Positions 1 through 64,000 of a DNA stretch of 64,000 nt are shown in pieces. This DNA comes from Caenibius tardaugens NBRC 16725 (lineage in GTDB: Bacteria > Pseudomonadota > Alphaproteobacteria > Sphingomonadales > Sphingomonadaceae), in the NCBI RefSeq assembly GCF_003860345.1, contig NZ_CP034179.1, positions 2,960,001-3,024,000 on the forward strand, read 5' to 3'. A program made the translations under genes and the position numbers. Below the pieces are notes generated by a model, which saw only the letters and a program-made list of their open reading frames with translations, was not told the origin of the DNA and made no database searches. Positions within the stretch are counted from its first letter, which is position 1, and each line of letters opens with the position of its first letter.

Positions 1-1
1 G

Positions 2-988
2 ATCAAGATCAGTGCCTTCGATCACTATGCGGTCAGCAAGACCATGGCCGAAGCGATCGTGGCGGAATCCGGCCTCGCGCGTTGGGTCTCGCTGCGCCAG
101 ACGGGCATGTTGCATACCAATATGTGGAAGATTCACGATCCGATCGTGTTCCACAATCCCTGGAACGGCGTGTTCGAATGGATCACTGTGGGGGATTCGG
201 GGCGACTGGCCGCGAACCTCTGCGAAGACACGGTGCCGGACGCGGTGTGGCGCGGCTTCTACAATATCGGCGGTGGCGAGAGGATGCGCACGACCACGCA
301 TGAATTCGCCGCAGGCGCGGCGCGGGCATTGGGGGCGAAGGATTTTCGCGACATGCAATTGCCCCACTGGTCGGCCACCCGCAACTTCCACGGGCAATGG
401 TACAGCGATTCCGACCGGCTGGAGGCACTGGTCCCCTATCGCCGCGAAACGCTGGACGATTTCTTCACCGCACTGTCGCGTTCGGTACCGTTCTATGTGA
501 AGCTGGGCGCGCGGTTTGCCGGAAAGGCGGGGCGCCAGCGGATGCAGAAGCTGGCCGAAGGGCCGGGCGGCACACTGAACTGGATCGCCAGCAATGACGA
601 GGCGCATATCCGTCCGTTCTTCGGTTCGCGGGCGGCGTGGGAAGCCCTGCCGCGAACCTGGGATGCCTTCCCGCTGGAGCAGCCGTCACGCGATCCGTCC
701 TACCTCGATCATGGCTACGATACGGCACAGCACGAAGATCACTGGACACGGGCGGACCTCGGGGCCGCAGCCGCGTTTCGCGGTGCGCAGATTCTCAGCG
801 ACGGGGAAATCGCGGCGGGCGAACAGGCGCACTGGCGCTGCGGCGCCGGGCATGAATTTGCGATGACCCCGCGCCTGATGTTGCGGGGCGGGCACTGGTG
901 CCCCACCTGCATGGTCGACCCATCGACATACGATGCGGCGGCGAAGGCCAATCCGTTCTTCGCCCAAGTCTGGCAAAACGGACACTGA
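2..988 (+). CDS. NAD(P)-dependent epimerase/SDR-family protein with C-terminal zinc ribbon (5' partial)
   Basis: The frame is open from base 2 and the true start lies left of the window. The first visible residues contain YAVSK, a YxxxK catalytic motif of extended short-chain dehydrogenases/NAD-dependent epimerases, so the missing part should be the NAD-binding Rossmann half. The remainder is a substrate-binding C-terminal region. Near the end (about 832-912) there is a Cys, a Gly-His-Glu pair and a CPTC pair, resembling the small probable-zinc-ribbon fold of DUF4379 type, which is unusual on an epimerase. The substrate is unknown. It is convergent with the CoA-transferase gene. Confidence 0.7.
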   Translation: MKISAFDHYAVSKTMAEAIVAESGLARWVSLRQTGMLHTNMWKIHDPIVFHNPWNGVFEWITVGDSGRLAANLCEDTVPDAVWRGFYNIGGGERMRTTTHEFAAGAARALGAKDFRDMQLPHWSATRNFHGQWYSDSDRLEALVPYRRETLDDFFTALSRSVPFYVKLGARFAGKAGRQRMQKLAEGPGGTLNWIASNDEAHIRPFFGSRAAWEALPRTWDAFPLEQPSRDPSYLDHGYDTAQHEDHWTRADLGAAAAFRGAQILSDGEIAAGEQAHWRCGAGHEFAMTPRLMLRGGHWCPTCMVDPSTYDAAAKANPFFAQVWQNGH

Positions 989-1040
989 CGGTGCCCGGCA
1001 CGGCCCGCCCCGTGGCGGGCCCGTGTGCATTCACCCGGCC

Positions 1041-2282
1041 CTAGAGGCTGTCCGCGATAATCCCGGCCGCCATCAGACGCGCGATTTCCGCTTCGTCCAG
1101 CCCCAGTGCCTCGCCCAGCACGGCGGCGGTATCTTCGCCGCAGCGGGGCGGGGCCTTGCGATAGGTGGCCGGGGTGCGCGACAGTTTGCCGGGAAACCCG
1201 ATCACTTTGACCGGCGTGCCGTCGGACCGCTGCATATCGTGTACCAGCCCGCGATGGGCGATCTGGGGATCGGCGAGAATTTCCGGGATTTCGTTGACTT
1301 TGCCGCCGGGCAGTTTCGCCTTTTCCATCGCCGTGATGAGATCGGCCGATTGCCATGCGGCGATGGTTTCCTGCATCGCCGGGATCAGCACGCCGCGATG
1401 GGTGCTGCGCCCGCCATTGGAGGCAAAGCGTGGGTCCCCTGCCAGATCGTCGCGACCGATCAGCGCGCAGAACGCGCGGAACTGGCGATCGTTGCCCAGC
1501 GCCACCAGCACATCGCCATCGGCACAAGAAAAGTCCTGATAGGGCACGGTGTTGGGATGGGCATTGCCCAGCCGGCGCGGGATCATGCCGCCGTTGAGGT
1601 AATTCGACGCCTGATTGACCAGCAGCGCAACCTGCCCGTCCAGCAGCGCGCAATCGATGTACTGGCCTTCGCCTGTGGCATTGCGGTGGTTCAACGCGGC
1701 GAGGATCGAAATCGTGGCATAGAGCCCGGTAACCAGATCGCTGATCGGCACGCCGACCTTGGTCGGCCCGCCGCCCGGTTCCCCGTCGGGATGGCCGGTC
1801 ACGCTCATCAGTCCGCTCATCCCCTGAATCAGGAAATCGTAGCCCCCGCGATCCTTGTAGGGGCCATCCTGACCGAACCCGGTGATCGAACAATAGATGA
1901 CATCGGGGCAGATCGCGCGCAGCGAGTCATAATCCAGCCCGTATTTGACCAGCCCGCCCACGCGGAAGTTTTCCAGCACGATATCGGCCTGTGCTGCCAG
2001 CTTGCGGATCAGCGCGGCGCCTTCCGGCTCCGCCATGTTGATCGCGATCGATTGCTTGTTGCGATTGGTGCAGAGGTAATAGGCGGCGTCGTTCGACCCA
2101 TCTTCGAGAAACGGCGGGCCCCAGCGGCGGGTGTCGTCCCCTTGCCCCGGTTGTTCGACCTTGATCACATTCGCGCCCAGATCGCCCAACATCTGCGAAG
2201 ACCATGGCCCGGCCAGCACGCGCGAGAGGTCAAGTACGGTCAACCCGGCAAGTGGGCCGGCGGATTGTACGGTTTCAGACAC
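1041..2282 (-). CDS. CaiB/BaiF family CoA transferase
   Basis: 413 aa, the usual length of class III CoA transferases, which move CoA between an acyl-CoA and a free acid in the cytoplasm. The N-terminus LAGLTVLDLSRVLAGP is the family signature. Asp149, in GGYDFLIQ, aligns with the aspartate that forms the acyl-enzyme anhydride in formyl-CoA transferase. The start is GTG at 2282. The upstream crotonase gene stops 2 bases before it, so the two are almost certainly co-transcribed and serve acyl-CoA catabolism. The donor and acceptor cannot be read from sequence. Confidence 0.92.
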   Translation of the reverse strand: MSETVQSAGPLAGLTVLDLSRVLAGPWSSQMLGDLGANVIKVEQPGQGDDTRRWGPPFLEDGSNDAAYYLCTNRNKQSIAINMAEPEGAALIRKLAAQADIVLENFRVGGLVKYGLDYDSLRAICPDVIYCSITGFGQDGPYKDRGGYDFLIQGMSGLMSVTGHPDGEPGGGPTKVGVPISDLVTGLYATISILAALNHRNATGEGQYIDCALLDGQVALLVNQASNYLNGGMIPRRLGNAHPNTVPYQDFSCADGDVLVALGNDRQFRAFCALIGRDDLAGDPRFASNGGRSTHRGVLIPAMQETIAAWQSADLITAMEKAKLPGGKVNEIPEILADPQIAHRGLVHDMQRSDGTPVKVIGFPGKLSRTPATYRKAPPRCGEDTAAVLGEALGLDEAEIARLMAAGIIADSL

Positions 2283-2284
2283 GA

Positions 2285-3085
2285 TCAGCGTCCTGTGAAA
2301 TGCGGTTCACGCTTGTCGAGAAAGGCTTCGATCGCTTCGTGATGATCATCGGTGTGGTGCGACAGCGCCTGATAGGCGGCGGCCATTTCCAGCAGCGAGC
2401 CCAGTTGCATGTGCTGCCCTTCACGCATCAGGCGCTTGGCCATGCGGGTGGCGTGGCCGGGGTTGGTGGCGATGCTGTCTGCGATTTCGCGCGCCCGGTC
2501 GAGCAGTTGTTCACCCGGCACGACTTCGCTGACCAGCCCGTATTCGAGCGCCTTGGCGGCATCGATGGTATCGCCGGTCAGCGTCATCTGGCTGGCGCGT
2601 GCCATGCCGATCACCCGGGGCAGGAGCCACGCACCGCCGCCGCCGGGAATGATGCCCAGCTTTACATAGCTTTCGGCCATGACCGCCCGGTCAGATGCGA
2701 TACGGATGTCGCACATACAGGTAATGTCGAGCCCGAGGCCGATGGCCGGGCCATTGATCGCCGCGATGATCGGCACTTCCAGCGCGATCAGGGCATTGCC
2801 GATCATCTGCACGCTGGTGCGGTAATAATTGCGCTGTTCATAGGGTGTGCCCGCGAACATGCCTTCCTTGTCGCGCATGTTCTTGACGTTGCCGCCCGAA
2901 CAGAAGGCCTTGCCCGCACCTGTCAGAATAATGGCCCGAATGGACAGATCGCGTGTCGCCTGCGCGCAAAAATCGGCAAATTCCTCGCTCTGCGACCGTT
3001 CGGTGATCGCGTTGCGATCATCCGGGCGATTGAGGGTTACGGTAACAACCGCGTCATCGCGCGTGATTTTCAGGAAGGGTTCCAT
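2285..3085 (-). CDS. Enoyl-CoA hydratase/isomerase (crotonase) family protein
   Basis: 266 aa with the crotonase fold. The oxyanion-hole segment GKAFCSGGNVKNM and the helix segment IIPGGGGAWLLPR are clear. Aligned by memory to rat enoyl-CoA hydratase, the two catalytic glutamates fall on Tyr (in ESYVKLG) and Gln (in ASQMTLTG). It may therefore be an isomerase, hydrolase or other crotonase rather than a plain hydratase. It is first gene of a two-gene unit with the CoA transferase and divergent from the LysR gene, which probably controls it. Family is certain; exact reaction is not. Confidence 0.9.
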   Translation of the reverse strand: MEPFLKITRDDAVVTVTLNRPDDRNAITERSQSEEFADFCAQATRDLSIRAIILTGAGKAFCSGGNVKNMRDKEGMFAGTPYEQRNYYRTSVQMIGNALIALEVPIIAAINGPAIGLGLDITCMCDIRIASDRAVMAESYVKLGIIPGGGGAWLLPRVIGMARASQMTLTGDTIDAAKALEYGLVSEVVPGEQLLDRAREIADSIATNPGHATRMAKRLMREGQHMQLGSLLEMAAAYQALSHHTDDHHEAIEAFLDKREPHFTGR

Positions 3086-3199
3086 GTGCGGGCCATCTCC
3101 AAATGCCGGGTGCTCCCGGGTCTGTTGTGGGTTGTGCTAGGCCGTTCCGGGCTTCTCTGCTAATATTGAATGTGTCAAAATCGATAGCTTTTGTATATC
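3086..3199. promoter_or_regulatory. Divergent promoter region, crotonase operon / LysR gene
   Basis: 114 bases between the starts of the crotonase (minus) and LysR (plus) genes. An AT-rich stretch lies near 3160-3195. LysR regulators usually bind such divergent regions, but I do not see an unambiguous T-N11-A palindrome, so this is placement-based inference. Confidence 0.45.
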
Positions 3200-4090
3200 A
3201 TGGAACTACGACAACTTCGCTATTTCTCCGTTCTCGCTGAAACGCTGAATTTTCACCGCGCGGCGGAACGGCTGAATATATCGCAGCCGCCGCTGACCGT
3301 GGCCATCCGTAAACTGGAAGCGGAACTGGGCGTGCCGTTGTTCGAACGCGGCGCGCGCGGGGTGCGGTTGACCGCTGCGGGGCGGGCGGCGCTTGAACCG
3401 GCGCGCGAGGCTTTGGCACAGGCGCAGCGGGTAAAAGATGCCGTGACGCAAGGGGGCAGGGGGGAACTGGGCCGGTTGCGTATCGGTTTTGTCGGATCGG
3501 CGATCAGCGAACGCCTGCCGAAAATCATTTCCGCCTATCGCGAACGCTATCCCCGCGTCGAACTGCAACTGGAGGAAGCAACCAGTGCCGAAATCGCCGA
3601 TGCGATCGAGGAGCGCAAGTTGGACGCAGGGCTGGTCCGTTTGCCAATCATGCGCCGGGTGGGGTTGGAAACGCAGGTGATCGAGCATGACCATCTGGTC
3701 GTTGCCGTGGGCCCCGATCATGCCGTGGCCCGCCGCAAATCCATCGCTCTGGCGGAACTGGCCGAACTGCCCTTCATCATTCACGGTCCGATCAGCATTC
3801 TGCATATCACCATCATTCTGGCATGCCAGAAGGCTGGTTTCACCCCGCGCGTGGCGCAGGAAGCGACACAAGTGCAAACCGTTCTTGGGCTGGTGCAATC
3901 GGGGCTGGGGGTGGGGCTGGTGCCTGCCCGCATGGCGCGTTTTGCACCGGAAGGTGTACGGTTGATGCCCCTGACAGAGCCGATTGCGGTGGAAATGGGC
4001 ATTGCCTGGCGCCCGAATGCGGAACCGCTGGTGCGCAATTTCGTGGCGGTGGCCTGTGAACAAGGTGATATTCAATCGGTATCGGAATGA
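3200..4090 (+). CDS. LysR-family transcriptional regulator
   Basis: 296 aa. The start is ATG at 3200, giving the classical opening MELRQLRYFSVLAE; an in-frame TTG at 3191 is less likely. Residues 1-60 form the winged helix-turn-helix (AAERLNISQPPLTVAIRKLE). The rest is the periplasmic-binding-protein-like effector domain. It faces the CoA transferase/crotonase pair and lies directly upstream of the two acyl-CoA dehydrogenases, so it probably senses an acid or CoA-pathway intermediate and regulates one or both units. Confidence 0.93.
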   Translation: MELRQLRYFSVLAETLNFHRAAERLNISQPPLTVAIRKLEAELGVPLFERGARGVRLTAAGRAALEPAREALAQAQRVKDAVTQGGRGELGRLRIGFVGSAISERLPKIISAYRERYPRVELQLEEATSAEIADAIEERKLDAGLVRLPIMRRVGLETQVIEHDHLVVAVGPDHAVARRKSIALAELAELPFIIHGPISILHITIILACQKAGFTPRVAQEATQVQTVLGLVQSGLGVGLVPARMARFAPEGVRLMPLTEPIAVEMGIAWRPNAEPLVRNFVAVACEQGDIQSVSE

Positions 4091-4183
4091 TGGAAATAAA
4101 TATTTGAACAATCACGCCAGCCTGTTCCATCTGCGCCACGACGGCGGCAGCGGTGCAGCCGGGACAACAGCAGGGAATTGATT

Positions 4184-5335
4184 GTGTTCGATACGCTTGC
4201 ACTTGCCAGCCTGCCTGATGAAGACGAGGCGCTGCGCCCGAAAATCCGCGCCGTTGTGCAACAGGCCATTGCCGACATGCCCGTGGAAAGCCGCGCCAAA
4301 AGCTGGCTCGGGTTCGACGCGGCATTCAGCCGTCTGCTGGGGCAGGAAGGGTTTCTCGGGCTCAATCTGCCGAAAAGCTATGGCGGGCAGGAGCGGGGGC
4401 CTTTCGCGCGTTTCGTTGTGGTGGAAGAACTCCTGGCGGCCGGTGCCCCGGTCGCGGCGCACTGGATCGCTGACCGGCAGAGCGCGCCGCTGATCCTCAA
4501 GTTCGGGACCGAGGCGCAACGGGAATTCTATATCCCGCGCGTCTGCCGGGGTGAGGCGTTCTTCTGCATCGGGATGAGCGAACCCGGCGCGGGGTCCGAT
4601 CTGGCCAGCGTGCGCACCCGCGCCGAACGGACCGACAAGGGCTGGCTGGTTAACGGCCAGAAGATCTGGACAACCAATTCGCTGCATTCCGATTACATGA
4701 TCGCGCTGTTGCGCACTTCGGGCAAACCGGAAGATCGCCATGCGGGGCTGTCGCAGCTGATCATCGATCTGAAAGCGCCCGGGGTCACGATCCGTCCGAT
4801 CGTCGACCTGACCGGGGATGCCCATTTTGCCGAAATCTTCTTCGAAAACGTCGAGCTTGGGGCCGATGCCCTGATCGGCAACGAAGGCGACGGGTGGAAG
4901 CAGGTGACGGCCGAACTGGCCTTCGAACGCAGCGGGCCGGAACGCATCTATTCCAGCGTGGTCCTGCTCGACGCCTGGGTGCGGCACTTGCAGGCGGTGG
5001 GGCGCGATGACGATGCAACACTGGCGATGGTCGGCGGCTATACCGCGCGCCTCGCCACCTTGCGGGCCATGTCGATCGCGTGCACCGCGCGGCTGGCGCT
5101 GGGCGAAAGCCCGGTGGTGGAAGCCTCGCTGGTGAAGGATCTCGGCACCAGTCTTGAACAGGAACTGCCGATTGCGATTGGCGACGATCTTGGCGGGCAC
5201 CCGGACGAGCCGGTCGATGCCGGGCTCTATCGCGCGCTGCTGTATGTCACGCAGATCGCGCCGAGCTTCTCGTTGCGCGGGGGAACGCGTGAAATCCTGC
5301 GCGGGATTATCGCCCGTGGCATGGGCCTGCGTTGA
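4184..5335 (+). CDS. Acyl-CoA dehydrogenase family protein (large partner)
   Basis: 383 aa from GTG 4184, chosen because an AGGGA element lies 7 bases upstream. An FAD-dependent alpha,beta-desaturase of acyl-CoA thioesters. FCIGMSEPGAGSDLASVRT is the family flavin/substrate signature, and the C-terminus GGTREILRGIIARGMGLR is the usual ending. At the position of the catalytic glutamate of medium-chain enzymes (YEGT) this protein has Arg-Gly-Gly-Thr, so the base is elsewhere or supplied by a partner. The next gene, 16 bases on, is a second, shorter dehydrogenase, which suggests a heteromeric enzyme as in steroid side-chain degradation. Confidence 0.92.
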   Translation: MFDTLALASLPDEDEALRPKIRAVVQQAIADMPVESRAKSWLGFDAAFSRLLGQEGFLGLNLPKSYGGQERGPFARFVVVEELLAAGAPVAAHWIADRQSAPLILKFGTEAQREFYIPRVCRGEAFFCIGMSEPGAGSDLASVRTRAERTDKGWLVNGQKIWTTNSLHSDYMIALLRTSGKPEDRHAGLSQLIIDLKAPGVTIRPIVDLTGDAHFAEIFFENVELGADALIGNEGDGWKQVTAELAFERSGPERIYSSVVLLDAWVRHLQAVGRDDDATLAMVGGYTARLATLRAMSIACTARLALGESPVVEASLVKDLGTSLEQELPIAIGDDLGGHPDEPVDAGLYRALLYVTQIAPSFSLRGGTREILRGIIARGMGLR

Positions 5336-5351
5336 GAAGGGGGACGAAAAA

Positions 5352-6332
5352 ATGGATCGCAATGAACTGCTCGAACCCTTCGACAAGATGCTGGAGGCGC
5401 TTTCCACCCCGGCACAGGTGCGCGCCATAGAAGGCGGTGCGCCTTACGCCCCGTTGTGGGAAGAACTGGTGCAATCGGGGTTCCTTGATGCGCTCGTGCC
5501 CGAGCACGCGGGCGGTGCCGGGTTGGCGCTGGCCGATGTCGGGCCGTTGTTGCAGGCGCTGGGCCGCCATGCGGTGCCGCTGCCGGTGGGCGAAACGATG
5601 CTTGCGCGGTATCTGTTGGCCGCTGCCGGGCAGGCATGGCCGGAAGGGCCGATTGCCTTTGCCGTGGCGCGCGCCGGGCAGGATACGGTCGTGCCATCAG
5701 GCCTCGTGGCCAGCCATGTGCTGCTCGAATGCGATGGTGCCCTCGTGCTGGCCGATGCGGGATCGGGCAATCCGCAGCCGACCGGGGTCAACGGCAGTCT
5801 GGCGGCGCGTATGCGCTGGGACGCTGTACCCGCCGGAACCGTGCTTCCCGCGATTACCGGGGGGCTGCGCGCCGTTGCGGCGCTCGTTCGGGCAACAGGC
5901 ATGGCCGGCGCGGCAGAGCGGTTGCTGGAAATGACCACGGCCTATGCCAACGAACGGGTGCAGTTTGGCAAACCGATCGGGCGGCAACAGGCGCTGCAAC
6001 AGAATCTCGCGGTGATGGCCGAAGATGTGGTGGCTTCCCGTCTCGCTGCGCAACTCGGTTGCGCAGGCGGGGTGGTGGCGTCGCTGGCGGCCGTCGCCAC
6101 GGCGAAATCGGTGACGAGCGCGGTGGCGGGGCGTATCGCGGCGACCGCCCATGCGGTGCATGGCGCAATCGGTATCAGCGAGGAATACGATCTGCAGCTC
6201 TATGTGCGCAGGCTCTACGAATGGCGCCTTGCTGACGGTTCCGAAAGCTACTGGAACCGGTTGCTGGGCAAGGCGCGGCTGGCCAGTGCGGATACCTCGA
6301 TCGACTGGGTGCGCGCGCAGCTGTTTGCCTGA
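5352..6332 (+). CDS. Acyl-CoA dehydrogenase family protein (small partner)
   Basis: 326 aa, shorter than a canonical 380-aa enzyme. The start is ATG 5352, preceded by GGGGGAC; a longer upstream frame overlapping the previous gene is rejected. Recognisable family elements are PEHAGGAGLALADVGPLLQALG near residue 55, the helix YANERVQFGKPIGRQQALQQ, and HGAIGISEEYDLQLY near the C-terminus. It is 16 bases downstream of the other dehydrogenase. Such divergent pairs form alpha2beta2 acyl-CoA dehydrogenases that handle bulky, ring-containing CoA esters; that assignment here is inference. Confidence 0.9.
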   Translation: MDRNELLEPFDKMLEALSTPAQVRAIEGGAPYAPLWEELVQSGFLDALVPEHAGGAGLALADVGPLLQALGRHAVPLPVGETMLARYLLAAAGQAWPEGPIAFAVARAGQDTVVPSGLVASHVLLECDGALVLADAGSGNPQPTGVNGSLAARMRWDAVPAGTVLPAITGGLRAVAALVRATGMAGAAERLLEMTTAYANERVQFGKPIGRQQALQQNLAVMAEDVVASRLAAQLGCAGGVVASLAAVATAKSVTSAVAGRIAATAHAVHGAIGISEEYDLQLYVRRLYEWRLADGSESYWNRLLGKARLASADTSIDWVRAQLFA

Positions 6333-6409
6333 CGGGCGGGCGCCTTTCGCTCGCAGACGGGGAACGCGCCCTATTGTCCCTGGTGCGCAGGTCTGTAGAA
6401 GACTGGGCC

Positions 6410-7054
6410 ATGGCTACAACGAACGTCGCATTGCAACCAAAAAGGGGGCGCCCCAGCCTCGCGCGGGCCAGCGCTATCGATCGGGTCATTCTCGAACGTG
6501 CACGGGACATGTTCTTTGCCGATGGCTTCGATGCCGTGGCGATGGAACAGGTGGCTGCGGCCGTCGGAATTTCCAAGGGTACGCTCTATGCGCGCCATGC
6601 GTCCAAGGAGGCCCTGTTTACTGCGGTCACCCTGGATATGATCGCGCAGCATTCCACCGAAGCAGCCCGGTTCGATCACCTGCTCACCGATGACATCGAA
6701 CAGCGGCTGCGCCATCACGCCCGCATGATGGTCAATTCGCTGGTGCAACCCGATGTCCGATCCTTCCAGCGGGCGCTATCCACGGTTCAGCATCGCTTCC
6801 CCGATCTGGCGGCATCGATTTCCGAAGTTGGTTATCGCTACATGGTGCGCATCATGCGCGACGATATCATCGCTGCCGCCGCGCGCGACGATATCCCCGT
6901 GCGCGATGCCGAAGGAGTGGCGCTGATGATCGTCTCGGCGATTGGCGGCTATCAGCTTTACGAAACATCCACGGGCAAACTGACCCACGAAGAACTGCAG
7001 GCCCACGCCGAACGAACAATCGACATCGCGATGGCGGCCCGATCAAGCTGGTAA
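6410..7054 (+). CDS. TetR-family transcriptional regulator
   Basis: 214 aa from ATG 6410. A longer frame back to TTG 6374 is possible but is not supported by a ribosome site. The N-terminal helix-turn-helix reads MEQVAAAVGISKGTLYARHA, and the family core KEALFTAV follows. The C-terminal ligand domain is generic. It lies 77 bases after the dehydrogenase pair on the same strand and may repress this acyl-CoA module. The ligand is unknown. Confidence 0.9.
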   Translation: MATTNVALQPKRGRPSLARASAIDRVILERARDMFFADGFDAVAMEQVAAAVGISKGTLYARHASKEALFTAVTLDMIAQHSTEAARFDHLLTDDIEQRLRHHARMMVNSLVQPDVRSFQRALSTVQHRFPDLAASISEVGYRYMVRIMRDDIIAAAARDDIPVRDAEGVALMIVSAIGGYQLYETSTGKLTHEELQAHAERTIDIAMAARSSW

Positions 7055-7090
7055 GCCTGTTTCGATAGGGCCGGTGCGTGCGTGGGGATA

Positions 7091-7166
<76 letters not shown>

Positions 7167-7200
7167 CCATGCGCATGGCTGCGTGCTGGGGCTCCTTGCT

Positions 7201-8088
7201 TCAAATGGCGCCGAACGTCCAGCCCTCTGTGCGTGCAATTTTATCGGTCAGCGCATTTGGTGCCCACAATTCCTCCCGCGTGGCTGCGCGGCGGAGCCAG
7301 GTGGCGGTCAGCAGGGCGTCGGTGGTGTGATCGCTTAACGGAACGCGGGCGTGGAAAGGCGGGCTGTCGAAGGCCGCCAGTGCCGCGTTGAGGTCCGCGC
7401 GGGTGCGCATCTTGGTGCGGCCCGATGATCGCCCGGCCTCGATCGCGGCGAGGGAGGTGTAGATTTCGACAATGGCCGATCCCGTGGCGGGCAGGGGATC
7501 GATTGGCCAGACTGGCAATGTGCCACCCAGCCGATGAAGCACGCGCATGCCGGTAAGGCTCGATTTCCCGACTTGCGCTGCGCCTACCAGATTGAAATTG
7601 CTGTAGGGTTTGCAGCCGACCAGTTGTTGGGCGTGTTCGGTCACGCGGAATCGGCCGCGCCCGCCAGGCTGGCCATTGGCGCCAAACCGTTCACCCTCTC
7701 GTCCGCCATGACGCCGGAAATAGCGGCTCGCCTCGGGGTGATCGACGAAGGCCGTGGCGCCCAGATGGGGATCGGTGGCGCAGATCGTGTCGATCATGGC
7801 CCAAAGCGTGCGGGCATCGGGCGGGCTTGCGTCCCATGCGGGGAAAAAGGCCCCGGAATCGGCGAACGGCAGCGAGATGCCGAGATCGAGGCCTACAAGC
7901 GTATCCTCCGGCAAGGCATCCACCAGCCATGCGAGCACATCGGCGCGTGACCATCTGTGGCCGGCGCGAATCAGGCGCGGCGCATCGCCCTCCGGCCCGC
8001 AGAGCGCGACCGCGATACCCGCCTGCCGTTCCCCTGCCGCGCCCGACCAATCCACGGCGGCAAAATGGCGAAAGCGACCTGCCTGCAT
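7201..8088 (-). CDS. DUF429-like predicted RNase H-fold protein
   Basis: 295 aa. The opening RHFAAVDWSGA and the later VGLDLGISLPF are the two acidic strands seen in DUF429, a predicted nuclease family with an RNase H-like fold, and DHTTDALLTATWLRRAA near residue 255 supplies a further conserved acidic patch. The family is not well characterised. The gene begins 7 bases after rarA stops and is probably co-transcribed with it, which would fit a DNA or RNA transaction. That role is inference. Confidence 0.65.
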   Translation of the reverse strand: MQAGRFRHFAAVDWSGAAGERQAGIAVALCGPEGDAPRLIRAGHRWSRADVLAWLVDALPEDTLVGLDLGISLPFADSGAFFPAWDASPPDARTLWAMIDTICATDPHLGATAFVDHPEASRYFRRHGGREGERFGANGQPGGRGRFRVTEHAQQLVGCKPYSNFNLVGAAQVGKSSLTGMRVLHRLGGTLPVWPIDPLPATGSAIVEIYTSLAAIEAGRSSGRTKMRTRADLNAALAAFDSPPFHARVPLSDHTTDALLTATWLRRAATREELWAPNALTDKIARTEGWTFGAI

Positions 8089-8095
8089 CGATGTT

Positions 8096-9412
8096 TCAGC
8101 CGTTGCGCTTGTCGCGCAGCTTGTTCCAGTATGCGATGCGTTCGATCACTTGCCGTTCGAAGCCGCGTTCCACGGGTTCATAATAGCTTTGCGGCGCCAT
8201 GCCTTCGGGCCAGTAATTGTCCCCCGAAAAGCCCGTGTCGTCATTGTGGTCGTAGCTGTAGCCCGCGCCATAGCCGATATCTTTCATCAGCTTTGTCGGC
8301 GCATTGAGGATATTGGCGGGGGGCATCAGGCTGCCGGTTTCCTTTGCGCTGGCCCAGGCGGCTTTCTGCGCTTTGTAGGCGGCGTTGGATTTCGGCGCGG
8401 TCGCACAATAGAGGCAGGCCTGCACGATGGCGAGTTCGCCTTCGGGGCTGCCGAGAAATTCGTAGGTGTCTTTCGCCGCAAGGCATTGGATCAGCGCCTG
8501 CGGATCGGCAAGGCCGATATCCTCGCTGGCGAAGCGGGTCAGGCGGCGCAGGACATAGAGCGGCTCTTCCCCGGCGGTGAGCATCCGCGCGAGATAGTAG
8601 AGCGCGGCCTGCGGGTCGGACCCGCGCAGGCTTTTGTGCAGCGCGGAAATCAGATTGTAGTGCCCGTCGCGATCCTTGTCGTAAACCGCAACGCGCCGTT
8701 GCAGGAACTTGCCCAGCCCGGCGGGGTCGAGCGGTTCGGGAATGCGCGCGGCATAAAGCGTTTCCGCCTGATTGAGCAGGAATCGCCCGTCGCCATCGGC
8801 CGAGGCGACCAGCGCCTCGCGTGCGTCCGCCGTGAGGGGGAGCGGGCCTTCGAGTTCTTCCGCGCGCGTGAGCAGGACGGCAAGCGCGGCGGCATCAAGC
8901 CGGTGCAGGATCAGCACTTGTGCGCGGCTGAGCAGGGCGGCGTTGAGCGCAAAGCTGGGATTTTCGGTCGTCGCGCCCACCAGTGTCACAGTGCCGCGTT
9001 CGACAAAGGGCAGGAAACCATCCTGTTGCGCGCGGTTGAAACGATGGATTTCATCCACGAACAGCAAGGTGCGTTGGCCCGCGCGTGCCGCCACATCGGC
9101 TTCGGCAAACGCCTTCTTCAGATCGGCGACGCCCGAAAAAACCGCGCTGACTGCCGTGAAACGCATGCCCACCGCATCGGCGAGAAGACGGGCGATGCTG
9201 GTCTTGCCGGTGCCCGGCGGGCCCCAGAGTATCATGCTCGACAGCCGCCCGGCTGCCACCATGCGGCCGATCGCGCCTTCGGGGCCGGTCAGATGTTCCT
9301 GCCCGATGATTTCGGGCAGGTTCTGCGGGCGCAGGCGATCGGCCAGCGGGGCATCCTCACGCGGGGTTTCTGGTGCGGTTGCGGGCAATTCATCGGCAAA
9401 AAGATCGGCCAT
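8096..9412 (-). CDS. rarA: Replication-associated recombination protein A (AAA+ ATPase)
   Basis: 438 aa, the typical RarA/MgsA length. Walker A is GPPGTGKT (residues 64-71), Walker B LLFVDEIHRF follows near 115, and GATTENPSFALNAALLSRAQV contains sensor 1 and the arginine-finger region. RarA is a clamp-loader-like ATPase that acts at stalled replication forks and on SSB-coated DNA. The upstream glycosyltransferase gene ends 54 bases before it and the DUF429 gene follows, all on the minus strand. Confidence 0.96.
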   Translation of the reverse strand: MADLFADELPATAPETPREDAPLADRLRPQNLPEIIGQEHLTGPEGAIGRMVAAGRLSSMILWGPPGTGKTSIARLLADAVGMRFTAVSAVFSGVADLKKAFAEADVAARAGQRTLLFVDEIHRFNRAQQDGFLPFVERGTVTLVGATTENPSFALNAALLSRAQVLILHRLDAAALAVLLTRAEELEGPLPLTADAREALVASADGDGRFLLNQAETLYAARIPEPLDPAGLGKFLQRRVAVYDKDRDGHYNLISALHKSLRGSDPQAALYYLARMLTAGEEPLYVLRRLTRFASEDIGLADPQALIQCLAAKDTYEFLGSPEGELAIVQACLYCATAPKSNAAYKAQKAAWASAKETGSLMPPANILNAPTKLMKDIGYGAGYSYDHNDDTGFSGDNYWPEGMAPQSYYEPVERGFERQVIERIAYWNKLRDKRNG

Positions 9413-9466
9413 CGGCCTATGCTAGACCAATCCTCGCCGTATTGCATCGCCGATCAGTGGGACCTG

Positions 9467-10636
9467 TCAGTTGTTGGGGGATTTCTGCCGGACAAGGCGG
9501 AGATAGGTTTCCGCGACCGTGTGATTGATGCGATCCCAGTCGAATTCCTGGCTGCGCGTTTCGCCCGCTTGCCCATGGGCGCGGCGCAGTTCCGGGTTTT
9601 CGATATAGGTGCGCAGTGCTTCGGCGAAATTATGGATGGCACCGGGCCGGATCAGCCGTCCAGACACGCTGTCGGCCACCAGGCTTTCGCTGCCCGTTGC
9701 CGCAGCGGCAACCACGGGAAGGCCGCATGCCATGGCTTCCAGTGTGACATTGCCGAAGGTTTCGGTGACGGACGGGTTGAACAGCACATCCATGCTGGCG
9801 ACCGCGCGGCCGAGATCGGCGCCGCTCTGGAACCCGGCAAAGGCTGTGCCCGGCAGACGGTTTTCCAGCCAGCCCCGTGCCGGACCGTCGCCGACGATGA
9901 GGATCTTGTGCGGCACATTGGCCCGCCGCAGTTCGTCCATCGTGTCGGAAAAGACGTCCAGCCCCTTTTCCATGACCAGACGGCCGAGAAAGCCGATAAC
10001 CACATCGTTATCGGCAATGCCGAAGGACTGACGCCAGGCGGAATCGCGCTTGGCGGGTTGGAAGATGTCGCGATCCACCCCACGGGACCAGATCGAGATG
10101 TCAAAGCCCATGCGCTGTTCGCGCAGAACCTGCGCCATGCTTTCCGAAGGGGCGACAACGGCGTCGCAGCGGCGATAGAAGCGGCGCATGATCGCTTCGA
10201 GCAGTGGTTCGGTGAAGCCAAGCCCGTAGTACCGCATGTAGGTTTCGAACCGGGTGTGGACGGAGGCAAGGATGGGAATGCCGCGTTGGCGCGCCCAGCC
10301 GACCGCGCGGTGCGCCGTTACGTCGGGTGAGGAGACATGCAGGACATTGGGGGCGAAGGCTTCGAGATCGCGCCGCGCGGCGTTCGAAAGACCGAGCGGG
10401 AAGCGGTATTCCTTGCGCCGGGGAATAGCCATCGAGGGGATGCCGATCAGCGTGCCTGTGGCCTCGAATGCCGGGTTTTCCACCACCGGCGCATAGACGC
10501 GCACCTGCGCACCCTGACGCAGCAGGTAATCGACCAATCGGTTAAGCGCCTGGTTCGCCCCATCGCGGACATAGTTGTAGTTTCCGCTGAACAGGGCAAT
10601 CCGGAGTTGGGAAATCTCTGTCACGATCTGGCCCAT
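9467..10636 (-). CDS. Glycosyltransferase family 1 (GT4-like), membrane-lipid or surface glycan glycosylation
   Basis: 389 aa from ATG 10636. The N-terminal GT-B domain contains RIALFSGNYNYVRDGANQALNRL, resembling lipid glycosyltransferases of the mannosyl/sulfoquinovosyl type. The C-terminal domain has VIGFLGRLVMEKGLDVF and the retaining EX7E motif in TETFGNVTLEAMACGLPVV. It probably transfers a sugar from a nucleotide donor to a lipid or polysaccharide at the inner face of the membrane. Donor and acceptor are unknown. A frame extending to 10696 adds 20 residues with no supporting ribosome site. Confidence 0.88.
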   Translation of the reverse strand: MGQIVTEISQLRIALFSGNYNYVRDGANQALNRLVDYLLRQGAQVRVYAPVVENPAFEATGTLIGIPSMAIPRRKEYRFPLGLSNAARRDLEAFAPNVLHVSSPDVTAHRAVGWARQRGIPILASVHTRFETYMRYYGLGFTEPLLEAIMRRFYRRCDAVVAPSESMAQVLREQRMGFDISIWSRGVDRDIFQPAKRDSAWRQSFGIADNDVVIGFLGRLVMEKGLDVFSDTMDELRRANVPHKILIVGDGPARGWLENRLPGTAFAGFQSGADLGRAVASMDVLFNPSVTETFGNVTLEAMACGLPVVAAAATGSESLVADSVSGRLIRPGAIHNFAEALRTYIENPELRRAHGQAGETRSQEFDWDRINHTVAETYLRLVRQKSPNN

Positions 10637-10812
10637 AGTCGCGCAATTGCCGCTTGGCGAGGGGCTAGCGGTATCGGGCTGGGGACGAAAAAGCACGGCC
10701 GGGCTTCTCTGGCTGGTTCGGTTGGCACGGCATCGGGCATTACCTCTTGTGAGGCAGCCTGTCGCGGGTTAGCCTCCTGCGTGGACGGGGAGAACCGGCA
10801 GAGGAGCCTGCA

Positions 10813-11022
10813 ATGGAACACCACGTCTTCAAACTGCTCGAAATCGTAGGGACGTCAGGCGAGGGCATCGACGGTGCGGTCAAGGCCGCACTGGCGCGGG
10901 CCCGCGAAACGGTGCGCCATGTGCGCTGGTTTGAAGTGACGGCAGCGCGCGGGTTCGTGCACGACAGTGGCGAAATCGAATATCAGGTTACGCTGAAAAT
11001 CGGCTTCGCGATCGACGATTAG
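10813..11022 (+). CDS. Dodecin family flavin-binding protein
   Basis: 69 aa, the standard dodecin size. The fold signature VFKLLEIVGTSGEGIDGAVKAALARA, a conserved Trp in VRWFEVTAARGF (the residue that stacks against flavin) and the ending YQVTLKIGFAIDD are all present. Dodecins assemble into hollow dodecamers that store or buffer flavins or CoA. The start is ATG 10813, with GAGGAG 7 bases upstream. It is a monocistronic gene between the glycosyltransferase (divergent) and typA (convergent). Confidence 0.95.
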   Translation: MEHHVFKLLEIVGTSGEGIDGAVKAALARARETVRHVRWFEVTAARGFVHDSGEIEYQVTLKIGFAIDD

Positions 11023-11121
11023 GCGCGCCTGCGCCGCAACACCGGGGCGACAGGCGCTGTCCGGTGTTGCGGGAAGCAGGTTCAACGGCAGCGGTTCGCT
11101 AACCGTTTCGCGTTTACGCGA

Positions 11122-12945
11122 TCAGGCGGCTTCTTTCCGCTTCGCTTTCTTGCGTTCGTGCGGGCAGAGAATGGCCTTGCGCAGACGGATCGACTGCGGC
11201 GTGACTTCCACCATTTCATCGTCGTCGATATAGGCGATGGCCTGTTCCAGGCTCATGATGGTCGGCGGGGTGAGGCGAATGGCATCGTCCTTGCCGGTCG
11301 AACGGAAGTTGGTCAACTGCTTGCTCTTCAGCGGATTGACTTCGAGATCGTCAGGCTTGGCGTTTTCGCCAATGACCATGCCTTCGTAAACCTTGTCCTG
11401 CGGTTTCACGAACAGGATGCCGCGTTCTTCCAGCGCGTTCAGCGCATAGCCGACGGCATCGCCGGTGGAGTTCGAAATCAGAACACCGTTTGCACGGCCT
11501 TCGATCGCACCCTTGTGGGGACCATACTTTTCGAACAGGCGGTTCATGATGCCGGTGCCGCGCGTGTCGGACAGGAATTCACCGTGATAGCCGATGAGCC
11601 CGCGCGACGGAGCGGAGAAGGTGATGCGGGTCTTGCCCGCGCCGGACGGACGCATGTCGGTCAGTTCGGCTTTGCGGCGCTGCATTTTTTCAACGACGGT
11701 GCCGGAGTGTTCGTCGTCCACGTCGATCACGACGGTTTCGAACGGTTCGGTACGCTTGCCGTTTTCTTCGCCGAAGATCACGCGGGGGCGGGAAATGCCC
11801 AGTTCGAAGCCTTCGCGACGCATGGTTTCAATCACCACGCCCAACTGCAATTCGCCGCGGCCTGCCACTTCGAAGCTGTCACGATCAGCAGATTCTGTGA
11901 CGCGGATAGCAACGTTGGTTTCCGCTTCGCGCTGCAGGCGGTCGCGGATCATGCGGCTGGTCACCTTGTCGCCTTCGCGGCCAGCCAGCGGGCTGTCGTT
12001 CACGGCAAAGCGCATGGCCAGTGTCGGCGGATCGATCGGTTGTGCAGCGATCGGTTCGCGCACCGACGGGTCGGCAATGGTGTTGGCCACAGTCGCCTTT
12101 TCCAGCCCTGCCATCGCGATGATATCGCCAGCCTGCGCGCTTTCCACCGGAACGCGTTCGAGCCCGCGGAAGGACATCAGCTTGGTCGCACGACCAACCT
12201 CGATCACTTTGCCTTCCGAATCGAGCGCGTGAATGGGATCGTTGAGATTTACCGTGCCGGACTGGACCCGGCCGGTCAGCACGCGGCCCATGAAATTGTC
12301 ACGATCGAGCAGCGTTGCGAGGAAGCTGAACGGGCCGGACGCGTCGAGACCCGGTGCGGGCACGTGTTCGATGATCTTTTCGAACAGCGGTTCCAGCGAG
12401 CCTTCGCGCGCTTCCTGATCGGTGCTGGCGTAGCCATTGCGGCCCGAAGCATAGAGCACGGGGAAATCGAGCTGGTCGTCCTTGGCGTCGAGGCTGACGA
12501 AAAGGTCGAACACTTCGTCGAGCACTTCCTGCGGGCGGCCATCGGGGCGGTCGATCTTGTTGACGACGACAATCGGACGCAGGCCCAGGGCCAGCGCCTT
12601 GCCGGTGACGAATTTCGTCTGCGGCATCGCGCCTTCGGCGCTGTCGACCAGCAGGATGACCCCGTCCACCATGGACAGGATGCGTTCCACCTCGGCGCCG
12701 AAGTCAGCGTGGCCGGGGGTGTCGATGATGTTGATGCGGTTTCCGTTCCACACGATCGAGGTCGGCTTCGCGAGAATGGTAATCCCGCGTTCCTTTTCCA
12801 GATCGTTGGAATCCATGGCCCGTTCCTCGACCCGCTGGTTGTCGCGGAAAGTGCCGGATTGACGGAACAACTGGTCGACAAGCGTGGTCTTGCCATGGTC
12901 GACGTGTGCGATGATCGCGATATTGCGCAGGTTCTCTACGGACAT
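11122..12945 (-). CDS. typA: Ribosome-associated translational GTPase TypA/BipA
   Basis: 607 aa, the family length. The start is ATG 12945 (MSVENLRNIAIIAHVDHGKT); the much longer open frame to 13221 lacks homology. The P-loop AHVDHGKT is at residues 13-20, with DTPGHADF (G3) and NKIDRPD (G4) following. BipA binds the 70S ribosome like EF-G and assists subunit assembly and stress or cold growth. The C-terminus ends in a lysine-rich tail. It is monocistronic. Confidence 0.97.
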   Translation of the reverse strand: MSVENLRNIAIIAHVDHGKTTLVDQLFRQSGTFRDNQRVEERAMDSNDLEKERGITILAKPTSIVWNGNRINIIDTPGHADFGAEVERILSMVDGVILLVDSAEGAMPQTKFVTGKALALGLRPIVVVNKIDRPDGRPQEVLDEVFDLFVSLDAKDDQLDFPVLYASGRNGYASTDQEAREGSLEPLFEKIIEHVPAPGLDASGPFSFLATLLDRDNFMGRVLTGRVQSGTVNLNDPIHALDSEGKVIEVGRATKLMSFRGLERVPVESAQAGDIIAMAGLEKATVANTIADPSVREPIAAQPIDPPTLAMRFAVNDSPLAGREGDKVTSRMIRDRLQREAETNVAIRVTESADRDSFEVAGRGELQLGVVIETMRREGFELGISRPRVIFGEENGKRTEPFETVVIDVDDEHSGTVVEKMQRRKAELTDMRPSGAGKTRITFSAPSRGLIGYHGEFLSDTRGTGIMNRLFEKYGPHKGAIEGRANGVLISNSTGDAVGYALNALEERGILFVKPQDKVYEGMVIGENAKPDDLEVNPLKSKQLTNFRSTGKDDAIRLTPPTIMSLEQAIAYIDDDEMVEVTPQSIRLRKAILCPHERKKAKRKEAA

Positions 12946-13241
12946 GCGTGCTCGGTGCTTTCGGTTGTTGGGGGCGGGACCGATCATGCGCAAGCATGTT
13001 GCACCCGCGAGTGGCGCGCCCCCTATACCAGTTGTGCCCCTGCGGCAAGCGTGTTCCGAATGCCGCACCCGATTATGCAAATATCCTGCCTTGCGGCGAT
13101 CAATTGCATAGTTAACGGAATAATTACTATCTTGTTGCAGATTGCACGTTGATCCGCCGGATCGCGTGTCGTCGCCCCAGATAAAAGGGTGGCCATCAGA
13201 GACGTTGTCTGGGCGGACCACGACAAGATGAGGGACAAAGA
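12946..13241. other. Intergenic promoter region between typA and TonB receptor
   Basis: 296 bases. It holds the divergent promoters of typA (minus) and the TonB receptor (plus), with AT-rich sequence at about 13080-13140 (tagttaacggaataattac) and an AGGGA ribosome site at 13231. I see no conserved riboswitch or RNA here. Confidence 0.5.
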
Positions 13242-15854
13242 ATGACGGTACGCGAAGTAGTGGAGAGGCGCTCCGTTCGCACGCTGATTCTGACAGGGGC
13301 CGGTGCGACTGCGTTGCTGATGCCCGGGTTTGCGCAGGCGCAGCAGGCGGCTGAAACGGATCTTGCCGAGGCGGAAGGTAACGAGATTATCGTAACCGCG
13401 ACGAAGCGCGAAAAAACACTACAGGATGTGCCGGTTGCGGTGAGTGTGACGACCGCCGAAACGATCGAACGCGCGCATATTCGCGATGTGAGCGATCTGG
13501 TCAGTGTCGTGCCCTCTTTGCGCGTGGTGCAACTGCAAGGTTCGCAGCAAACCAACTTTTTCATTCGCGGGTTCGGTAACGGCTCCAACAACGTGGGTGT
13601 CGAGCCGTCGGTCGGGGTGTTCGTTGACGGCGTTTTTCGTTCGCGTACCGCGTCGCAGATCGGCGATTTCCCTGATATTCAACGTGTCGAGGTGCTGCGC
13701 GGCCCGCAATCGACGCTTTTCGGCAAGAATGCCTCGGCTGGCGTTATCTCGATTGTGACCCGTGAGCCGCAATTCACGTTCGGAGGGGCGGCGGAAGCGT
13801 CCTACGGAAACTTCGATGCCAAAGTGCTCAAAGGGTATGTCACGGGGCCGCTGGCTGAAAGCCTGGCCTTCAGCCTCGCCGCCGGGGTGAACAAGCGTGA
13901 CGGTTTCGCCAAGGATCTCGGCTCTGATACGCGCACCAACGAACGCAATCGCTGGTTCGTGCGGGGCCAGATGCTGTTCCAGCCCGATGATCAGCTGAAA
14001 ATCCGCGTGATCGGCGATTATGACAAGATCGACGAAAACTGCTGCGGCGTTGTCAATCTGCTCAGTTCGGATGCGACGCGAGCGTTGCAGCATCCGCTGA
14101 TCGGCGGGAAAGTGAGCGATCCGGCGCATCCTTTCGCCGACAAGGTCTATGGCAATCTGCCGTCGACCAACAAGATCGAGAACTACGGATTCTCTGCCCA
14201 GGTCGATTACGATACGGGTCCGTTCAAGCTGACCTCGATCACCGCATTCCGCCGGACAAACGCGATCAACGATCAGGATTCGGATTTTACGTCCGCCCGC
14301 CTGCTCGCCACCAATCTCGAAGACAAACATCTGCGCAGCTTCAGTCAGGAATTTCGCGTTGCGGGTGACCTGACCGACAGTATCAGCGCCCTGTTCGGGG
14401 TCTTCTACCTCAACGAAAAATTCCGCCAGCATGGCGAATTGTACCTCGACGATCAGTTCCGCACTTATGCGGACCTGCTGATCCGGGGTAATTCGGGCGG
14501 GGCGCTCAATGTCGGGGCGCTGGAAGGCGCGTTCGGCGCGCTCGAAGGGGCGCCGAACAAGTATCTGGGCACGTTCTTCACCGATACGACCGGCCAGAAC
14601 ATCGATTTGTCGCTGAAGAGCCAGTCGCTGTCGATTTTCGGGCAGTTCGATGTGGAACTGACCGACCGGCTGACACTGACTGTCGGGGGCAACTACACCA
14701 GGGACAAGAAGAAATTCGCCACCGATGTCACGTCACATGACACGTTCTCGGCAATCAATTTCGATGCCCCGCAATACGCACCCCTGCGGTACCAACTGTT
14801 GTATCAGGGCGCGCTGGGCAACGGGTTGAGCGAGGAAACGGCCGCAGCCTTCGCTGCGGCGCGGATGAACAATCCGCTTGCCAATCCGTTGGGGCCATTG
14901 CGCACATTCCAGCTGTTCCCGCCTTTCGTGAACGTTCCCAACGCGGTGGAAGACGGGAAAACCAACGACGACAATTTCAGTTATACGCTGCGGCTTGCCT
15001 ATGATGCGACGGATCACGTCAATCTCTATGCAAGCTATGCCACCGGTTTCAAGGCCAGTTCGATCAATCTTTCCCGCGACAGTCGTCCGCCGGCATCGCT
15101 GGCCGGCGCATTGGCCAGCGCCGGGGAACTGGTGTCGAATCTGCATTATGGCACGCGTCTGGCCGATCCGGAAAAGTCCAAGGTCTTCGAACTGGGGGCC
15201 AAGGGCAGTTGGCGAAACTATTCCGCAAACCTTGCGGTGTTCTATCAGGAGATCAAGGGCTTCCAGTCCAATATCTTCCTGGGCACCGGGTTTGCGCTGT
15301 CGAATGCGGGCAAGCAGTCGACATATGGTGTGGAATTCGAGGGGACGGCACGGCCGATCCCGCCGCTGACTCTGGGCGTGTCCATCACCTGGCTCGATCC
15401 GAAGTACAACAGCTTCATCGCATCTGCGGTTGGGGACCAGTCAGGGCGTCGTCCGCCGGAAATCCCCGAATGGTCGACCACGTTCAGCGCACAGTGGGAT
15501 CAGGACCTGGGCAGCGGGAATCATCTGATCCTGCGCGGTTCCTATCACTATGAATCCACGGCGTGGGCCGTGGAAGGCCTGCCCGGTTTCATCAAGCGCG
15601 ATGCCGCTGGCAATGTGGTCAGTTATGCCCCGGCAATCGAAGCGGCGAGCAAGTTCAAACGGCAGGTCGATGAAGTGGATGCGTCGCTCACCTTCGCCAT
15701 GGAAAACGGGCTCGAATTGTCGGTCTGGGGCCGCAATCTGCTGAACGATCGGTATTTCAACCGCGTGTTCGATTCCGTGGCGCAGCCTCTTGCTGTGTCG
15801 GGCTATCTTAACCAGCCGCGCACCTACGGGGTCGGCGCGCGCTTCAAATGGTAA
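13242..15854 (+). CDS. TonB-dependent outer-membrane receptor
   Basis: 870 aa. An N-terminal signal peptide (about residues 1-33, ending FAQA) is followed by the TonB box region NEIIVTATKREKTLQDVPVA. The plug domain contains VEVLRGPQSTLFGKNASAG, and a 22-strand barrel ends in an aromatic residue (RFKW). It is of the large sphingomonad receptor class that imports nutrients across the outer membrane using ExbBD-TonB energy. No substrate gene is adjacent, so the ligand is unknown. A Rho-independent terminator follows at 15876-15904, showing the gene is transcribed alone. Confidence 0.94.
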   Translation: MTVREVVERRSVRTLILTGAGATALLMPGFAQAQQAAETDLAEAEGNEIIVTATKREKTLQDVPVAVSVTTAETIERAHIRDVSDLVSVVPSLRVVQLQGSQQTNFFIRGFGNGSNNVGVEPSVGVFVDGVFRSRTASQIGDFPDIQRVEVLRGPQSTLFGKNASAGVISIVTREPQFTFGGAAEASYGNFDAKVLKGYVTGPLAESLAFSLAAGVNKRDGFAKDLGSDTRTNERNRWFVRGQMLFQPDDQLKIRVIGDYDKIDENCCGVVNLLSSDATRALQHPLIGGKVSDPAHPFADKVYGNLPSTNKIENYGFSAQVDYDTGPFKLTSITAFRRTNAINDQDSDFTSARLLATNLEDKHLRSFSQEFRVAGDLTDSISALFGVFYLNEKFRQHGELYLDDQFRTYADLLIRGNSGGALNVGALEGAFGALEGAPNKYLGTFFTDTTGQNIDLSLKSQSLSIFGQFDVELTDRLTLTVGGNYTRDKKKFATDVTSHDTFSAINFDAPQYAPLRYQLLYQGALGNGLSEETAAAFAAARMNNPLANPLGPLRTFQLFPPFVNVPNAVEDGKTNDDNFSYTLRLAYDATDHVNLYASYATGFKASSINLSRDSRPPASLAGALASAGELVSNLHYGTRLADPEKSKVFELGAKGSWRNYSANLAVFYQEIKGFQSNIFLGTGFALSNAGKQSTYGVEFEGTARPIPPLTLGVSITWLDPKYNSFIASAVGDQSGRRPPEIPEWSTTFSAQWDQDLGSGNHLILRGSYHYESTAWAVEGLPGFIKRDAAGNVVSYAPAIEAASKFKRQVDEVDASLTFAMENGLELSVWGRNLLNDRYFNRVFDSVAQPLAVSGYLNQPRTYGVGARFKW

Positions 15855-15875
15855 CAAAATCAATATGTAATGTGG

Positions 15876-15904
15876 AAAAGGGGGCGGCATATGCCCCCTT
15901 TTTT
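15876..15904 (+). terminator. Rho-independent terminator of the TonB receptor gene
   Basis: A 10-bp stem AAAAGGGGGC/GCCCCCTTTT with a 7-base loop (15886-15892), ending in six T residues at 15899-15904. It lies 22 bases after the receptor stop. Confidence 0.9.
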
Positions 15905-15974
15905 ATTGCTGTCATCGGAAATTTATGATCCCCTCCGCTTCTCTGTTGTCTCATTGAGGAAAGGGGGAACGATC

Positions 15975-16364
15975 ATGGAATGGATGTTGTTACCGCTCAA
16001 GCGCTATGCCGACTTCAGCGGGCGTTCGCGCCGCAAGGAATACTGGATGTTCGTGCTTGGGGTGTTCATCGCGGCCATCGTGCTGTCCATCATCGAAGGC
16101 ATCGTGGGACTTTCTGGAATGGTGGGCGGTGTTTACGGCCCGCTGACGACCCTGTTCCTGCTGGGCATCCTGGTGCCGAGCATTGCCGTTCAGGTTCGTC
16201 GTTTTCACGATCAGGACAAGTCGGGCTGGTTCGTATTGCTTGCCCTGATTCCGTTCCTCGGCGGTCTGGCCGTGCTGGTTTTCATGTGTCTTGAAGGAAC
16301 ACGTGGGCCGAATCGGTTTGGTCCTGATCCGAAGGGCGGTGCCAATCCCGAAGTGTTTGCATGA
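15975..16364 (+). CDS. DUF805 membrane protein, copy 1
   Basis: 129 aa. MLLPLKRYADFSGRSRRKEYW is the DUF805 opening. Three to four hydrophobic helices follow, then VRRFHDQDKSGWFVLL and the ending GTRGPNRFGPDPKG. These are inner-membrane proteins of unknown function. The start is ATG 15975, with AGGGGGAA 5 bases upstream. A close paralogue lies 202 bases downstream and the first ~79 nucleotides of the two coding regions differ at only about eight positions, so they are a tandem duplication. Confidence 0.9.
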   Translation: MEWMLLPLKRYADFSGRSRRKEYWMFVLGVFIAAIVLSIIEGIVGLSGMVGGVYGPLTTLFLLGILVPSIAVQVRRFHDQDKSGWFVLLALIPFLGGLAVLVFMCLEGTRGPNRFGPDPKGGANPEVFA

Positions 16365-16476
16365 CATGATCTGCGATGGAGAGGGTGTCGTGCCCTCTCC
16401 GTTGCATGGACCGGCCTGATCTGTGGGCAGGATGGGGGTTGGCCCCGCTGTCCACACGATCAGGAACCGACTATCG

Positions 16477-16505
16477 AAAAGGGGGCTTCGGCCTCCTTTT
16501 TGTTT
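16477..16505 (+). terminator. Rho-independent terminator between the two DUF805 genes
   Basis: Stem AAAAGGGGGC/GCCTCCTTTT (one G-U pair) closed by a TTCG tetraloop at 16487-16490 and followed by TGTTTG. It separates the two paralogues into independent transcripts. Confidence 0.85.
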
Positions 16506-16566
16506 GCTGGCCTTCCAAAATTATGCGTATTTACAATCATCTAACTGATAGTGGAAGAGTTTGCGC

Positions 16567-17013
16567 ATGGAATGGATGATCTTGCCGCTCAAGCGTTATG
16601 CCGACTTCAACGGGCGTTCGCGGCGCATGGAATACTGGATGTTCGCGCTGTTCAGCGTGCTGGCGATGCTTGCGCTCGTACTGCTCATCGTCGGGATTGG
16701 TTACCTGACCGGCAATCTGGGTGCGATGGAAAGTACGGGCTTCAGCCTGTTTTATGCGCTTATCGGGATCGGGGTGCTGGTCTGGCTTGGGGCGTTTTTC
16801 ATCCCTTCGATCGCGGTCAGTGTGCGCCGGTTGCATGATCGCGATCTTTCGGGCTGGTGGTATCTGGGCGCCATGGTTGGCGGCATGATCCCGTTTATCG
16901 GCCCGCTTATTTCCATCGCCTATCTCGTGTTCATGTTCTTGCCTGGCACCCCCGGGCCGAACCGTTTCGGCCCCGATCCCAAGGATCCGGCCCAGGTCAG
17001 CGTTTTCGCGTGA
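16567..17013 (+). CDS. DUF805 membrane protein, copy 2
   Basis: 148 aa, 19 longer than copy 1 through extra residues in the first loop and second helix. It shares the LPLKRYADF opening, RRLHDRDLSGWW and the ending GPNRFGPDPKD. Start ATG 16567, which matches copy 1 exactly; an in-frame TTG at 16561 is not used in copy 1. An inner-membrane protein of unknown function. The tandem arrangement suggests gene duplication followed by divergence. Confidence 0.9.
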   Translation: MEWMILPLKRYADFNGRSRRMEYWMFALFSVLAMLALVLLIVGIGYLTGNLGAMESTGFSLFYALIGIGVLVWLGAFFIPSIAVSVRRLHDRDLSGWWYLGAMVGGMIPFIGPLISIAYLVFMFLPGTPGPNRFGPDPKDPAQVSVFA

Positions 17014-17030
17014 GACAACATGCAGGGGGC

Positions 17031-18143
17031 CTAGGCGGCCCTCTGCACGGCACCGCCGTTGACATACCAGATGGCGGCTTCATCCCGGATGGCCTCGAAC
17101 GGAGGCATTTCCGTCCCCGTCATCCAGACTTGCGTGCCGGTGTCGCCCAACCGGTCAAACAGGGCCCCGCGCCGGATCGGGTCGAGATGGGCAGCGACTT
17201 CATCCAGCAACAGGATGCCGGGCCGCCCGCGTGCGGCGAGATGGGCATGGGCCAGCGTGATCGCAATCAGCATGGCCTTCTGCTCGCCCGTGGAACAGGC
17301 AGAAGCGGGCAGTCCTTTGCCGGCCATGGCAACATTCAGCTCATCGCGGTGGGGGCCGCTTAACGTGCGCCGGGCGGCTCTGTCGCGCTGGCGATTGCGA
17401 CGCAGGTCGTCGGCCAGACCGGCTTCGTTCGTCGGTCCACCACTGACATAGGACAGCACGGGCCGGGCAAACGGCTGGTCAGGCAAGGTTTCCAGCGCCT
17501 GATTGAGCCGTTCGACCAGCATGACGCGGCCTGCACAAAGCGCGGCACCGTGTTCCGCCAGTTGGGCCTCGATGGCGTCCATCCATGCCGGATCGGGATC
17601 GGCATCGCCATCAAGCAGGCGGTTGCGTTCCCGCAAGGCGGTTTCATAGCGCGTCGCACGCTGCGCATGGCCGGGGTCGAGCGCCAGAGTGAGGCGGTCG
17701 AGATAGCGCCTGCGCACCCCTGCGCTGTCGGTAAACAGGCCATCCATGGCAGGCGTTAGCCAACTGATCGCCAGCCATTCGCCCAGGGCCATCGCGCTGC
17801 TGTCAGCTCCGTTGATCTGAACCAGACGCCGGCCGGGTTTGTCGCCGCGCGCGCCCGTGCCGAGGCGAACGGGATCGCGACCATCCCCGCAATCCAGCGA
17901 GGCGCTGACGGCGAACCCGCCAATCTCGCTGGCCTGATCTGTGCCGGGGGCGGGTTTCATGGCCATATCGACCAGCGGGGCGCGGCGCAGCCCGCGGCCG
18001 GGCGCGAAAAGCGACAAAGCTTCGAGGACATTGGTCTTGCCCGCGCCGTTTTCACCGATCAGCAGATTGAAGCGTGCGCTCCCATCCAGCCTGCTCTCTT
18101 CATGATTGCGGAAATGCGACAGGGTTATGCGGTCGAGCGCCAT
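17031..18143 (-). CDS. recF: DNA replication and repair protein RecF
   Basis: 370 aa. An SMC-like ABC ATPase with Walker A GENGAGKT (residues 30-37), the signature region LSGPHRDELNV and Walker B ILLLDEVAAHLDPIRR. RecF with RecOR loads RecA at single-strand gaps. ATG 18143 is chosen because it gives the standard opening MALDRITLSHFRNH and leaves 13 bases to the upstream transporter gene; a start at 18206 would overlap that gene. It is not next to dnaA-dnaN here, as is common in sphingomonads. Confidence 0.96.
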   Translation of the reverse strand: MALDRITLSHFRNHEESRLDGSARFNLLIGENGAGKTNVLEALSLFAPGRGLRRAPLVDMAMKPAPGTDQASEIGGFAVSASLDCGDGRDPVRLGTGARGDKPGRRLVQINGADSSAMALGEWLAISWLTPAMDGLFTDSAGVRRRYLDRLTLALDPGHAQRATRYETALRERNRLLDGDADPDPAWMDAIEAQLAEHGAALCAGRVMLVERLNQALETLPDQPFARPVLSYVSGGPTNEAGLADDLRRNRQRDRAARRTLSGPHRDELNVAMAGKGLPASACSTGEQKAMLIAITLAHAHLAARGRPGILLLDEVAAHLDPIRRGALFDRLGDTGTQVWMTGTEMPPFEAIRDEAAIWYVNGGAVQRAA

Positions 18144-18156
18144 TGTGCTGTCACGC

Positions 18157-18894
18157 TCAACGCGTGGAAGCGAATGGGGAAAAATCGGTGTCGCTGTCAA
18201 ACACATCGACCCCTTCGCGGCGCTTCAGCCAGCCGACCACGACATAGGTTACCGGGGTCAACACCGCTTCCCAGCCGGTCTTGATCAGCCATTGCGACAC
18301 GACCACCTGCATAAGCTGTTCCGGAGGCCAGCCCGCCAGCCCATAAAAGGCGAGAGGATAGAAGATCAGGCTGTCGAGCCCCTGACCGACCACAGTGGAG
18401 CCGATCGTGCGCGTCCAGAGGTGCTTGCCCCCGGTCCACAGCTTCATACGCGCCAGCACATAGGAATTGGCGAATTCGCCCGCCCAGAATGCCAGCATCG
18501 AGGCGGCGACGATGCGCCAGCTGTTGCCGAATACGAATTCGTAGGCTTCCTGTCCGGGCCAGCCTTTCGCCGGGGGCAGCGAAACCACCACCCAGGCCAT
18601 GAACGCCATGAACAGGAGCGCGGCGAAACCCGTCCAGATCACGCGCCGGGCATGGGCATAGCCATAGACCTCGGTCAGGACATCGCCAATGATGTAGCTG
18701 ATGGGAAAGAACAGGACGCCCGCGCCGAATGACCATTCCACGCCATTGGGCAGGGTGATGAAGCTGGGCTTCGATGCGCCGATAATGTTGGACAGCAGCA
18801 GGATTGCGACAAAGCCGGCCATCACGATATCGTAATAGCGGAACTGCCTGCGTGCGCTGGCCAGACCTTCGATGCGTTTCGGTTCCTGCTCCAT
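18157..18894 (-). CDS. yhhQ: Queuosine precursor transporter (YhhQ/QPTR family)
   Basis: 245 aa with about six hydrophobic helices. SNIIGASKPSFITLPNG, FFPISYIIGDVLTEVYGYAHARRVIW and the later GQGLDSLIFYPLAF are the conserved QPTR segments. These inner-membrane proteins import queuine or preQ1/preQ0 for the tRNA modification queuosine. It lies directly upstream of recF on the same strand. Confidence 0.93.
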   Translation of the reverse strand: MEQEPKRIEGLASARRQFRYYDIVMAGFVAILLLSNIIGASKPSFITLPNGVEWSFGAGVLFFPISYIIGDVLTEVYGYAHARRVIWTGFAALLFMAFMAWVVVSLPPAKGWPGQEAYEFVFGNSWRIVAASMLAFWAGEFANSYVLARMKLWTGGKHLWTRTIGSTVVGQGLDSLIFYPLAFYGLAGWPPEQLMQVVVSQWLIKTGWEAVLTPVTYVVVGWLKRREGVDVFDSDTDFSPFASTR

Positions 18895-19111
18895 GGCGCA
18901 TGTGCCTATAGCGATTTGTCGCGCAGGAAAAGCGCGCTATCGCAGGCGCGGTCAAACGGGCCGCACCGCGCGGCTCAGAGGGAAGGCGCGGGATAGGTGC
19001 AGGCGACAGGCCAGTTGCGCCTTGTTGCGCGGGCGCTTTGCGCGATTGCTTGGGTGCAGAAGGCGGTCAGCCGGGCCATAATGACCCGGCTGCCCATGTT
19101 CGCCTGCCGCA

Positions 19112-19477
19112 TTATGCGCGACACCGCTTCCAGTAACCGGAGCGGGACAGATAACGATCCGTTCGCGGATCATAGTGCCGGTATTTGCGGTAGCAGGCGC
19201 GCACATGGCGGTCCCAGCGGCTGTTGGAATGACGCCAATGGCGGGGTCGCTCGTACCGCCGCTCGTAGCGATGATCGGACCTGCGATCGTAGCGTCGATC
19301 GTCATATCGTCGATCATGCCTGCGATCATTATAGCGCCGATCATTGTCCCGATAGGCAAGCTGCGTACCCGACTGATAGCGGCTGTATTCATGGCTGTGA
19401 CGGTAATTCGTGTCATGGGCCATGGCCGTTCCGCCAAACGCCAGGGACAACGCCATCGCGATGCCAACAAGTTTCAT
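19112..19477 (-). CDS. Secreted BA14K-like protein
   Basis: 121 aa. A signal peptide (about residues 1-20, AMA cleavage) is followed by a low-complexity region rich in Arg, Tyr, Asp and His repeats (DRRYDRR type). The C-terminal module runs from WDRHVRACYRKYRHYDPRTD to a final WKRC, and the two cysteines and the YxxYDPxTxxYL pattern match the BA14K-like family of alphaproteobacterial envelope proteins. The function is poorly known. A monocistronic gene. Confidence 0.65.
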   Translation of the reverse strand: MKLVGIAMALSLAFGGTAMAHDTNYRHSHEYSRYQSGTQLAYRDNDRRYNDRRHDRRYDDRRYDRRSDHRYERRYERPRHWRHSNSRWDRHVRACYRKYRHYDPRTDRYLSRSGYWKRCRA

Positions 19478-19808
19478 AGCTGCTCTCCCTATTCGCTGAG
19501 CCCGGGGAGTGTGCGACTTTCATGCTGTGCTGAAACTGAACTGTTTGAATAGGTTGCGGTTAATGAAGATGCGGTGTGTTGAGGGGACAGGCAGGGTGAA
19601 TGGAACAAGACTGTCAATCGCCACCGCAAAGGCCGCATTCGCGTTCCTGCCGGGGCCGCGCCATGAAAAGCACCGGGCGCCTGGCCCGAGTGCGCTGGCG
19701 TCTTTTGTCGCCGCCTGTTCGGGCGCGTTTCCTGTTTCCTATCCGTTCCCGATTTGGTTTGACGGGATGGGCCATGGCAACTAACGGAAAGCCCGCATTT
19801 CTGCGCGC
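19478..19808. other. Intergenic region, no supported gene
   Basis: 331 bases between the BA14K-like gene and tRNA-Arg. It contains a GC-rich stretch with short open frames on both strands but no ribosome site plus homology. The right end should hold the tRNA-Arg promoter. I see nothing else in it. Confidence 0.5.
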
Positions 19809-19885
19809 GCGCCCTTAGCTCAGCTGGATAGAGCACGAGACTTCTAATCTTGAGGCCACAGGTTCGACTCCTGTAGGGCGCGCCA
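19809..19885 (+). tRNA. tRNA-Arg (anticodon TCT)
   Basis: 77 nt. Acceptor stem GCGCCCT/AGGGCGC, D-arm TAGCTCAGCTGGATAGAGC, anticodon loop CTTCTAA with TCT at 19843-19845, T-arm AGGTTCGACTCCT, discriminator G and an encoded CCA at 19883-19885. It reads AGA codons, which are rare in this genome. Confidence 0.97.
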
Positions 19886-19918
19886 ATTTTTCAACGGTGC
19901 AGGAAATGACAGGCCCTT

Positions 19919-20265
19919 TTGGGGTTGCGGCACGCGTTTCAGGCATCCGATAGGTCAGGTGGATCGATAGCAGGGGGTGGTTCTGCGCCGCCATTGATCG
20001 GCACGATCACGGTCAATGGCGATCTCACAATCGAAGGCGGGGCTGTGGCGCATATCGGGATTATGGCGGCCAACCCGGTGTTCGATGCGATTGCCGTGAT
20101 GCCCGATGATCCGGCGATGATCCGGCGATGATCCGCGGTGCCTTCATCCAGCTTACCGGAGAAATCCACGCGTCGGCCAAGGCGGCGCTGATCGCGGATA
20201 CCGGCGTGCCTGCATCGGACGCCACCCAGTACGGCGTAACCGGCAGGATCAGTATCCGGTTCTGA
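19919..20265 (+). pseudogene. Small decayed gene disrupted by an 11-bp tandem duplication
   Basis: A frame from about 19919 reads into the region 20105-20135, where GATGATCCGGC is present twice and then as a 9-base partial copy, and stops at 20131. Removing one 11-bp copy restores a continuous frame to TGA 20263-20265, joining MPDDPAMI directly to RGAFIQLTGEIHASAK. The reconstructed protein is about 110 aa and glycine/threonine/isoleucine rich. I cannot name it; the repetitive beta-like sequence next to a tRNA could be a phage structural remnant. The true start is unclear: only TTG codons follow the last in-frame stop. Confidence 0.45.
20105..20135 (+). repeat. 11-bp tandem repeat (2 full copies + partial)
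   Basis: GATGATCCGGC at 20105-20115 and 20116-20126, then GATGATCCG at 20127-20135. A unit of 11 shifts the reading frame. Confidence 0.95.
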
Positions 20266-20276
20266 GGGGTTGGGCA

Positions 20277-20315
20277 CACGGAATGGGTTAGGGGCGTAGG
20301 CCCACCCGTTCCGTG
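20277..20315 (-). terminator. Hairpin overlapping the 3' end of the small secreted-protein gene
   Basis: Inverted arms CACGGAATGGG (20277-20287) and CCCGTTCCGTG (20305-20315), 11 bp with one wobble, span the stop codon of the minus-strand gene at 20288. There is no clear T tract, so it may protect the 3' end rather than terminate. Confidence 0.4.
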
Positions 20316-20512
20316 CGGTGGCTCTGGCCTGCGGGATGGGCCGCCATATCGTCGGGCAGGGGGCTGGCGCGCACAACCATGCGGCCGAGAAAAAGGGGCT
20401 GTTCAGCGCCTTGCACCACCAGAGCGGGTGGCGAAGCCTGCGGAAGGCTTGTCGCAGGGGCAAAACCAAACATCGCCTGTGCGAGAGCGAGGGCAAATAC
20501 GATACTGTTCAT
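20288..20512 (-). CDS. Small predicted secreted protein, unknown
   Basis: 74 aa from ATG 20512, supported by GGAG 8 bases upstream on the minus strand. Residues 1 to about 24 (MNSIVFALALAQAMFGFAPA) look like a signal peptide. The rest, including VVQGAEQPLFLGRMVVRAS, has no family I recognise. It stands alone between the decayed gene and the Nudix gene. Confidence 0.5.
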   Translation of the reverse strand: MNSIVFALALAQAMFGFAPATSLPQASPPALVVQGAEQPLFLGRMVVRASPLPDDMAAHPAGQSHRTERVGLRP

Positions 20513-20650
20513 CTGCGGCGCTCCACATTGTCTGGCCAACTGTGAAGGCAGAATATCCCCGCTCTGTCGCAGAACTGTGCCGGGCGCGCGGGATTTTGTC
20601 GAAAAGTGTAACACCGGCCGCGCAAAATGGCCGTTATGCGCCGTCGCAGG

Positions 20651-21445
20651 TTAACCAGCAGCTTCCGACAACTTGCCCCAACACACAGGATAACCATGAT
20701 TTTCCTGTATGCGCAGAATACGTTCGCCGTTCTCTTCCGCGATCCAGGGGGTGACAGTCCGGACGGGGACCGATTCCGCATGGGCGCGGGTTGCGGCGAA
20801 ATCGTCAAACTGTGCGAGACGTTCAAGATTGCGGCGTGTGGGGAAAATCGCCTGAATTTCGCCAGCCTTTGCCATGGTCAGGGCATCGCTGGCGGTGGTC
20901 CAGAACAGGTGGGTATTCTCCGTGCCATCGACCGCGATATCGACCGCACCAGTGCCCAGATCGGCCAGATAGAAGCGCGTGTCGAAAATCGGCCCGCGTT
21001 TGAAATGGGGCAGCCAACGGGCGAAGGGCACCAGGGTGTCGAGCGCCAGTGTCCATCCGAAGCGCGCCAGAACGGCGTTCAAGGGTTGGCCTTCGTGCAG
21101 CATGGCCCGGGCAGCACTGGCATCTTCCGCGCTGATTTTCTGCGCCAGCCCGATCGCCAGCCCTGCTTCTTCCAGCGTTTCGCGAATGGCGGTAATGCGA
21201 TGGGCGGCCTCTTCGAGATCCATGTCCCCGTTGGGCAATCCCGGAAGTGTGGCTGCCAGTTCCCGGTCTTCGGGATCGACTTTCCCACCAGGGAATACAG
21301 CCGCGCCGCCCACGAACGACAACTGCTTCGACCGGATCAACATCAGGATCTGGGATGCCCCTCCATCCGGGGCGCGGCGAAACACGACGACGGTGGCAGC
21401 GGGGCGTGCATGGGGCGGCCGCCCGATGGAGTTTTCGAGTGTCAT
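20651..21445 (-). CDS. Nudix hydrolase (NUDT7/NUDT19-like, CoA diphosphatase type)
   Basis: 264 aa. The start of the Nudix core AATVVVFRRAPDG is followed by FPGGKVDPED, and the box helix RETLEEAG lies about 35 residues later after an insertion, as in the NUDT7/19 group that hydrolyses CoA and acyl-CoA derivatives. The C-terminal part contains HLFWTTASDALTMAKAGEI. A cytosolic phosphohydrolase; substrate assignment rests on family resemblance only. A monocistronic gene. Confidence 0.85.
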   Translation of the reverse strand: MTLENSIGRPPHARPAATVVVFRRAPDGGASQILMLIRSKQLSFVGGAAVFPGGKVDPEDRELAATLPGLPNGDMDLEEAAHRITAIRETLEEAGLAIGLAQKISAEDASAARAMLHEGQPLNAVLARFGWTLALDTLVPFARWLPHFKRGPIFDTRFYLADLGTGAVDIAVDGTENTHLFWTTASDALTMAKAGEIQAIFPTRRNLERLAQFDDFAATRAHAESVPVRTVTPWIAEENGERILRIQENHGYPVCWGKLSEAAG

Positions 21446-21757
21446 TCTGTGTCAATGAGCGTGGGCGACCAGCTTGCCAAGAGGGTACCGGTGAATCCGT
21501 CGGAATAGTTTACACATCCGACTATAGTTTAGAAATGTTTACCATTATAGGCATTGGTAATGCGTGCCCGGTTGGAACTGGCACGGTACATGCATAGTAT
21601 TACACGTATCTATCTTCGATATGAGGCGGGGCCTTCTCCTGGGCCCTGCCTCCCCGAAGCCCCGATACAGCCCCCCGAAAGCTTCGGCTGCATATACGAA
21701 AAAGGCCCGCTGCCCTTATGGCAACAGGCCCTTTATAATTCGTTGAAATTGCAGGGA
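21446..21757. other. Intergenic region with Nudix promoter and a chain of hairpins
   Basis: 312 bases. The left part (21500-21560) is AT rich and should carry the Nudix promoter. The right part has three inverted repeats: an 11-bp stem at 21623-21633/21642-21652, a small CCGAA-AGC-TTCGG hairpin near 21675, and the grxD terminator at 21699-21735. No protein gene is supported. Confidence 0.6.
21699..21735 (-). terminator. Rho-independent terminator after grxD
   Basis: On the minus strand AAAGGGCCTGTTGCC pairs, with small mismatches, with GGCAGCGGGCCTTT, followed by a run of T (the A run at 21699-21703). It closes the leuC-to-grxD array. Confidence 0.8.
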
Positions 21758-22081
21758 TCAGTTGGTGACTTGTTGATCCTGCAGCAATTGCTGCAATTCG
21801 CCGGCTTCGAACATTTCCATCATGATGTCGCTGCCGCCCACGAATTCACCCTTTACATAGAGCTGGGGAATGGTCGGCCAATCCGAATAGGATTTGATGG
21901 CTTGGCGGATGTCCATGTCCTGCAGCACATCCACGCTGGCGAATTCGACACCGCAATGTTCCAGAATGGCGACCGCACGGCTGGAAAAGCCGCATTGCGG
22001 AAAGAGCGGGGTGCCCTTCATGAACAGGACGACATCGTTTGAGTTGACGATATCGGCAATGCGGGAATTGGTGTCAGACAT
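21758..22081 (-). CDS. grxD: Monothiol glutaredoxin, Grx4 type
   Basis: 107 aa from ATG 22081. The active site is CGFS with Cys30 ([14 protein letters not shown]). [19 protein letters not shown] is the glutathione-binding segment. CGFS glutaredoxins hold and transfer [2Fe-2S] clusters with BolA partners. The bolA-like gene is immediately upstream (54-base gap), which supports a BolA-Grx pair. A terminator follows. An alternative start two codons upstream (22087) is possible. Confidence 0.96.
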
Positions 22082-22135
22082 GGTCATAGCCCTGTTGTGG
22101 AGCGTTGGGGTGGCCTGCGAATGGCCGTGCCCCAC

Positions 22136-22369
22136 TCAGTTGGGGACGGCGGTCGTCAGTTGCAAGGCGTGGAGTGTGCCGCCCATGTTGCCGCCAAGCG
22201 CTTCGTAAACCATCTTGTGCTGCTGCACACGGTTCTTGCCGACAAATGCGGCAGAGGTCACGCGGGCAGCATAATGGTCCCCGTCGCCGGCAAGATCAGT
22301 GATCTCGACGTCGGCGTCGGGCAGGGCGGCCTTGATCATCGCCGCTATGTCGTCTGCCGCCATCGGCAT
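22136..22369 (-). CDS. bolA: BolA family protein (IbaG-like)
   Basis: 77 aa. Contains IAAMIKAALPDADVEITDLAGDGDHYAARVTSAAFVGKNRVQQHKMVYEAL in pieces typical of BolA, including the HKMVYEAL helix and the invariant His that co-ligates a [2Fe-2S] cluster with a CGFS glutaredoxin. Short like IbaG. ATG 22369 or 22363 could initiate. Its position before grxD indicates a shared iron-sulfur trafficking or iron-sensing role. Confidence 0.94.
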   Translation of the reverse strand: MPMAADDIAAMIKAALPDADVEITDLAGDGDHYAARVTSAAFVGKNRVQQHKMVYEALGGNMGGTLHALQLTTAVPN

Positions 22370-22392
22370 GGTGCTGGTCCTTTCGTTTCCGC

Positions 22393-22710
22393 TTAGCTCA
22401 TCAACTGGCGACGGGCTTCGACCGACTTTTCTTCCAATGCGGTGCGCACGGCAGCTTCGTCGATGTCGATGCCGGCCCCGGTGAGATCGCCCAGCAGCTT
22501 GCGAATGACGTCTTCGTCGCCCGCTTCCTCGAAATCGGCCTGCACAACCGACTTGGCATAGGCATCGGTTTCTTCCGCGGTCAGGCCCATCTTGGCTGCG
22601 GCCCACTGGCCGAGCAGGCGATTGCGGCGGGCCGCAACGCGGAATGCGGTTTCTTCATCCATCGCGAACTTGGCTTCTTCTGCGCGTTCGCGGTCATTGA
22701 AGTCAGTCAT
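22393..22710 (-). CDS. DUF1476 protein (alphaproteobacterial F1-ATPase inhibitor zeta-like)
   Basis: 105 aa from ATG 22710 (MTDFNDRERAEEAKFAMDEE). The opening DRERAEEAKFA and the segment VAARRNRLLGQWAAAKMGL are diagnostic of DUF1476, whose Paracoccus member is the zeta subunit that binds the alpha/beta/gamma interface of F1 and blocks ATP hydrolysis. A mostly helical, charged cytoplasmic protein. It lies between leuD and bolA on the same strand (gaps 56 and 23 bases). Confidence 0.93.
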   Translation of the reverse strand: MTDFNDRERAEEAKFAMDEETAFRVAARRNRLLGQWAAAKMGLTAEETDAYAKSVVQADFEEAGDEDVIRKLLGDLTGAGIDIDEAAVRTALEEKSVEARRQLMS

Positions 22711-22766
22711 GGCGTTCCCTCGTATCAGTTCACTGGAAGTGGATCGGTGCGCCGGAGCGCGTGAAA

Positions 22767-23369
22767 TCAGGCGGCCAGCCCGGTGCCTTTGGCAAACCAC
22801 GGCAAATCAACAGCCTGGCGCGCTTCGTAACCGGAAATGGCATCATTCTTGGCCAGTGTCAGGCCAACTTCGTCAAGCCCGTTCAGCAGGCAGTGCTTGC
22901 GAAACGGATCGATTTCGAACGAAAACCGGTCCTGAAACGGGGTGGTGACCGTCTGCGTTTCGAGATCGATCGTCACAGTTTCCGTCTGCGCCACTTCAAG
23001 CAGGCGGTCGACCTGTTCCTGCGGCAGGACCACGGTGAGAATGCCGTTCTTGAACGCATTGCCGGAAAAGATGTCGGAGAAACTTGGTGCGATCACGGCC
23101 TTGATGCCCAGATCGAGCAAAGCCCATGCCGCATGTTCACGGCTGGAACCGCATCCGAAGTTATCGCCCGCAATCAGGATCGGTGCGCCTTTGAATTCGT
23201 CCTGATCGAAGATATTGGCAGGGTCCTGACGCAGGGCTTCAAATGCCCCGCGCCCCAGCCCTTCGCGGCTGATCGTCTTCAGCCAATGCGCCGGGATGAT
23301 AATGTCGGTATCGACATTCTTGCGCCCGAACGGGATCGCCCGGCCGCCGACTTCGTTCACGGGATCCAT
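22767..23369 (-). CDS. leuD: 3-isopropylmalate dehydratase small subunit
   Basis: 200 aa from ATG 23369. Shows [18 protein letters not shown] and [14 protein letters not shown], the swivel-domain signatures of LeuD. With LeuC it isomerises 2-isopropylmalate to 3-isopropylmalate in leucine synthesis. The start ATG shares its A with the TGA stop of the 58-aa gene upstream, indicating translational coupling. LeuD looks intact although leuC here is frameshifted. Confidence 0.97.
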
Positions 23370-23545
23370 CAATCGGTCTCCGGCTTTTCGCCCGAGGGCG
23401 CCTGCGGTTGCGGCTTGGGTTCCGTTTTCGCCTTGTCCTTGCGGGACTTGGAGAAAAGCAAGGCTGCGGCAATAGCCGCCGAACCAATCGCAGCCCCGGC
23501 AAGCGCCGCCGGACCGGCCCAGTTCTTGTCGATCTTCTTGGTCAT
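23369..23545 (-). CDS. 58-aa single-pass membrane protein between leuC and leuD
   Basis: Start ATG 23545, stop TGA 23369-23371 overlapping the leuD start by one base. A lysine-rich N-terminus (MTKKIDKNW) leads into a hydrophobic Ala/Gly/Leu helix (about residues 10-31), then a hydrophilic tail rich in Lys, Pro and Gln ending GEKPETD. Its placement inside the leu operon (5 bases after leuC) and overlap with leuD make it a real gene. Function unknown; similar small genes occur at this spot in other sphingomonads as far as I recall, which should be checked. Confidence 0.75.
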
Positions 23546-23549
23546 CGCC

Positions 23550-24982
23550 TTACCCCATCAATTCGCGGACATCGGTCAGCCTGCCGGTGACAGCCGCAGC
23601 AGCGGCCATGGCGGGCGACACCAGATGTGTGCGGCTGCCGGGGCCCTGACGGCCCACGAAATTGCGGTTGCTGGTCGATGCGCAGCGTTCCCCGGCGGGC
23701 ACCTTGTCCGGGTTCATGCCGAGACAGGCCGAACAACCTGGTTCGCGCCATTCCAGCCCGGCTTCGATAAAGATCTTGTCCAGACCTTCCGCTTCCGCCT
23801 GCTCTTTCACAAGTCCGGAACCGGGGACCACGATCGCCCATTTGACGTTGCTGGCCTTCTTGCGGCCTTTCAGCACGGCCGCCGCGGCACGCAGGTCTTC
23901 GATGCGGCTGTTTGTGCAGCTGCCGATGAAGATATTCTGCACTTCGACTTCGGCCAGCTTCTGGCCCGGTACCAGCCCCATATAGTCAAGACTGGCGCGC
24001 GCGGCATCCTGCTTGGACGGATCGGCAAAGCTTTCAGGTGCGGGAACGACCCCGCCAATCGGCACCACGTCTTCGGGGCTGGTGCCCCAGGTTACCGTCG
24101 GCTGGACATCGGCGGCGTTGATCCGCACGCTCTTGTCGAATGTGGCGCTATCATCGGTGTGCAGCGTTTTCCACCAGGCAACGGCCTTGTCCCACTCTGC
24201 GCCCTTGGGAGCATAAGGACGGCCTTCGAGATAGGCGAAGGTCTTGTCATCAGGGGCGATCAGGCCCGCGCGTGCGCCGCCTTCGATCGACATGTTGCAG
24301 ACGGTCAGCCGGCCTTCGATGCTCATTTCCTCGAACACCTTGCCGCGATATTCGATCACGTGGCCGGTGCCGCCCGCCGTGCCGATCACGCCGATGATGT
24401 GCAGAATCAGATCCTTCGGCGTGATGCCGGGCCGAGATCGCCATCGACGACGATTTCCATCGTTTTGGAGCGCTTCAGCAGCAGGGTCTGGGTTGCCAGA
24501 ACGTGTTCGACTTCGGATGTGCCGATGCCGAAGGCCAGCGCACCGATCCCGCCATGACAGGCAGTGTGGCTGTCGCCGCAGACAATGGTCGCACCCGGCA
24601 GCGAAAACGCCTGTTCCGGGCCGACTACATGGACGATGCCCTGTTCGCGATCGGTCGCGCCAATATAGCGCACGCCGAATTCGGGGGCATTGTGTTCGAG
24701 CGCGGCGAGCTGCTGCGCGCTTTCCCGATCGGCGATAGGCAGGCGATTGCCTGCCGCATCGAGCCGGGCTGTGGTCGGCACGTTATGGTCGGGCACCGCC
24801 AGCGTCAGTTCGGGGCGGCGGACCTTGCGGCCGCTCATGCGCAGGGCTTCAAAGGCCTGCGGGCTCGTCACCTCATGAACGAGGTGGCGGTCGATATAGA
24901 TGATCGAGGTGCCGTCATCGCGTGTTTCGACGACATGGGCATCCCAGATTTTCTCGTAGAGGGTGCGGGGTCTGCTAGCCAT
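23550..24982 (-). pseudogene. leuC: 3-isopropylmalate dehydratase large subunit, single-base frameshift
   Basis: The minus strand opens with ATG 24982 ([16 protein letters not shown]) and reads normally through [30 protein letters not shown] to [11 protein letters not shown]. It then loses frame at about 24427-24431, and a second frame resumes the family sequence at [19 protein letters not shown] and continues to a proper TAA at 23550. The sequence there is CCCGGC where CCCGGGC is needed, a one-base deletion in a short G/C run. [4Fe-4S] ligand regions such as GSCTNSR and [10 protein letters not shown] are intact in the second part. Either a true recent mutation, which would cause leucine auxotrophy, or a sequencing error. 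Confidence 0.93.
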
Positions 24983-25079
24983 GGCTTGGCAGCTAGGCGC
25001 GCGGACCCCGCAAGACAAGGGGTGAATCGCTTTATTCTTGGGTTGGCATACCGGTTTCAGACCGGATTCGGGGTTTGGC

Positions 25080-25430
25080 TTAGCGGCGGTGGCCGTTCCA
25101 GCCTGGGCGGTGGTCCGACTGGCTGGAGCGCAATTGCTGTTTTACCGTGTTGATCCGGCTGTCCAGCGAGCGCAGTTCGGTGCGGGTGAAGCCGCCCCGG
25201 GCATAGCGCGCATGCAGTTTTTCGAGCTGATCCACCTGGCGGTTGAGCTGGGTGGCTTCGCGCCGGGAAATCTGGTTGCGCTGCTCGGCGCGGTCGACCT
25301 GGCGTTCGAGCTGCTGGATTTCCTGCGCAGCCTGCCGTCCATTGGTGAAACCGGGGGCGGCCGAAGCCGGGGTGGCCAGCACGGCTGCGGCAGCGAGAGC
25401 CAGCGGGGTGGCGATCATGAATTTGCGCAT
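25080..25430 (-). CDS. Secreted coiled-coil protein, unknown
   Basis: 116 aa from ATG 25430, with GGAG 7 bases upstream. A signal peptide (about residues 1-23, PASA cleavage) is followed by a long amphipathic helix rich in Gln, Arg and Glu ([16 protein letters not shown]), a likely coiled coil, and an Arg/Trp/Gly tail. Possibly a periplasmic structural or stress protein. No named family is recognised. A monocistronic gene between leuC and sufE. Confidence 0.7.
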
Positions 25431-25631
25431 CGGTCTACTCCTTCTGCACTGCGGGGGCAGTGCTGCTTGGTTCGGCGAGGTGCCGATGAGCATGAAATAG
25501 CACCGGAAAAAGCGGTTGAGCGTCGCGCTTTGTACTAAAGTGTCGCGCAAGTGCGGGCCTGTTAAGCAGGCGTTTATGTCGCGGGCGAGAATGCGGATGC
25601 AGCAGGCCGCTGGACCATCCGGCTGGGGCAG

Positions 25632-25670
25632 TTTCAGTCTGCGGCTTCAGTCTGCGGCTTCAGTCTGCGG
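25632..25670 (-). repeat. 13-bp tandem repeat, three copies, at the sufE stop codon
   Basis: On the plus strand TTTCAGTCTGCGG then two CTTCAGTCTGCGG units at 25632-25644, 25645-25657 and 25658-25670. The rightmost copy contains the sufE stop; the other two lie just after it. Confidence 0.95.
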
Positions 25671-26067
25671 CGATGCGTGCGGCGGTGTCGCGGATCAGCG
25701 CGATCATATTAGGGACGCCCTGCGTGCGATTGGAAGAAAGCTGATTCTTCAGATCGAACGGGGCAAGTGCGCCCATCACATCCATTGCGGCGACTTCGCC
25801 GGCGGGGCGATCCTGCACTGCGGACAGCACCAGTGCCACGATGCCTTTGGTGATGGCGGCATTCGAATCGGCTAGAAAATGGAGTCGGTCACCATCTTGC
25901 GTGGGGTAGATCCATACTGCCGCCGAACAGCCGCGCACCAGCGTGGCGTCGGTCTTCAGCGCATCGGGCATCGGTTCCAGTTCGCGCCCCAGTTCGATCA
26001 AAAGGCGATATCGTTCATCGCCTTCGAGAAATTCGTATTCGTCGCGGATATCGTCGAGGGAGCGCAT
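25660..26067 (-). CDS. sufE: SufE family sulfur-transfer protein
   Basis: 135 aa from ATG 26067. YRLLIELGRELEPMP, then VRGCSAAVWIYP with the persulfide-accepting cysteine, and PFDLKNQLSSNRTQGVPNMIALIRDTA at the C-terminus define SufE. It accepts sulfur from the SufS cysteine desulfurase and stimulates it during Fe-S cluster assembly. No other suf gene is nearby, so it is an orphan sufE locus. The stop sits within a 13-bp tandem repeat. Confidence 0.94.
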   Translation of the reverse strand: MRSLDDIRDEYEFLEGDERYRLLIELGRELEPMPDALKTDATLVRGCSAAVWIYPTQDGDRLHFLADSNAAITKGIVALVLSAVQDRPAGEVAAMDVMGALAPFDLKNQLSSNRTQGVPNMIALIRDTAARIAAD

Positions 26068-26263
26068 GGGGCGCCGCCTTAGCGGCAAATGGCTTCAGGT
26101 CAAAGAGCTGTGCGCAAGCGCGGTGAAAGCACTTGCAAATTTGCCCCGATACGCTTATTTGCGCGTCATCCCGACATTGTCGTGACAAGGTTTGGACGCT
26201 GGCCCCGCCGGGGCCGGGCGCCAAACCGCGTTGCTGCAATAGATGTATTGTTCTGGAGAATTG

Positions 26264-26815
26264 ATGGCGGATATCGCGCGCATTACTGAAGTGGTGGAAC
26301 CCGAAGCCAAGGCTCTCGGTTTCGAACTCGTGCGCGTAAAGATGCTGGGGTCCGAGGCCGGGGATGAGCCCGCCTTGCAGATCATGGCGGAAGATCCGGC
26401 CACCGGGCAATTGGTAATCGAACAGTGTGCCGAATTGTCGCGCCGCGTTTCGGATGTGATAGATGCGCTGGAAGAACAGGGCGAAATGCTGATCGACGGG
26501 GCCTATCGGCTGGAAGTCAGCTCACCGGGAATCGATCGTCCGCTCACCCGCGAGAAGGATTTCGCGGCCTGGGCAGGGCACGAGGTGAAAATCGGTCTGG
26601 TCGAAAAGCTCGACGGGCGCCGCGATCTGCGCGGCGATCTTGTTGGCATTGTGGACGGGATCGTGACGATCGAGGATCGCAAGAGCGGGCAGGTTGCTGT
26701 CCCGTTTGCACAAATTCATTCGGCGAAGCTGGTCCTGACCGACCGCCTGATCGCCGCGACCCGCCCGCTCGATGTCAGTGGTGCGGACGAAATTCTCGAA
26801 GAAGAGGAAGGCTGA
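26264..26815 (+). CDS. rimP: Ribosome maturation factor RimP
   Basis: 183 aa. GGAGAA lies just upstream of ATG 26264. The segments EPEAKALGFELVRVKM and SSPGIDRPLTREKDFAAWAGHEVKI are family signatures. RimP assists 30S maturation before S12 and S19 binding. It is the first gene of the conserved rimP-nusA-ylxR-infB-rbfA cluster; nusA begins 5 bases after its stop. Confidence 0.97.
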   Translation: MADIARITEVVEPEAKALGFELVRVKMLGSEAGDEPALQIMAEDPATGQLVIEQCAELSRRVSDVIDALEEQGEMLIDGAYRLEVSSPGIDRPLTREKDFAAWAGHEVKIGLVEKLDGRRDLRGDLVGIVDGIVTIEDRKSGQVAVPFAQIHSAKLVLTDRLIAATRPLDVSGADEILEEEEG

Positions 26816-26820
26816 AGATA

Positions 26821-28440
26821 ATGGCCAGTGCGATTTCCGCCAACAAGGCAGAACTGCTCGCGATTGCGAACTCCGTTGCCAGCGAGAAGATGATCGACAA
26901 GTCGATCGTTATCGAGGCGATGGAAGAGGCGATCCAGAAATCGGCGCGCAACCGCTATGGCGCGGAAAACGACATTCGCGCAAAGCTCGACCCGCAAACC
27001 GGTGATCTGCGTCTGTGGCGCGTTGTCGAAGTGGTTGAGGAAGTCGAGGACTACTTCAAGCAGGTCGATCTCAAGCAGGCTGAAAAGCTGCAGAAGGATG
27101 CCAAGATCGGCGACTTTATCGTCGATCCGCTGCCACCGGTCGATCTGGGTCGTATCGACGCGCAGTCGGCCAAGCAGGTGATCTTCCAGAAGGTCCGCGA
27201 CGCGGAGCGTGAGCGTCAGTACGAAGAGTTCAAGGATCGTTCGGGCGAAGTCGTCACGGGTGTGATCAAGTCGGTCGAGTTCGGCCATGTGATCGTCAAC
27301 CTCGGGCGCGCCGAAGGTGTGATCCGCCGCGATCAGCAGATTCCGCGTGAAGCCGCCCGCGTGGGCGAACGTGTGCGTGCGCTGATCATGAAGGTCGAAC
27401 GCAACAATCGCGGCCCGCAGATTTTCCTGTCGCGCGCGCATCCCGAATTCATGAAGAAGCTGTTCGCGCAGGAAGTGCCCGAAATCTACGATGGCATCAT
27501 CGAGATCAAGGCCGCCGCACGCGATCCGGGCAGCCGCGCCAAGATCGGCGTGATCAGCCACGACAGCTCGATCGATCCGGTCGGTGCCTGCGTCGGCATG
27601 AAGGGCAGCCGCGTTCAGGCCGTGGTGCAGGAACTGCAGGGCGAAAAGATCGACATCATCCCGTGGAGCGAGGATACGGCGACGTTCGTGGTGAACGCGC
27701 TGCAGCCGGCAACGGTCAGCCGCGTTGTCATCGACGAGGAAGAAAGCCGCATTGAAGTGGTGGTCCCCGATGATCAGCTTTCGCTGGCAATCGGCCGCCG
27801 CGGGCAGAACGTGCGTCTCGCATCGTCGCTCACCAATGCCGCGATCGATATCATGACCGAAGCGGAAGCGAGCGAGAAGCGGCAGAAGGAATTCGCCGAA
27901 CGTTCGAAGATGTTCGAGGAAGAACTCGATGTCGACGAAACGCTGTCGCAGCTGCTCGTGGCCGAAGGCTTCGCAGAGCTGGAAGAAGTGGCCTATGTCG
28001 GCATGGACGAACTGGCCGGCATCGAAGGCTTTGACGAGGAACTGGCCGAAGAACTGCAGAGCCGCGCGCAGGAAGCACTGGAGCGCCGTGAAGAGGCTGC
28101 CCGTGAAGAACGCCGTGGCCTGGGTGTTGAAGATGCCTTGGCGGACATGCCGCATCTCACCGAGGCCATGCTGGTGACGCTGGGCAAGGCCGGGATCAAG
28201 ACGCTGGACGATCTTGCCGATCTGGCGACCGACGAACTGATCGCCAAGAAGCGTGAAGCACCGCGTCGCCGCGATAATGCGCCGGTCCGCCGCGCTCGTA
28301 CGGATGACAAGGGTGGCGTGCTTGCCACTTATGGTCTGACGGAAGAGCAGGGCAACGAGATCATCATGGCCGCGCGCGCCCACTGGTTCGAAGACGAACC
28401 CGCTAACGAGGAGGCCGCCGATGCGGAATCCTCACAATGA
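26821..28440 (+). CDS. nusA: Transcription termination/antitermination factor NusA
   Basis: 539 aa. An N-terminal RNA-polymerase-binding domain (about 1-125), an S1 domain beginning GEVVTGVIKSVEFGHVIVNLG, then KH domains with GACVGMKGSRVQAV and LAIGRRGQNVRLAS. The C-terminal acidic helical repeats (about 350-500) are rich in Glu and resemble the usual alphaproteobacterial AR-type repeats. NusA modulates pausing, termination and rRNA antitermination. The last 20 bases overlap the ylxR start. Confidence 0.97.
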   Translation: MASAISANKAELLAIANSVASEKMIDKSIVIEAMEEAIQKSARNRYGAENDIRAKLDPQTGDLRLWRVVEVVEEVEDYFKQVDLKQAEKLQKDAKIGDFIVDPLPPVDLGRIDAQSAKQVIFQKVRDAERERQYEEFKDRSGEVVTGVIKSVEFGHVIVNLGRAEGVIRRDQQIPREAARVGERVRALIMKVERNNRGPQIFLSRAHPEFMKKLFAQEVPEIYDGIIEIKAAARDPGSRAKIGVISHDSSIDPVGACVGMKGSRVQAVVQELQGEKIDIIPWSEDTATFVVNALQPATVSRVVIDEEESRIEVVVPDDQLSLAIGRRGQNVRLASSLTNAAIDIMTEAEASEKRQKEFAERSKMFEEELDVDETLSQLLVAEGFAELEEVAYVGMDELAGIEGFDEELAEELQSRAQEALERREEAAREERRGLGVEDALADMPHLTEAMLVTLGKAGIKTLDDLADLATDELIAKKREAPRRRDNAPVRRARTDDKGGVLATYGLTEEQGNEIIMAARAHWFEDEPANEEAADAESSQ

Positions 28441-29152
28441 GCCGCTAGGCCCAGACATCGCTGACGGCCGCAAGGCTCGCGAAAGCGGGCCTGAACGCCG
28501 CTGTATCCTGACGGGGGACAACGCCGCTCGGGATGCTTTGGTGCGGCTGGCGATCTCGCCCGAAGGTCCGGACGGTGTCTGTATGGTGCTGCCTGATGCA
28601 CTGGCGCGTGCGCCAGGGCGCGGCGCATGGATCGGCGTTACCCGTGCGGAACTCGGAGCTGCACTGGCCAACGGCAAGCTCAAGGGGGCGCTGGCCCGCG
28701 CTTTCAAAGGTGCGCGTCTCGACATACCCGACAATTTGCCAGACTTGATCGCACAGGCGTTGACGCGCGCTTTTCTCGACCGGCTGGGTCTCGAAATGCG
28801 CGCCGGAAGGCTTATCTTGGGAACCGACCGCATTGCGGAACAGGCCCGGATGGGTGGTGTGGCATGGCTTGGCCATGCCGCCGATGCGGCTGACGATGGC
28901 TCGCGCAAACTGGATCAGGCCTGGCGCGTGGGTATGGAAGCCGAAGGGTCGGGAATGGGTGGTGTGCGCTTGCCACTGGACCGGGCGACGCTGTCTGTGG
29001 CATTGGGCCGCGACAATGTCGTCCACCTGGCGCTTGCCGACGAGTCTTCGGCCGAGAGAGTAGCCTTGCCGCTGCGGCGTTTGCTGCAATTCAACGGGGC
29101 CGCAGATGCGGCCACAGACGATAACGGCGAACGGACAAATGCCAGTGCGTGA
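28421..29152 (+). CDS. DUF448/YlxR-family protein (RnpM type) with C-terminal L7Ae-like region
   Basis: 243 aa. The N-terminal YlxR domain shows RRCILTGDNAARDALVRLAISPEG and GRGAWIGVTRAELGAAL. The C-terminal half, with GRLILGTDRIAEQAR, resembles the ribosomal L7Ae-like extension common in alphaproteobacteria. YlxR proteins bind RNA and in Bacillus modulate RNase P. ATG 28421 lies inside the nusA end, a 20-base overlap that implies coupled translation. The tail is acidic. Confidence 0.88.
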   Translation: MRNPHNEPLGPDIADGRKARESGPERRCILTGDNAARDALVRLAISPEGPDGVCMVLPDALARAPGRGAWIGVTRAELGAALANGKLKGALARAFKGARLDIPDNLPDLIAQALTRAFLDRLGLEMRAGRLILGTDRIAEQARMGGVAWLGHAADAADDGSRKLDQAWRVGMEAEGSGMGGVRLPLDRATLSVALGRDNVVHLALADESSAERVALPLRRLLQFNGAADAATDDNGERTNASA

Positions 29153-29198
29153 TGCGCGGTGGCGACTATTTGAGAATACGAAGGGTTAAACGAGCTTT

Positions 29199-31889
<2,691 letters not shown>

Positions 31890-31895
31890 TCTGAT

Positions 31896-31917
31896 CCCCC
31901 TCCTTTGCGGGAGGGGG
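31896..31917. other. GC-rich hairpin between infB and rbfA
   Basis: CCCCCTCC (31896-31903), a six-base loop TTTGCG, and GGAGGGGG (31910-31917) form a perfect 8-bp stem with no T tract. It lies 6 bases after the infB stop and just before the rbfA ribosome site (GGAG at 31919-31924), so it could attenuate or tune rbfA expression or block decay. Confidence 0.7.
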
Positions 31918-31930
31918 GCAGGAGTGACCA

Positions 31931-32329
31931 ATGGCACGACATCATTCCACACCGGAAACACGCTCTGTTCGCCTGCTCAAGGTGGGCGAACAGGTGCGCC
32001 ATATCCTCTCCGATCTGCTGACGCGGCAGGAAGTGCACGATGATGTGCTGTCGGCGCATGCGGTTTCCGTCACGGAAGTGCGTATGTCGCCCGATCTGCG
32101 TCAGGCGAAAGTCTATGTGAAGCCCTTGCTCGGCGCGGACGAGGCCGAGGTGCTGAAAGCGTTGCGGACCAACACCGCCTTTTTCCAGCGCGAGGTGGCG
32201 CAGCGTCTGAAGCTGAAATATGCGGCCAAGATTCAGTTCTGGCCCGACGAAAGCTTCGACGAAGCGGATCGTATCGAACGGCTGCTGTCCGACCCGCGCG
32301 TGGCGCGCGATATCGAGGGTCACGAATAG
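31931..32329 (+). CDS. rbfA: Ribosome-binding factor A
   Basis: 132 aa. [22 protein letters not shown] at the N-terminus and [20 protein letters not shown] are the RbfA signature with its KH-type fold. It helps mature the 16S 5' end on 30S subunits and assists cold adaptation. The last gene of the nusA-infB cluster, separated from infB by a strong hairpin. Confidence 0.96.
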
Positions 32330-32402
32330 TTTTCGCCACAGTGCGGCAATTCGCGGCTGACTGCTTGGCGAATGGCGGGGGAGCGCTTATCTCCGCACCG
32401 CA

Positions 32403-33089
32403 ATGAACGAAACGCTCTTTACCGCGCTGGCCATGATCCCGGCGCTCATCCTCGCCATCGTGTTTCACGAAGTCGCACACGGCTTCGTTGCCAAGCTGTT
32501 GGGCGATCCGACTGCCAGCGAACAGCGGCGGTTGTCGCTGAACCCGATCCGGCACGTCGATCCTTTCGGCACAGTGATACTGCCCGGTTTGCTGGCCTTG
32601 TCCGGTGCGCCCGTGTTTGGATGGGCCAAGCCGGTCCCGGTGAACAAGTGGCGGCTGCGCAACCCGCGTTTCGGCATGATGGCTGTGGCCGCTGCCGGGC
32701 CGGGCACCAATCTCGTGCTCGCCGGGGTCGGCGCTGTGCTGTTGGGGCTGATCGCCCGCACTGTCACGGCAGAACCCACCGGATTGCTGGCGTTTGGGCT
32801 GACGAGTTTGAATTTCTTTATTCTCGTCAACGTGTTCCTTGCCCTGTTTAACCTTCTACCGCTTCCGCCGTTCGACGGGTCGCATATTGTCGAAGGGCTG
32901 CTGCCGCCCCGCGCGGCGGAATATTACGAAAAGTTGCGCCCGTTCGGTTTCCCGCTGCTGTTCATTCTGCTGCTGGTCATTCCCTGGCTGTTTCCGGGAT
33001 TGGGCATCGTGGAAAAGGTGGTCCTGCCCCCCGTGCAATGGCTGAGCATGCACTATCTGGCACTGGCGGGATGGGTTGCCGGTATGTGA
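32403..33089 (+). CDS. Site-2 protease family (M50) membrane metalloprotease
   Basis: 228 aa with about five to six hydrophobic segments. The zinc motif HEVAH is at residues 22-26 within the first helix, and NLLPLPPFDGSH supplies the third ligand (a variant of NPDG). This short form without a PDZ domain matches the rhomboid-sized M50 group. These enzymes cleave transmembrane substrates; the substrate here is unknown. It follows rbfA by 73 bases. Confidence 0.9.
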   Translation: MNETLFTALAMIPALILAIVFHEVAHGFVAKLLGDPTASEQRRLSLNPIRHVDPFGTVILPGLLALSGAPVFGWAKPVPVNKWRLRNPRFGMMAVAAAGPGTNLVLAGVGAVLLGLIARTVTAEPTGLLAFGLTSLNFFILVNVFLALFNLLPLPPFDGSHIVEGLLPPRAAEYYEKLRPFGFPLLFILLLVIPWLFPGLGIVEKVVLPPVQWLSMHYLALAGWVAGM

Positions 33090-33186
33090 AGCGGCGATTA
33101 CCGATATTTCATTCCGGTGCCGCTTGATTGTCTGAAGCAAGCTTCCCAGATTTGCTCGGGGATGGGGTAGTCAAAGGACTACGACT

Positions 33187-33600
33187 ATGAAACCTGTACG
33201 TTATCTGGCCCCCCTTGCCGCGTTCAGCATGATTGCCGTGCCTCAGGCCGTACTGGCGCAGGAACATGGCCATGCGTCCGTCGCCAATACGCAAGCGACG
33301 GACGACGCATCCATAGCTTTTGCCAATCAGGGCGGTGTGAAGGACTGGCGTGCCAAGGGCTCGAGCGAGATCTATTTCGAAGACACGCATGGCCAATGGT
33401 ATCTGGCCAGGTTGATGGGGTCCTCTCCGGACCTGTCATTCGCGGAAGGCATTCGCATCGACGCCAGCCCAAGTGGTTCGTTGGACAAGTGGAGCGCCGT
33501 CTATGTGAAGGGGCAGCGCTATACCTTCGAAAGCTTCGTGAAGGTCAATGGCCCGCCGAAGAAGAGCAAGAAGGCGAAGCACGTTGCGCCCAGATATTAG
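33187..33600 (+). CDS. Secreted DUF6491-like protein
   Basis: 137 aa. A signal peptide (about residues 1-25, VLAQ) is followed by a single small domain with GVKDWRAKGSSEIYFEDTHGQWYLARLMG and a central region DLSFAEGIRIDASPSGSLDKWSAVYVKGQRY. This pattern resembles DUF6491 of sphingomonads and related groups. A lysine-rich tail ends the protein. The function is unknown; location is periplasmic by signal peptide. Confidence 0.6.
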   Translation: MKPVRYLAPLAAFSMIAVPQAVLAQEHGHASVANTQATDDASIAFANQGGVKDWRAKGSSEIYFEDTHGQWYLARLMGSSPDLSFAEGIRIDASPSGSLDKWSAVYVKGQRYTFESFVKVNGPPKKSKKAKHVAPRY

Positions 33601-33656
33601 AAAGTGCCTGGTGTTGGAAAGATCGTCACTCGACTCAATTTTATCCGGGTTTTAAA

Positions 33657-33684
33657 TTGACATTTAAATCCGGGTGAATATAGG
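33657..33684 (+). promoter_or_regulatory. Sigma-70-type promoter of the DUF2239 gene with embedded repeats
   Basis: TTGACA at 33657-33662, a 16-base spacer, and TATAGG at 33679-33684. The octamer ATCCGGGT occurs upstream (33643-33650) and again inside the spacer (33668-33675), and TTTAAA-like tracts flank the -35. The paired octamers look like a regulator site. Confidence 0.55.
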
Positions 33685-33704
33685 CGGTCGCAAGGAGTGA
33701 CCGT

Positions 33705-34229
33705 ATGATGTTGACGGCTTTTCATAACGGGGCGTTGCTCGCCCGGGGTGGACCGGACGTTGTTGCCGCCAGCGCGCGCGCTTTGCCGCCGCTGGCGCGC
33801 AGTTCCGATCTGCTGGTTTTCGATGATGAAACGGGCAGGCAGGTCGATATCGATCTGCACGTCATGCCCGAACAACGGCACCGTGGGCGCCCGGCGCTGG
33901 GCGTGAAAGCGCGTGAGGTGACATTGCTGCCGCGCCATTGGGATTGGCTCAATGCACAGCGGGGCGGGGCCTCTGCCGCGCTGCGGCGGCTGGTCGACGA
34001 AGCACGGGCACGCGGGCGGACCGAGGCTGAATGCCGCGACAGCGCGTTCCGTTTTCTCAACGTGATTGCCGGCGATCTGCCGCAGTTCGAAAACGCGGTA
34101 CGGGAAATCTATGCCGGGAACCGCGCGGGATATGATCATCTTACCCATGATTGGCCCGCCGATATCCGCAATCACGGGCGTTCGCTCGCGTGGCCGGATC
34201 AAGGTCACACTTCCGGGGGCGATGCGTGA
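33705..34229 (+). CDS. DUF2239 family protein
   Basis: 174 aa from ATG 33705 (AAGGAG 7 bases upstream); a second ATG follows immediately. The segments VDIDLHVMPE, GRPALGVKAREVTLLPRHWDWLNAQRGGASAALRRLVDEA and RFLNVIAGDLPQFENAVREIYAG are characteristic of DUF2239, a cytoplasmic family of unknown function. The GxPxLGVxxREVTLLxRHWxWL pattern resembles a ribbon-helix-like region. The stop overlaps the truB start as TGATG. Confidence 0.9.
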   Translation: MMLTAFHNGALLARGGPDVVAASARALPPLARSSDLLVFDDETGRQVDIDLHVMPEQRHRGRPALGVKAREVTLLPRHWDWLNAQRGGASAALRRLVDEARARGRTEAECRDSAFRFLNVIAGDLPQFENAVREIYAGNRAGYDHLTHDWPADIRNHGRSLAWPDQGHTSGGDA

Positions 34230-35137
34230 TGCCGCACGGGTGGATCATATTGGATAAGCCTGTCGGTCTGGGTTCGACGCAGGCGGTCGCGGCGGTGAAA
34301 CGCAACTTGCGGCAGGCGGGTTATGGCAAGAAGGTCAAGGTCGGCCATGGCGGCACACTGGACCCGCTCGCCGAAGGGGTGCTGCCGATCGCGATCGGGG
34401 AAGCGACCAAACTGTGCGGGCGGATGCTCGATGCCTCGAAAATCTACGCGTTCACGATCCGGTTCGGCGTGGAAACGGATACGCTTGATGCCGAAGGGGC
34501 GGTGACGGCGCACAGCGATCATATTCCGTCCGTTGCGGATGTTGCGGGGGTATTGCCCCGTTTCACCGGGGCGATCGAACAGATGCCGCCAGCCTATTCG
34601 GCGCTCAAGGTCGATGGCCAGCGGGCCTACGATCTTGCCCGGGCGGGGGAGGAGGTCGTACTAAAAAGCCGGGCGGTGACGATCCGTACGCTCGATCTGG
34701 CGGAGAGCGAGGCCGATGCGGAATCGGTGACCCTGGTTGCCCATGTGTCCAAGGGCACCTACATTCGCAGCCTTGCACGCGATATTGCGATTGCCTTAGG
34801 GACCGTCGGCCATGTCACCATGTTGCGGCGTCTGAAGGCGGGGCCTTTCCGTCAGGAACAGGCGATTTCGCTGGACAAATTGAACGAAATCGGTACAGGC
34901 GCCCCCCTTGAAGACGTAATTCTGCCGTTGGAGGCAGGGCTGGACGACATCCCGGCCCTTTCCCTCGATCCGGAAGCGGCACGGGCGGTCCGACAGGGCC
35001 GGGTCATATTCGGATTGCCCCAGGGCGACGGGCTTTATTGGGCAAGATCGGGTGCTATCCCGGTTGCGCTGATGGAGCTTTCGGGCGGAGACGCCCGGGT
35101 TGTCAGGGGGTTTAACCTTTCCGATGTCGCGGAGTGA
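34229..35137 (+). CDS. truB: tRNA pseudouridine(55) synthase
   Basis: 302 aa. The start ATG 34229 shares its A with the upstream TGA; a longer frame from 34151 overlaps the DUF2239 gene and is rejected. The catalytic motif [13 protein letters not shown] contains Asp45. Also seen are [20 protein letters not shown] and [10 protein letters not shown]. TruB makes pseudouridine 55 in the T-loop of tRNAs. The gene is followed by rpsO after 5 bases. Confidence 0.97.
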
Positions 35138-35142
35138 ATGAT

Positions 35143-35412
35143 ATGTCGGTAACCGCCGAAAAGAAGCAGGAAATCATCCAGGACAACGCGCGCCAGCCCG
35201 GCGACACCGGTTCGCCGGAAGTTCAGGTAGCGATCCTGACGCAGCGCATTCGCAACCTGACCGAACACTTCAAGGACAACCACAAGGATAACCATTCCCG
35301 TCGTGGTCTGTTGATGATGGTCAACAAGCGCCGCAGCCTTCTGGCCTATCTCAAGAAGAAGGATGTGGAGCGTTACAATGCTCTGATCCAGAAGCTTGGT
35401 CTTCGTAAGTAA
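35143..35412 (+). CDS. rpsO: 30S ribosomal protein S15
   Basis: 89 aa, standard length. [25 protein letters not shown] and [21 protein letters not shown] are S15 signatures. The start is ATG 35143, since an in-frame GTG at 35134 lies inside the truB end. S15 binds 16S helix 22. A strong terminator follows at 35421-35446, so pnp is read partly or wholly from its own promoter. Confidence 0.98.
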
Positions 35413-35420
35413 GAATTGCG

Positions 35421-35446
35421 GAGCGGCCCCTAGCGGGCCGCTCTTT
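35421..35446 (+). terminator. Rho-independent terminator after rpsO
   Basis: Perfect 9-bp stem GAGCGGCCC/GGGCCGCTC with loop CTAGC (35430-35434), followed by TTTG. Confidence 0.9.
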
Positions 35447-35457
35447 GTATGTAGGAC

Positions 35458-35536
35458 CATCGCAATGGCGATGGATTGTAATCAGGGCCTCTCTGCAATT
35501 CGGCAGATGGCCCTTGGGGTACGCATCTGAGACCCC
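35458..35536 (+). promoter_or_regulatory. Structured pnp 5' leader
   Basis: Several inverted repeats lie before pnp: CATCGC/GCGATG near 35458-35472, AGGGCC with CTGC pairing GCAG and GGCCCT (35484-35514), and GGGGT/ACCCC (35516-35536). In Escherichia coli the pnp leader folds into an RNase III target that PNPase degrades to limit its own synthesis. A similar control is plausible here. Confidence 0.55.
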
Positions 35537-35614
35537 GCACCGGACCGGGACGGAATACCCGGGCTAGCAAACCCCGTGTGGCAATAGGGCCTCGCGGGTT
35601 CGAGGAAAAACTGA

Positions 35615-37909
35615 ATGTTTGATGTGAAAACAGTATCGCTGGAATGGGGCGGAAAGACCCTCACTCTGGAAACCGGCCGTATTGCTCGCCAGGCTGATGG
35701 CGCAGTGCTGGCTACTTATGGCGAAACCGTGGTGCTCTGCGCCGTGACGGCCGCCAAGTCGGTGAAGGAAGGGCAGGACTTTTTCCCGCTCACCGTTCAC
35801 TATCAGGAAAAGTTCTCGTCCGCAGGGCGTATCCCCGGCGGCTTCTTCAAGCGCGAACGCGGCGCCACGGAAAAGGAAACGCTGACCAGCCGTCTGATCG
35901 ACCGCCCGGTCCGCCCGCTGTTCCCTGAAGGTTTCTACAACGAAATCAATGTTATCGCTCAGGTTATGAGCTATGACGGCGAAACCGAACCCGATATCGT
36001 TGCGCTGATCGCAGCATCGGCAGCCCTGACCATTTCCGGCGTTCCCTTCATGGGCCCGATCGGTGCGGCACGCGTCGGTTACAAGGATGGTGAATACCTT
36101 CTCAACCCGTCGATGGCGCAGGTCGCCGAAGGCCGCCTCGATCTCGTCGTCGCCGCCACGCATGACGCGGTGATGATGGTCGAATCCGAAGCCAAGGAAC
36201 TGACCGAAGAAGAAATGCTCGGCGCGGTTGTCTTTGCCCACGAAGAATCGCGCAAGGTTATTGGCGCGATCATCGAACTGGCTGAAAAGGCTGCGAAGGA
36301 TCCTTGGGATATCGACCTGTCGGACAACACCGCCGACCTTAAGGCCGATATCAAGAAGCTGATCGGCAAGGATATCGCCGCAGCGTACAAGCAGACCAAC
36401 AAGTCGGTGCGTTCGGATGCGCTCAACGCAGCGCGCGCCAAGGTGAAGGCGCAGTACGCCGACGCCGACGGCCAGACGCTGATGACTGCAATCAAGCTGA
36501 CCAAGAAGCTGGAATCGGAAATCGTCCGCACCGCCATCCTCAAGGATGGTCAGCGCATCGATGGCCGTTCCACCACACAGGTTCGCCCGATCGAAGCAAT
36601 GGTTGGTTTCCTGCCGCGCACGCACGGTTCGTCGCTGTTCACCCGCGGTGAAACGCAGGCGATCTGCACCACCACGCTCGGTACCAAGGATGCGGAGCAG
36701 ATGATCGACGGTCTCGATGGCCTGTCGTATTCGCGCTTCATGCTGCACTACAACTTCCCGCCGTACTCGGTTGGCGAAGTGGGCCGCTTTGGTGCACCCG
36801 GTCGTCGTGAAGTCGGCCATGGCAAGCTGGCATGGCGTGCGCTGAACCCGGTTCTGCCGAGCAAGGAAGACTTCCCCTACACGATCCGCGTGCTGTCCGA
36901 CATCACCGAATCGAACGGTTCGTCCTCGATGGCGACAGTCTGCGGTGGTTGTCTTTCGATGATGGACGCCGGTGTTCCGATTGAACGTCCGGTTTCCGGT
37001 ATCGCCATGGGTCTGATCCTGGAAGGCGATGAATTCACCGTGCTGTCCGACATTCTGGGTGATGAAGATCACCTTGGCGATATGGACTTCAAGGTGGCCG
37101 GTACGGAAGCGGGCATCACCAGCCTGCAGATGGACATCAAGGTTGCCGGTATCACCGAAGCGATCATGAAGCAGGCACTGGCACAGGCCAAGGAAGGCCG
37201 TGCGCACATCCTGGGCGAAATGACCAAGGCGCTGGGTTCGTCCCGCACCGAACTGTCGGCCCATGCCCCGCGTATCGAAACGATCCAGATCGACAAGTCG
37301 AAGATCCGGGACGTGATCGGTACGGGCGGCAAGGTGATCCGCGAAATCGTTGCGGAAACAGGTGCCAAGGTCGACATCGACGACGAAGGTGTGATCAAGA
37401 TCAGCTCTTCGGACGTGAACCAGATCGAAGCCGCGAAGAAGTGGATTCAGGGGATCGTCGAAGAAGCCGAAGTCGGCAAGATCTACAACGGCAAGGTCGT
37501 CAATATCGTCGATTTCGGTGCGTTCGTGAACTTCATGGGCGGCAAGGACGGTCTCGTCCACGTGTCGGAAATGCGCAACGAACGTGTTGAAAAGCCGACC
37601 GATGTCGTTTCCGAAGGCCAGGAAGTGAAAGTCAAGGTTCTCGAAATCGACAACCGTGGCAAGGTCCGCCTGTCGATGCGTGTGGTCGATCAGGAAACCG
37701 GCGAAGAACTGGAAGATACCCGTCCGCCCCGCGAACCGCGTGAACCGCGCGGGGACCGTGGTGATCGCGGTGATCGGCGTCCGCGCCGTGATGGCGACCG
37801 TGGTGGACGCGGCGGTGATCGCAATCGCGGCCCGCGTCGCGACCGTGACGAAGGCCGGGAAGGGGGCGACCCCAACCACATGCCTGCGTTCCTCAAGTCG
37901 GACGACTGA
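35615..37909 (+). CDS. pnp: Polyribonucleotide nucleotidyltransferase (PNPase)
   Basis: 764 aa. Two RNase PH domains flank a helical domain; the second contains [15 protein letters not shown] and [12 protein letters not shown] domain carries [11 protein letters not shown] and an S1 domain begins [20 protein letters not shown]. The tail is an Arg/Gly/Asp-rich low-complexity region of about 50 residues, which could bind RNase E or RNA. It phosphorolytically degrades RNA. The start ATG 35615 has GAGG upstream. Confidence 0.98.
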
Positions 37910-37937
37910 GCCAAACCACAGTTCTGCAAAGAACACG

Positions 37938-37968
37938 AAAGCCGCCGGGGAAACCTGGCGGCTTTTTT
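37938..37968 (+). terminator. Rho-independent terminator after pnp
   Basis: AAAGCCGCC at 37938-37946 pairs with GGCGGCTTT after a small loop, then a run of T to 37968. It lies 28 bases after the pnp stop and blocks read-through into the convergent bta genes. Confidence 0.92.
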
Positions 37969-37971
37969 GTG

Positions 37972-38643
37972 TCAGCCTGATGCTTTGAGCACCACCATGC
38001 GGGCATAGTCGCGATAGAGCTGGCGCATCTGCAGATGCAGGCCCTGTTCGCTTGCGATATCCGCACAGACCGTAAACAGATCTTCACGCGGAGTGACATG
38101 GAACCGCGCGAGCCAGCGTTGCAGCAGGAACCGGAAGGCGCGGGGCAGGTGATCCTGCTGCCCGAAATCCACGATATGCAACGACCCTGTGGGCGAGAGG
38201 GCCTGAGCGGCCCTGCGGATAGTCCCGTGCCAATCGGGAATCATCGACAGGGTATAAGAACAGAATATCCGGTCAAACCGTTCCCGCCCGAACAGGCTCG
38301 CTCCATTGAATGCGGTGGCATCTGCGCGGGCGAGGGCGATGCGCCCGGCCAGCGGCGTACCGGCCAGCTTGCTGCGGGCGGTTTTCAGCATTTCTTCCGA
38401 AATATCGAGGCCATAGAGGCGCGCTTGGGGATAATGCCGCCCGGCCAGCACCAGATTGCGCGCGGTGCCGCAGCCGATTTCCAGAACCGATCCGCCGGAA
38501 GGCACGTCCAGTTCCCTGATCAGCCGGTCCCGCCCAAGCAGGTAATATTTGCGCGTCAGATCGTAGATATGCCGCTGAAACGCATAGGTATCATCCATGC
38601 GCGCAGCCTGTTCGCCCAATGCGCGATCAACCGCGCCGGACAT
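37972..38643 (-). CDS. btaB: Betaine lipid N-methyltransferase (class I SAM methyltransferase)
   Basis: 223 aa from ATG 38643, an alternative being 38661. The SAM motif I GGSVLEIGCGTARNL, the motif AARLYGLDISEEML and FDRIFCSYTLSMIPDW are visible. It overlaps the end of btaA, the standard btaA-btaB order of Rhodobacter and Sinorhizobium. BtaB trimethylates diacylglyceryl-homoserine to DGTS, a phosphorus-free membrane lipid. The assignment rests on the partner and position as much as on the sequence. Confidence 0.88.
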   Translation of the reverse strand: MSGAVDRALGEQAARMDDTYAFQRHIYDLTRKYYLLGRDRLIRELDVPSGGSVLEIGCGTARNLVLAGRHYPQARLYGLDISEEMLKTARSKLAGTPLAGRIALARADATAFNGASLFGRERFDRIFCSYTLSMIPDWHGTIRRAAQALSPTGSLHIVDFGQQDHLPRAFRFLLQRWLARFHVTPREDLFTVCADIASEQGLHLQMRQLYRDYARMVVLKASG

Positions 38644-39865
38644 AGAGATGTACCCCGCCATAGATGGACGACCGGTCGCGCGCGGTCAGCTCATGCGATT
38701 CATCCTCACGATAGTCCCACAGCGCAAGGAGGCTCGGTGCGAGCCGCCCCGGCAGGAGCGAGGGTTCATCCGCCGTGCGGAACAACACTCGTGCTTCCGG
38801 GCGAGCCGTGCGGCAGATCTGGCTCCACAGGGCGTTGAGCTGTTCGTCCGTCATCCAGTCCTGTGCGTCGAGCAGAACGAACTTGTCGACGCTCTGCGCC
38901 TCCTGTGCGGCAAGCCAGTCGGTCATGTTCGCCTGATACGTGCTCAGGCGCGGCAGGCGTGCGCGCAGGACAGCGAAATGCCGTTCCTGCAAATAGGGCG
39001 GCAGGCTGGCATCGGGTGCTTTGCTGTATCCGCGCGAAAATGCCTGCCAGGCGAAATAGTTCTCGTTAAAATCAAAGTCGCAGGACAGCTTTGCCAATCG
39101 CTGCCGGAGCACCTGCGCCATGCTGTTGCCGCCTGCCAGCTTGTCGTACTGGGCTGGCGGGATGCCCAGGCCGAACAGCGAAGCCGGCTGGCTGGTCATC
39201 CAGCGGATCAGTGGCTTGTCGAAAATAGGTGCAAATCTGTGTTCGAAATGCGCGCGCTGTTCGGCGCGGTTGCGTGCCGCCAGAATATCGCGCGGGTTTT
39301 CGCCATGCAGGCGCGCCATGACGTGGGCAAGGCCGATAAAGGTGCCCAGCAGGCCATGACGATAGGCCCCTTTGGCAAAAATGTGGATGCGTTTGCGCCC
39401 CAGCCCATCACGCGATTCCCAATAGCGTCGGGTGTCCGCATCCAGATGCGGTGCGATGTGGGCGAAATAGGCCTCCCTGTTCGCTGGCTGATCCGCATCG
39501 GCAAAGAACCGCCGGAAATGGGCGTAATCGGGCAGGTGCGTCATCGCGGCATGTTTGAGGCGCCCCAGCGCCACATGCGTGTGATTGAGGTCAAGCGCGG
39601 TTATGCGCGCGGCATCGGCGGTGAGGTAGCTCAACGCGTTGCAACCGCCGCTGGCAATCGTGACGATGTGATCGGTCGGGCGGATGTCCAGCCCGGCCAT
39701 ATCGGCTTCGGGATCTTCCCAGATTTGGGGGTAAACCAACCCACGAAATGCAAAGGCAAACGCGCGCTCCAGCAAGGCCGCGCCCCCGAACCCTTTTGTG
39801 CTGACTGCGGCCTGTGCGACAAGCTGGCCGCGCTTGCCGTTGCCCAGGGCGATATCCTGATCCAT
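38627..39865 (-). CDS. btaA: S-adenosylmethionine:diacylglycerol 3-amino-3-carboxypropyltransferase
   Basis: 412 aa with the BtaA/DUF3419 core: RGLVYPQIWEDPEADMAGLDI, HIVTIASGGCNALSYL (SAM site), and near the end VHLYVRRG. BtaA transfers the aminocarboxypropyl group of SAM to diacylglycerol to form diacylglyceryl-homoserine, the first step of DGTS synthesis. It is followed by btaB with a 17-base overlap. Upstream on the same strand are three 11-bp repeats resembling a Pho box. It probably acts at the inner membrane when phosphate is scarce. Confidence 0.95.
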   Translation of the reverse strand: MDQDIALGNGKRGQLVAQAAVSTKGFGGAALLERAFAFAFRGLVYPQIWEDPEADMAGLDIRPTDHIVTIASGGCNALSYLTADAARITALDLNHTHVALGRLKHAAMTHLPDYAHFRRFFADADQPANREAYFAHIAPHLDADTRRYWESRDGLGRKRIHIFAKGAYRHGLLGTFIGLAHVMARLHGENPRDILAARNRAEQRAHFEHRFAPIFDKPLIRWMTSQPASLFGLGIPPAQYDKLAGGNSMAQVLRQRLAKLSCDFDFNENYFAWQAFSRGYSKAPDASLPPYLQERHFAVLRARLPRLSTYQANMTDWLAAQEAQSVDKFVLLDAQDWMTDEQLNALWSQICRTARPEARVLFRTADEPSLLPGRLAPSLLALWDYREDESHELTARDRSSIYGGVHLYVRRG

Positions 39866-39931
39866 GCATCTTCCCGATCGCGCAGTGCCGCACCGAGCGG
39901 CGCTGCTTTTCGGGTGTCAGCCCTATGCAGC

Positions 39932-39964
39932 GGTGATGACACCGCTGCGACAAAATGCTGACAG
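39932..39964 (-). promoter_or_regulatory. Candidate Pho box (three 11-bp direct repeats) upstream of btaA
   Basis: On the minus strand CTGTCAGCATT (39964-39954), TTGTCGCAGCG (39953-39943) and GTGTCATCACC (39942-39932) form contiguous 11-base units with the NTGTCR-N5 heads expected for PhoB half-sites (consensus CTGTCAT). They end about 66 bases before the btaA ATG. Confidence 0.7.
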
Positions 39965-39998
39965 TTCAGAGACAATGCCCCTTGCAGGTGGGCGGCGG

Positions 39999-40523
39999 TC
40001 AACCGTTGGCAGGCATGGCGCCGAGATAATCGCCCTTGCCCAGTGCCACACCCTGCGCGCGCAGAATGTCGTACGTGGTGGTCGCGTGGAAATGAAAGTT
40101 GGGCTGCGTGAAGCCGAGCAGGAAGTTTTCCGCGGTAAAATCCAGCCGGAATTTGCTGCCCACCGTGAAGACGACCGGACGGTCGAAGAAGTCTTCCATT
40201 TCCGCCACTGTCACACCTGCAAGGGCATCAAGCGTGGCATCAAGCTTTTCCCGCAGGGCGATAAAACTGGCGGGCGGTTCCGACCAGTCGGGTGAAAACG
40301 CCCCGCGCCGCACACCTTCGATGGCGCCGATCGAATGTACCGCCAGACTTTTCACCTGATAATTCAGTGGCAACATGTCCGCAATCAGGCGGGCTTCGAT
40401 CAGACCAGCCGCAGCCAGATTATGGGCCTGACAATGGCTCTCGGCCTTGTCGAGCCAGTTGCGGCACGCGCGCAGAATCTGCGTCCAGCCCGGAACGAGT
40501 GCGGCGTGAAGGGACAATGGCAT
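39999..40523 (-). CDS. DUF1993 family protein
   Basis: 174 aa. MPLSLHAALVPGWTQILRA, the segment LIADMLPLNYQVKSLAVHSIG and later NFLLGFTQPNFHFHATTTYDILRAQGV are DUF1993 signatures; the family is predicted to have a DinB-like four-helix bundle with histidines near the C-terminus that may bind a metal. Function unknown; cytoplasmic. A monocistronic gene between btaA and gcrA. Confidence 0.88.
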   Translation of the reverse strand: MPLSLHAALVPGWTQILRACRNWLDKAESHCQAHNLAAAGLIEARLIADMLPLNYQVKSLAVHSIGAIEGVRRGAFSPDWSEPPASFIALREKLDATLDALAGVTVAEMEDFFDRPVVFTVGSKFRLDFTAENFLLGFTQPNFHFHATTTYDILRAQGVALGKGDYLGAMPANG

Positions 40524-40632
40524 AGGGTTTTCCTTCTCCAGGTTCGGATCGGGAAAGCACTGTCAAACGCGCGTGATGTCAAGCCCGGTTGAAACCGGCA
40601 CGATGGCGTGATCATGGAAGCGCATAGTCCGC

Positions 40633-40667
40633 CGCAGGACGGCTCCTGTATGGGATACCGTCCTGCG
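40633..40667 (+). terminator. Strong hairpin downstream of gcrA, oriented toward the plus strand
   Basis: Perfect 10-bp stem CGCAGGACGG (40633-40642) / CCGTCCTGCG (40658-40667). On the plus strand it is followed after a few bases by GATTTTTTAT, a terminator-like T run. No plus-strand gene ends here, and on the gcrA strand the T run lies on the wrong side. Confidence 0.65.
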
Positions 40668-40679
40668 CGCGATTTTTTA

Positions 40680-41387
40680 TCAGCGAACGCGCGGGCCGCC
40701 GAACGGCAGGGGCGGGGGTGGGCGGCGCGCGCCACGCGGTAACTGCGCCTGATAGGCCCGGCCGCAATGCGCCACGCAATAGGGATAGCCCGGGTTCACC
40801 TTTTCACCGCAGAAATGGAAATCGGGCTCGCCCGGATGGCCCATCGGCCAGCGGCACACTTTGTCGCTCAGATCGAGCAGGCTGGTCTTGTCCGCAATCT
40901 CGGGGCTCGGCTTTGCGGGGACGAGGCGGCGCGGTGGTGCGGGCGGAATTGGTGCCTGCTGATCGCCCGGCCCCTGACGAAGGAACCCGCCCGGACCGAC
41001 CGAGACGATCTTGGGCATGTCGGAGCCAGCGTTGGGCAGGGGTTGGGATGGCACGGCAGCGTTTGCCCGGATGCCAGTCACCTTGTCTTCCCGTTCTTCT
41101 TCGGCAACCGGCTTGGGCGCCGATTGACGGGGAGGGAGCTTGGCCTTGGGCGGTTCGGGTGCGGCTGTTGGCGTGGCCTTCTTTGCCGGGGCGGCAGCGG
41201 GCTTCGCCTTCTTGGGCTGATCGTTCGCCTTCACTGGAGACGGGCGTGCTTTCAGCCCCAGCCGGTGCGCCTTGCCGATGACCGCATTACGGCTGACCCC
41301 GCCGAGTTCTTCGGCGATCTGGCTGGCGGTTGATCCACCTTCCCACATCTTGGTCAGTGTTGCGATGCGTTCGTCGGTCCAGCTCAT
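40680..41387 (-). CDS. gcrA: Cell cycle regulator GcrA
   Basis: 235 aa. The N-terminal DNA-binding helix-turn-helix SWTDERIATLTKMWEGGSTASQIAEELGGVSRNAVIGKAHRLGL is diagnostic of GcrA. A Pro/Ala/Lys-rich linker (about 50-180) leads to a C-terminal domain with CRWPMGHPGEPDFHFCGE and GYPYCVAHC, a conserved cysteine/histidine cluster. In Caulobacter GcrA binds sigma70-RNA polymerase and methylated GANTC sites to time cell-cycle genes. It is divergent from the ABC permease. Confidence 0.96.
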   Translation of the reverse strand: MSWTDERIATLTKMWEGGSTASQIAEELGGVSRNAVIGKAHRLGLKARPSPVKANDQPKKAKPAAAPAKKATPTAAPEPPKAKLPPRQSAPKPVAEEEREDKVTGIRANAAVPSQPLPNAGSDMPKIVSVGPGGFLRQGPGDQQAPIPPAPPRRLVPAKPSPEIADKTSLLDLSDKVCRWPMGHPGEPDFHFCGEKVNPGYPYCVAHCGRAYQAQLPRGARRPPPPLPFGGPRVR

Positions 41388-41479
41388 TGATGTTCCAATT
41401 CCTCAATTCCGGTCGATCCCGCAAGTGCAGGACAAGATGCCGCTTGCCAGCCGGATAGGCTGCCGATAGTCGCCCACGC

Positions 41480-42358
41480 ATGGTCGATCAAGCCCAAGAC
41501 ACACGCGTGACCACCGCCGACCCCGTCCGTGACCAGCGCCGTTTCCCCCCGAAAGGTGCGCCGCTGATACATGGTATAAACCGTGGTGGCCTGTGGACCC
41601 TCTATATTAAGGAGGTTCGCCGGTTTCTCAAGGTGCAGACCCAGACAATATGGGCACCAGCGGTTACCACGCTGCTGTTTCTCGTGATTTTTACGGTCGC
41701 GTTGGGCCGTCAGGGGCGCATGGTGCTGGGTGTGCCTTTCGCAAGCTTCATCGCGCCGGGGCTGATTGCCATGGGTATGATGCAGAATGCCTTCGCCAAT
41801 TCCAGCTTTTCGCTGTTGGTCGGCAAGATTCAGGGCACGATCATCGATTATCTCATGCCGCCGCTCAGCGAGGGTGAATTGATGACGGGGATCGTCGCTG
41901 CGGCAACGACTCGGGCCATTGCCGTGGGGCTGGCTGTGGCGGTGGCGATCGGTCTGTGGCCTGGCGTGGACCTGGGCGTTGCGCATGCCTGGGCGATCAT
42001 CTGGTTTGGTCTGATGGGGGCGATCATGCTGTCCCTCCTCGGCCTGCTGACCTCGTTGTGGGCGGAAAAGTTCGATCATGCAGCTGCGGTCACGAATTTC
42101 GTGGTTGCGCCGCTCTCGCTCCTGTCAGGGACGTTCTATACCCTTCACAACCTGTCACCGGCATTCCAGATGGTGAGCCTCGCCAATCCGTTTTTCTACG
42201 TGATTTCCGGCTTTCGCTACGGTTTCCTTGGCAGCAGCGACATTGGTGATGGCCATGCGGCTGTCTGGTGGGCAGCGGGTGGGCTGGGCCTCTTCAATCT
42301 CGCACTCGGCTTTGCAACCTATTGGCTGCTGCGCCGGGGCTGGAAGCTGAAAAGCTGA
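41480..42358 (+). CDS. ABC-2 type transporter permease
   Basis: 292 aa with a short hydrophilic N-terminus and about six helices. GGLWTLYIKEVRRFLKVQTQTIWAPAVTTLLFL, NSSFSLLVGKIQGTIIDYLMPPLS and FNLALGFATYWLLRRGWKLKS define the ABC-2 membrane subunit seen in lipid, polysaccharide and drug exporters. No ATPase gene is within the window near it, so its partner lies elsewhere. It ends convergently to hspQ. Confidence 0.9.
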   Translation: MVDQAQDTRVTTADPVRDQRRFPPKGAPLIHGINRGGLWTLYIKEVRRFLKVQTQTIWAPAVTTLLFLVIFTVALGRQGRMVLGVPFASFIAPGLIAMGMMQNAFANSSFSLLVGKIQGTIIDYLMPPLSEGELMTGIVAAATTRAIAVGLAVAVAIGLWPGVDLGVAHAWAIIWFGLMGAIMLSLLGLLTSLWAEKFDHAAAVTNFVVAPLSLLSGTFYTLHNLSPAFQMVSLANPFFYVISGFRYGFLGSSDIGDGHAAVWWAAGGLGLFNLALGFATYWLLRRGWKLKS

Positions 42359-42390
42359 TCGCTGGGCCTGTGCCGTCAGGAGCGTGAAGC

Positions 42391-42771
42391 CTAGTGGCTC
42401 AGGCCCCTGCGCAGGCGATAGCGCCCCTCGGCAAAATCTTCGAAGATTTGCTGCACGGAAGGATGGTCCACCGGGCCGCCATCGCTATCGCCCAGAAGAT
42501 TCTGTTGGCTGACATAGGCGACGTAAGACGAATCCTCGTTCTCGGCGAGAAGATGGTAAAAGGGCTGATCCCGCCGGGGCCGCATTTCCTTGGGGATGGC
42601 CTCGTACCATTCTTCGCTATTGGCGAAGACCGGATCGATATCGAACACGACACCGCGGAATCCAAACTGCCGATGCCGGACGATGTCGCCAATTCCAAAG
42701 CGTGCCCTGGTCTGGAGCGGGGCTTCAAGCAGCTTGCCTGCCTGTTGCGAATAGAAAGACGAACGGTTCAT
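42391..42771 (-). CDS. hspQ: Heat shock protein HspQ (YccV-like, hemimethylated-DNA-binding fold)
   Basis: 126 aa from ATG 42771. Contains RFGIGDIVRHRQFGFRGVVFDIDPVFANSEEWYEA and QPFYHLLAENEDSSYVAYVSQQNLLGDSD, the HspQ/YccV core. HspQ is a specificity factor of the Lon protease. An in-frame start at 42870 would add 33 unmatched residues. It is monocistronic and convergent with the ABC permease. Confidence 0.9.
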   Translation of the reverse strand: MNRSSFYSQQAGKLLEAPLQTRARFGIGDIVRHRQFGFRGVVFDIDPVFANSEEWYEAIPKEMRPRRDQPFYHLLAENEDSSYVAYVSQQNLLGDSDGGPVDHPSVQQIFEDFAEGRYRLRRGLSH

Positions 42772-42930
42772 TACATAAGGCAATATAATTTGTTGCGGAC
42801 GCGAAACAAGAAGCGGTGCGGTTTCATCCCCATTTTGTACACCAGGGGGGCTTGGCAAGCCGCCGACCATCGGCTAACGGCGCGCTTCCTGATGACCTTG
42901 CCCCTGCGGGGGCGATGCACCTGACTTCGC

Positions 42931-43081
<151 letters not shown>

Positions 43082-43086
<5 letters not shown>

Positions 43087-43771
43087 GCGCCGCTGTTGCG
43101 CCGGTTGACCTTATCGGATGCGTTAACAGTTGTTCCACGCCGCTGATCAGTTGCCGAAATCCGAACGAAAGAACATCGTCTCGGTGGATATCGGCAAAGT
43201 CGAGCCATAGCCCGGTAGCCAGCCGCTGACTTTCGAGGTCGAGGTTCTCAAGATGCGCAAGTGATGCCGTTCGGCGATTTTCGGGTGAACGAAGCTGTGC
43301 GGAGATAAAGCCCATTGCGGCGGTTGTGAACCAGCTCATGGCGAAGGCCAGTTCCGGTCCGCGAAGTCCCTCCTTTTTAAGGGCCTGCGCTACAGGAAAC
43401 CACCGTTGTAACCAGCCGGGCGAGACATGACCGCTCCATTGCATAAGTTTGATTGCTTCGGGGTGACGGTCCAGGTGGCGAACCACTGTCCATAGCCAGG
43501 AATAAAGATAATCTTGCCATCGTTCTTGCGGATCAATGGGGGCCATCCGGTTGTAAACATCGTCTGCCAACGCGAGCAAGAGCGCATCTTTGCTGGGGAA
43601 GTACGTGTATAGCGACATGACCCCTACCGAGAGGGCGCGTGCAAGTCGCGGCATCGAAAAATCCCGGACATGTTCTTTCGCGAGCATTCTGGAGGCTGCT
43701 TCGAGAACCAGATCGGCAGAAAGTCTGGGTTTTCGTCCACGCTGTTTCGGTGGGTCTACTTTGTTTGTCAT
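43082..43771 (-). CDS. TetR-family repressor of the adjacent catabolic cluster
   Basis: 229 aa. N-terminal helix-turn-helix MPRLARALSVGVMSLYTYFPSKDALLLAL; the C-terminal half is a TetR_C-like ligand domain with many aromatic residues (WQDYLYSWLWTVVRH). The start is ATG 43771. A palindrome lies 8-25 bases upstream of its start and a matching, stronger one lies in the divergent TonB receptor promoter. This suggests an autoregulated local repressor induced by the pathway substrate or an intermediate. The ligand is not predictable. Confidence 0.9.
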
Positions 43772-43778
43772 GGCTATA

Positions 43779-43800
43779 TTCCGTATGCCTTACGGTAAAT
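43779..43800. promoter_or_regulatory. TetR operator candidate, autoregulatory site
   Basis: CCGTA (43781-43785) and TACGG (43791-43795) separated by TGCCT, then GTAAAT. It shares TTACGGTAAAT and the following CC with the site at 44059. Confidence 0.7.
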
Positions 43801-44058
43801 ACCCAAAGAGTCAATTCGAAACGGATTGCGGTCCGTTGGCGGAATGAGACAGGCTTCCCTGCTGCTGAGGATGTGCCTTGAATCAGGTGAGTAAGTGCCC
43901 ACAAATTGATTGGGGAGGGTGTGATTCTGGCGGCTTCATGTGCATCGAATTCCCTTTGTTTATCTGTATAATGATTTGAAAATAAACAATATAATAAGAA
44001 AATGGGGCCCGCGTTAAGGGGGTCCCCAAACCGCATTGACTCGGGTAAAATAAACAGT

Positions 44059-44075
44059 ACCGTAAGCTTTACGGT
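44059..44075. promoter_or_regulatory. TetR operator candidate in the receptor promoter
   Basis: Perfect inverted repeat ACCGTAA-GCT-TTACGGT, 7-base arms and a 3-base centre. It begins 17 bases after the TTGACT hexamer, where the -10 element should lie, so bound repressor would block initiation. Confidence 0.8.
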
Positions 44076-44203
44076 AAATGCCATTATGTAATGCTGCTCA
44101 TCTGGATGGGTGGGGCAGGGGTGTCGCTGCACGCATGTGTGGTGCGCTGTCTTGCGCGACAATTCTGGCGTCCGGAAAAAAAGTGTGTGGGGAGAGCAGT
44201 GCA

Positions 44204-46855
44204 GTGAGAAGAACGGTATTTCTGCGTGGATCGAGCGCGCTGATCATGGCTGTTGTCAGCGGTTGGGGGCAAGTCGCCCTGGCTCAGGAAGAAGCGCGCG
44301 CAAACACCAGCGGATCGGGTATCGCGGACATTGTGGTAACGGCGAACCGCCGTGCGGAAAACGCGCAAACGGTTCCCGTCGCAGTTACGGCAGTCACCGG
44401 CGAACAGATGCGCGAACTGGGTATCAGCAGCGGGGCCGATCTGAATGGCAAGGTTCCCTCGGTATTTGTCACCTCGGGCGGTAACCAGCGCAACGTGGAA
44501 GTGGTTGTCATACGCGGTCAGGGGCAGACATACCTGTCCCCCGTCGGGGTGGTGAACTACTTCAACGATGTGCCCCTGATTCAGGGGGGTATCACAGCCA
44601 TTCAGGGCGCGCCGGGCATGTTCTTCGATCTCGAATCGATGCAGGTCCTGCGTGGTCCGCAGGGGACGCTGTTCGGGCGTAATACCACTGGCGGGGCGGT
44701 TTTGCTTGGACCCAAAAGGCCAACGAACGAATTCGATGGCTATGTTCAGGCGCAAATCGGTAACTACAAGGATCGCGAATTCGAAGGCGCGGTCAATGTG
44801 CCGCTGATCGACGACAAACTGATGGTGCGCGCAGCCTTCAAGAAGGTTGATCGGGATGGATATACCAAGGATGTGGGGCCACAGGCCTACGGCTTGTCGA
44901 AGGTTTGTGCGCCGCCTGCGCTCGGTACGCTCGGTAGCTGCACGGTCAGCAATGGTTTTGCCGGGAAGGATTACGACGACCGGCATTACTGGCATGCGCG
45001 CATAGGCATTCTGGCGCGTCCTGTAGAGGGTGTCGAAAACTATCTGGTCGCCTATTATGCGAAATCGCATGATAATGGTTCGGGTTTTATTCCCGATGAT
45101 TTCCGTTCGCATGCGACAGGCAATCCCTACGACCTCAGCGTGGCCACGATTTCTGCGATGGCGGCATACAATGTGAATAATCCGGGGGCTCCGATCGGCT
45201 TTACGGGCGCCGGGATTTATGCGGCCAATCAATTGGCATCGCAGATTCTTGCTCGTCAGGCGACGCTTGGCCCGCGCAAGACCGCGGTTAACAGCGATAC
45301 ATTCGAGAAAACGAAATCCTGGGGTATCGTGAATACACTGAGCATCGATGTTTCCGATGCCATGCAGATCAAGAGTATCACGGGCTATCAGCGCCTGAAG
45401 CAGAATTATAACTGGGATCTCGATGGATCGATCCTGCCGATCCTCGCGCAAACCCCGCCGTTCGCTACACCTGCGGCCAGTGCGGAAGCGCCTGACTGGC
45501 TGGTCGGCAATCCGGGCGATAGCGTGAACGTGGCCAATAGCAGCCTGTTTACGCAAGAACTGCAATTGCAGGGCTCCGCGCTTGATCACAAACTGCAATT
45601 CGTTGTCGGCGGCTTTTACAGCAAACAAAAGCCTGAAGGGCTTCAGGCAACAGGGTCGTTCAATGCGGCCAGTGCGAACCCCGGAACGTTCTATGCGATT
45701 ACCAGCAAAGCGCAGGCCGTATTTGGTCAGGCGACGCTTGACATGGGGGCGTTCACCCCCGGTCTTGATGGCCTGAAGCTTACGGCGGGGATCCGGCGGA
45801 CCTGGGACAAGATCGATGGTTCGCGCTATGCATCGAATTTCGTGCTGGACCCCGTGGTCCTGCACAGGAAGCTTAAATCGGCGGCAACAACCTGGACCGT
45901 CGGGGTTGATTATCAGGTCAACAACGGACTGATGCTCTATGGCAAGGTCGCGCGCGGTTATAAGGCTGGCGCCTTCAATTATGCAGGCGCGGATTTCAAC
46001 CAGATTACTGCCAAACCTGAGTACGTCACCAGTTATGAAATCGGGTTCAAATCCGACTTCGAACTGGGCACTGTTCCGGTGCGTTTCAATGCCAACGCGT
46101 TTCATGTCGATTACGACGGCATTCAACGCGCGGCCGCGATGAACCATCCCAATGGTTGCGACACGACGATCGGCAGCGCACCGGGCAGTGAGCCTGCGCG
46201 TTGCGATCTGATTGGCAACGTCACAGGCCTCGATCAGGGGGCGGTTACGTTCAACGCCGGCAAGGCGCGGATGCGCGGAATTGAGCTGGAATTGGTTGTG
46301 CAGCCTGTCGAGGGCCTCCGCATTTCGGGCAGCTATTCGTACATCGATGCGAAGTACAAGACGTTCATTCAGAACGTATCCGGGAGTGGTCTGGAAACGC
46401 GGATCGATACCTGTCAGGGTGAAAAGCAGCTGATTTATGGTGTCCCTCAGGCGCTTGATTTCAGCTGTATTCCCTTTCAGGTAACCCCGAAAAATCTGAT
46501 AAATATCAACGCCCGTTATGAGGTTCCGCTGGGGGACAGTGTCGGCACACTGGCATTTGGTGCGAACTACAGTTGGGTTGACCGGATTTACAACGGTTCC
46601 ACGACCACCCCGCGAGACGACATTCACGCCTGGATGGAGTCTTACGGCAAGCTCGATCTGTCGCTGGAATGGCAGGATGTGATGGGATCGAATTTCGATC
46701 TGCGCCTTTTCGGCACCAATGTCACGGACAAGACCTACCGTACCAATGCCTACACCGGCCTGCGTGGTGCCTCCGGCTTCACCCAGTCGCTTTATGGCGA
46801 ACCGCGCATGTACGGCGCTTCGCTTCGCTATCGCTTCGGCGCGAGCGGAAACTGA
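44204..46855 (+). CDS. TonB-dependent receptor of the Baeyer-Villiger gene cluster
   Basis: 883 aa from GTG 44204, which has GGGGAGAG 9 bases upstream and gives an arginine-positive signal peptide (about residues 1-28, LAQ). The TonB box region is IADIVVTANRRAENAQTVPVAVTA in parts, the plug contains MQVLRGPQGTLFGRNTTGGAV, and the barrel ends with RYRFGASGN. An earlier ATG region (44078) is not signal-peptide-like. First gene of the long collinear unit to 54249; it should import the pathway substrate across the outer membrane. Confidence 0.93.
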   Translation: MRRTVFLRGSSALIMAVVSGWGQVALAQEEARANTSGSGIADIVVTANRRAENAQTVPVAVTAVTGEQMRELGISSGADLNGKVPSVFVTSGGNQRNVEVVVIRGQGQTYLSPVGVVNYFNDVPLIQGGITAIQGAPGMFFDLESMQVLRGPQGTLFGRNTTGGAVLLGPKRPTNEFDGYVQAQIGNYKDREFEGAVNVPLIDDKLMVRAAFKKVDRDGYTKDVGPQAYGLSKVCAPPALGTLGSCTVSNGFAGKDYDDRHYWHARIGILARPVEGVENYLVAYYAKSHDNGSGFIPDDFRSHATGNPYDLSVATISAMAAYNVNNPGAPIGFTGAGIYAANQLASQILARQATLGPRKTAVNSDTFEKTKSWGIVNTLSIDVSDAMQIKSITGYQRLKQNYNWDLDGSILPILAQTPPFATPAASAEAPDWLVGNPGDSVNVANSSLFTQELQLQGSALDHKLQFVVGGFYSKQKPEGLQATGSFNAASANPGTFYAITSKAQAVFGQATLDMGAFTPGLDGLKLTAGIRRTWDKIDGSRYASNFVLDPVVLHRKLKSAATTWTVGVDYQVNNGLMLYGKVARGYKAGAFNYAGADFNQITAKPEYVTSYEIGFKSDFELGTVPVRFNANAFHVDYDGIQRAAAMNHPNGCDTTIGSAPGSEPARCDLIGNVTGLDQGAVTFNAGKARMRGIELELVVQPVEGLRISGSYSYIDAKYKTFIQNVSGSGLETRIDTCQGEKQLIYGVPQALDFSCIPFQVTPKNLININARYEVPLGDSVGTLAFGANYSWVDRIYNGSTTTPRDDIHAWMESYGKLDLSLEWQDVMGSNFDLRLFGTNVTDKTYRTNAYTGLRGASGFTQSLYGEPRMYGASLRYRFGASGN

Positions 46856-46868
46856 TGAAAACGGGCCT

Positions 46869-47369
46869 GTGCTGAAGGCCGTGGTGCTCCCGGGTGAGGA
46901 CGATTTCACCATCTCACCGGGGGCACCCATTATCTTGCGTGAAGGGATACGAGAGTTGAACGGCGTTCAAAATACCTCTTTTGGTTTTACCAAGCTGATA
47001 GTCGACGATGAAGAGGCAATGGCACAGTACTATTGCGGCGTTTATGGTCTCAACGCGTTTCAGCGTGTCCAGAATGATGACAGCGGCGCGGGCGGCCCTA
47101 TTCGCGAAATTATACTTTCGCACGATGATGTTCTGGCCGGGCCAACTCTTGTCATGTTCAAGTTCACGGATCGGCCCGCACCGGTGGAACGGGAAGCGAT
47201 TCTGGGGTTCATCACAGATGATCTCGACAGTCTTGCCCGGCGGGTGATCGATCATGGTGGCAAACATGTTTCCCCGATCAAATCCATGCCTGAACACGGG
47301 GTGCGCGTCCTGTTCACAACCGATCCCGAAGGGCGGATGAGCGAGAATGTCGAACTGATGCCACGCTGA
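46869..47369 (+). CDS. VOC-superfamily (glyoxalase/dioxygenase-like) protein
   Basis: Up to 166 aa from GTG 46869; a start at TTG 46956 (138 aa, GAGAG just upstream) would cover only the recognisable domain and may be right. The core runs from FGFTKLIVDDEEAMAQYYCGVYGL to the ending MSENVELMPR, in which the Glu is the usual C-terminal metal ligand of vicinal-oxygen-chelate enzymes; other ligands are less clear. These act as isomerases, lyases or dioxygenases on small acids. It follows the receptor by 13 bases and is part of the same unit. Confidence 0.75.
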   Translation: MLKAVVLPGEDDFTISPGAPIILREGIRELNGVQNTSFGFTKLIVDDEEAMAQYYCGVYGLNAFQRVQNDDSGAGGPIREIILSHDDVLAGPTLVMFKFTDRPAPVEREAILGFITDDLDSLARRVIDHGGKHVSPIKSMPEHGVRVLFTTDPEGRMSENVELMPR

Positions 47370-47414
47370 TGCGTGACTTTTCCCATAATCAATAAATGGA
47401 AGCGGAGACCTGAA

Positions 47415-48485
47415 ATGACTGACGCAAATTCATTTATCATCCGGCCCGTGGCAGAGCCGCAGATCAAGGATGACGTTTATACGGCTGATCAGTATCGGCG
47501 TATGGTCAGCACCATTCGGGAGAATGGGCCCTGGAAAATGGTTCTCGCCCAGCATTTCAAATCTGCCGATGAAGTGGTGGCGACCATGTCGGGCGAGATG
47601 CCAGAGGGTGTGGAACCCTCGTTTGATATGTTCCTCACGCCCAATTTCCGCGGATATTTCGGCCAGAACGGGGTGTGCCTCTACCCGGAACTGGACGATG
47701 TCTTCTTCAACAGTCAGCACATGGCATGGGTGCGTTCCTACTGGAATGCCGACTACGCCGTTCCGGAATCGATGAATTTCATCATCCAGGGATCGTCGCG
47801 CAACACCGATCCCGCGCATCTCGATGGCACCTCTTTTCGCGGCATTGATCGGGGGAACTCTCCGGTGTGGCTGCAGAATATGATGGGTAAGTCGGGCCTG
47901 TTCCAGAACTGGATGGTGAAAAAAGCGCAGGTCATCGCGTGGTTCTACCAAGGGACGATCGGCGGCGGCTTTACCTATTGGCCCGATGGCCCCGAAGCGC
48001 AGCCCAAGCGTTTGACCATGCCATCGTGGAATCGCGGTGTCGTGACCCAGAACGAAATGATGTACCACCGTGGAGAAGCGTGTGGACCGATGGACAAGCG
48101 CATGCCTGAAGGGCTGGCTTTTGAATCCCTGTGGGCGGCAGACCCGGCTGTTGCCGATGGCTGGCAGATCACCACCGACGGGCGGGTGATCGAGCGTGTG
48201 TCCAGTGAAGAGACACGGTTGATGCTGCACTGGACGGCCAGCATCTATCAGGACCTTGATGAAATGAAGCTGATCTTCGATCACAAGGATGATCTGACGC
48301 ACGATCAGGTATTCGCTATGTTCATGGCCGATCTGCGCAAGCGCGGTGTGGCCTTTGCCGTCCCGACCGATCCTCTGTCCGATCGCGATTTCGTAAGGCT
48401 TCTGACCAAAACTTACGATCCGGGACGCCCAGCGATTTATCCTGCGGAGGCTCCGGGGCCGCACGAGGAGCAGATTGCAGCCTGA
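47415..48485 (+). CDS. Unrecognised 356-aa protein in the monooxygenase cluster
   Basis: 356 aa from ATG 47415. No signal peptide or membrane segment, so cytosolic. The sequence is rich in Trp, Tyr and Met. It has an HLD triad at residues 135-137 and a conserved-looking MYHRGEACGP at about 216-225, a spacing faintly like the HxD...H iron site of 2-oxoglutarate or PhyH-type oxygenases, but the evidence is weak. It lies between the VOC protein and the Baeyer-Villiger enzyme, which argues for an enzymatic step on the same substrate. I cannot name its family. Confidence 0.75.
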   Translation: MTDANSFIIRPVAEPQIKDDVYTADQYRRMVSTIRENGPWKMVLAQHFKSADEVVATMSGEMPEGVEPSFDMFLTPNFRGYFGQNGVCLYPELDDVFFNSQHMAWVRSYWNADYAVPESMNFIIQGSSRNTDPAHLDGTSFRGIDRGNSPVWLQNMMGKSGLFQNWMVKKAQVIAWFYQGTIGGGFTYWPDGPEAQPKRLTMPSWNRGVVTQNEMMYHRGEACGPMDKRMPEGLAFESLWAADPAVADGWQITTDGRVIERVSSEETRLMLHWTASIYQDLDEMKLIFDHKDDLTHDQVFAMFMADLRKRGVAFAVPTDPLSDRDFVRLLTKTYDPGRPAIYPAEAPGPHEEQIAA

Positions 48486-48688
48486 ATTTGGACGCCACCG
48501 GATCACAGGTTCTGGTTCCTTACCAGACGTGGTGCGGTGGCGACGGAATGGGTCCGGTTGGATTGGGGCCGGGCCGGCCTCGCACTGACAAGATCATACC
48601 TTCGTTTCGACGTGCTGGCTGCTGTCGGCGCGCAGGGCTTTTAACGTCCAGAATCGCTTGGATCGCACATATTTGTAAGGATCACCTG

Positions 48689-50626
48689 ATGTTGCAAACG
48701 ATGACGCAAACGAACCGGTCTGAGCCATTACTGCCGGACAGCGAGGTTTTGCGTCGGGCTTTGGCATCCGTCGATCCTTCGGATTTGCTGATGACTTACG
48801 CGTATCTCACGCACGACAGGGACCTGCTTGAACGGATGGCGCCGCATATTCGTCCACTGTTCGGTTTGGAGCCTACGGCGATACCTGACGAACTGGTTGA
48901 AGAATTGCGCAGCAAGGCATTCATCGCGCTGACCACTGCGGGTGCGACGCGCGGGGAAATGCCTTCGCGGGAATTGATGCAACGGATCATGAGCGTTGGC
49001 ATGGGTGAACAGGTTGACGACGAATTTGTCGATCTCCTGTTCGAACAATGTGGCTTCGTGGTGCCGCAAGCGCGCAAAAGCAGGGTCGATCGGACGATGC
49101 CCCCGCAGGGTTTCAAAGTATTGCTGGTCGGGGCAGGGCTGACCGGATTGGCCGCAGGTATCAAGCTGAAGGAGGCAGGTTACGATTATATCTGCGTTGA
49201 AAAGAATGCCGATGTTGCCGGAACGTGGCTCGAAAATGTCTATCCCGGTGTGGCGGTCGATACGCCGAGCCATTTCTATTCCTATTCCTTCCATCAGAAG
49301 GCGGACTGGAACCACTATTTTCCCCGTGGCGAGCAGGTGCGGCAATATCTGAACGGTGTTGCCGATCATTATGATCTGCGCCGGAATATCCGGTTTGAGA
49401 GCGTTGTGACCACGATGGCGTTCGACGAGGCTAGCGGGCTCTGGAACGTTACGATCAGGGATAAGAACGGCCATGCCGAGGTTGTGCAGGCCAATGCAGT
49501 CATGGTTGCGCACGGTCGTCTCAACCGATGGTCGTTGCCGGATATTCCCGGGATCGAACGCTTCACAGGCCCTGTGATGCATTCTGCGGGTTGGGATCGC
49601 TCGGTGGACCTTGAGGGCAAGCGGATTGCCGTGATCGGGACTGGCGCCAGCGGGGCACAGATCGTACCGAACGTCGCGCCCGACGCGGGCAAAGTCACGG
49701 TCTTCATGCGTTCACGCTACTGGGTGATGCCCAACCCCAAGATTAGCGGCACCGTGCCGGAGGAAACGAAGTGGGCGCTGGCGAATATTCCGGGGTTTCA
49801 ACAGTGGTTCCGCTTCGGCATCTACTGGAACGCATCGGATGGCTATTATCAGCATGTGCTACGCGATCCCGCGTGGCCGGACGATGCGCCATCGGTATCC
49901 GAAGTTAACGAACAACTGCGCCAGTATGGCCTGTCCTATATGCAGCAGAAGCTCGGCCATCGCCCCGAGCTTCTCGAAAAACTGACACCTGATTTTCCGA
50001 TCTTTTCCAAACGCATGGTGCTCGATGCAGGGTGGTACGACGCCTTGCTGAGGGACAATGTGGAGGTCGAGAACGATCCCATTGCAGAGATACTGCCCAA
50101 TGGCATCCGCACCAGAAGCGGCGCGGTGCATGAGGTGGATGTGATCGCATGCGCAACCGGTTTCAATATCGCCAGGATGCTCGGCGATGTACAGGTCACC
50201 GGGCGTGACGGGCGATCTCTCAACGAGGAGTGGGGAGACGATGATCCGCGCGCCTATCTGGGGACAACGGTGCCGGGGTACCCCAACCTGTTCCTGGTTG
50301 GCGGTCCCAACACCGGCCCCAATCATGGGGCCGGGGCAAACCTCGTGGCCGAAGCCGTGATCAATTATATCGTGGAATGTCTCGACCTGATGGTTGCCCG
50401 CGACGCTGCGACTATGGAACCGACAGAACAGGCCTATCGCGACTGGAACGACAAGATCGACGATCAGCTTACGCGGATGATCTGGTCACACCCCAAGGCG
50501 AACAGTTATTATAACAACAGCGCCGGACGCGTGTTTTTATCCAATCCGTTCAGGCTGGTCGATCTGTGGAACTGGACCAGAAAGCCCGTTGAAGAGCATT
50601 TCCTGCTGGGACGAGCACAGAACTGA
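48689..50626 (+). CDS. Flavin-containing (Baeyer-Villiger-type) monooxygenase
   Basis: 645 aa from ATG 48689 (AAGGA 8 bases upstream). An N-terminal extension of about 140 residues precedes FAD-binding VLLVGAGLTGLAAG. The type I Baeyer-Villiger fingerprint FTGPVMHSAGWD (FxGxxxHxxxW[P/D]) is at about 291-302, and the NADPH Rossmann IAVIGTGASGAQ near 316. Such enzymes insert oxygen next to a ketone carbonyl giving an ester or lactone. The extension is that of the long-form BVMOs for bulky cyclic or aryl ketones. Downstream serine esterase and SMP-30 lactonase fit the next step. Confidence 0.92.
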   Translation: MLQTMTQTNRSEPLLPDSEVLRRALASVDPSDLLMTYAYLTHDRDLLERMAPHIRPLFGLEPTAIPDELVEELRSKAFIALTTAGATRGEMPSRELMQRIMSVGMGEQVDDEFVDLLFEQCGFVVPQARKSRVDRTMPPQGFKVLLVGAGLTGLAAGIKLKEAGYDYICVEKNADVAGTWLENVYPGVAVDTPSHFYSYSFHQKADWNHYFPRGEQVRQYLNGVADHYDLRRNIRFESVVTTMAFDEASGLWNVTIRDKNGHAEVVQANAVMVAHGRLNRWSLPDIPGIERFTGPVMHSAGWDRSVDLEGKRIAVIGTGASGAQIVPNVAPDAGKVTVFMRSRYWVMPNPKISGTVPEETKWALANIPGFQQWFRFGIYWNASDGYYQHVLRDPAWPDDAPSVSEVNEQLRQYGLSYMQQKLGHRPELLEKLTPDFPIFSKRMVLDAGWYDALLRDNVEVENDPIAEILPNGIRTRSGAVHEVDVIACATGFNIARMLGDVQVTGRDGRSLNEEWGDDDPRAYLGTTVPGYPNLFLVGGPNTGPNHGAGANLVAEAVINYIVECLDLMVARDAATMEPTEQAYRDWNDKIDDQLTRMIWSHPKANSYYNNSAGRVFLSNPFRLVDLWNWTRKPVEEHFLLGRAQN

Positions 50627-51987
50627 TGACGCAGGCTGCGCAAGCTGGGCAAGAATTGGAAACGGACGCGTCGGCATCTATGTGTTCGGCATCTGCGCGT
50701 ATTTCCGGCCGAAACGGGTATTCTGTCTATGTCTTGATGTTGCTGCTGATGATCAACACGTTCAGCTATGCGGATCGGCACATATTTTCGATTCTGATAC
50801 CGGATATCAAGGCTGATTTCGGGGTGAGCGATTCAGTGCTCGGTCTTATCAGTGGTCCGGGATTCATCCTCAGCTACGTATTGGTTACCCTGCCTCTGGC
50901 GCGATGGGGAGACCAGTGGTCCCGACGCGGCGTGGTGGCGATATCTGCTGCCCTGTGGAGCATAGCAAGCGCGGCATGCGGCGTTGCAACCACTATCGTG
51001 CAAATGGCGAGTGCCCGGGTGCTCGTCGGAGTGGGAGAGGCCGGGGCGATGCATTCCTCTCAGGCGATGGTGTCGGGGATGTTTTCCGAACGGACACGTG
51101 CTCGCGCATTGGGCGTCCTGACGTCGTCGACATATATCGGAATGCTGGTCGGGCTTACGGGTGGTGCGGCAATCGCTGGCGTCTGGGGATGGAGAGCCGC
51201 ATTTGTCGCCCTTTCGTTGCCCGGTGCCCTCCTCGCCATCGTATTGTGGCTGTCCGGTCCCGGACAGGAAAAACATGCGACGCCGTCAAGCACGGGAAAG
51301 GGCCAGATTTCCTGGCTGGCGGCGATACGGTTGTTCTACGCGACACCGTCCCTGCGCTACCTTGCCCTTGGCGTCGGCGTGTTCAACATTTTCGGTTATG
51401 CGGGGGCGACCTGGCTTCCCGCTTTTCTGGTCCGTTCGCATGGCTTGAGTGTTGTTGAAACCGGTCTGTGGATGGGCGTCGGTTCGGCTGTCGGGGGAGT
51501 CGTCGGCAGCCTGATAAGCGGGATTCTGGTCGATATTTCGCGCCGTCATGACGAGATCTGGCAATTGCGCATTCCGGCAATGGGTTTGCTCCTGACGTTT
51601 CCGCTGACGGTCACGACGTTTCTGTTAACGGGTGGCCTGACGCTCGAACTTTTCGGGTTCGCGATTCCAGTCGTTGTCTTTCTGATGTTGTGCACCAGCT
51701 TCCTGAGTGCGCTTTGGGCAGCGCCGGCATACGGGGCGATCGCACGGCTTATTCCTCCACAGCAGAGAGCGCAGGCAGCCGGGATCATGATCGTCATTAT
51801 CAACGTGGTGGGAAGTATGCTGGGGCCGCCCGTTGCCGGAATAGTCAGCGATATACTCGGGCGCGAATTCCATGGGGATTCCATGCGGTACAGCTTGCTG
51901 TCGATGAGCGTTCTTATTCTCGTCGGAGGGCTGCTCACGTGGAAGGCGAGCGCACACTACAGGCGCGATCTTGCGGATGCGGCCTGA
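50626..51987 (+). CDS. MFS transporter
   Basis: 453 aa with about 12 transmembrane helices. The A-loop motif ADFGVSDSVLGLISGPGF, LARWGDQWSRRGVVAISAALWS (the G-x-x-x-D-R/K-like loop) and the second-half RLIPPQQRAQAAGIMIVIINVVGSMLGPP are clear. The start ATG overlaps the monooxygenase stop as TGATG, showing coupled expression. It is the likely inner-membrane import or export step for the substrate or product of the cluster. The ligand is not predictable. Confidence 0.94.
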   Translation: MTQAAQAGQELETDASASMCSASARISGRNGYSVYVLMLLLMINTFSYADRHIFSILIPDIKADFGVSDSVLGLISGPGFILSYVLVTLPLARWGDQWSRRGVVAISAALWSIASAACGVATTIVQMASARVLVGVGEAGAMHSSQAMVSGMFSERTRARALGVLTSSTYIGMLVGLTGGAAIAGVWGWRAAFVALSLPGALLAIVLWLSGPGQEKHATPSSTGKGQISWLAAIRLFYATPSLRYLALGVGVFNIFGYAGATWLPAFLVRSHGLSVVETGLWMGVGSAVGGVVGSLISGILVDISRRHDEIWQLRIPAMGLLLTFPLTVTTFLLTGGLTLELFGFAIPVVVFLMLCTSFLSALWAAPAYGAIARLIPPQQRAQAAGIMIVIINVVGSMLGPPVAGIVSDILGREFHGDSMRYSLLSMSVLILVGGLLTWKASAHYRRDLADAA

Positions 51988-52027
51988 TTGTCCGCTTGGA
52001 GATGACCACCAGATGCGGGAGGATACC

Positions 52028-53290
52028 ATGAAGCACACAGGCGATGCTGACGTTGGGCACAGCGCCATGCTGTCGAATTTTGAGGCGTTGCAGAAAACTG
52101 CGCGCGGGTTTGTGGATCAGGGTGTCGTGCCTGGTGTGGCGCTGGCATGGCAAAAGGACGATGGTCCGATCCAGTATCATGCATACGGTCATCTGGGTTT
52201 CGGATCGCCTGTGGCGGTAAATGAACGCTCTTTGTTTCGAATTTTCTCGATGACCAAGCCCATCACCGGTATCGCCGCGATGATGCTGGTTGAAGCAGGT
52301 TCTCTCAGCCTCGATCAACCGTTGTCTGACATACTTCCCGCATTTCGCGATATGGAAGTTGTCGTCGACGGCGATGGCATGCGAACCCGGCGAGCGTCCG
52401 GCCCGATCACCATTCGTCACCTTCTCACACATACTGCGGGCTTCGGATCGGCAGGAATGACGCTGGGCGGTCTATATGTGAAGAATGGCATTGCGCCTGG
52501 TGTGCGGGAACGCGTGCCCGGACCGGGGGAACTGGCGACGCCGAAAACGCTGGCGGAATTGGGCGCGCGTGTAGCCGGCCTGCCGCTGGCTGCAGATCCG
52601 GGTACGCGGTTTGATTACAGCATATCTCTGGACATCCTTGGTCTCGTTATTGAGACAGTTTCGGGAATGCCATTCGACCGGTTCCTTCAACAGCGTCTGT
52701 TCGAGCCGTTGGGCATGATTGATACAGGCTTTGCTGTGGATGCCTCCCGGATTGATCGTTTCGCGGACCTGCCGGAGCAAAAAGGCCTGCTCTGGACCCT
52801 TGCGGACGATCCGCGTCACAGCCGCTATTCCATGCCATACTTTCCATCCGGTGGCGGGGGGCTTGTTTCGACAGCGCAGGATTACGCGCGTTTCGCGGCA
52901 ATGATTCTGAATGACGGCGTATGGGCTGGTCAGCCGCTATTGAAACCTGAGATCATCCATATCGCACGTTCCAATCTTTTACCCGAAGGCATCGATCGCG
53001 TTGATCTCCCCCTTGGGCAAACGCTCGCGGGGATTGGTTTCGGGGCAGGCATGTCCGTGCAACTATCGCCGGGCCGTAGAACAGAGGGGATGTTTGCCTG
53101 GCCCGGTGAAGTGCCGGTTGGTGTTGTCGGCTGGCCGGGTGCAGCCGGGACGGCATGTTGGATCGATCCTGATCGCCGTTTCTTCCTCGTATTGATGACG
53201 CAATATTGGCCATCATGGCTCAATGCATCGATGCGACCAGATATAATTGCTGCAGCGTATAGCGATATGGCGAAAGAAAAGGTCCGTTAA
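52028..53290 (+). CDS. Serine hydrolase of the class C beta-lactamase/esterase family
   Basis: 420 aa from ATG 52028, with GGAGGA upstream. The catalytic SMTK motif is Ser74 to Lys77, preceded by the usual F-R-I-F. A Tyr segment FDYSISLDILGL matches the YxN position. No signal peptide, so it acts in the cytoplasm and is an esterase or lactonase rather than a cell-wall enzyme. In this operon it is the natural candidate to cleave the ester made by the Baeyer-Villiger enzyme. Confidence 0.9.
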   Translation: MKHTGDADVGHSAMLSNFEALQKTARGFVDQGVVPGVALAWQKDDGPIQYHAYGHLGFGSPVAVNERSLFRIFSMTKPITGIAAMMLVEAGSLSLDQPLSDILPAFRDMEVVVDGDGMRTRRASGPITIRHLLTHTAGFGSAGMTLGGLYVKNGIAPGVRERVPGPGELATPKTLAELGARVAGLPLAADPGTRFDYSISLDILGLVIETVSGMPFDRFLQQRLFEPLGMIDTGFAVDASRIDRFADLPEQKGLLWTLADDPRHSRYSMPYFPSGGGGLVSTAQDYARFAAMILNDGVWAGQPLLKPEIIHIARSNLLPEGIDRVDLPLGQTLAGIGFGAGMSVQLSPGRRTEGMFAWPGEVPVGVVGWPGAAGTACWIDPDRRFFLVLMTQYWPSWLNASMRPDIIAAAYSDMAKEKVR

Positions 53291-53301
53291 GGGTTTGTGC
53301 A

Positions 53302-54249
53302 ATGGCAAGGCCAGCCAGAAGCAACGGCCTCCAGGAAAAGGGCAGAGGAATGATTGTACGGGACGAGATCCGCACGCTGGTGGAAGGGCTGACTTTGCCG
53401 GAATGCCCGCGGTGGCATAAGGGCAACCTTTATTTTTCAGATATCACTGCAGGCCGCATTTACAGGCTTGGCGGCGAAAACAGGGCTGAATTGCTATATC
53501 AATCCGATGGCGATTTCGTCGGTGGTCTGGGGTTTCTGGATGACGATACTCTTCTGGCGGTTTTGTCTAAGCAACGGCGTATCGTCCGGATTGCTGACGG
53601 GAAGGCGCAACCTTATGCGGCCCTGAGCGACCTCTGCCCGTTCGTGCTGAACGATATGGTCGTCAGCCGGAACCATGCCTACATCAGTCAGCCGGGGTTT
53701 GATATTTGGGCCGACCATCCCGACGGCATGCCTCCAGCGACAGAACTGCTGCACGTCGATCCGACAAGATCGAGCACTCTTGCGGCCACGGAAATGATGT
53801 CACCGAACGGTATGGCAATCAGTTCTGACGGCCGTGTGTTGTATGTGGCGGAAAGTACCGCTTTACGCATCACGTGCTACGATATCGATCCTGCGACCGG
53901 AGCATTGTCGAACCGGCGACTGTTCGCACAATTGCCCGATGGCGGCTTCCCCGATGGCATTTGTCTGGATGATCACGGTGGCGTGTGGGCAGCTGTTCCC
54001 GTCGCCGTTTCCGGAACATCCTTTGGTGGCGGGCCAGGGGTCATCCGCATGATTGAAGGTGGCGAAGTCACGCACCTTGTGCGGGTGGGATCGGGTCGCC
54101 GGGCGCTTGCCTGTGCATTTGGCGGCAATCAGCGCGACATTCTTTATGTTTGTACTGTCCCGGATTTTGAGGTGGCTTCAGCAGAATCCGATAGTCAGGG
54201 CAAACTGGAATGCATCGAAGTAGAGTTCAAAGGGCAAGGGGTTCCTTGA
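53302..54249 (+). CDS. SMP-30/gluconolactonase-family lactone hydrolase
   Basis: 315 aa from ATG 53302 (AAGGG 8 bases upstream); a second start at 53350 is possible. The six-bladed propeller signatures PECPRWHKGNLYFSDITAGRIYRL, MMSPNGMAISSDGRVLYVAES and FPDGICLDDHGGVWAA are present with likely calcium/metal Glu and Asp. The family opens lactones. It is the last gene of the cluster, which is followed by a long gene-free stretch. Confidence 0.93.
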   Translation: MARPARSNGLQEKGRGMIVRDEIRTLVEGLTLPECPRWHKGNLYFSDITAGRIYRLGGENRAELLYQSDGDFVGGLGFLDDDTLLAVLSKQRRIVRIADGKAQPYAALSDLCPFVLNDMVVSRNHAYISQPGFDIWADHPDGMPPATELLHVDPTRSSTLAATEMMSPNGMAISSDGRVLYVAESTALRITCYDIDPATGALSNRRLFAQLPDGGFPDGICLDDHGGVWAAVPVAVSGTSFGGGPGVIRMIEGGEVTHLVRVGSGRRALACAFGGNQRDILYVCTVPDFEVASAESDSQGKLECIEVEFKGQGVP

Positions 54250-54824
54250 GAGCCAAGCAGAATGCCCTGGGCAGGGGCAAGAAAGTGAGAGCGGGGAAAA
54301 GTTAGCGGGTGGCTCCTCAGATTAGGTGGTCTGAACACTTCGTTTGGGGCCAATTTAGGGGTGAACTGGTGGAGCGCATGAGGTGGATCAAACTCTCACG
54401 TTTTTTCCGAGTTCGTGACCAACATCCTTTCGGCCATAGATCTCTAAAAGCCGCAGAGATTCTGAAATCTTTCGATATTCGTTACTTGTGATGCTGCCTC
54501 ATGTATAAAAGGCTGGCGCAGTTACCCATAAGGAAACCGCTTCATCGGCTTGTATCGGGTGGCTCTCGAAGTTTGTCGATCGTCAGTTCCTCAGCGGTCA
54601 CTTCCAATTTCATTGATTTATTCCCCACGAGTTTTCGCAACCGGTCAATAGGCCCGTTTGCGGGATGACGCCTGAAGCAGGGAGGGCGCGCCTTGCCACA
54701 CGGAGAACAGTTGGCATTGGGCTGGCCGCGCTATCGGCGATCATTCCGTGAACTTTTCTCCATCATGGGAGCAAAGGCTTTGGTTAATCGTTTCCTTGTC
54801 AACGTATATTCAAGGAGTTGTGTC
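54250..54824. other. Gene-poor stretch with the right-hand copy of the direct repeat
   Basis: 575 bases. I find no supported gene. Short open frames (for example 54309-54491) show no homology. The right repeat copy lies at 54427-54503. The region is lower in GC than its neighbours, with AT-rich tracts near 54395-54410. Confidence 0.6.
54427..54503 (+). repeat. Right copy of the decayed direct repeat
   Basis: Matches 43011-43086 with about 56 identities in 78 aligned columns. Its left end corresponds to the CCGCCA terminus of tRNA-Ser (here CGGCCA), suggesting a degenerated tRNA 3'-end remnant. Confidence 0.6.
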
Positions 54825-54974
54825 ATGCTTTTGGCAATTGCGATTGCGCTTGTCGTGCTGTGGGCTTTGGGATTCATAGTATTCCATGTGAGTGCCGCAG
54901 CTATTCATCTGCTCATATTTGCTGCGGTTGTCCTTTTGATTGTCCACTTTGTCAGAGGCGCTCGAGCAATATAG
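54825..54974 (+). CDS. DUF5670 (lmo0937-like) small membrane protein
   Basis: 49 aa from ATG 54825, with AAGGAG 8 bases upstream. Two hydrophobic helices, MLLAIAIALVVLWALGFIVF and AAIHLLIFAAVVLLIVHFVRG, joined by HVS, match the lmo0937 family pattern. An inner-membrane protein of unknown function. A perfect hairpin follows 16 bases after the stop. Confidence 0.82.
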   Translation: MLLAIAIALVVLWALGFIVFHVSAAAIHLLIFAAVVLLIVHFVRGARAI

Positions 54975-54990
54975 GGCGCTTGACGTTTTG

Positions 54991-55028
54991 GCGGCCCCGG
55001 TTCCTGTTTGACAAGGAACCGGGGCCGC
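54991..55028. terminator. Perfect 15-bp hairpin downstream of the DUF5670 gene
   Basis: GCGGCCCCGGTTCCT at 54991-55005 pairs perfectly with AGGAACCGGGGCCGC at 55014-55028 around an 8-base loop. There is no good T tract, so it may act as a 3' stabiliser or a bidirectional terminator. Confidence 0.7.
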
Positions 55029-55553
55029 GCGTTCCGCCGGGTGCATCTGGTTAACGACCCGTGGCGACTGTTCGCAGCGGAACACGCACGCGTGTCAGTT
55101 CCGTGATGACTGCTGTGTCGAGATGGCTGCGGCGGATCGTTGCGCCATTCCCGTCAACGATTGCGGCCACAGTCTTCGCAATCATCACCTTGTTGCCTGC
55201 GGATTGTCTGACGGTGCCGTTCAATGCGATTGTCATCGCGCGTGTCTTGCCGATGAACCGGGGGCTTACGATCAAGTGGCTTTTCGATCATGCCATCTCT
55301 CCAGAATATCTGGAAACGTGGGTAATTACAGAGAGTTCCGTGAATTTTTTGTAATGTGAGAGAGTGGCAATGCGGCGCTTCCGTAAAGGACGAAGTCACC
55401 AGTTCGGAAGCCGGATATTGATCCATGCGGCCCGGTTTGCGCGATGTCCCGCCCAGGACTGGACGGTGTTCGTGCTGTCTCTTCAGCGAACGATAGACCC
55501 TGCTTGCATGACAATTTTCAATACTGGGCGTGGCAGTTGCGGGAAGCAACAGC
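55029..55553. other. Region with only one weak short gene candidate
   Basis: 525 bases between the hairpin and the amidotransferase end. It contains one low-confidence minus-strand frame (55051-55275) and otherwise no supported feature. Confidence 0.4.
55051..55275 (-). CDS. Possible small protein, unknown
   Basis: A minus-strand frame of up to 74 aa (TTG 55275 start; ATG 55236 gives 61 aa). NKVMIAKTVAAIVDGNGATIRRSHLDTAVITEL looks protein-like with balanced composition, but there is no good ribosome site and I recognise no family. The plus strand is also open here. It may not be a gene. Confidence 0.3.
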   Translation of the reverse strand: MIVSPRFIGKTRAMTIALNGTVRQSAGNKVMIAKTVAAIVDGNGATIRRSHLDTAVITELTRVRVPLRTVATGR

Positions 55554-56363
55554 CTACAATGTTCCCCGCATGATCTCATACCCCTCACGGAAGGCCAGCG
55601 TTGTCCCTTCGACAAGACCGGTCCATTCGCCACTATCCAACGGAACACTGGCAATCAGAACTTGCGATCCATGACTGTGCTTTTTCAGTGAAGCGCCTTT
55701 CACCTCCCAGAGCATTTCCTCGCGCGGGATCTGACGCATATGGAGGCCGGGGCTTCGCGATGGTCCGAGCGCCCCATAGGCATATTCATATTGGCGTTTA
55801 TCGGAATGGATAAACAAGGTTTCCCCTTGGGCATATAGTACGTTGCTATCCCCCATTGGTCTGATTTCATGGCAAAATTCTGTGAATATCTCAAATCGAT
55901 CCGCTAGTGTTGCCGTATCGTTCAGCTTCGCGAATTGGCTGAGAAGAACCATGAATGCCAGTTCGGAATCCGTTTCACCCACGCATTCCCCAGCCTGTGG
56001 CGATCCGGCATAGCGAACTTTCAATTCCGCCAGATCACCATTGTGCGCGAAGCTGTGAGTCTGCCCGTGAATCCTGCGCTGGAAAGGATGCGTGTTGGCC
56101 AGCGATGGGGTTCCTACAGTAGCCCGGCGGACATGTGCGACGACCAGACGCGATAGGGGCGGTTGCGATGCAACCATCTTTTCCAGCGCACTTGTGGAAC
56201 CGGCGCTGGGTTCCTTGAACAGATAGGCATCCCGGGGTTGTGCGAACACAATCCCCCATCCGTCACGATTGGCAAAGCGCTGGCCGCCGTGGGTCGCAAA
56301 TTCGGCAAGCGCGTAGCGCAGCCTGACTGGGTGTTCGCTCGACATCGCAAAGAGTTCACACAT
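55554..56363 (-). CDS. Class II glutamine amidotransferase (EgtC/YafJ-like)
   Basis: 269 aa from ATG 56363, so the catalytic nucleophile is Cys2 in MCELFAMSSEHP after Met removal. NRDGWGIVF, VAHVRRATVGTPSLANTHPFQ and HNGDLAE are the family glutaminase motifs. The first 8 bases (ATGTGTGA) are also the end of the M61 peptidase gene upstream. These proteins release ammonia from glutamine or hydrolyse gamma-glutamyl bonds; the substrate is unknown. Confidence 0.92.
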   Translation of the reverse strand: MCELFAMSSEHPVRLRYALAEFATHGGQRFANRDGWGIVFAQPRDAYLFKEPSAGSTSALEKMVASQPPLSRLVVAHVRRATVGTPSLANTHPFQRRIHGQTHSFAHNGDLAELKVRYAGSPQAGECVGETDSELAFMVLLSQFAKLNDTATLADRFEIFTEFCHEIRPMGDSNVLYAQGETLFIHSDKRQYEYAYGALGPSRSPGLHMRQIPREEMLWEVKGASLKKHSHGSQVLIASVPLDSGEWTGLVEGTTLAFREGYEIMRGTL

Positions 56364-58182
56364 GACGGTTTCCTGCCTTTGCATGTGGGGTGAGCAGGGC
56401 ATCCAGATGACGGGAACCAGACATCGTGGACGGTGCCAGGGTGGGGTATCGTTGGCCACCCGCCCATGCGAGATGAACCTGTTTTACCCGGTCAAACCGT
56501 CTGACAGTCATCGCAATAGGCTGGCCGTCCGTTTGGGCCTGATCGATCGCATCCTGCAGTGCAGCGGTGGAATAGGCACGATTGCCAACTGCCAGAATCT
56601 CGATGCCGCTGACTAACCCGGCGCGAAATGCTGGCCCATCCCACACGACATCGATGATTTTCGCCCCGATCCCCACCGTCATCCCCAACGAGTAGGTGAA
56701 ATTGAAATACTGGTGGTACAGTTGATCATGGGAAAGCCAGTCCGTTGGCGCATGTTGCCAGACGAGTTCGTAACCGCCCAGGGTGATACCCCGGTACGGC
56801 GCCTTGGGGGCTATATTGTCGATCCGTTCGGCCAGATGCGCATCCCACGGATATGGTAAAATGGCATGCAAGGCATCGATAACGTCAGCCCGCACATAAG
56901 GTACTGGCGGGGGATAGAGTTCACCGCCTTCGGGAGGAGAGAAAAACCGGCGACAGAAATCATCGAGAGACGATGTTCCCGCCGTTCCGTCGCGCAGCAT
57001 GGCGTCGATTTCCAGCCAGACTAGCGCTCCCTCACCGTAGTAATCTTCGGATCTCTGCCAACTGATCCACGGTTTGGGCTGGCGACCGCTTATTATCGGG
57101 TCCATTTCGGTGTCGCTCAAGGGGCGCCATTGACGACCCGGTCGACTGTTATAGGTCGCGAAAACCAACGCCAGCGCCTCGCGCACGTGGGCTTGTGAAA
57201 TAAGCCCGGAACGGGCTGCCAGCACATAGCCGTAAAACTGCGTCAAGCCTTCGTAAACCCACATGAGTTCGTCGGTCATGAACGAAAAATCGTTCTGTAG
57301 ATTGCCCTGCGGTACGCGATACTTGCCGATCCAGGCGTGCACATATTCGTGCGGTAGGAGATCGTGTTCGGTCGTTGTGATATCCCAGTTCGAAAAGTAT
57401 GTCGCGCTGACGCCGCATTCCGAACTGGCACGATGTTCGAGGCCCATTGGGCTGACCTGATCTGACAACGACACGAGAAAATCATAGCGGGCGAAGGGGC
57501 GATGCCCGAACACGGCATCGGCTTCATGAACCAGTTGTCGATGGGCTTCGAGCACGCTCGCATCCTGCGGCAACTGATCGGATCGGTCCGCGGCGATATT
57601 CAGTGTTACCGCCGCATCGAGTTTTTCTGTGTGCGCGTGGCGTCCTGCCATCACCGGAGAGTCGAGCAGGCGGCGTACATTGACGGGCGCAAAGGCAATC
57701 TCACCGTCGTGGTCCTGCACGGCATCCAGCGCCGTCGCCCAAACCCAATCCTGCGGCAAACGCAGCGTCGGCCGAACGAACAGGTGATCAACGCTGACGC
57801 CCGCAGGATAGAGGCACACGGCCTCCCAATCGAGCCGCAGTATATCGTCACTGACAACGACTCTGCCCTGCCAGGCCTCTGTGGGTGTCACGCTCTGAAA
57901 ACCGGCGCGGAGCACCTGGGCATCGTGGGGGGCATCGATGTGCAACCTATAAGGATCACGCGGATCACGCGACCAGCGGCAGGGTTGCCCGTCAGCCGTA
58001 AATGCAAATCCGGCGAGGCAATCCATGGCGCCGTGCGGTGCATGGTAGGCAGGCAACCATTTGGCGAGCGTCAATGTCAGCGGCGTGACATCCTGCAAAT
58101 GGAAAGTCTGAACAACGCGAAAAATGCCATGATCGGTATCCGACGCATCGACATCGAGGTGTATCGCAGCCATCTCACGCAT
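56356..58182 (-). CDS. M61 (glycyl aminopeptidase) family metallopeptidase with PDZ domain
   Basis: 608 aa from ATG 58182 (AAGGA 11 bases upstream). GLEHRASSECGVS precedes the zinc motif HEYVH (residues 278-282), with the third-ligand segment WVYEGLTQFYG about 25 residues on. A PDZ-like C-terminal region includes IDVVWDGPAFRAGLVSGIEILAVGNRAYS. No clear signal peptide is seen at this start, unlike many M61 enzymes, so location is uncertain. Its end overlaps the amidotransferase start by 8 bases, implying coupled production. Confidence 0.9.
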   Translation of the reverse strand: MREMAAIHLDVDASDTDHGIFRVVQTFHLQDVTPLTLTLAKWLPAYHAPHGAMDCLAGFAFTADGQPCRWSRDPRDPYRLHIDAPHDAQVLRAGFQSVTPTEAWQGRVVVSDDILRLDWEAVCLYPAGVSVDHLFVRPTLRLPQDWVWATALDAVQDHDGEIAFAPVNVRRLLDSPVMAGRHAHTEKLDAAVTLNIAADRSDQLPQDASVLEAHRQLVHEADAVFGHRPFARYDFLVSLSDQVSPMGLEHRASSECGVSATYFSNWDITTTEHDLLPHEYVHAWIGKYRVPQGNLQNDFSFMTDELMWVYEGLTQFYGYVLAARSGLISQAHVREALALVFATYNSRPGRQWRPLSDTEMDPIISGRQPKPWISWQRSEDYYGEGALVWLEIDAMLRDGTAGTSSLDDFCRRFFSPPEGGELYPPPVPYVRADVIDALHAILPYPWDAHLAERIDNIAPKAPYRGITLGGYELVWQHAPTDWLSHDQLYHQYFNFTYSLGMTVGIGAKIIDVVWDGPAFRAGLVSGIEILAVGNRAYSTAALQDAIDQAQTDGQPIAMTVRRFDRVKQVHLAWAGGQRYPTLAPSTMSGSRHLDALLTPHAKAGNRHV

Positions 58183-58376
58183 GCGCACCGGAATCCTTTT
58201 TGCCCGCCGCTTCGGACCACGACCAGCACGATCCTGAAAGCAGAGGTTGCAGCGATAAACCCGTGGAAACCCGAATTTGTTCCAGTGGCTTGGCCGGAAA
58301 AAGTTTGCAGCGCAGTGATCCAAAACACCGGTTGCGCGTTACCTCAACAATAGTCGGCAGCGCGAAAGGCACGGGT
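58183..58376. promoter_or_regulatory. Divergent region between the M61 peptidase and poxB-like genes
   Basis: 194 bases holding the starts of both transcripts. I see no clear operator. Confidence 0.4.
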
Positions 58377-60086
58377 ATGACGACAGTTGCCAAAGTGATC
58401 GTGGAGACACTCGAAGCCGCAGGTGTGCGTCGATGCTACGGTATCCCGGGAGACACCCTCAATCACGTCACCGAAGCCATTCGCACCAGCGATATACGCT
58501 GGGTGCATGTTCGGCACGAGGAAGCCGCCGGATTTGCGGCCGGCGCGGATGCCATGTTGACCGGGGAACTTGCCGCTTGCGCCGGTTCTTGTGGTCCGGG
58601 CAGCCTGCACTTCATCAACGGACTGTTTGAATCCCACCGCAACCGCGCGCCGGTGATCCTCATCGCCAGCCAGATTGTCCGAGACGAACTGGGCTTTGAA
58701 TTTCCGCAGGAAGTGGATTTCAAAGCCATCTATCAGTCATGCAGCGTTTTTTGCGAAGAAATCCGTACACCTGCACAGGCCCGCCGTATGACGGCGATGG
58801 CCGCGCAGGCGGCACTGGCGCGGCGTGGTGTGGCCGTGCTTATAGTGCCCGCAGATATATCGGGGGCCGACGCGCCCGATGAGCCGGCGTTCGCGGTGCA
58901 CCGTGCCCATCCGGTGACCATTCCTTCGGAAACGGAGCTGGATGCGCTGGCTATGGCGCTCAACAGTGGGAAACGGGTCGCTATTTATGGGGGGTCGGGC
59001 TGCGAGCATGCCCACACCAGCGTGATCGCGCTGGCCGAGCGTCTCAGGGCCCCCATCGCGCGCACGTCCCGGGCCAAGGACTTTCTGGAGTACGACAACG
59101 TTTACGACGTTGGAATGACCGGGATATTCGGGAATGAAGCCGGGTATGACGCCTTGATGGATTGCGACGTGTTGTTGCTGTTGGGCTGTAATTTCGCGTG
59201 GCGCCAATACTATCCCGAAAAGGCCGTGATCCTTCAAATCGATATCGACGGTACCCATCTGGGGCGGCGCCATCCGATCGACATGGGCGTGATTGGCGAC
59301 ATCAGACCCACGCTCGACGCGCTGCTGCCCAAAATCGTCGCGCGAGACGACAGCCACTTTCTGGATGAATGCCGTGATCGCTATCGCGATGCTCTGGCTG
59401 ATCAGGACAGGCATGACAAAATCGGGAAAGGGAATGCGATCCATCCGCAATACCTCACCGAGTTGATTTCACGTCACGCAGCGCCGGACGCGGTGTTTAC
59501 GGCAGATGGAGGGTCGCCGATGGTCTGGTGTCTGCGGCACATCGCGGCGACCGGGCGGAATCGGACCGTGATCAGTCTGAGTCATGGCACGATGGCCAAT
59601 GCCATGCCGCAGGCACTGGGCGCCAAAGCGGCCTATCCCGACCGGCAGGTCATCGCTCTGTCCGGTGATGGTGGGCTGGCAATGATGCTGGGTGATTTGT
59701 TGACGGCGGTTCAGGAAGGACTGCCCATCAAGGTGGCAGTATTCAACAATAGCGCTCTCGACTTCGTTGAAATCGAACAGAAAGTTGAGGGATTGCTCGA
59801 TACGTACACGAATCTGGTCAACCCAGATTTTGCCCGGGTCGCGGATGCGATCGGTTTTCGCGGTTGGCATGTCGAACAAGGTGAGGATCTGGAATCTGCA
59901 GTGATACAATGGCTTGCAGAACCCGGTCCAGCGCTACTCGATGTCGTGACAGATCGCTTCGAATTGGTCATGCCCCCCAACGTCAAATCGGGGCAAATCG
60001 CCGGTATGGCCTTGTATTCCGCCAAAGCGGTTTTGGGCGGTCGGGCAAGGGACGTGGTCGGTGTTATAAGAAATTTGCTTTCTTGA
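58377..60086 (+). CDS. poxB: Thiamine-diphosphate-dependent pyruvate oxidase/dehydrogenase (quinone) type enzyme
   Basis: 569 aa from ATG 58377. YGIPGDTLNHVTEAIRTSDIRWVHVRHEEAAGFAAGADA, GRNRTVISLSHGTMANAMPQALGAKAAYPDRQVIALSGDGGLAMMLGDL and the ThDP motif GDG...NN (KVAVFNNSALDFVE) are characteristic. The best family match from memory is PoxB, which decarboxylates pyruvate to acetate and CO2 and passes electrons to ubiquinone. The C-terminal membrane-binding helix of E. coli PoxB is not obvious; acetolactate synthase-like or glyoxylate carboligase-like relatives are alternatives. It is convergent with the MarR gene. Confidence 0.85.
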   Translation: MTTVAKVIVETLEAAGVRRCYGIPGDTLNHVTEAIRTSDIRWVHVRHEEAAGFAAGADAMLTGELAACAGSCGPGSLHFINGLFESHRNRAPVILIASQIVRDELGFEFPQEVDFKAIYQSCSVFCEEIRTPAQARRMTAMAAQAALARRGVAVLIVPADISGADAPDEPAFAVHRAHPVTIPSETELDALAMALNSGKRVAIYGGSGCEHAHTSVIALAERLRAPIARTSRAKDFLEYDNVYDVGMTGIFGNEAGYDALMDCDVLLLLGCNFAWRQYYPEKAVILQIDIDGTHLGRRHPIDMGVIGDIRPTLDALLPKIVARDDSHFLDECRDRYRDALADQDRHDKIGKGNAIHPQYLTELISRHAAPDAVFTADGGSPMVWCLRHIAATGRNRTVISLSHGTMANAMPQALGAKAAYPDRQVIALSGDGGLAMMLGDLLTAVQEGLPIKVAVFNNSALDFVEIEQKVEGLLDTYTNLVNPDFARVADAIGFRGWHVEQGEDLESAVIQWLAEPGPALLDVVTDRFELVMPPNVKSGQIAGMALYSAKAVLGGRARDVVGVIRNLLS

Positions 60087-60104
60087 ATGCGGCCTTTTTA
60101 AGCG

Positions 60105-60614
60105 TCAAGGTTTGGGAGGCGCACCCCAATCCGCAGCCAGACCGTCGCGCATGATCTCGAAGCGTTCCTGACCGATCCGTTGCGCAACGACGGCTTCGAG
60201 ATCGTCGAGAATTGCCGACGCCAGAGTCCGCAGGTCGGCGGCGTCGGGGTGAAAATCCACGATCCGTGCCCGGCGATCATCGGGATCTGACGTGAGGATC
60301 ACGATGTTGCGCTTTTCAAGATCGACCAGAATCTGGCTGATTGCCTGACGCGATACACCCAGATTGCGCGCGATACGGATCGCACGATGCTCCCCCGCTG
60401 CAATATTGGCCAGCAAGAGCGATTGCGTGCGGCTGACATCGGGATATCCGGTTTGTTCCAGCCTCGCTTGCAGCGCCTCGTCGAACCAATAAACTGCCGA
60501 GAGCAGATTCATCATCAGGATATTATGCTTAATCAACGCTGTAATTGTTCCTGATCTGCCAAACTCGATGTTGCTATTGCAGTGCGGGGCAATTCGCGCA
60601 AGCGGATCAACCAC
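60105..60614 (-). CDS. MarR-family transcriptional regulator
   Basis: 169 aa from GTG 60614 (the start could be Met34-35 at 60515/60512). The winged helix AIRIARNLGVSRQAISQILVDLEKRNIVILTSDPDDRRARIVDFHP is canonical. It begins 22 bases after the acyl-CoA synthetase stop and is therefore probably in the same transcript. It may regulate the divergent promoter upstream of that synthetase, where two palindromes lie. MarR ligands are often aromatic acids or CoA thioesters. Confidence 0.9.
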   Translation of the reverse strand: MVDPLARIAPHCNSNIEFGRSGTITALIKHNILMMNLLSAVYWFDEALQARLEQTGYPDVSRTQSLLLANIAAGEHRAIRIARNLGVSRQAISQILVDLEKRNIVILTSDPDDRRARIVDFHPDAADLRTLASAILDDLEAVVAQRIGQERFEIMRDGLAADWGAPPKP

Positions 60615-60636
60615 GCGGGCTGTGGGAAGGGATGCC

Positions 60637-62154
60637 TTACCAGAAGGCCGCCCGCAAGGCGCGTTTGTCGATTTTGCCTGCGGCGGTCAGCGGAAAGGGG
60701 GCTTGCGGGAATGAGACGCTGCTGGGGGATTTGAAAGCGGAAATCCGCGAACGGCAGAACGCGATGATTTCGTCCTCGTCGGCGGTTGCACCATCGCGCA
60801 GACGCACGATCGCGTGGACGGCTTCGCCCCAGCGTTCGCTGGGGATGCCGATGACTGCGCATTCCTCCACCGCGTCATGCTGCAGCACGGCCCGTTCGAC
60901 TTCGGCGGCGTAGACGTTCTCACCACCGGTGACGATCATTTCCTTGATCCGGCCAACGATGAACAGGAAGCCGTCCTTGTCGAGATAGCCGGCATCGCCT
61001 GTGTGCAACCAACCGTTGCGGATCGCGGCCGAGGTCTCTTCCGGCCTGTTCCAGTATCCGGGGGACACTGCCGGACCGCGTACAGTGATCTCGCCCGGCT
61101 CACCGGGGGCGCATTCGCTATCATCGGGGTGGACGATGCGCAGGTCAGTAAGGGGCAAAGGCTTGCCTGCGGACCGCAACCTTTCCGCATGCGCAGGATC
61201 GGTAGAATGGTATTCCGACGAAAGCGTGCTGATGGTCGGACCACCTTCGGTCTGGCCGTAAACCTGATAGAGCCGCACATGCGGCAATGCGTCGAGCGCG
61301 CGCGCCAGCGTCGTCTGGGTTATTGGCGATCCGCCGTATGTAAGCATGCGCAGGCTGGACAGATCATAGGTGGCAAACCCTTCGACGGCCAGCAACATGT
61401 CGATCATGGCGGGCACCAGTGCGAGATTGGTGACCCGTTCCCGCGCGATCGCTGCCAGTGTTCCTTCCGGCGTAAACCGCTCGAGAATCGTCAGGTTGCA
61501 GCCCAACACAGCGGTGATGATCGCATTGAGCGCAGCGACCATGTGGAACATCGGCGCCACGACCAGCAGGCGTTCGTCGTTCTTCGCAGACACGCCATAG
61601 GCCCATTGCAAGGCGTTCAGCACCAGCCGTTCGTTGGTGAGGATCACGCCCTTGCCCCGACCGGTGGTGCCACCGGTGTAGAAGATTGCGACAGGCTGGT
61701 CGGCCGGACTGCCCACAGGGGGAAAGGCGGTGGCCGCGTCGACCAGTGCATCGAAACTGCCGGCCTCTCCGTCCATGGGCAGAACGGGAACGCCGACTTG
61801 GCCTGCCGCTTCACGCGCCAGTTCGACAAAGGGCGGGGCGGCGATGAGCAGCGCGGGGGTGAGATCTTCGAGCTGTTCGACGATCTCGGCAACTGTGAAG
61901 CGCGAGTTCACCGGGGCGAAAATCCCCCCCGCAGCCTCGGCTGCGAACGTCATCAGCATATAGGTGATGTTGTTCGGGGATATGAACGCCACCCTGGCCC
62001 CGTCGCGCACGCCGTTGTCGTGCAGGACGCGCGCAATTTTCCCTGCGCGTTCAAGTGCATCGCACCAGTTTAACCGTTCTTCCCCGCAGGTAATGGCAAG
62101 TTCTTTTTTGCGGAGCCGGGCGGCCCTTTCCAGCTGATTCCAAAGCACGTGCAT
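60637..62154 (-). CDS. AMP-dependent acyl-CoA synthetase (fatty/aromatic acid type)
   Basis: 505 aa from ATG 62154 (GGGAG 6 bases upstream). The ATP/AMP signature FYTGGTTGRGKGVILTN, then YQVYGQTEGGP and GWLHTGDAGYLDKDGFLFIVGRIKEMIVTGGENVYAAEVERAV; the catalytic lysine is in TAAGKIDKRALR. It activates a carboxylic acid to its CoA ester at the expense of ATP. Co-transcribed with a MarR gene and divergent from a receptor gene, it probably serves a dedicated uptake-and-activation system. The acid is unknown. Confidence 0.93.
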   Translation of the reverse strand: MHVLWNQLERAARLRKKELAITCGEERLNWCDALERAGKIARVLHDNGVRDGARVAFISPNNITYMLMTFAAEAAGGIFAPVNSRFTVAEIVEQLEDLTPALLIAAPPFVELAREAAGQVGVPVLPMDGEAGSFDALVDAATAFPPVGSPADQPVAIFYTGGTTGRGKGVILTNERLVLNALQWAYGVSAKNDERLLVVAPMFHMVAALNAIITAVLGCNLTILERFTPEGTLAAIARERVTNLALVPAMIDMLLAVEGFATYDLSSLRMLTYGGSPITQTTLARALDALPHVRLYQVYGQTEGGPTISTLSSEYHSTDPAHAERLRSAGKPLPLTDLRIVHPDDSECAPGEPGEITVRGPAVSPGYWNRPEETSAAIRNGWLHTGDAGYLDKDGFLFIVGRIKEMIVTGGENVYAAEVERAVLQHDAVEECAVIGIPSERWGEAVHAIVRLRDGATADEDEIIAFCRSRISAFKSPSSVSFPQAPFPLTAAGKIDKRALRAAFW

Positions 62155-62197
62155 GGCTGTCTCCCAATAGCAGCGTTGTGCCTCCTGCAAAAAAATA

Positions 62198-62215
62198 TGT
62201 CAACTAGCTTTACAA
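62198..62215. promoter_or_regulatory. MarR-type operator candidate 1
   Basis: TGTCAACTAGCTTTACAA; on the opposite strand TTGT-N8-TTGACA, a partial palindrome. Confidence 0.5.
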
Positions 62216-62226
62216 TATCTTCGGCT

Positions 62227-62245
62227 TTGTCTATAAGCTTGACAA
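62227..62245. promoter_or_regulatory. MarR-type operator candidate 2
   Basis: TTGTC and GACAA arms around a 9-base centre (19 bases in all). Similar half-site bases to candidate 1, lying 22 bases before the membrane-protein start at 62267. Confidence 0.55.
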
Positions 62246-62266
62246 AATAGAGGAGAGTCGAGGGGT

Positions 62267-62788
62267 ATGGATGCCATCCGCAATTTCCTGAGCGAGCACT
62301 ATCTCCAGCTCAAGTTCCTGCATCTCACTGCAGTGATGATCTGGGTCTGGAGTACCTCGGTCGCATACGCGTTCTATCTGGTCCCGGTGTTCAAGGCCTG
62401 GCGGCGCAACCCGGACGATGTTGAAATCATTCGTCTGCGCAACTGGGTCATGGAACGTTTCGATCAGGGGGCGATATATGAACATATCGCCTTGCCGGTG
62501 GTGCTGGTTACCGGCCCGTTGCTGTTCTGGGCAGGCGGGTTCAATTCCGGCGTTGGCTGGCTGATGCTCAAGCTGCTGATTGTCGTCGGCCTGTTCATCC
62601 CGATCGAGATTGTCGACTATTACCTCGCGCATTTTGGCGGGGCCAAGCACCGTTTCCGCGAAGCCGGGGATTGGGAAGGCTATGAGCGTGCGCTGCATCG
62701 CCACTGGTGGTTCCTGCTGGTGACGAGCCCGGCGGTGATGATCGCCGGCGTGCTGGTCCTCTTCCTTGCAATCACCAAACCGTTCTGA
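62267..62788 (+). CDS. DUF2269-like four-helix membrane protein
   Basis: 173 aa with four predicted transmembrane helices: the first (LKFLHLTAVMIWVWSTSVAYAFYLVPVF), the second around residues 75-100, the third WLMLKLLIVVGLFIPIEIV, and the fourth WFLLVTSPAVMIAGVLVLFLA. The shape resembles DUF2269/CopD-like heme-associated membrane proteins, with conserved-looking His17-like and other His residues that could bind heme. Co-directional with a second small membrane protein and a TonB receptor; function unknown. Confidence 0.6.
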   Translation: MDAIRNFLSEHYLQLKFLHLTAVMIWVWSTSVAYAFYLVPVFKAWRRNPDDVEIIRLRNWVMERFDQGAIYEHIALPVVLVTGPLLFWAGGFNSGVGWLMLKLLIVVGLFIPIEIVDYYLAHFGGAKHRFREAGDWEGYERALHRHWWFLLVTSPAVMIAGVLVLFLAITKPF

Positions 62789-62800
62789 AGGGGGCTGGCG

Positions 62801-63148
62801 ATGTCCGAAGACAATGTGAAGCAGGATAGTGCGATCGATCCCGAGGCGAAGGACGCGCTTCCTTTCCCCGGCACACCCGCGATGTACCGCAAGATCGCGA
62901 TATGGGGCAGCCTCGGCCTGCACGCCTATCTGTTCGCCGGTTACTGGGCGATCAAGGTGTTTCTTGCCGGAGAAGCGTGGCCAACCAGCTGGGTGCCGCT
63001 GGCGGTAACGGTGGTTTCCGCGGTGCTGTTCGCCCGTTTTTCCTACCGCTGGATCATGCGGCTGGACGCCCGTTACGGCCGCGGGAGCGGCTGGATACTC
63101 CATTCAACCAGAGTGAAGCTGCCGTTCGAAAAACCGCGGCGGAAATAA
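62801..63148 (+). CDS. Small two-helix membrane protein, unknown
   Basis: 115 aa. A hydrophilic acidic N-terminus (about residues 1-28) precedes two hydrophobic helices (about 33-55 and 64-85), then a positively charged tail LDARYGRGSGWILHSTRVKLPFEKPRRK. By the positive-inside rule the tail is cytoplasmic. No family is recognised. It lies 12 bases after the DUF2269-like gene and before the receptor gene, so it is part of that operon. Confidence 0.65.
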   Translation: MSEDNVKQDSAIDPEAKDALPFPGTPAMYRKIAIWGSLGLHAYLFAGYWAIKVFLAGEAWPTSWVPLAVTVVSAVLFARFSYRWIMRLDARYGRGSGWILHSTRVKLPFEKPRRK

Positions 63149-63207
63149 TTTTACGCCGAAACGGGCAGCGAAGCCCCCGGCATATATCAAAGGAGAGGAG
63201 AGGTAGC

Positions 63208-64000
63208 ATGACAAGGACTTCGGATATTGCGTTGATCGGCGCGCGGCGCGCGCTGTTCTGTTCGGTTGCGGGTCTGGTGCTGGCGGCATCGCCCGCCCTC
63301 GCACAAGGATCGGACCAGGGCGCGGCGGCCACTGACGATATCATCGTGACCGCGCAAAAACGCGAACAGAACATTCAGGACGTGCCGATTTCGATGGCGG
63401 TCATGGGCGGGCAGAAACTCGCTGAAATGGGGATCAAGGACTTCGCCGAACTCGACCGGTTTGTGCCGAACTTCTACGTGCAGCCGAGCCCGGGCAACAA
63501 TTCCTACTACATTCGCGGGATCGGATCGACGCCGGGCAACCTTGCGTTCGAACAGACCGTGGGCCTCTTCGTCGATGGCATCTATGGCGGTCATGCCCGG
63601 CAGTTTCAGGCGCCGTTCCTCGATGTGGAACGTGTCGAAGTGCTGCGCGGCCCGCAAGGGGCGCTGGTCGGCAAGAACACCAGTGCAGGCGCTATCAGCA
63701 TTGTCAGCGCAAGGCCGACGAAGGATCTGCAAGCCACGCTTGAAGGGGGCTATGAATTCGAACTGGGCGGCGGAAACCTGTTCGGGATGGTTTCCGGCCC
63801 GATCAGCGATGTCGTCAGTGCCCGCGTGGCCGCCCAGTGGGAAAAATCGGATGGCTATGTGCGCAACAAGGGGCTCGACACCATGGATGGCGGGCGTGAA
63901 TCCTTGTTCGCGCGCGGTTCCGTGCTGATCGATCCGGACAAGGGTTGGGATTTGCTGCTGCGGGTTGAAGGCGGGAAAGTCGATCTGGACGGTACGCCTG
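63208..64000 (+). CDS. TonB-dependent receptor (3' partial, runs off window)
   Basis: Starts at ATG 63208 with AGGAGAGG upstream and continues beyond 64000. A signal peptide (about residues 1-33, ALAQ) is followed by the TonB box region DDIIVTAQKREQNIQDVPISM, then plug domain VEVLRGPQGALVGKNTSAGAIS. Sphingomonad-type receptor. It is the third gene of the unit starting at 62267 and should import the ligand whose acid is activated by the divergent acyl-CoA synthetase. Confidence 0.95.
   Translation, partial: MTRTSDIALIGARRALFCSVAGLVLAASPALAQGSDQGAAATDDIIVTAQKREQNIQDVPISMAVMGGQKLAEMGIKDFAELDRFVPNFYVQPSPGNNSYYIRGIGSTPGNLAFEQTVGLFVDGIYGGHARQFQAPFLDVERVEVLRGPQGALVGKNTSAGAISIVSARPTKDLQATLEGGYEFELGGGNLFGMVSGPISDVVSARVAAQWEKSDGYVRNKGLDTMDGGRESLFARGSVLIDPDKGWDLLLRVEGGKVDLDGTP

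Follow-up and report, generated by a model that had tools for sequence, protein, structure and literature searches.

A putative TetR-repressed catabolic operon for a steroid-like ketone in Caenibius tardaugens NBRC 16725

Introduction

Caenibius tardaugens NBRC 16725 – a sewage bacterium known to degrade steroid hormones – serves as a model of how microbes remove steroid pollutants, and studies of it have been published for estrogens, testosterone, progesterone and bile salts. Two of its gene clusters, pdc and edc, have been described. According to the available text of PMC12239570, pdc is a four-gene cluster with a Baeyer-Villiger monooxygenase (BVMO; EGO55_13845), a luciferase-like monooxygenase (LLM; EGO55_13860) and a LuxR regulator, and its BVMO turns progesterone into testosterone acetate; the same text counts 36 genes as differing between progesterone and testosterone, and the cluster described here is not named among the seven most induced. 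In the estrogen cluster edc, catabolic genes are accompanied by a TetR regulator and the TonB receptor EdcT (PMC7793797, available part).

Side-chain degradation in the bile-salt degrader Chol11 was termed mostly unknown in the available parts of two reports (PMC8540908, PMC8399759), and later work, as far as its accessible text goes, identifies for it the monooxygenase Nov2c228 along with a CoA ligase and an acyl-CoA dehydrogenase (PMC12175502, PMC12882949).

Here, we describe a further TetR-controlled module in pdc's part of the C. tardaugens chromosome, for which our literature searches found no description, consistent with a prior sequence-only reading that had not recognised the set as a known operon. 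On balance we favour, with some reserve, its being a TetR-repressed catabolic operon for a steroid or steroid-like polycyclic ketone.

Results

Gene organization

The window – the whole stretch of 64,000 nucleotides that was analysed, positions 2,960,001 to 3,024,000 of contig NZ_CP034179.1 – contains all eight open reading frames that the sequence-only reading had placed at 43082-54249 (Table 1). Seven of its eight family assignments are confirmed by profile matches (TetR_N, TonB plug and barrel, Glyoxalase/VOC, FMO-like, MFS_1, Beta-lactamase and SGL/SMP-30). The genes had been called collinear, which is true of the seven that run in one direction and not of tetR, which is divergent on the minus strand. 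They had also been called tightly spaced, and this holds with revised start codons, since the gaps from receptor to lactonase are 100, 45, 203, -1 (a stop/start overlap), 40 and 59 bp, the fit being best between the BVMO and MFS genes.

The revised starts concern three genes. The receptor probably begins at GTG 44204 and not at ATG 44078, because the latter abuts the operator at 44058-44076, and because GGGGAGAG precedes 44204 and the resulting N-terminus is signal-peptide-like. The VOC protein probably starts at TTG 46956, since a 137-aa homologue in Sphingobium TomTYG65 (60% identical) aligns from exactly that position, and the lactonase probably at ATG 53350, where the alignment to a 58% identical homologue begins. 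GC content is 0.55-0.585 over the cluster; the 42 kb on its left side have 0.575-0.65. Low GC (0.53-0.59) also continues for about 6 kb to the right of the cluster. Promoter and terminator scans gave signals no better than those of shuffled sequence.

Table 1. Features of the cluster, with positions counted from the first nucleotide of the window
Feature	Position	Strand	Evidence and remarks
TetR-family repressor, 229 aa	43082..43771	-	PF00440 38.3 bits; divergent from operon
Operator site 1 (predicted), TTCCGTATGCCTTACGGTA	43779..43797	.	7 bp upstream of tetR; 2 mismatches to palindrome
Operator site 2 (predicted), TACCGTAA-GCT-TTACGGTA	44058..44076	.	Perfect 8-bp inverted repeat, in front of receptor gene
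TonB-dependent receptor	44204..46855	+	PF00593 132.5 bits, PF07715 52.1 bits; frame open from 44078
VOC-superfamily protein, 137 aa from TTG 46956	46956..47369	+	PF00903 22.2 bits (weak; cut-off 20.6)
356-aa protein, 2OG/Fe(II)-oxygenase-like, DSBH fold	47415..48485	+	Predicted model, conservation; no Pfam family
N-extended type I BVMO, 645 aa	48689..50626	+	PF00743 85.1 bits
MFS transporter, 453 aa	50626..51987	+	PF07690 157.2 bits; start overlaps BVMO stop
Beta-lactamase-fold serine esterase, 420 aa, SMTK motif	52028..53290	+	PF00144 218.5 bits
SMP-30/gluconolactonase-family lactonase, ~299 aa	53350..54249	+	PF08450 155.9 bits

Regulation

TetR control of the cluster, as had been proposed, is well supported by the arrangement of sites and gene. 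With up to two mismatches allowed, the 4.36-Mb genome contains the palindromic operator at just two places, both in the gap shared by the receptor gene and the divergent tetR, which is the layout of a TetR-autoregulated operon with predicted repressor binding. Chol11 has an orthologous tetR (56% identical) beside its 356-aa, BVMO and MFS genes, among the best 80 of 212 matched stretches, and a matching operator site lies next to it; the site was not found at the TomTYG65 locus, where the TetR protein is about 40% identical.

The monooxygenase and hydrolases

Type I BVMOs are recognised by two Rossmann folds and the motif FxGxxxHxxxW(P/D). The cluster enzyme carries FTGPVMHSAGWD, GAGLTG and GTGASG, and its best PDB matches are cyclohexanone, steroid and phenylacetone monooxygenases, so that motif, PF00743 profile and structural homologues agree with the earlier assignment to Baeyer-Villiger-type monooxygenases, at the level of predicted activity. 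Its identity to the BVMOs that neighbour the three closest 356-aa relatives (among the best 80 of 212 stretches) is 52-53%, whereas the neighbouring enzymes of Sphingobium quisquiliarum and Chol11 share 85-86% with the one in TomTYG65; the step catalysed in C. tardaugens may therefore differ from that at the three other loci.

With its SxxK motif (SMTK) and PF00144 profile the esterase is of the family VIII type, and the top two PDB rows are named esterase and carboxylesterase, the best being Esterase 7pp3 (E 3e-54). The lactonase matches the SMP-30/gluconolactonase profile (PF08450) and, best in the PDB, the exported gluconolactonase 3dr2 (E 1.4e-12); its stretches ECPRW, SPNG and PDG, picked by eye, may supply the three metal ligands (Glu, Asn, Asp). 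The best plasmid homologues of both hydrolases lie in other steroid-type neighbourhoods (three regions read), and the closest one of the lactonase (58%, in TomTYG64) lies within 5 kb of KshA and a 7-alpha-HSD as well as of a BVMO and a glyoxalase.

The 356-aa protein

The 356-aa protein has no sequence match in Pfam, NCBIfam or the PDB, and a profile of 52 family members finds nothing in the PDB up to E 10. Its predicted model is confident (pLDDT 92.0, pTM 0.90) and has a double-stranded beta-helix (DSBH) fold, with a Pseudomonas prolyl hydroxylase as best VIA match (Z 12.1, rmsd 3.1, 168 aligned) and PHD2 as best Foldseek match (E 3.7e-5, TM by query 0.33). In both fold lists the rows considered (21 from Foldseek at E <= 0.001 and the 50 listed by VIA) belong to 2OG/Fe(II) oxygenases by title or known identity. 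Such enzymes use an HxD..H set of iron ligands and an arginine for 2-oxoglutarate; the family keeps His135-x-Asp137, His218 and Arg268 without exception (52 of 52 relatives), and these residues may form its active site. Judged by model and conservation, the family thus looks like 2OG/Fe(II) oxygenases, with that activity predicted.

The HxD..H pattern had suggested membership of PhyH (PF05721), which is rejected at the sequence level: none of the 52 members matches the PhyH profile at E <= 1, and hhalign of the family against four PhyH-type proteins gives a probability of 0.05 on a scale of 100. The protein shares the predicted DSBH fold and a putative HxD..H..R pattern with PhyH and other 2OG/Fe(II) oxygenases but differs from them in lacking a sequence-level match and in the 50 residues that separate the presumed distal His (H218) from R268. 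Low Foldseek TM-scores by query length (0.20-0.38), sugar epimerases from rank 30 of the Foldseek list and the absence of a match to any oxygenase family, the four PhyH proteins included, would suit a beta-helix protein that is catalytically different or non-catalytic, such as a cupin-like epimerase, an isomerase or a binding protein; we regard this as unlikely, given that the HxD..H..R set is invariant and the top of both fold lists consists of 2OG/Fe(II) oxygenases.

Distribution and conservation

One public collection yielded 212 stretches matching the 356-aa family. Neighbourhoods were compared at 80 loci (78 from the best 80 of these stretches plus two, with several from one genome and some overlapping), homologues being counted by blastp at E <= 1e-10, with some flanks cut by contig ends. 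Among the best 80 stretches the closest relative is in TomTYG65 (77%), followed by Chol11 and S. quisquiliarum (76%). These three loci have the 356-aa, BVMO and MFS genes in common, with TetR at two of the three and VOC at one; esterase and lactonase homologues were not found in the stretches compared. Within 10 kb of a family member, a lactonase homologue is present at none of the 80 loci and an esterase homologue at two, and the entire eight-gene set is thereby rejected as a conserved operon. The cluster had been described as complete and self-contained, which is not borne out, because the three closest loci share the core without these hydrolases; and of the outcome named beforehand as counting against it, genes scattered with no conserved order, half came about, the core being conserved and the whole set not.

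The family often neighbours N-extended BVMOs in 15 genomes and records, a non-random set chosen after the 80-locus survey: 32 of 64 copies lie within 5 kb of such a gene, against 1.5 expected (five fragment rows of the family were dropped; 58 BVMO rows with query start <=93 and end >=612 were kept, short BVMOs and fragments being dropped). A KstD-like gene lies within 10 kb at 35 of 35 mycobacterial and 5 of 45 non-mycobacterial loci of the 80-locus sample. The mycobacterial loci, probably one inherited locus, carry no homologue of TetR, receptor, VOC, MFS, esterase or lactonase (0/35). Two KstD-like genes that were tested, from TomTYG65 and M. aurum, have 3-oxosteroid 1-dehydrogenases as best match (E 1e-100 and 1e-104). 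C. tardaugens itself has a ketosteroid dehydrogenase at genome position 220791, about 70% identical to that of TomTYG65; the surrounding 19.5 kb yielded none of the other TomTYG65 cluster genes. In a sample of the order, 11 of 157 genomes carry KstD and 2 carry the 356-aa family, both of these being among the 11.

Discussion

Transcription as an operon, repressor binding, the inducer, each of the reactions and the nature of the compound degraded are inferred in the scheme that we propose. The repressor would bind this compound or a metabolite, leave its two operators and allow transcription of the genes from receptor to lactonase. The compound would be taken up by the TonB receptor and the MFS carrier and oxidised, most likely by hydroxylation, by the 356-aa protein; the N-extended BVMO would insert an oxygen atom beside a carbonyl, such as a 17-keto or 20-keto group, and the serine esterase or SMP-30 lactonase would open the resulting ester or lactone, whose product would then enter the known steroid pathway of the strain.

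The sequence-only reading had proposed a large terpenoid or aromatic ketone, which we narrow to a steroid or steroid-like ketone as the likeliest substrate because of the host, the neighbouring clusters and the associated 3-ketosteroid-dehydrogenase-like genes. That the substrate is instead a non-steroid terpenoid or aromatic ketone, and the steroid context merely that of a versatile host, seems improbable to us. Enzymes of this BVMO superfamily accept a wide range of ketones, there are 13 FMO-family places in the genome, profiles of the eight proteins reveal no steroid ring-degradation gene inside the cluster, and few non-mycobacterial family members have a KstD-like neighbour; on the other side stand the KstD-like and KshA genes in the neighbourhoods of 356-aa family members and lactonase homologues, the presence of both family carriers of the order sample among the KstD carriers, and the proximity of pdc (genome coordinates 2944518-2949196), 54 kb away. 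Published primers for EGO55_13845, the pdc BVMO gene, match this genome over two stretches with a single mismatch each, close to the 5' end, which agrees with the host being C. tardaugens NBRC 16725.

A plant steroid or sapogenin of the tomatidine or diosgenin type, with the module kept for plant material in sewage, is a quite unlikely alternative. TomTYG65, with the closest relative, comes from tomatine-treated soil (PMC10653915, accessible text), and its stretch also carries a 3-oxosteroid 1-dehydrogenase; Sphingobium, mostly in the form of Tom strains, accounts for 15 of the 22 plasmid records that hold a family member, and plasmids of these strains also bear the best esterase homologues. 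Yet almost equally close copies are found in Chol11 and S. quisquiliarum, the words Baeyer and monooxygenase do not occur in the main text of PMC10653915, and the one copy inspected in the tomatine degrader RC1 lies outside any steroid cluster and has neither a BVMO nor a steroid gene as neighbour. On these last two grounds a specific role in tomatine degradation was dropped as the main reading and retained as a rival.

A tentative and rather doubtful extension of the steroid reading is that the 356-aa protein defines a new family of 2-oxoglutarate/Fe(II)-dependent steroid oxygenases, whose members occur in mycobacteria as well as in sphingomonads, Haliea and Myxococcota and partner N-extended BVMOs, so that one enzyme would hydroxylate and the other cleave beside the keto group, together opening a steroid side chain or ring beyond the known pathways. 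We also considered that bile-salt side chains might be degraded by a CoA-free route, and dropped this because the available text of PMC12175502 and PMC12882949 names SclA as CoA ligase and Scd4 as acyl-CoA dehydrogenase for Chol11; since these later reports name side-chain enzymes, the gap that the family could fill may lie elsewhere than in Chol11 side-chain degradation. The family, for which Pfam has no entry, yields a testable prediction – iron, 2-oxoglutarate, steroid – and the TetR/operator pair could reveal the inducer directly, as the EdcR biosensor exemplifies (PMC8700777, available part).

Several known systems resemble parts of the cluster. The succession of BVMO and hydrolase proposed in the sequence-only reading is plausible, its logic being like that of AcmA-AcmB, a BVMO and a beta-lactamase-family esterase with a small ketone as substrate. 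Of the NCBIfam equivalogs, the methyl acetate hydrolase AcmB comes nearest to the cluster esterase, which is not AcmB because it scores 150 bits against a cut-off of 550. STMO (PDB 4ap3), likewise a type I BVMO (E 6e-66), has 549 aa; its alignment, made up of two segments, starts at residue 133 of the cluster enzyme and so leaves out the latter's N-terminal extension.

That the cluster is edc or pdc is rejected by position and content. The edc route is one for aromatic rings, with a P450 and a meta-cleavage dioxygenase, and the word Baeyer is absent from the available text of PMC7793797. Among the eight cluster proteins a profile search found neither the LLM nor the LuxR family, and pdc for its part is without receptor, VOC, 356-aa protein, MFS, esterase and lactonase; its BVMO is the short form, from a 494-aa frame, versus the N-extended 645 aa here. 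What pdc and the cluster share, 54 kb apart in one genome, is a TetR-family regulator adjoining a type I BVMO.

Organization of the gene cluster

From sequence alone, a cluster of eight genes in Caenibius (Novosphingobium) tardaugens NBRC 16725 – a divergent tetR gene and a putative seven-gene operon – had been read as a self-contained ketone-degradation pathway running from outer-membrane uptake to hydrolysis; the observation is confirmed, and its interpretation is partly supported. All eight open reading frames are present at the place assigned to them, and Pfam backs seven of the eight families, that of the VOC protein weakly.

Genes of the cluster (window coordinates)
Gene product	Position	Strand	Remarks
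TetR regulator	43082-43771	minus	Pfam; faces the seven plus-strand genes
TonB receptor	GTG 44204 to 46855	plus	Pfam; preferred, later start
VOC protein	TTG 46956 to 47369	plus	weak Pfam match; preferred, later start
356-aa protein	47415-48485	plus	no Pfam model
Baeyer-Villiger monooxygenase (BVMO)	48689-50626	plus	Pfam
MFS carrier	50626-51987	plus	Pfam; start overlaps BVMO stop
Beta-lactamase-fold esterase	52028-53290	plus	Pfam
SMP-30 lactonase	ATG 53350 to 54249	plus	Pfam; preferred, later start

The protein sequence of the BVMO bears the type I BVMO motif, FTGPVMHSAGWD, and has an N-terminal extension of approximately 130 residues that is unaligned by its best PDB relatives, the cyclohexanone, steroid, and phenylacetone monooxygenases.

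Predicted control by TetR

A perfect inverted repeat, TACCGTAA-GCT-TTACGGTA, is located at 44058-44076 in the gap between the TetR and receptor genes, with an imperfect copy at 43779-43797, 7 bp before tetR. At two or fewer mismatches these are the only candidate operator sites in the whole genome, and a control search with the pattern read backwards gave one match per strand. In Chol11, a bile-salt degrader with a TetR 56% identical to that of the cluster, a single site turns up at three or fewer mismatches in 21 kb (chance expectation 0.00); it has two mismatches and is 13 bp upstream of the GTG at which the longest tetR ORF begins. No operator-type site was found at the locus of TomTYG65, a Sphingobium from tomatine-treated soil, where the TetR is about 40% identical. 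Because the palindromic pair is unique in the genome and recurs as a site before Chol11 tetR, the predicted repression of the operon by its TetR, as originally proposed, is well supported by sequence.

The 356-aa protein

The 356-aa protein matches nothing in Pfam, NCBIfam, or the PDB sequences. Among 52 members of its family (the protein and its relatives), Pfam gave only stray matches to single members (six families, one or two members each, best E 0.003), and a profile of the 52 matched zero PDB chains. A PhyH identity was rejected at the sequence level.

AlphaFold2, given the 52-row alignment, yields a confident model (mean pLDDT 92.0), and a Foldseek search of the PDB returned 21 matches at E <= 0.001, all of them 2OG/Fe(II) oxygenases by title or known identity, with sugar epimerases from rank 30 on. 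All 50 matches listed by VIA-align belong to the same class (best Z 12.1, rmsd 3.1, 168 residues), and the Foldseek TM-scores, normalized to query length, are low (0.20-0.38 among the 50 matches listed). 2OG/Fe(II) enzymes have an HxD..H..R pattern; His135-x-Asp137, His218, and Arg268 are invariant in 52/52 family sequences, as are Asn213 and His272, and the step of 50 residues from His218 to Arg268 is unusually long for this pattern. We call the protein 2OG/Fe(II)-oxygenase-like, with reference to its predicted fold and putative active site. Unnamed, widespread, and oxygenase-like, this family is the most interesting part of the cluster.

Distribution and neighbours of the 356-aa family

When one genome per species was scanned, 212 stretches proved to encode relatives, of which the best 80, representing 78 distinct loci, were kept. 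Carriers among these best 80 of 212 are sphingomonads, Haliea, Parahaliea, Azospirillum, Caulobacter, Archangium, and many mycobacteria; near home, few genomes carry it (3 of 59 relatives, all belonging to the host's genus). In 15 genomes or records picked after a first look, and thus a non-random sample, an N-extended BVMO lies within 5 kb of 32 of 64 family copies, where even placement predicts 1.5, and within 300 bp of ten of the 64.

With two further loci added to the 78, neighbours were compared over 80, of which 35 are mycobacterial and 45 are not. Within 5 kb of the 356-aa gene, a BVMO homologue is present at 8/35 versus 21/45, and a VOC homologue at 0/35 versus 15/45. A gene similar to 3-ketosteroid dehydrogenase (KstD) occurs within 10 kb at 35/35 versus 5/45, which makes for a strong KstD link in mycobacteria and a weak one outside them. 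The two KstD-like proteins tested, from TomTYG65 and M. aurum, have 3-oxosteroid 1-dehydrogenases as top matches (E 1e-100 and 1e-104), with fumarate reductases far behind. Of 157 genomes sampled evenly across the order, 2 have the family and 11 have KstD (E <= 1e-80), and both family carriers are among the 11; the overlap lends weak support, because C. tardaugens is itself one of these two carriers.

One mycobacterial locus (L068, of L061-L100) also has SDRs, a SnoaL-like protein, an aldehyde dehydrogenase, an enoyl-CoA hydratase, and a CoA ligase nearby. C. tardaugens has two further family copies, at 1022442-1025494 and 469801-470826 of its own genome contig (G000:C1), the former preceded, at a distance of about 155 bp, by another N-extended BVMO that shares 32% identity with that of the cluster.

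Conservation of the gene set

The closest 356-aa proteins (76-77% identical, among the best 80 of 212) are those of TomTYG65, S. quisquiliarum P25, and Chol11. At all three loci a BVMO gene is directly downstream of the 356-aa gene and an MFS gene is close by; a TetR gene accompanies them in TomTYG65 and Chol11, and a VOC gene in TomTYG65. The 356-aa, BVMO, and MFS genes are shared by all three loci; no homologues of the esterase or lactonase were found in the flanks examined. The S. quisquiliarum and Chol11 BVMOs share 85-86% identity with that of TomTYG65 and the cluster BVMO only 52%, which argues that the BVMO partner in C. tardaugens has diverged or been exchanged.

Tomato Sphingobium strains carry the top esterase homologues of the plasmid collection (61-65%); the two regions read place them 7-8 kb from 356-aa family members, in the company of a CoA ligase, an acyl-CoA dehydrogenase, and short-chain dehydrogenases. 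The top lactonase homologue there (58%, TomTYG64) adjoins a glyoxalase and has a BVMO, a 7-alpha-hydroxysteroid dehydrogenase, and KshA within 5 kb. Parts of the cluster thus travel in steroid-type surroundings in the regions read; the exact eight-gene assembly was seen in C. tardaugens only. A KstD about 70% identical to the neighbour of the TomTYG65 module is at G000:C1:220791-222413 (minus strand), apart from the module in C. tardaugens.

Proposed pathway and relation to known steroid degradation

Breakdown of a steroid or steroid-like ketone is the most likely role that we infer, for substrate and enzymatic steps alike. Release of TetR would allow the operon to be made, the TonB receptor and MFS carrier would import the ketone, and the 356-aa protein would hydroxylate it; the BVMO would then convert a keto group, conceivably a 17- or 20-keto group, to a lactone or ester, to be opened by the lactonase or esterase. 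Against this scheme, the cluster is without any ring-degradation gene, the inspected RC1 copy of the 356-aa family stands without a BVMO, and the cluster is not named among the seven most induced genes in the published progesterone-versus-testosterone data (PMC12239570).

The same genome contains the published progesterone degradation cluster, pdc. Stretches of two published EGO55_13845 primers, each with a single mismatch close to its 5′ end, map to 2.944-2.946 Mb and therefore place pdc at G000:C1:2944518-2949196, 54 kb left of the cluster. As published, pdc consists of a BVMO, TetR, LuxR, and a luciferase-like monooxygenase, and its BVMO and luciferase-like enzyme convert progesterone to testosterone acetate (PMC12239570). 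Another N-extended BVMO, 53% identical to that of the cluster, is encoded in the stretch that separates pdc from the window, some 3 kb to the left of window position 1 (G000:C1:2954863-2956740, minus strand). Right of the pdc region, window positions 1041-15854 include a CoA-transferase family III gene (1041-2282), a TetR regulator (6374-7054), and a second TonB receptor (13242-15854), possibly more of a steroid region. At 37972-39865 (minus strand), an ORF that is methyltransferase-like by eye stands beside a DUF3419 protein, possibly a betaine-lipid synthesis pair.

A search of open-access full texts found no paper with tags EGO55_140, 141, or 142 (a range estimated from gene counts), and the main texts of PMC12882949, PMC6895838, PMC8700777, and PMC9027588 have no tag from EGO55_138 to 142. 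Nor did the open-access literature yield a paper on a BVMO and TonB receptor gene cluster in Novosphingobium, one linking Chol11 to Baeyer-Villiger chemistry, or one joining 2-oxoglutarate dioxygenase, steroid degradation, and Baeyer-Villiger. BVMO-led steroid breakdown is already known in C. tardaugens NBRC 16725, and the cluster would therefore be a further variant of a known process in the same strain.
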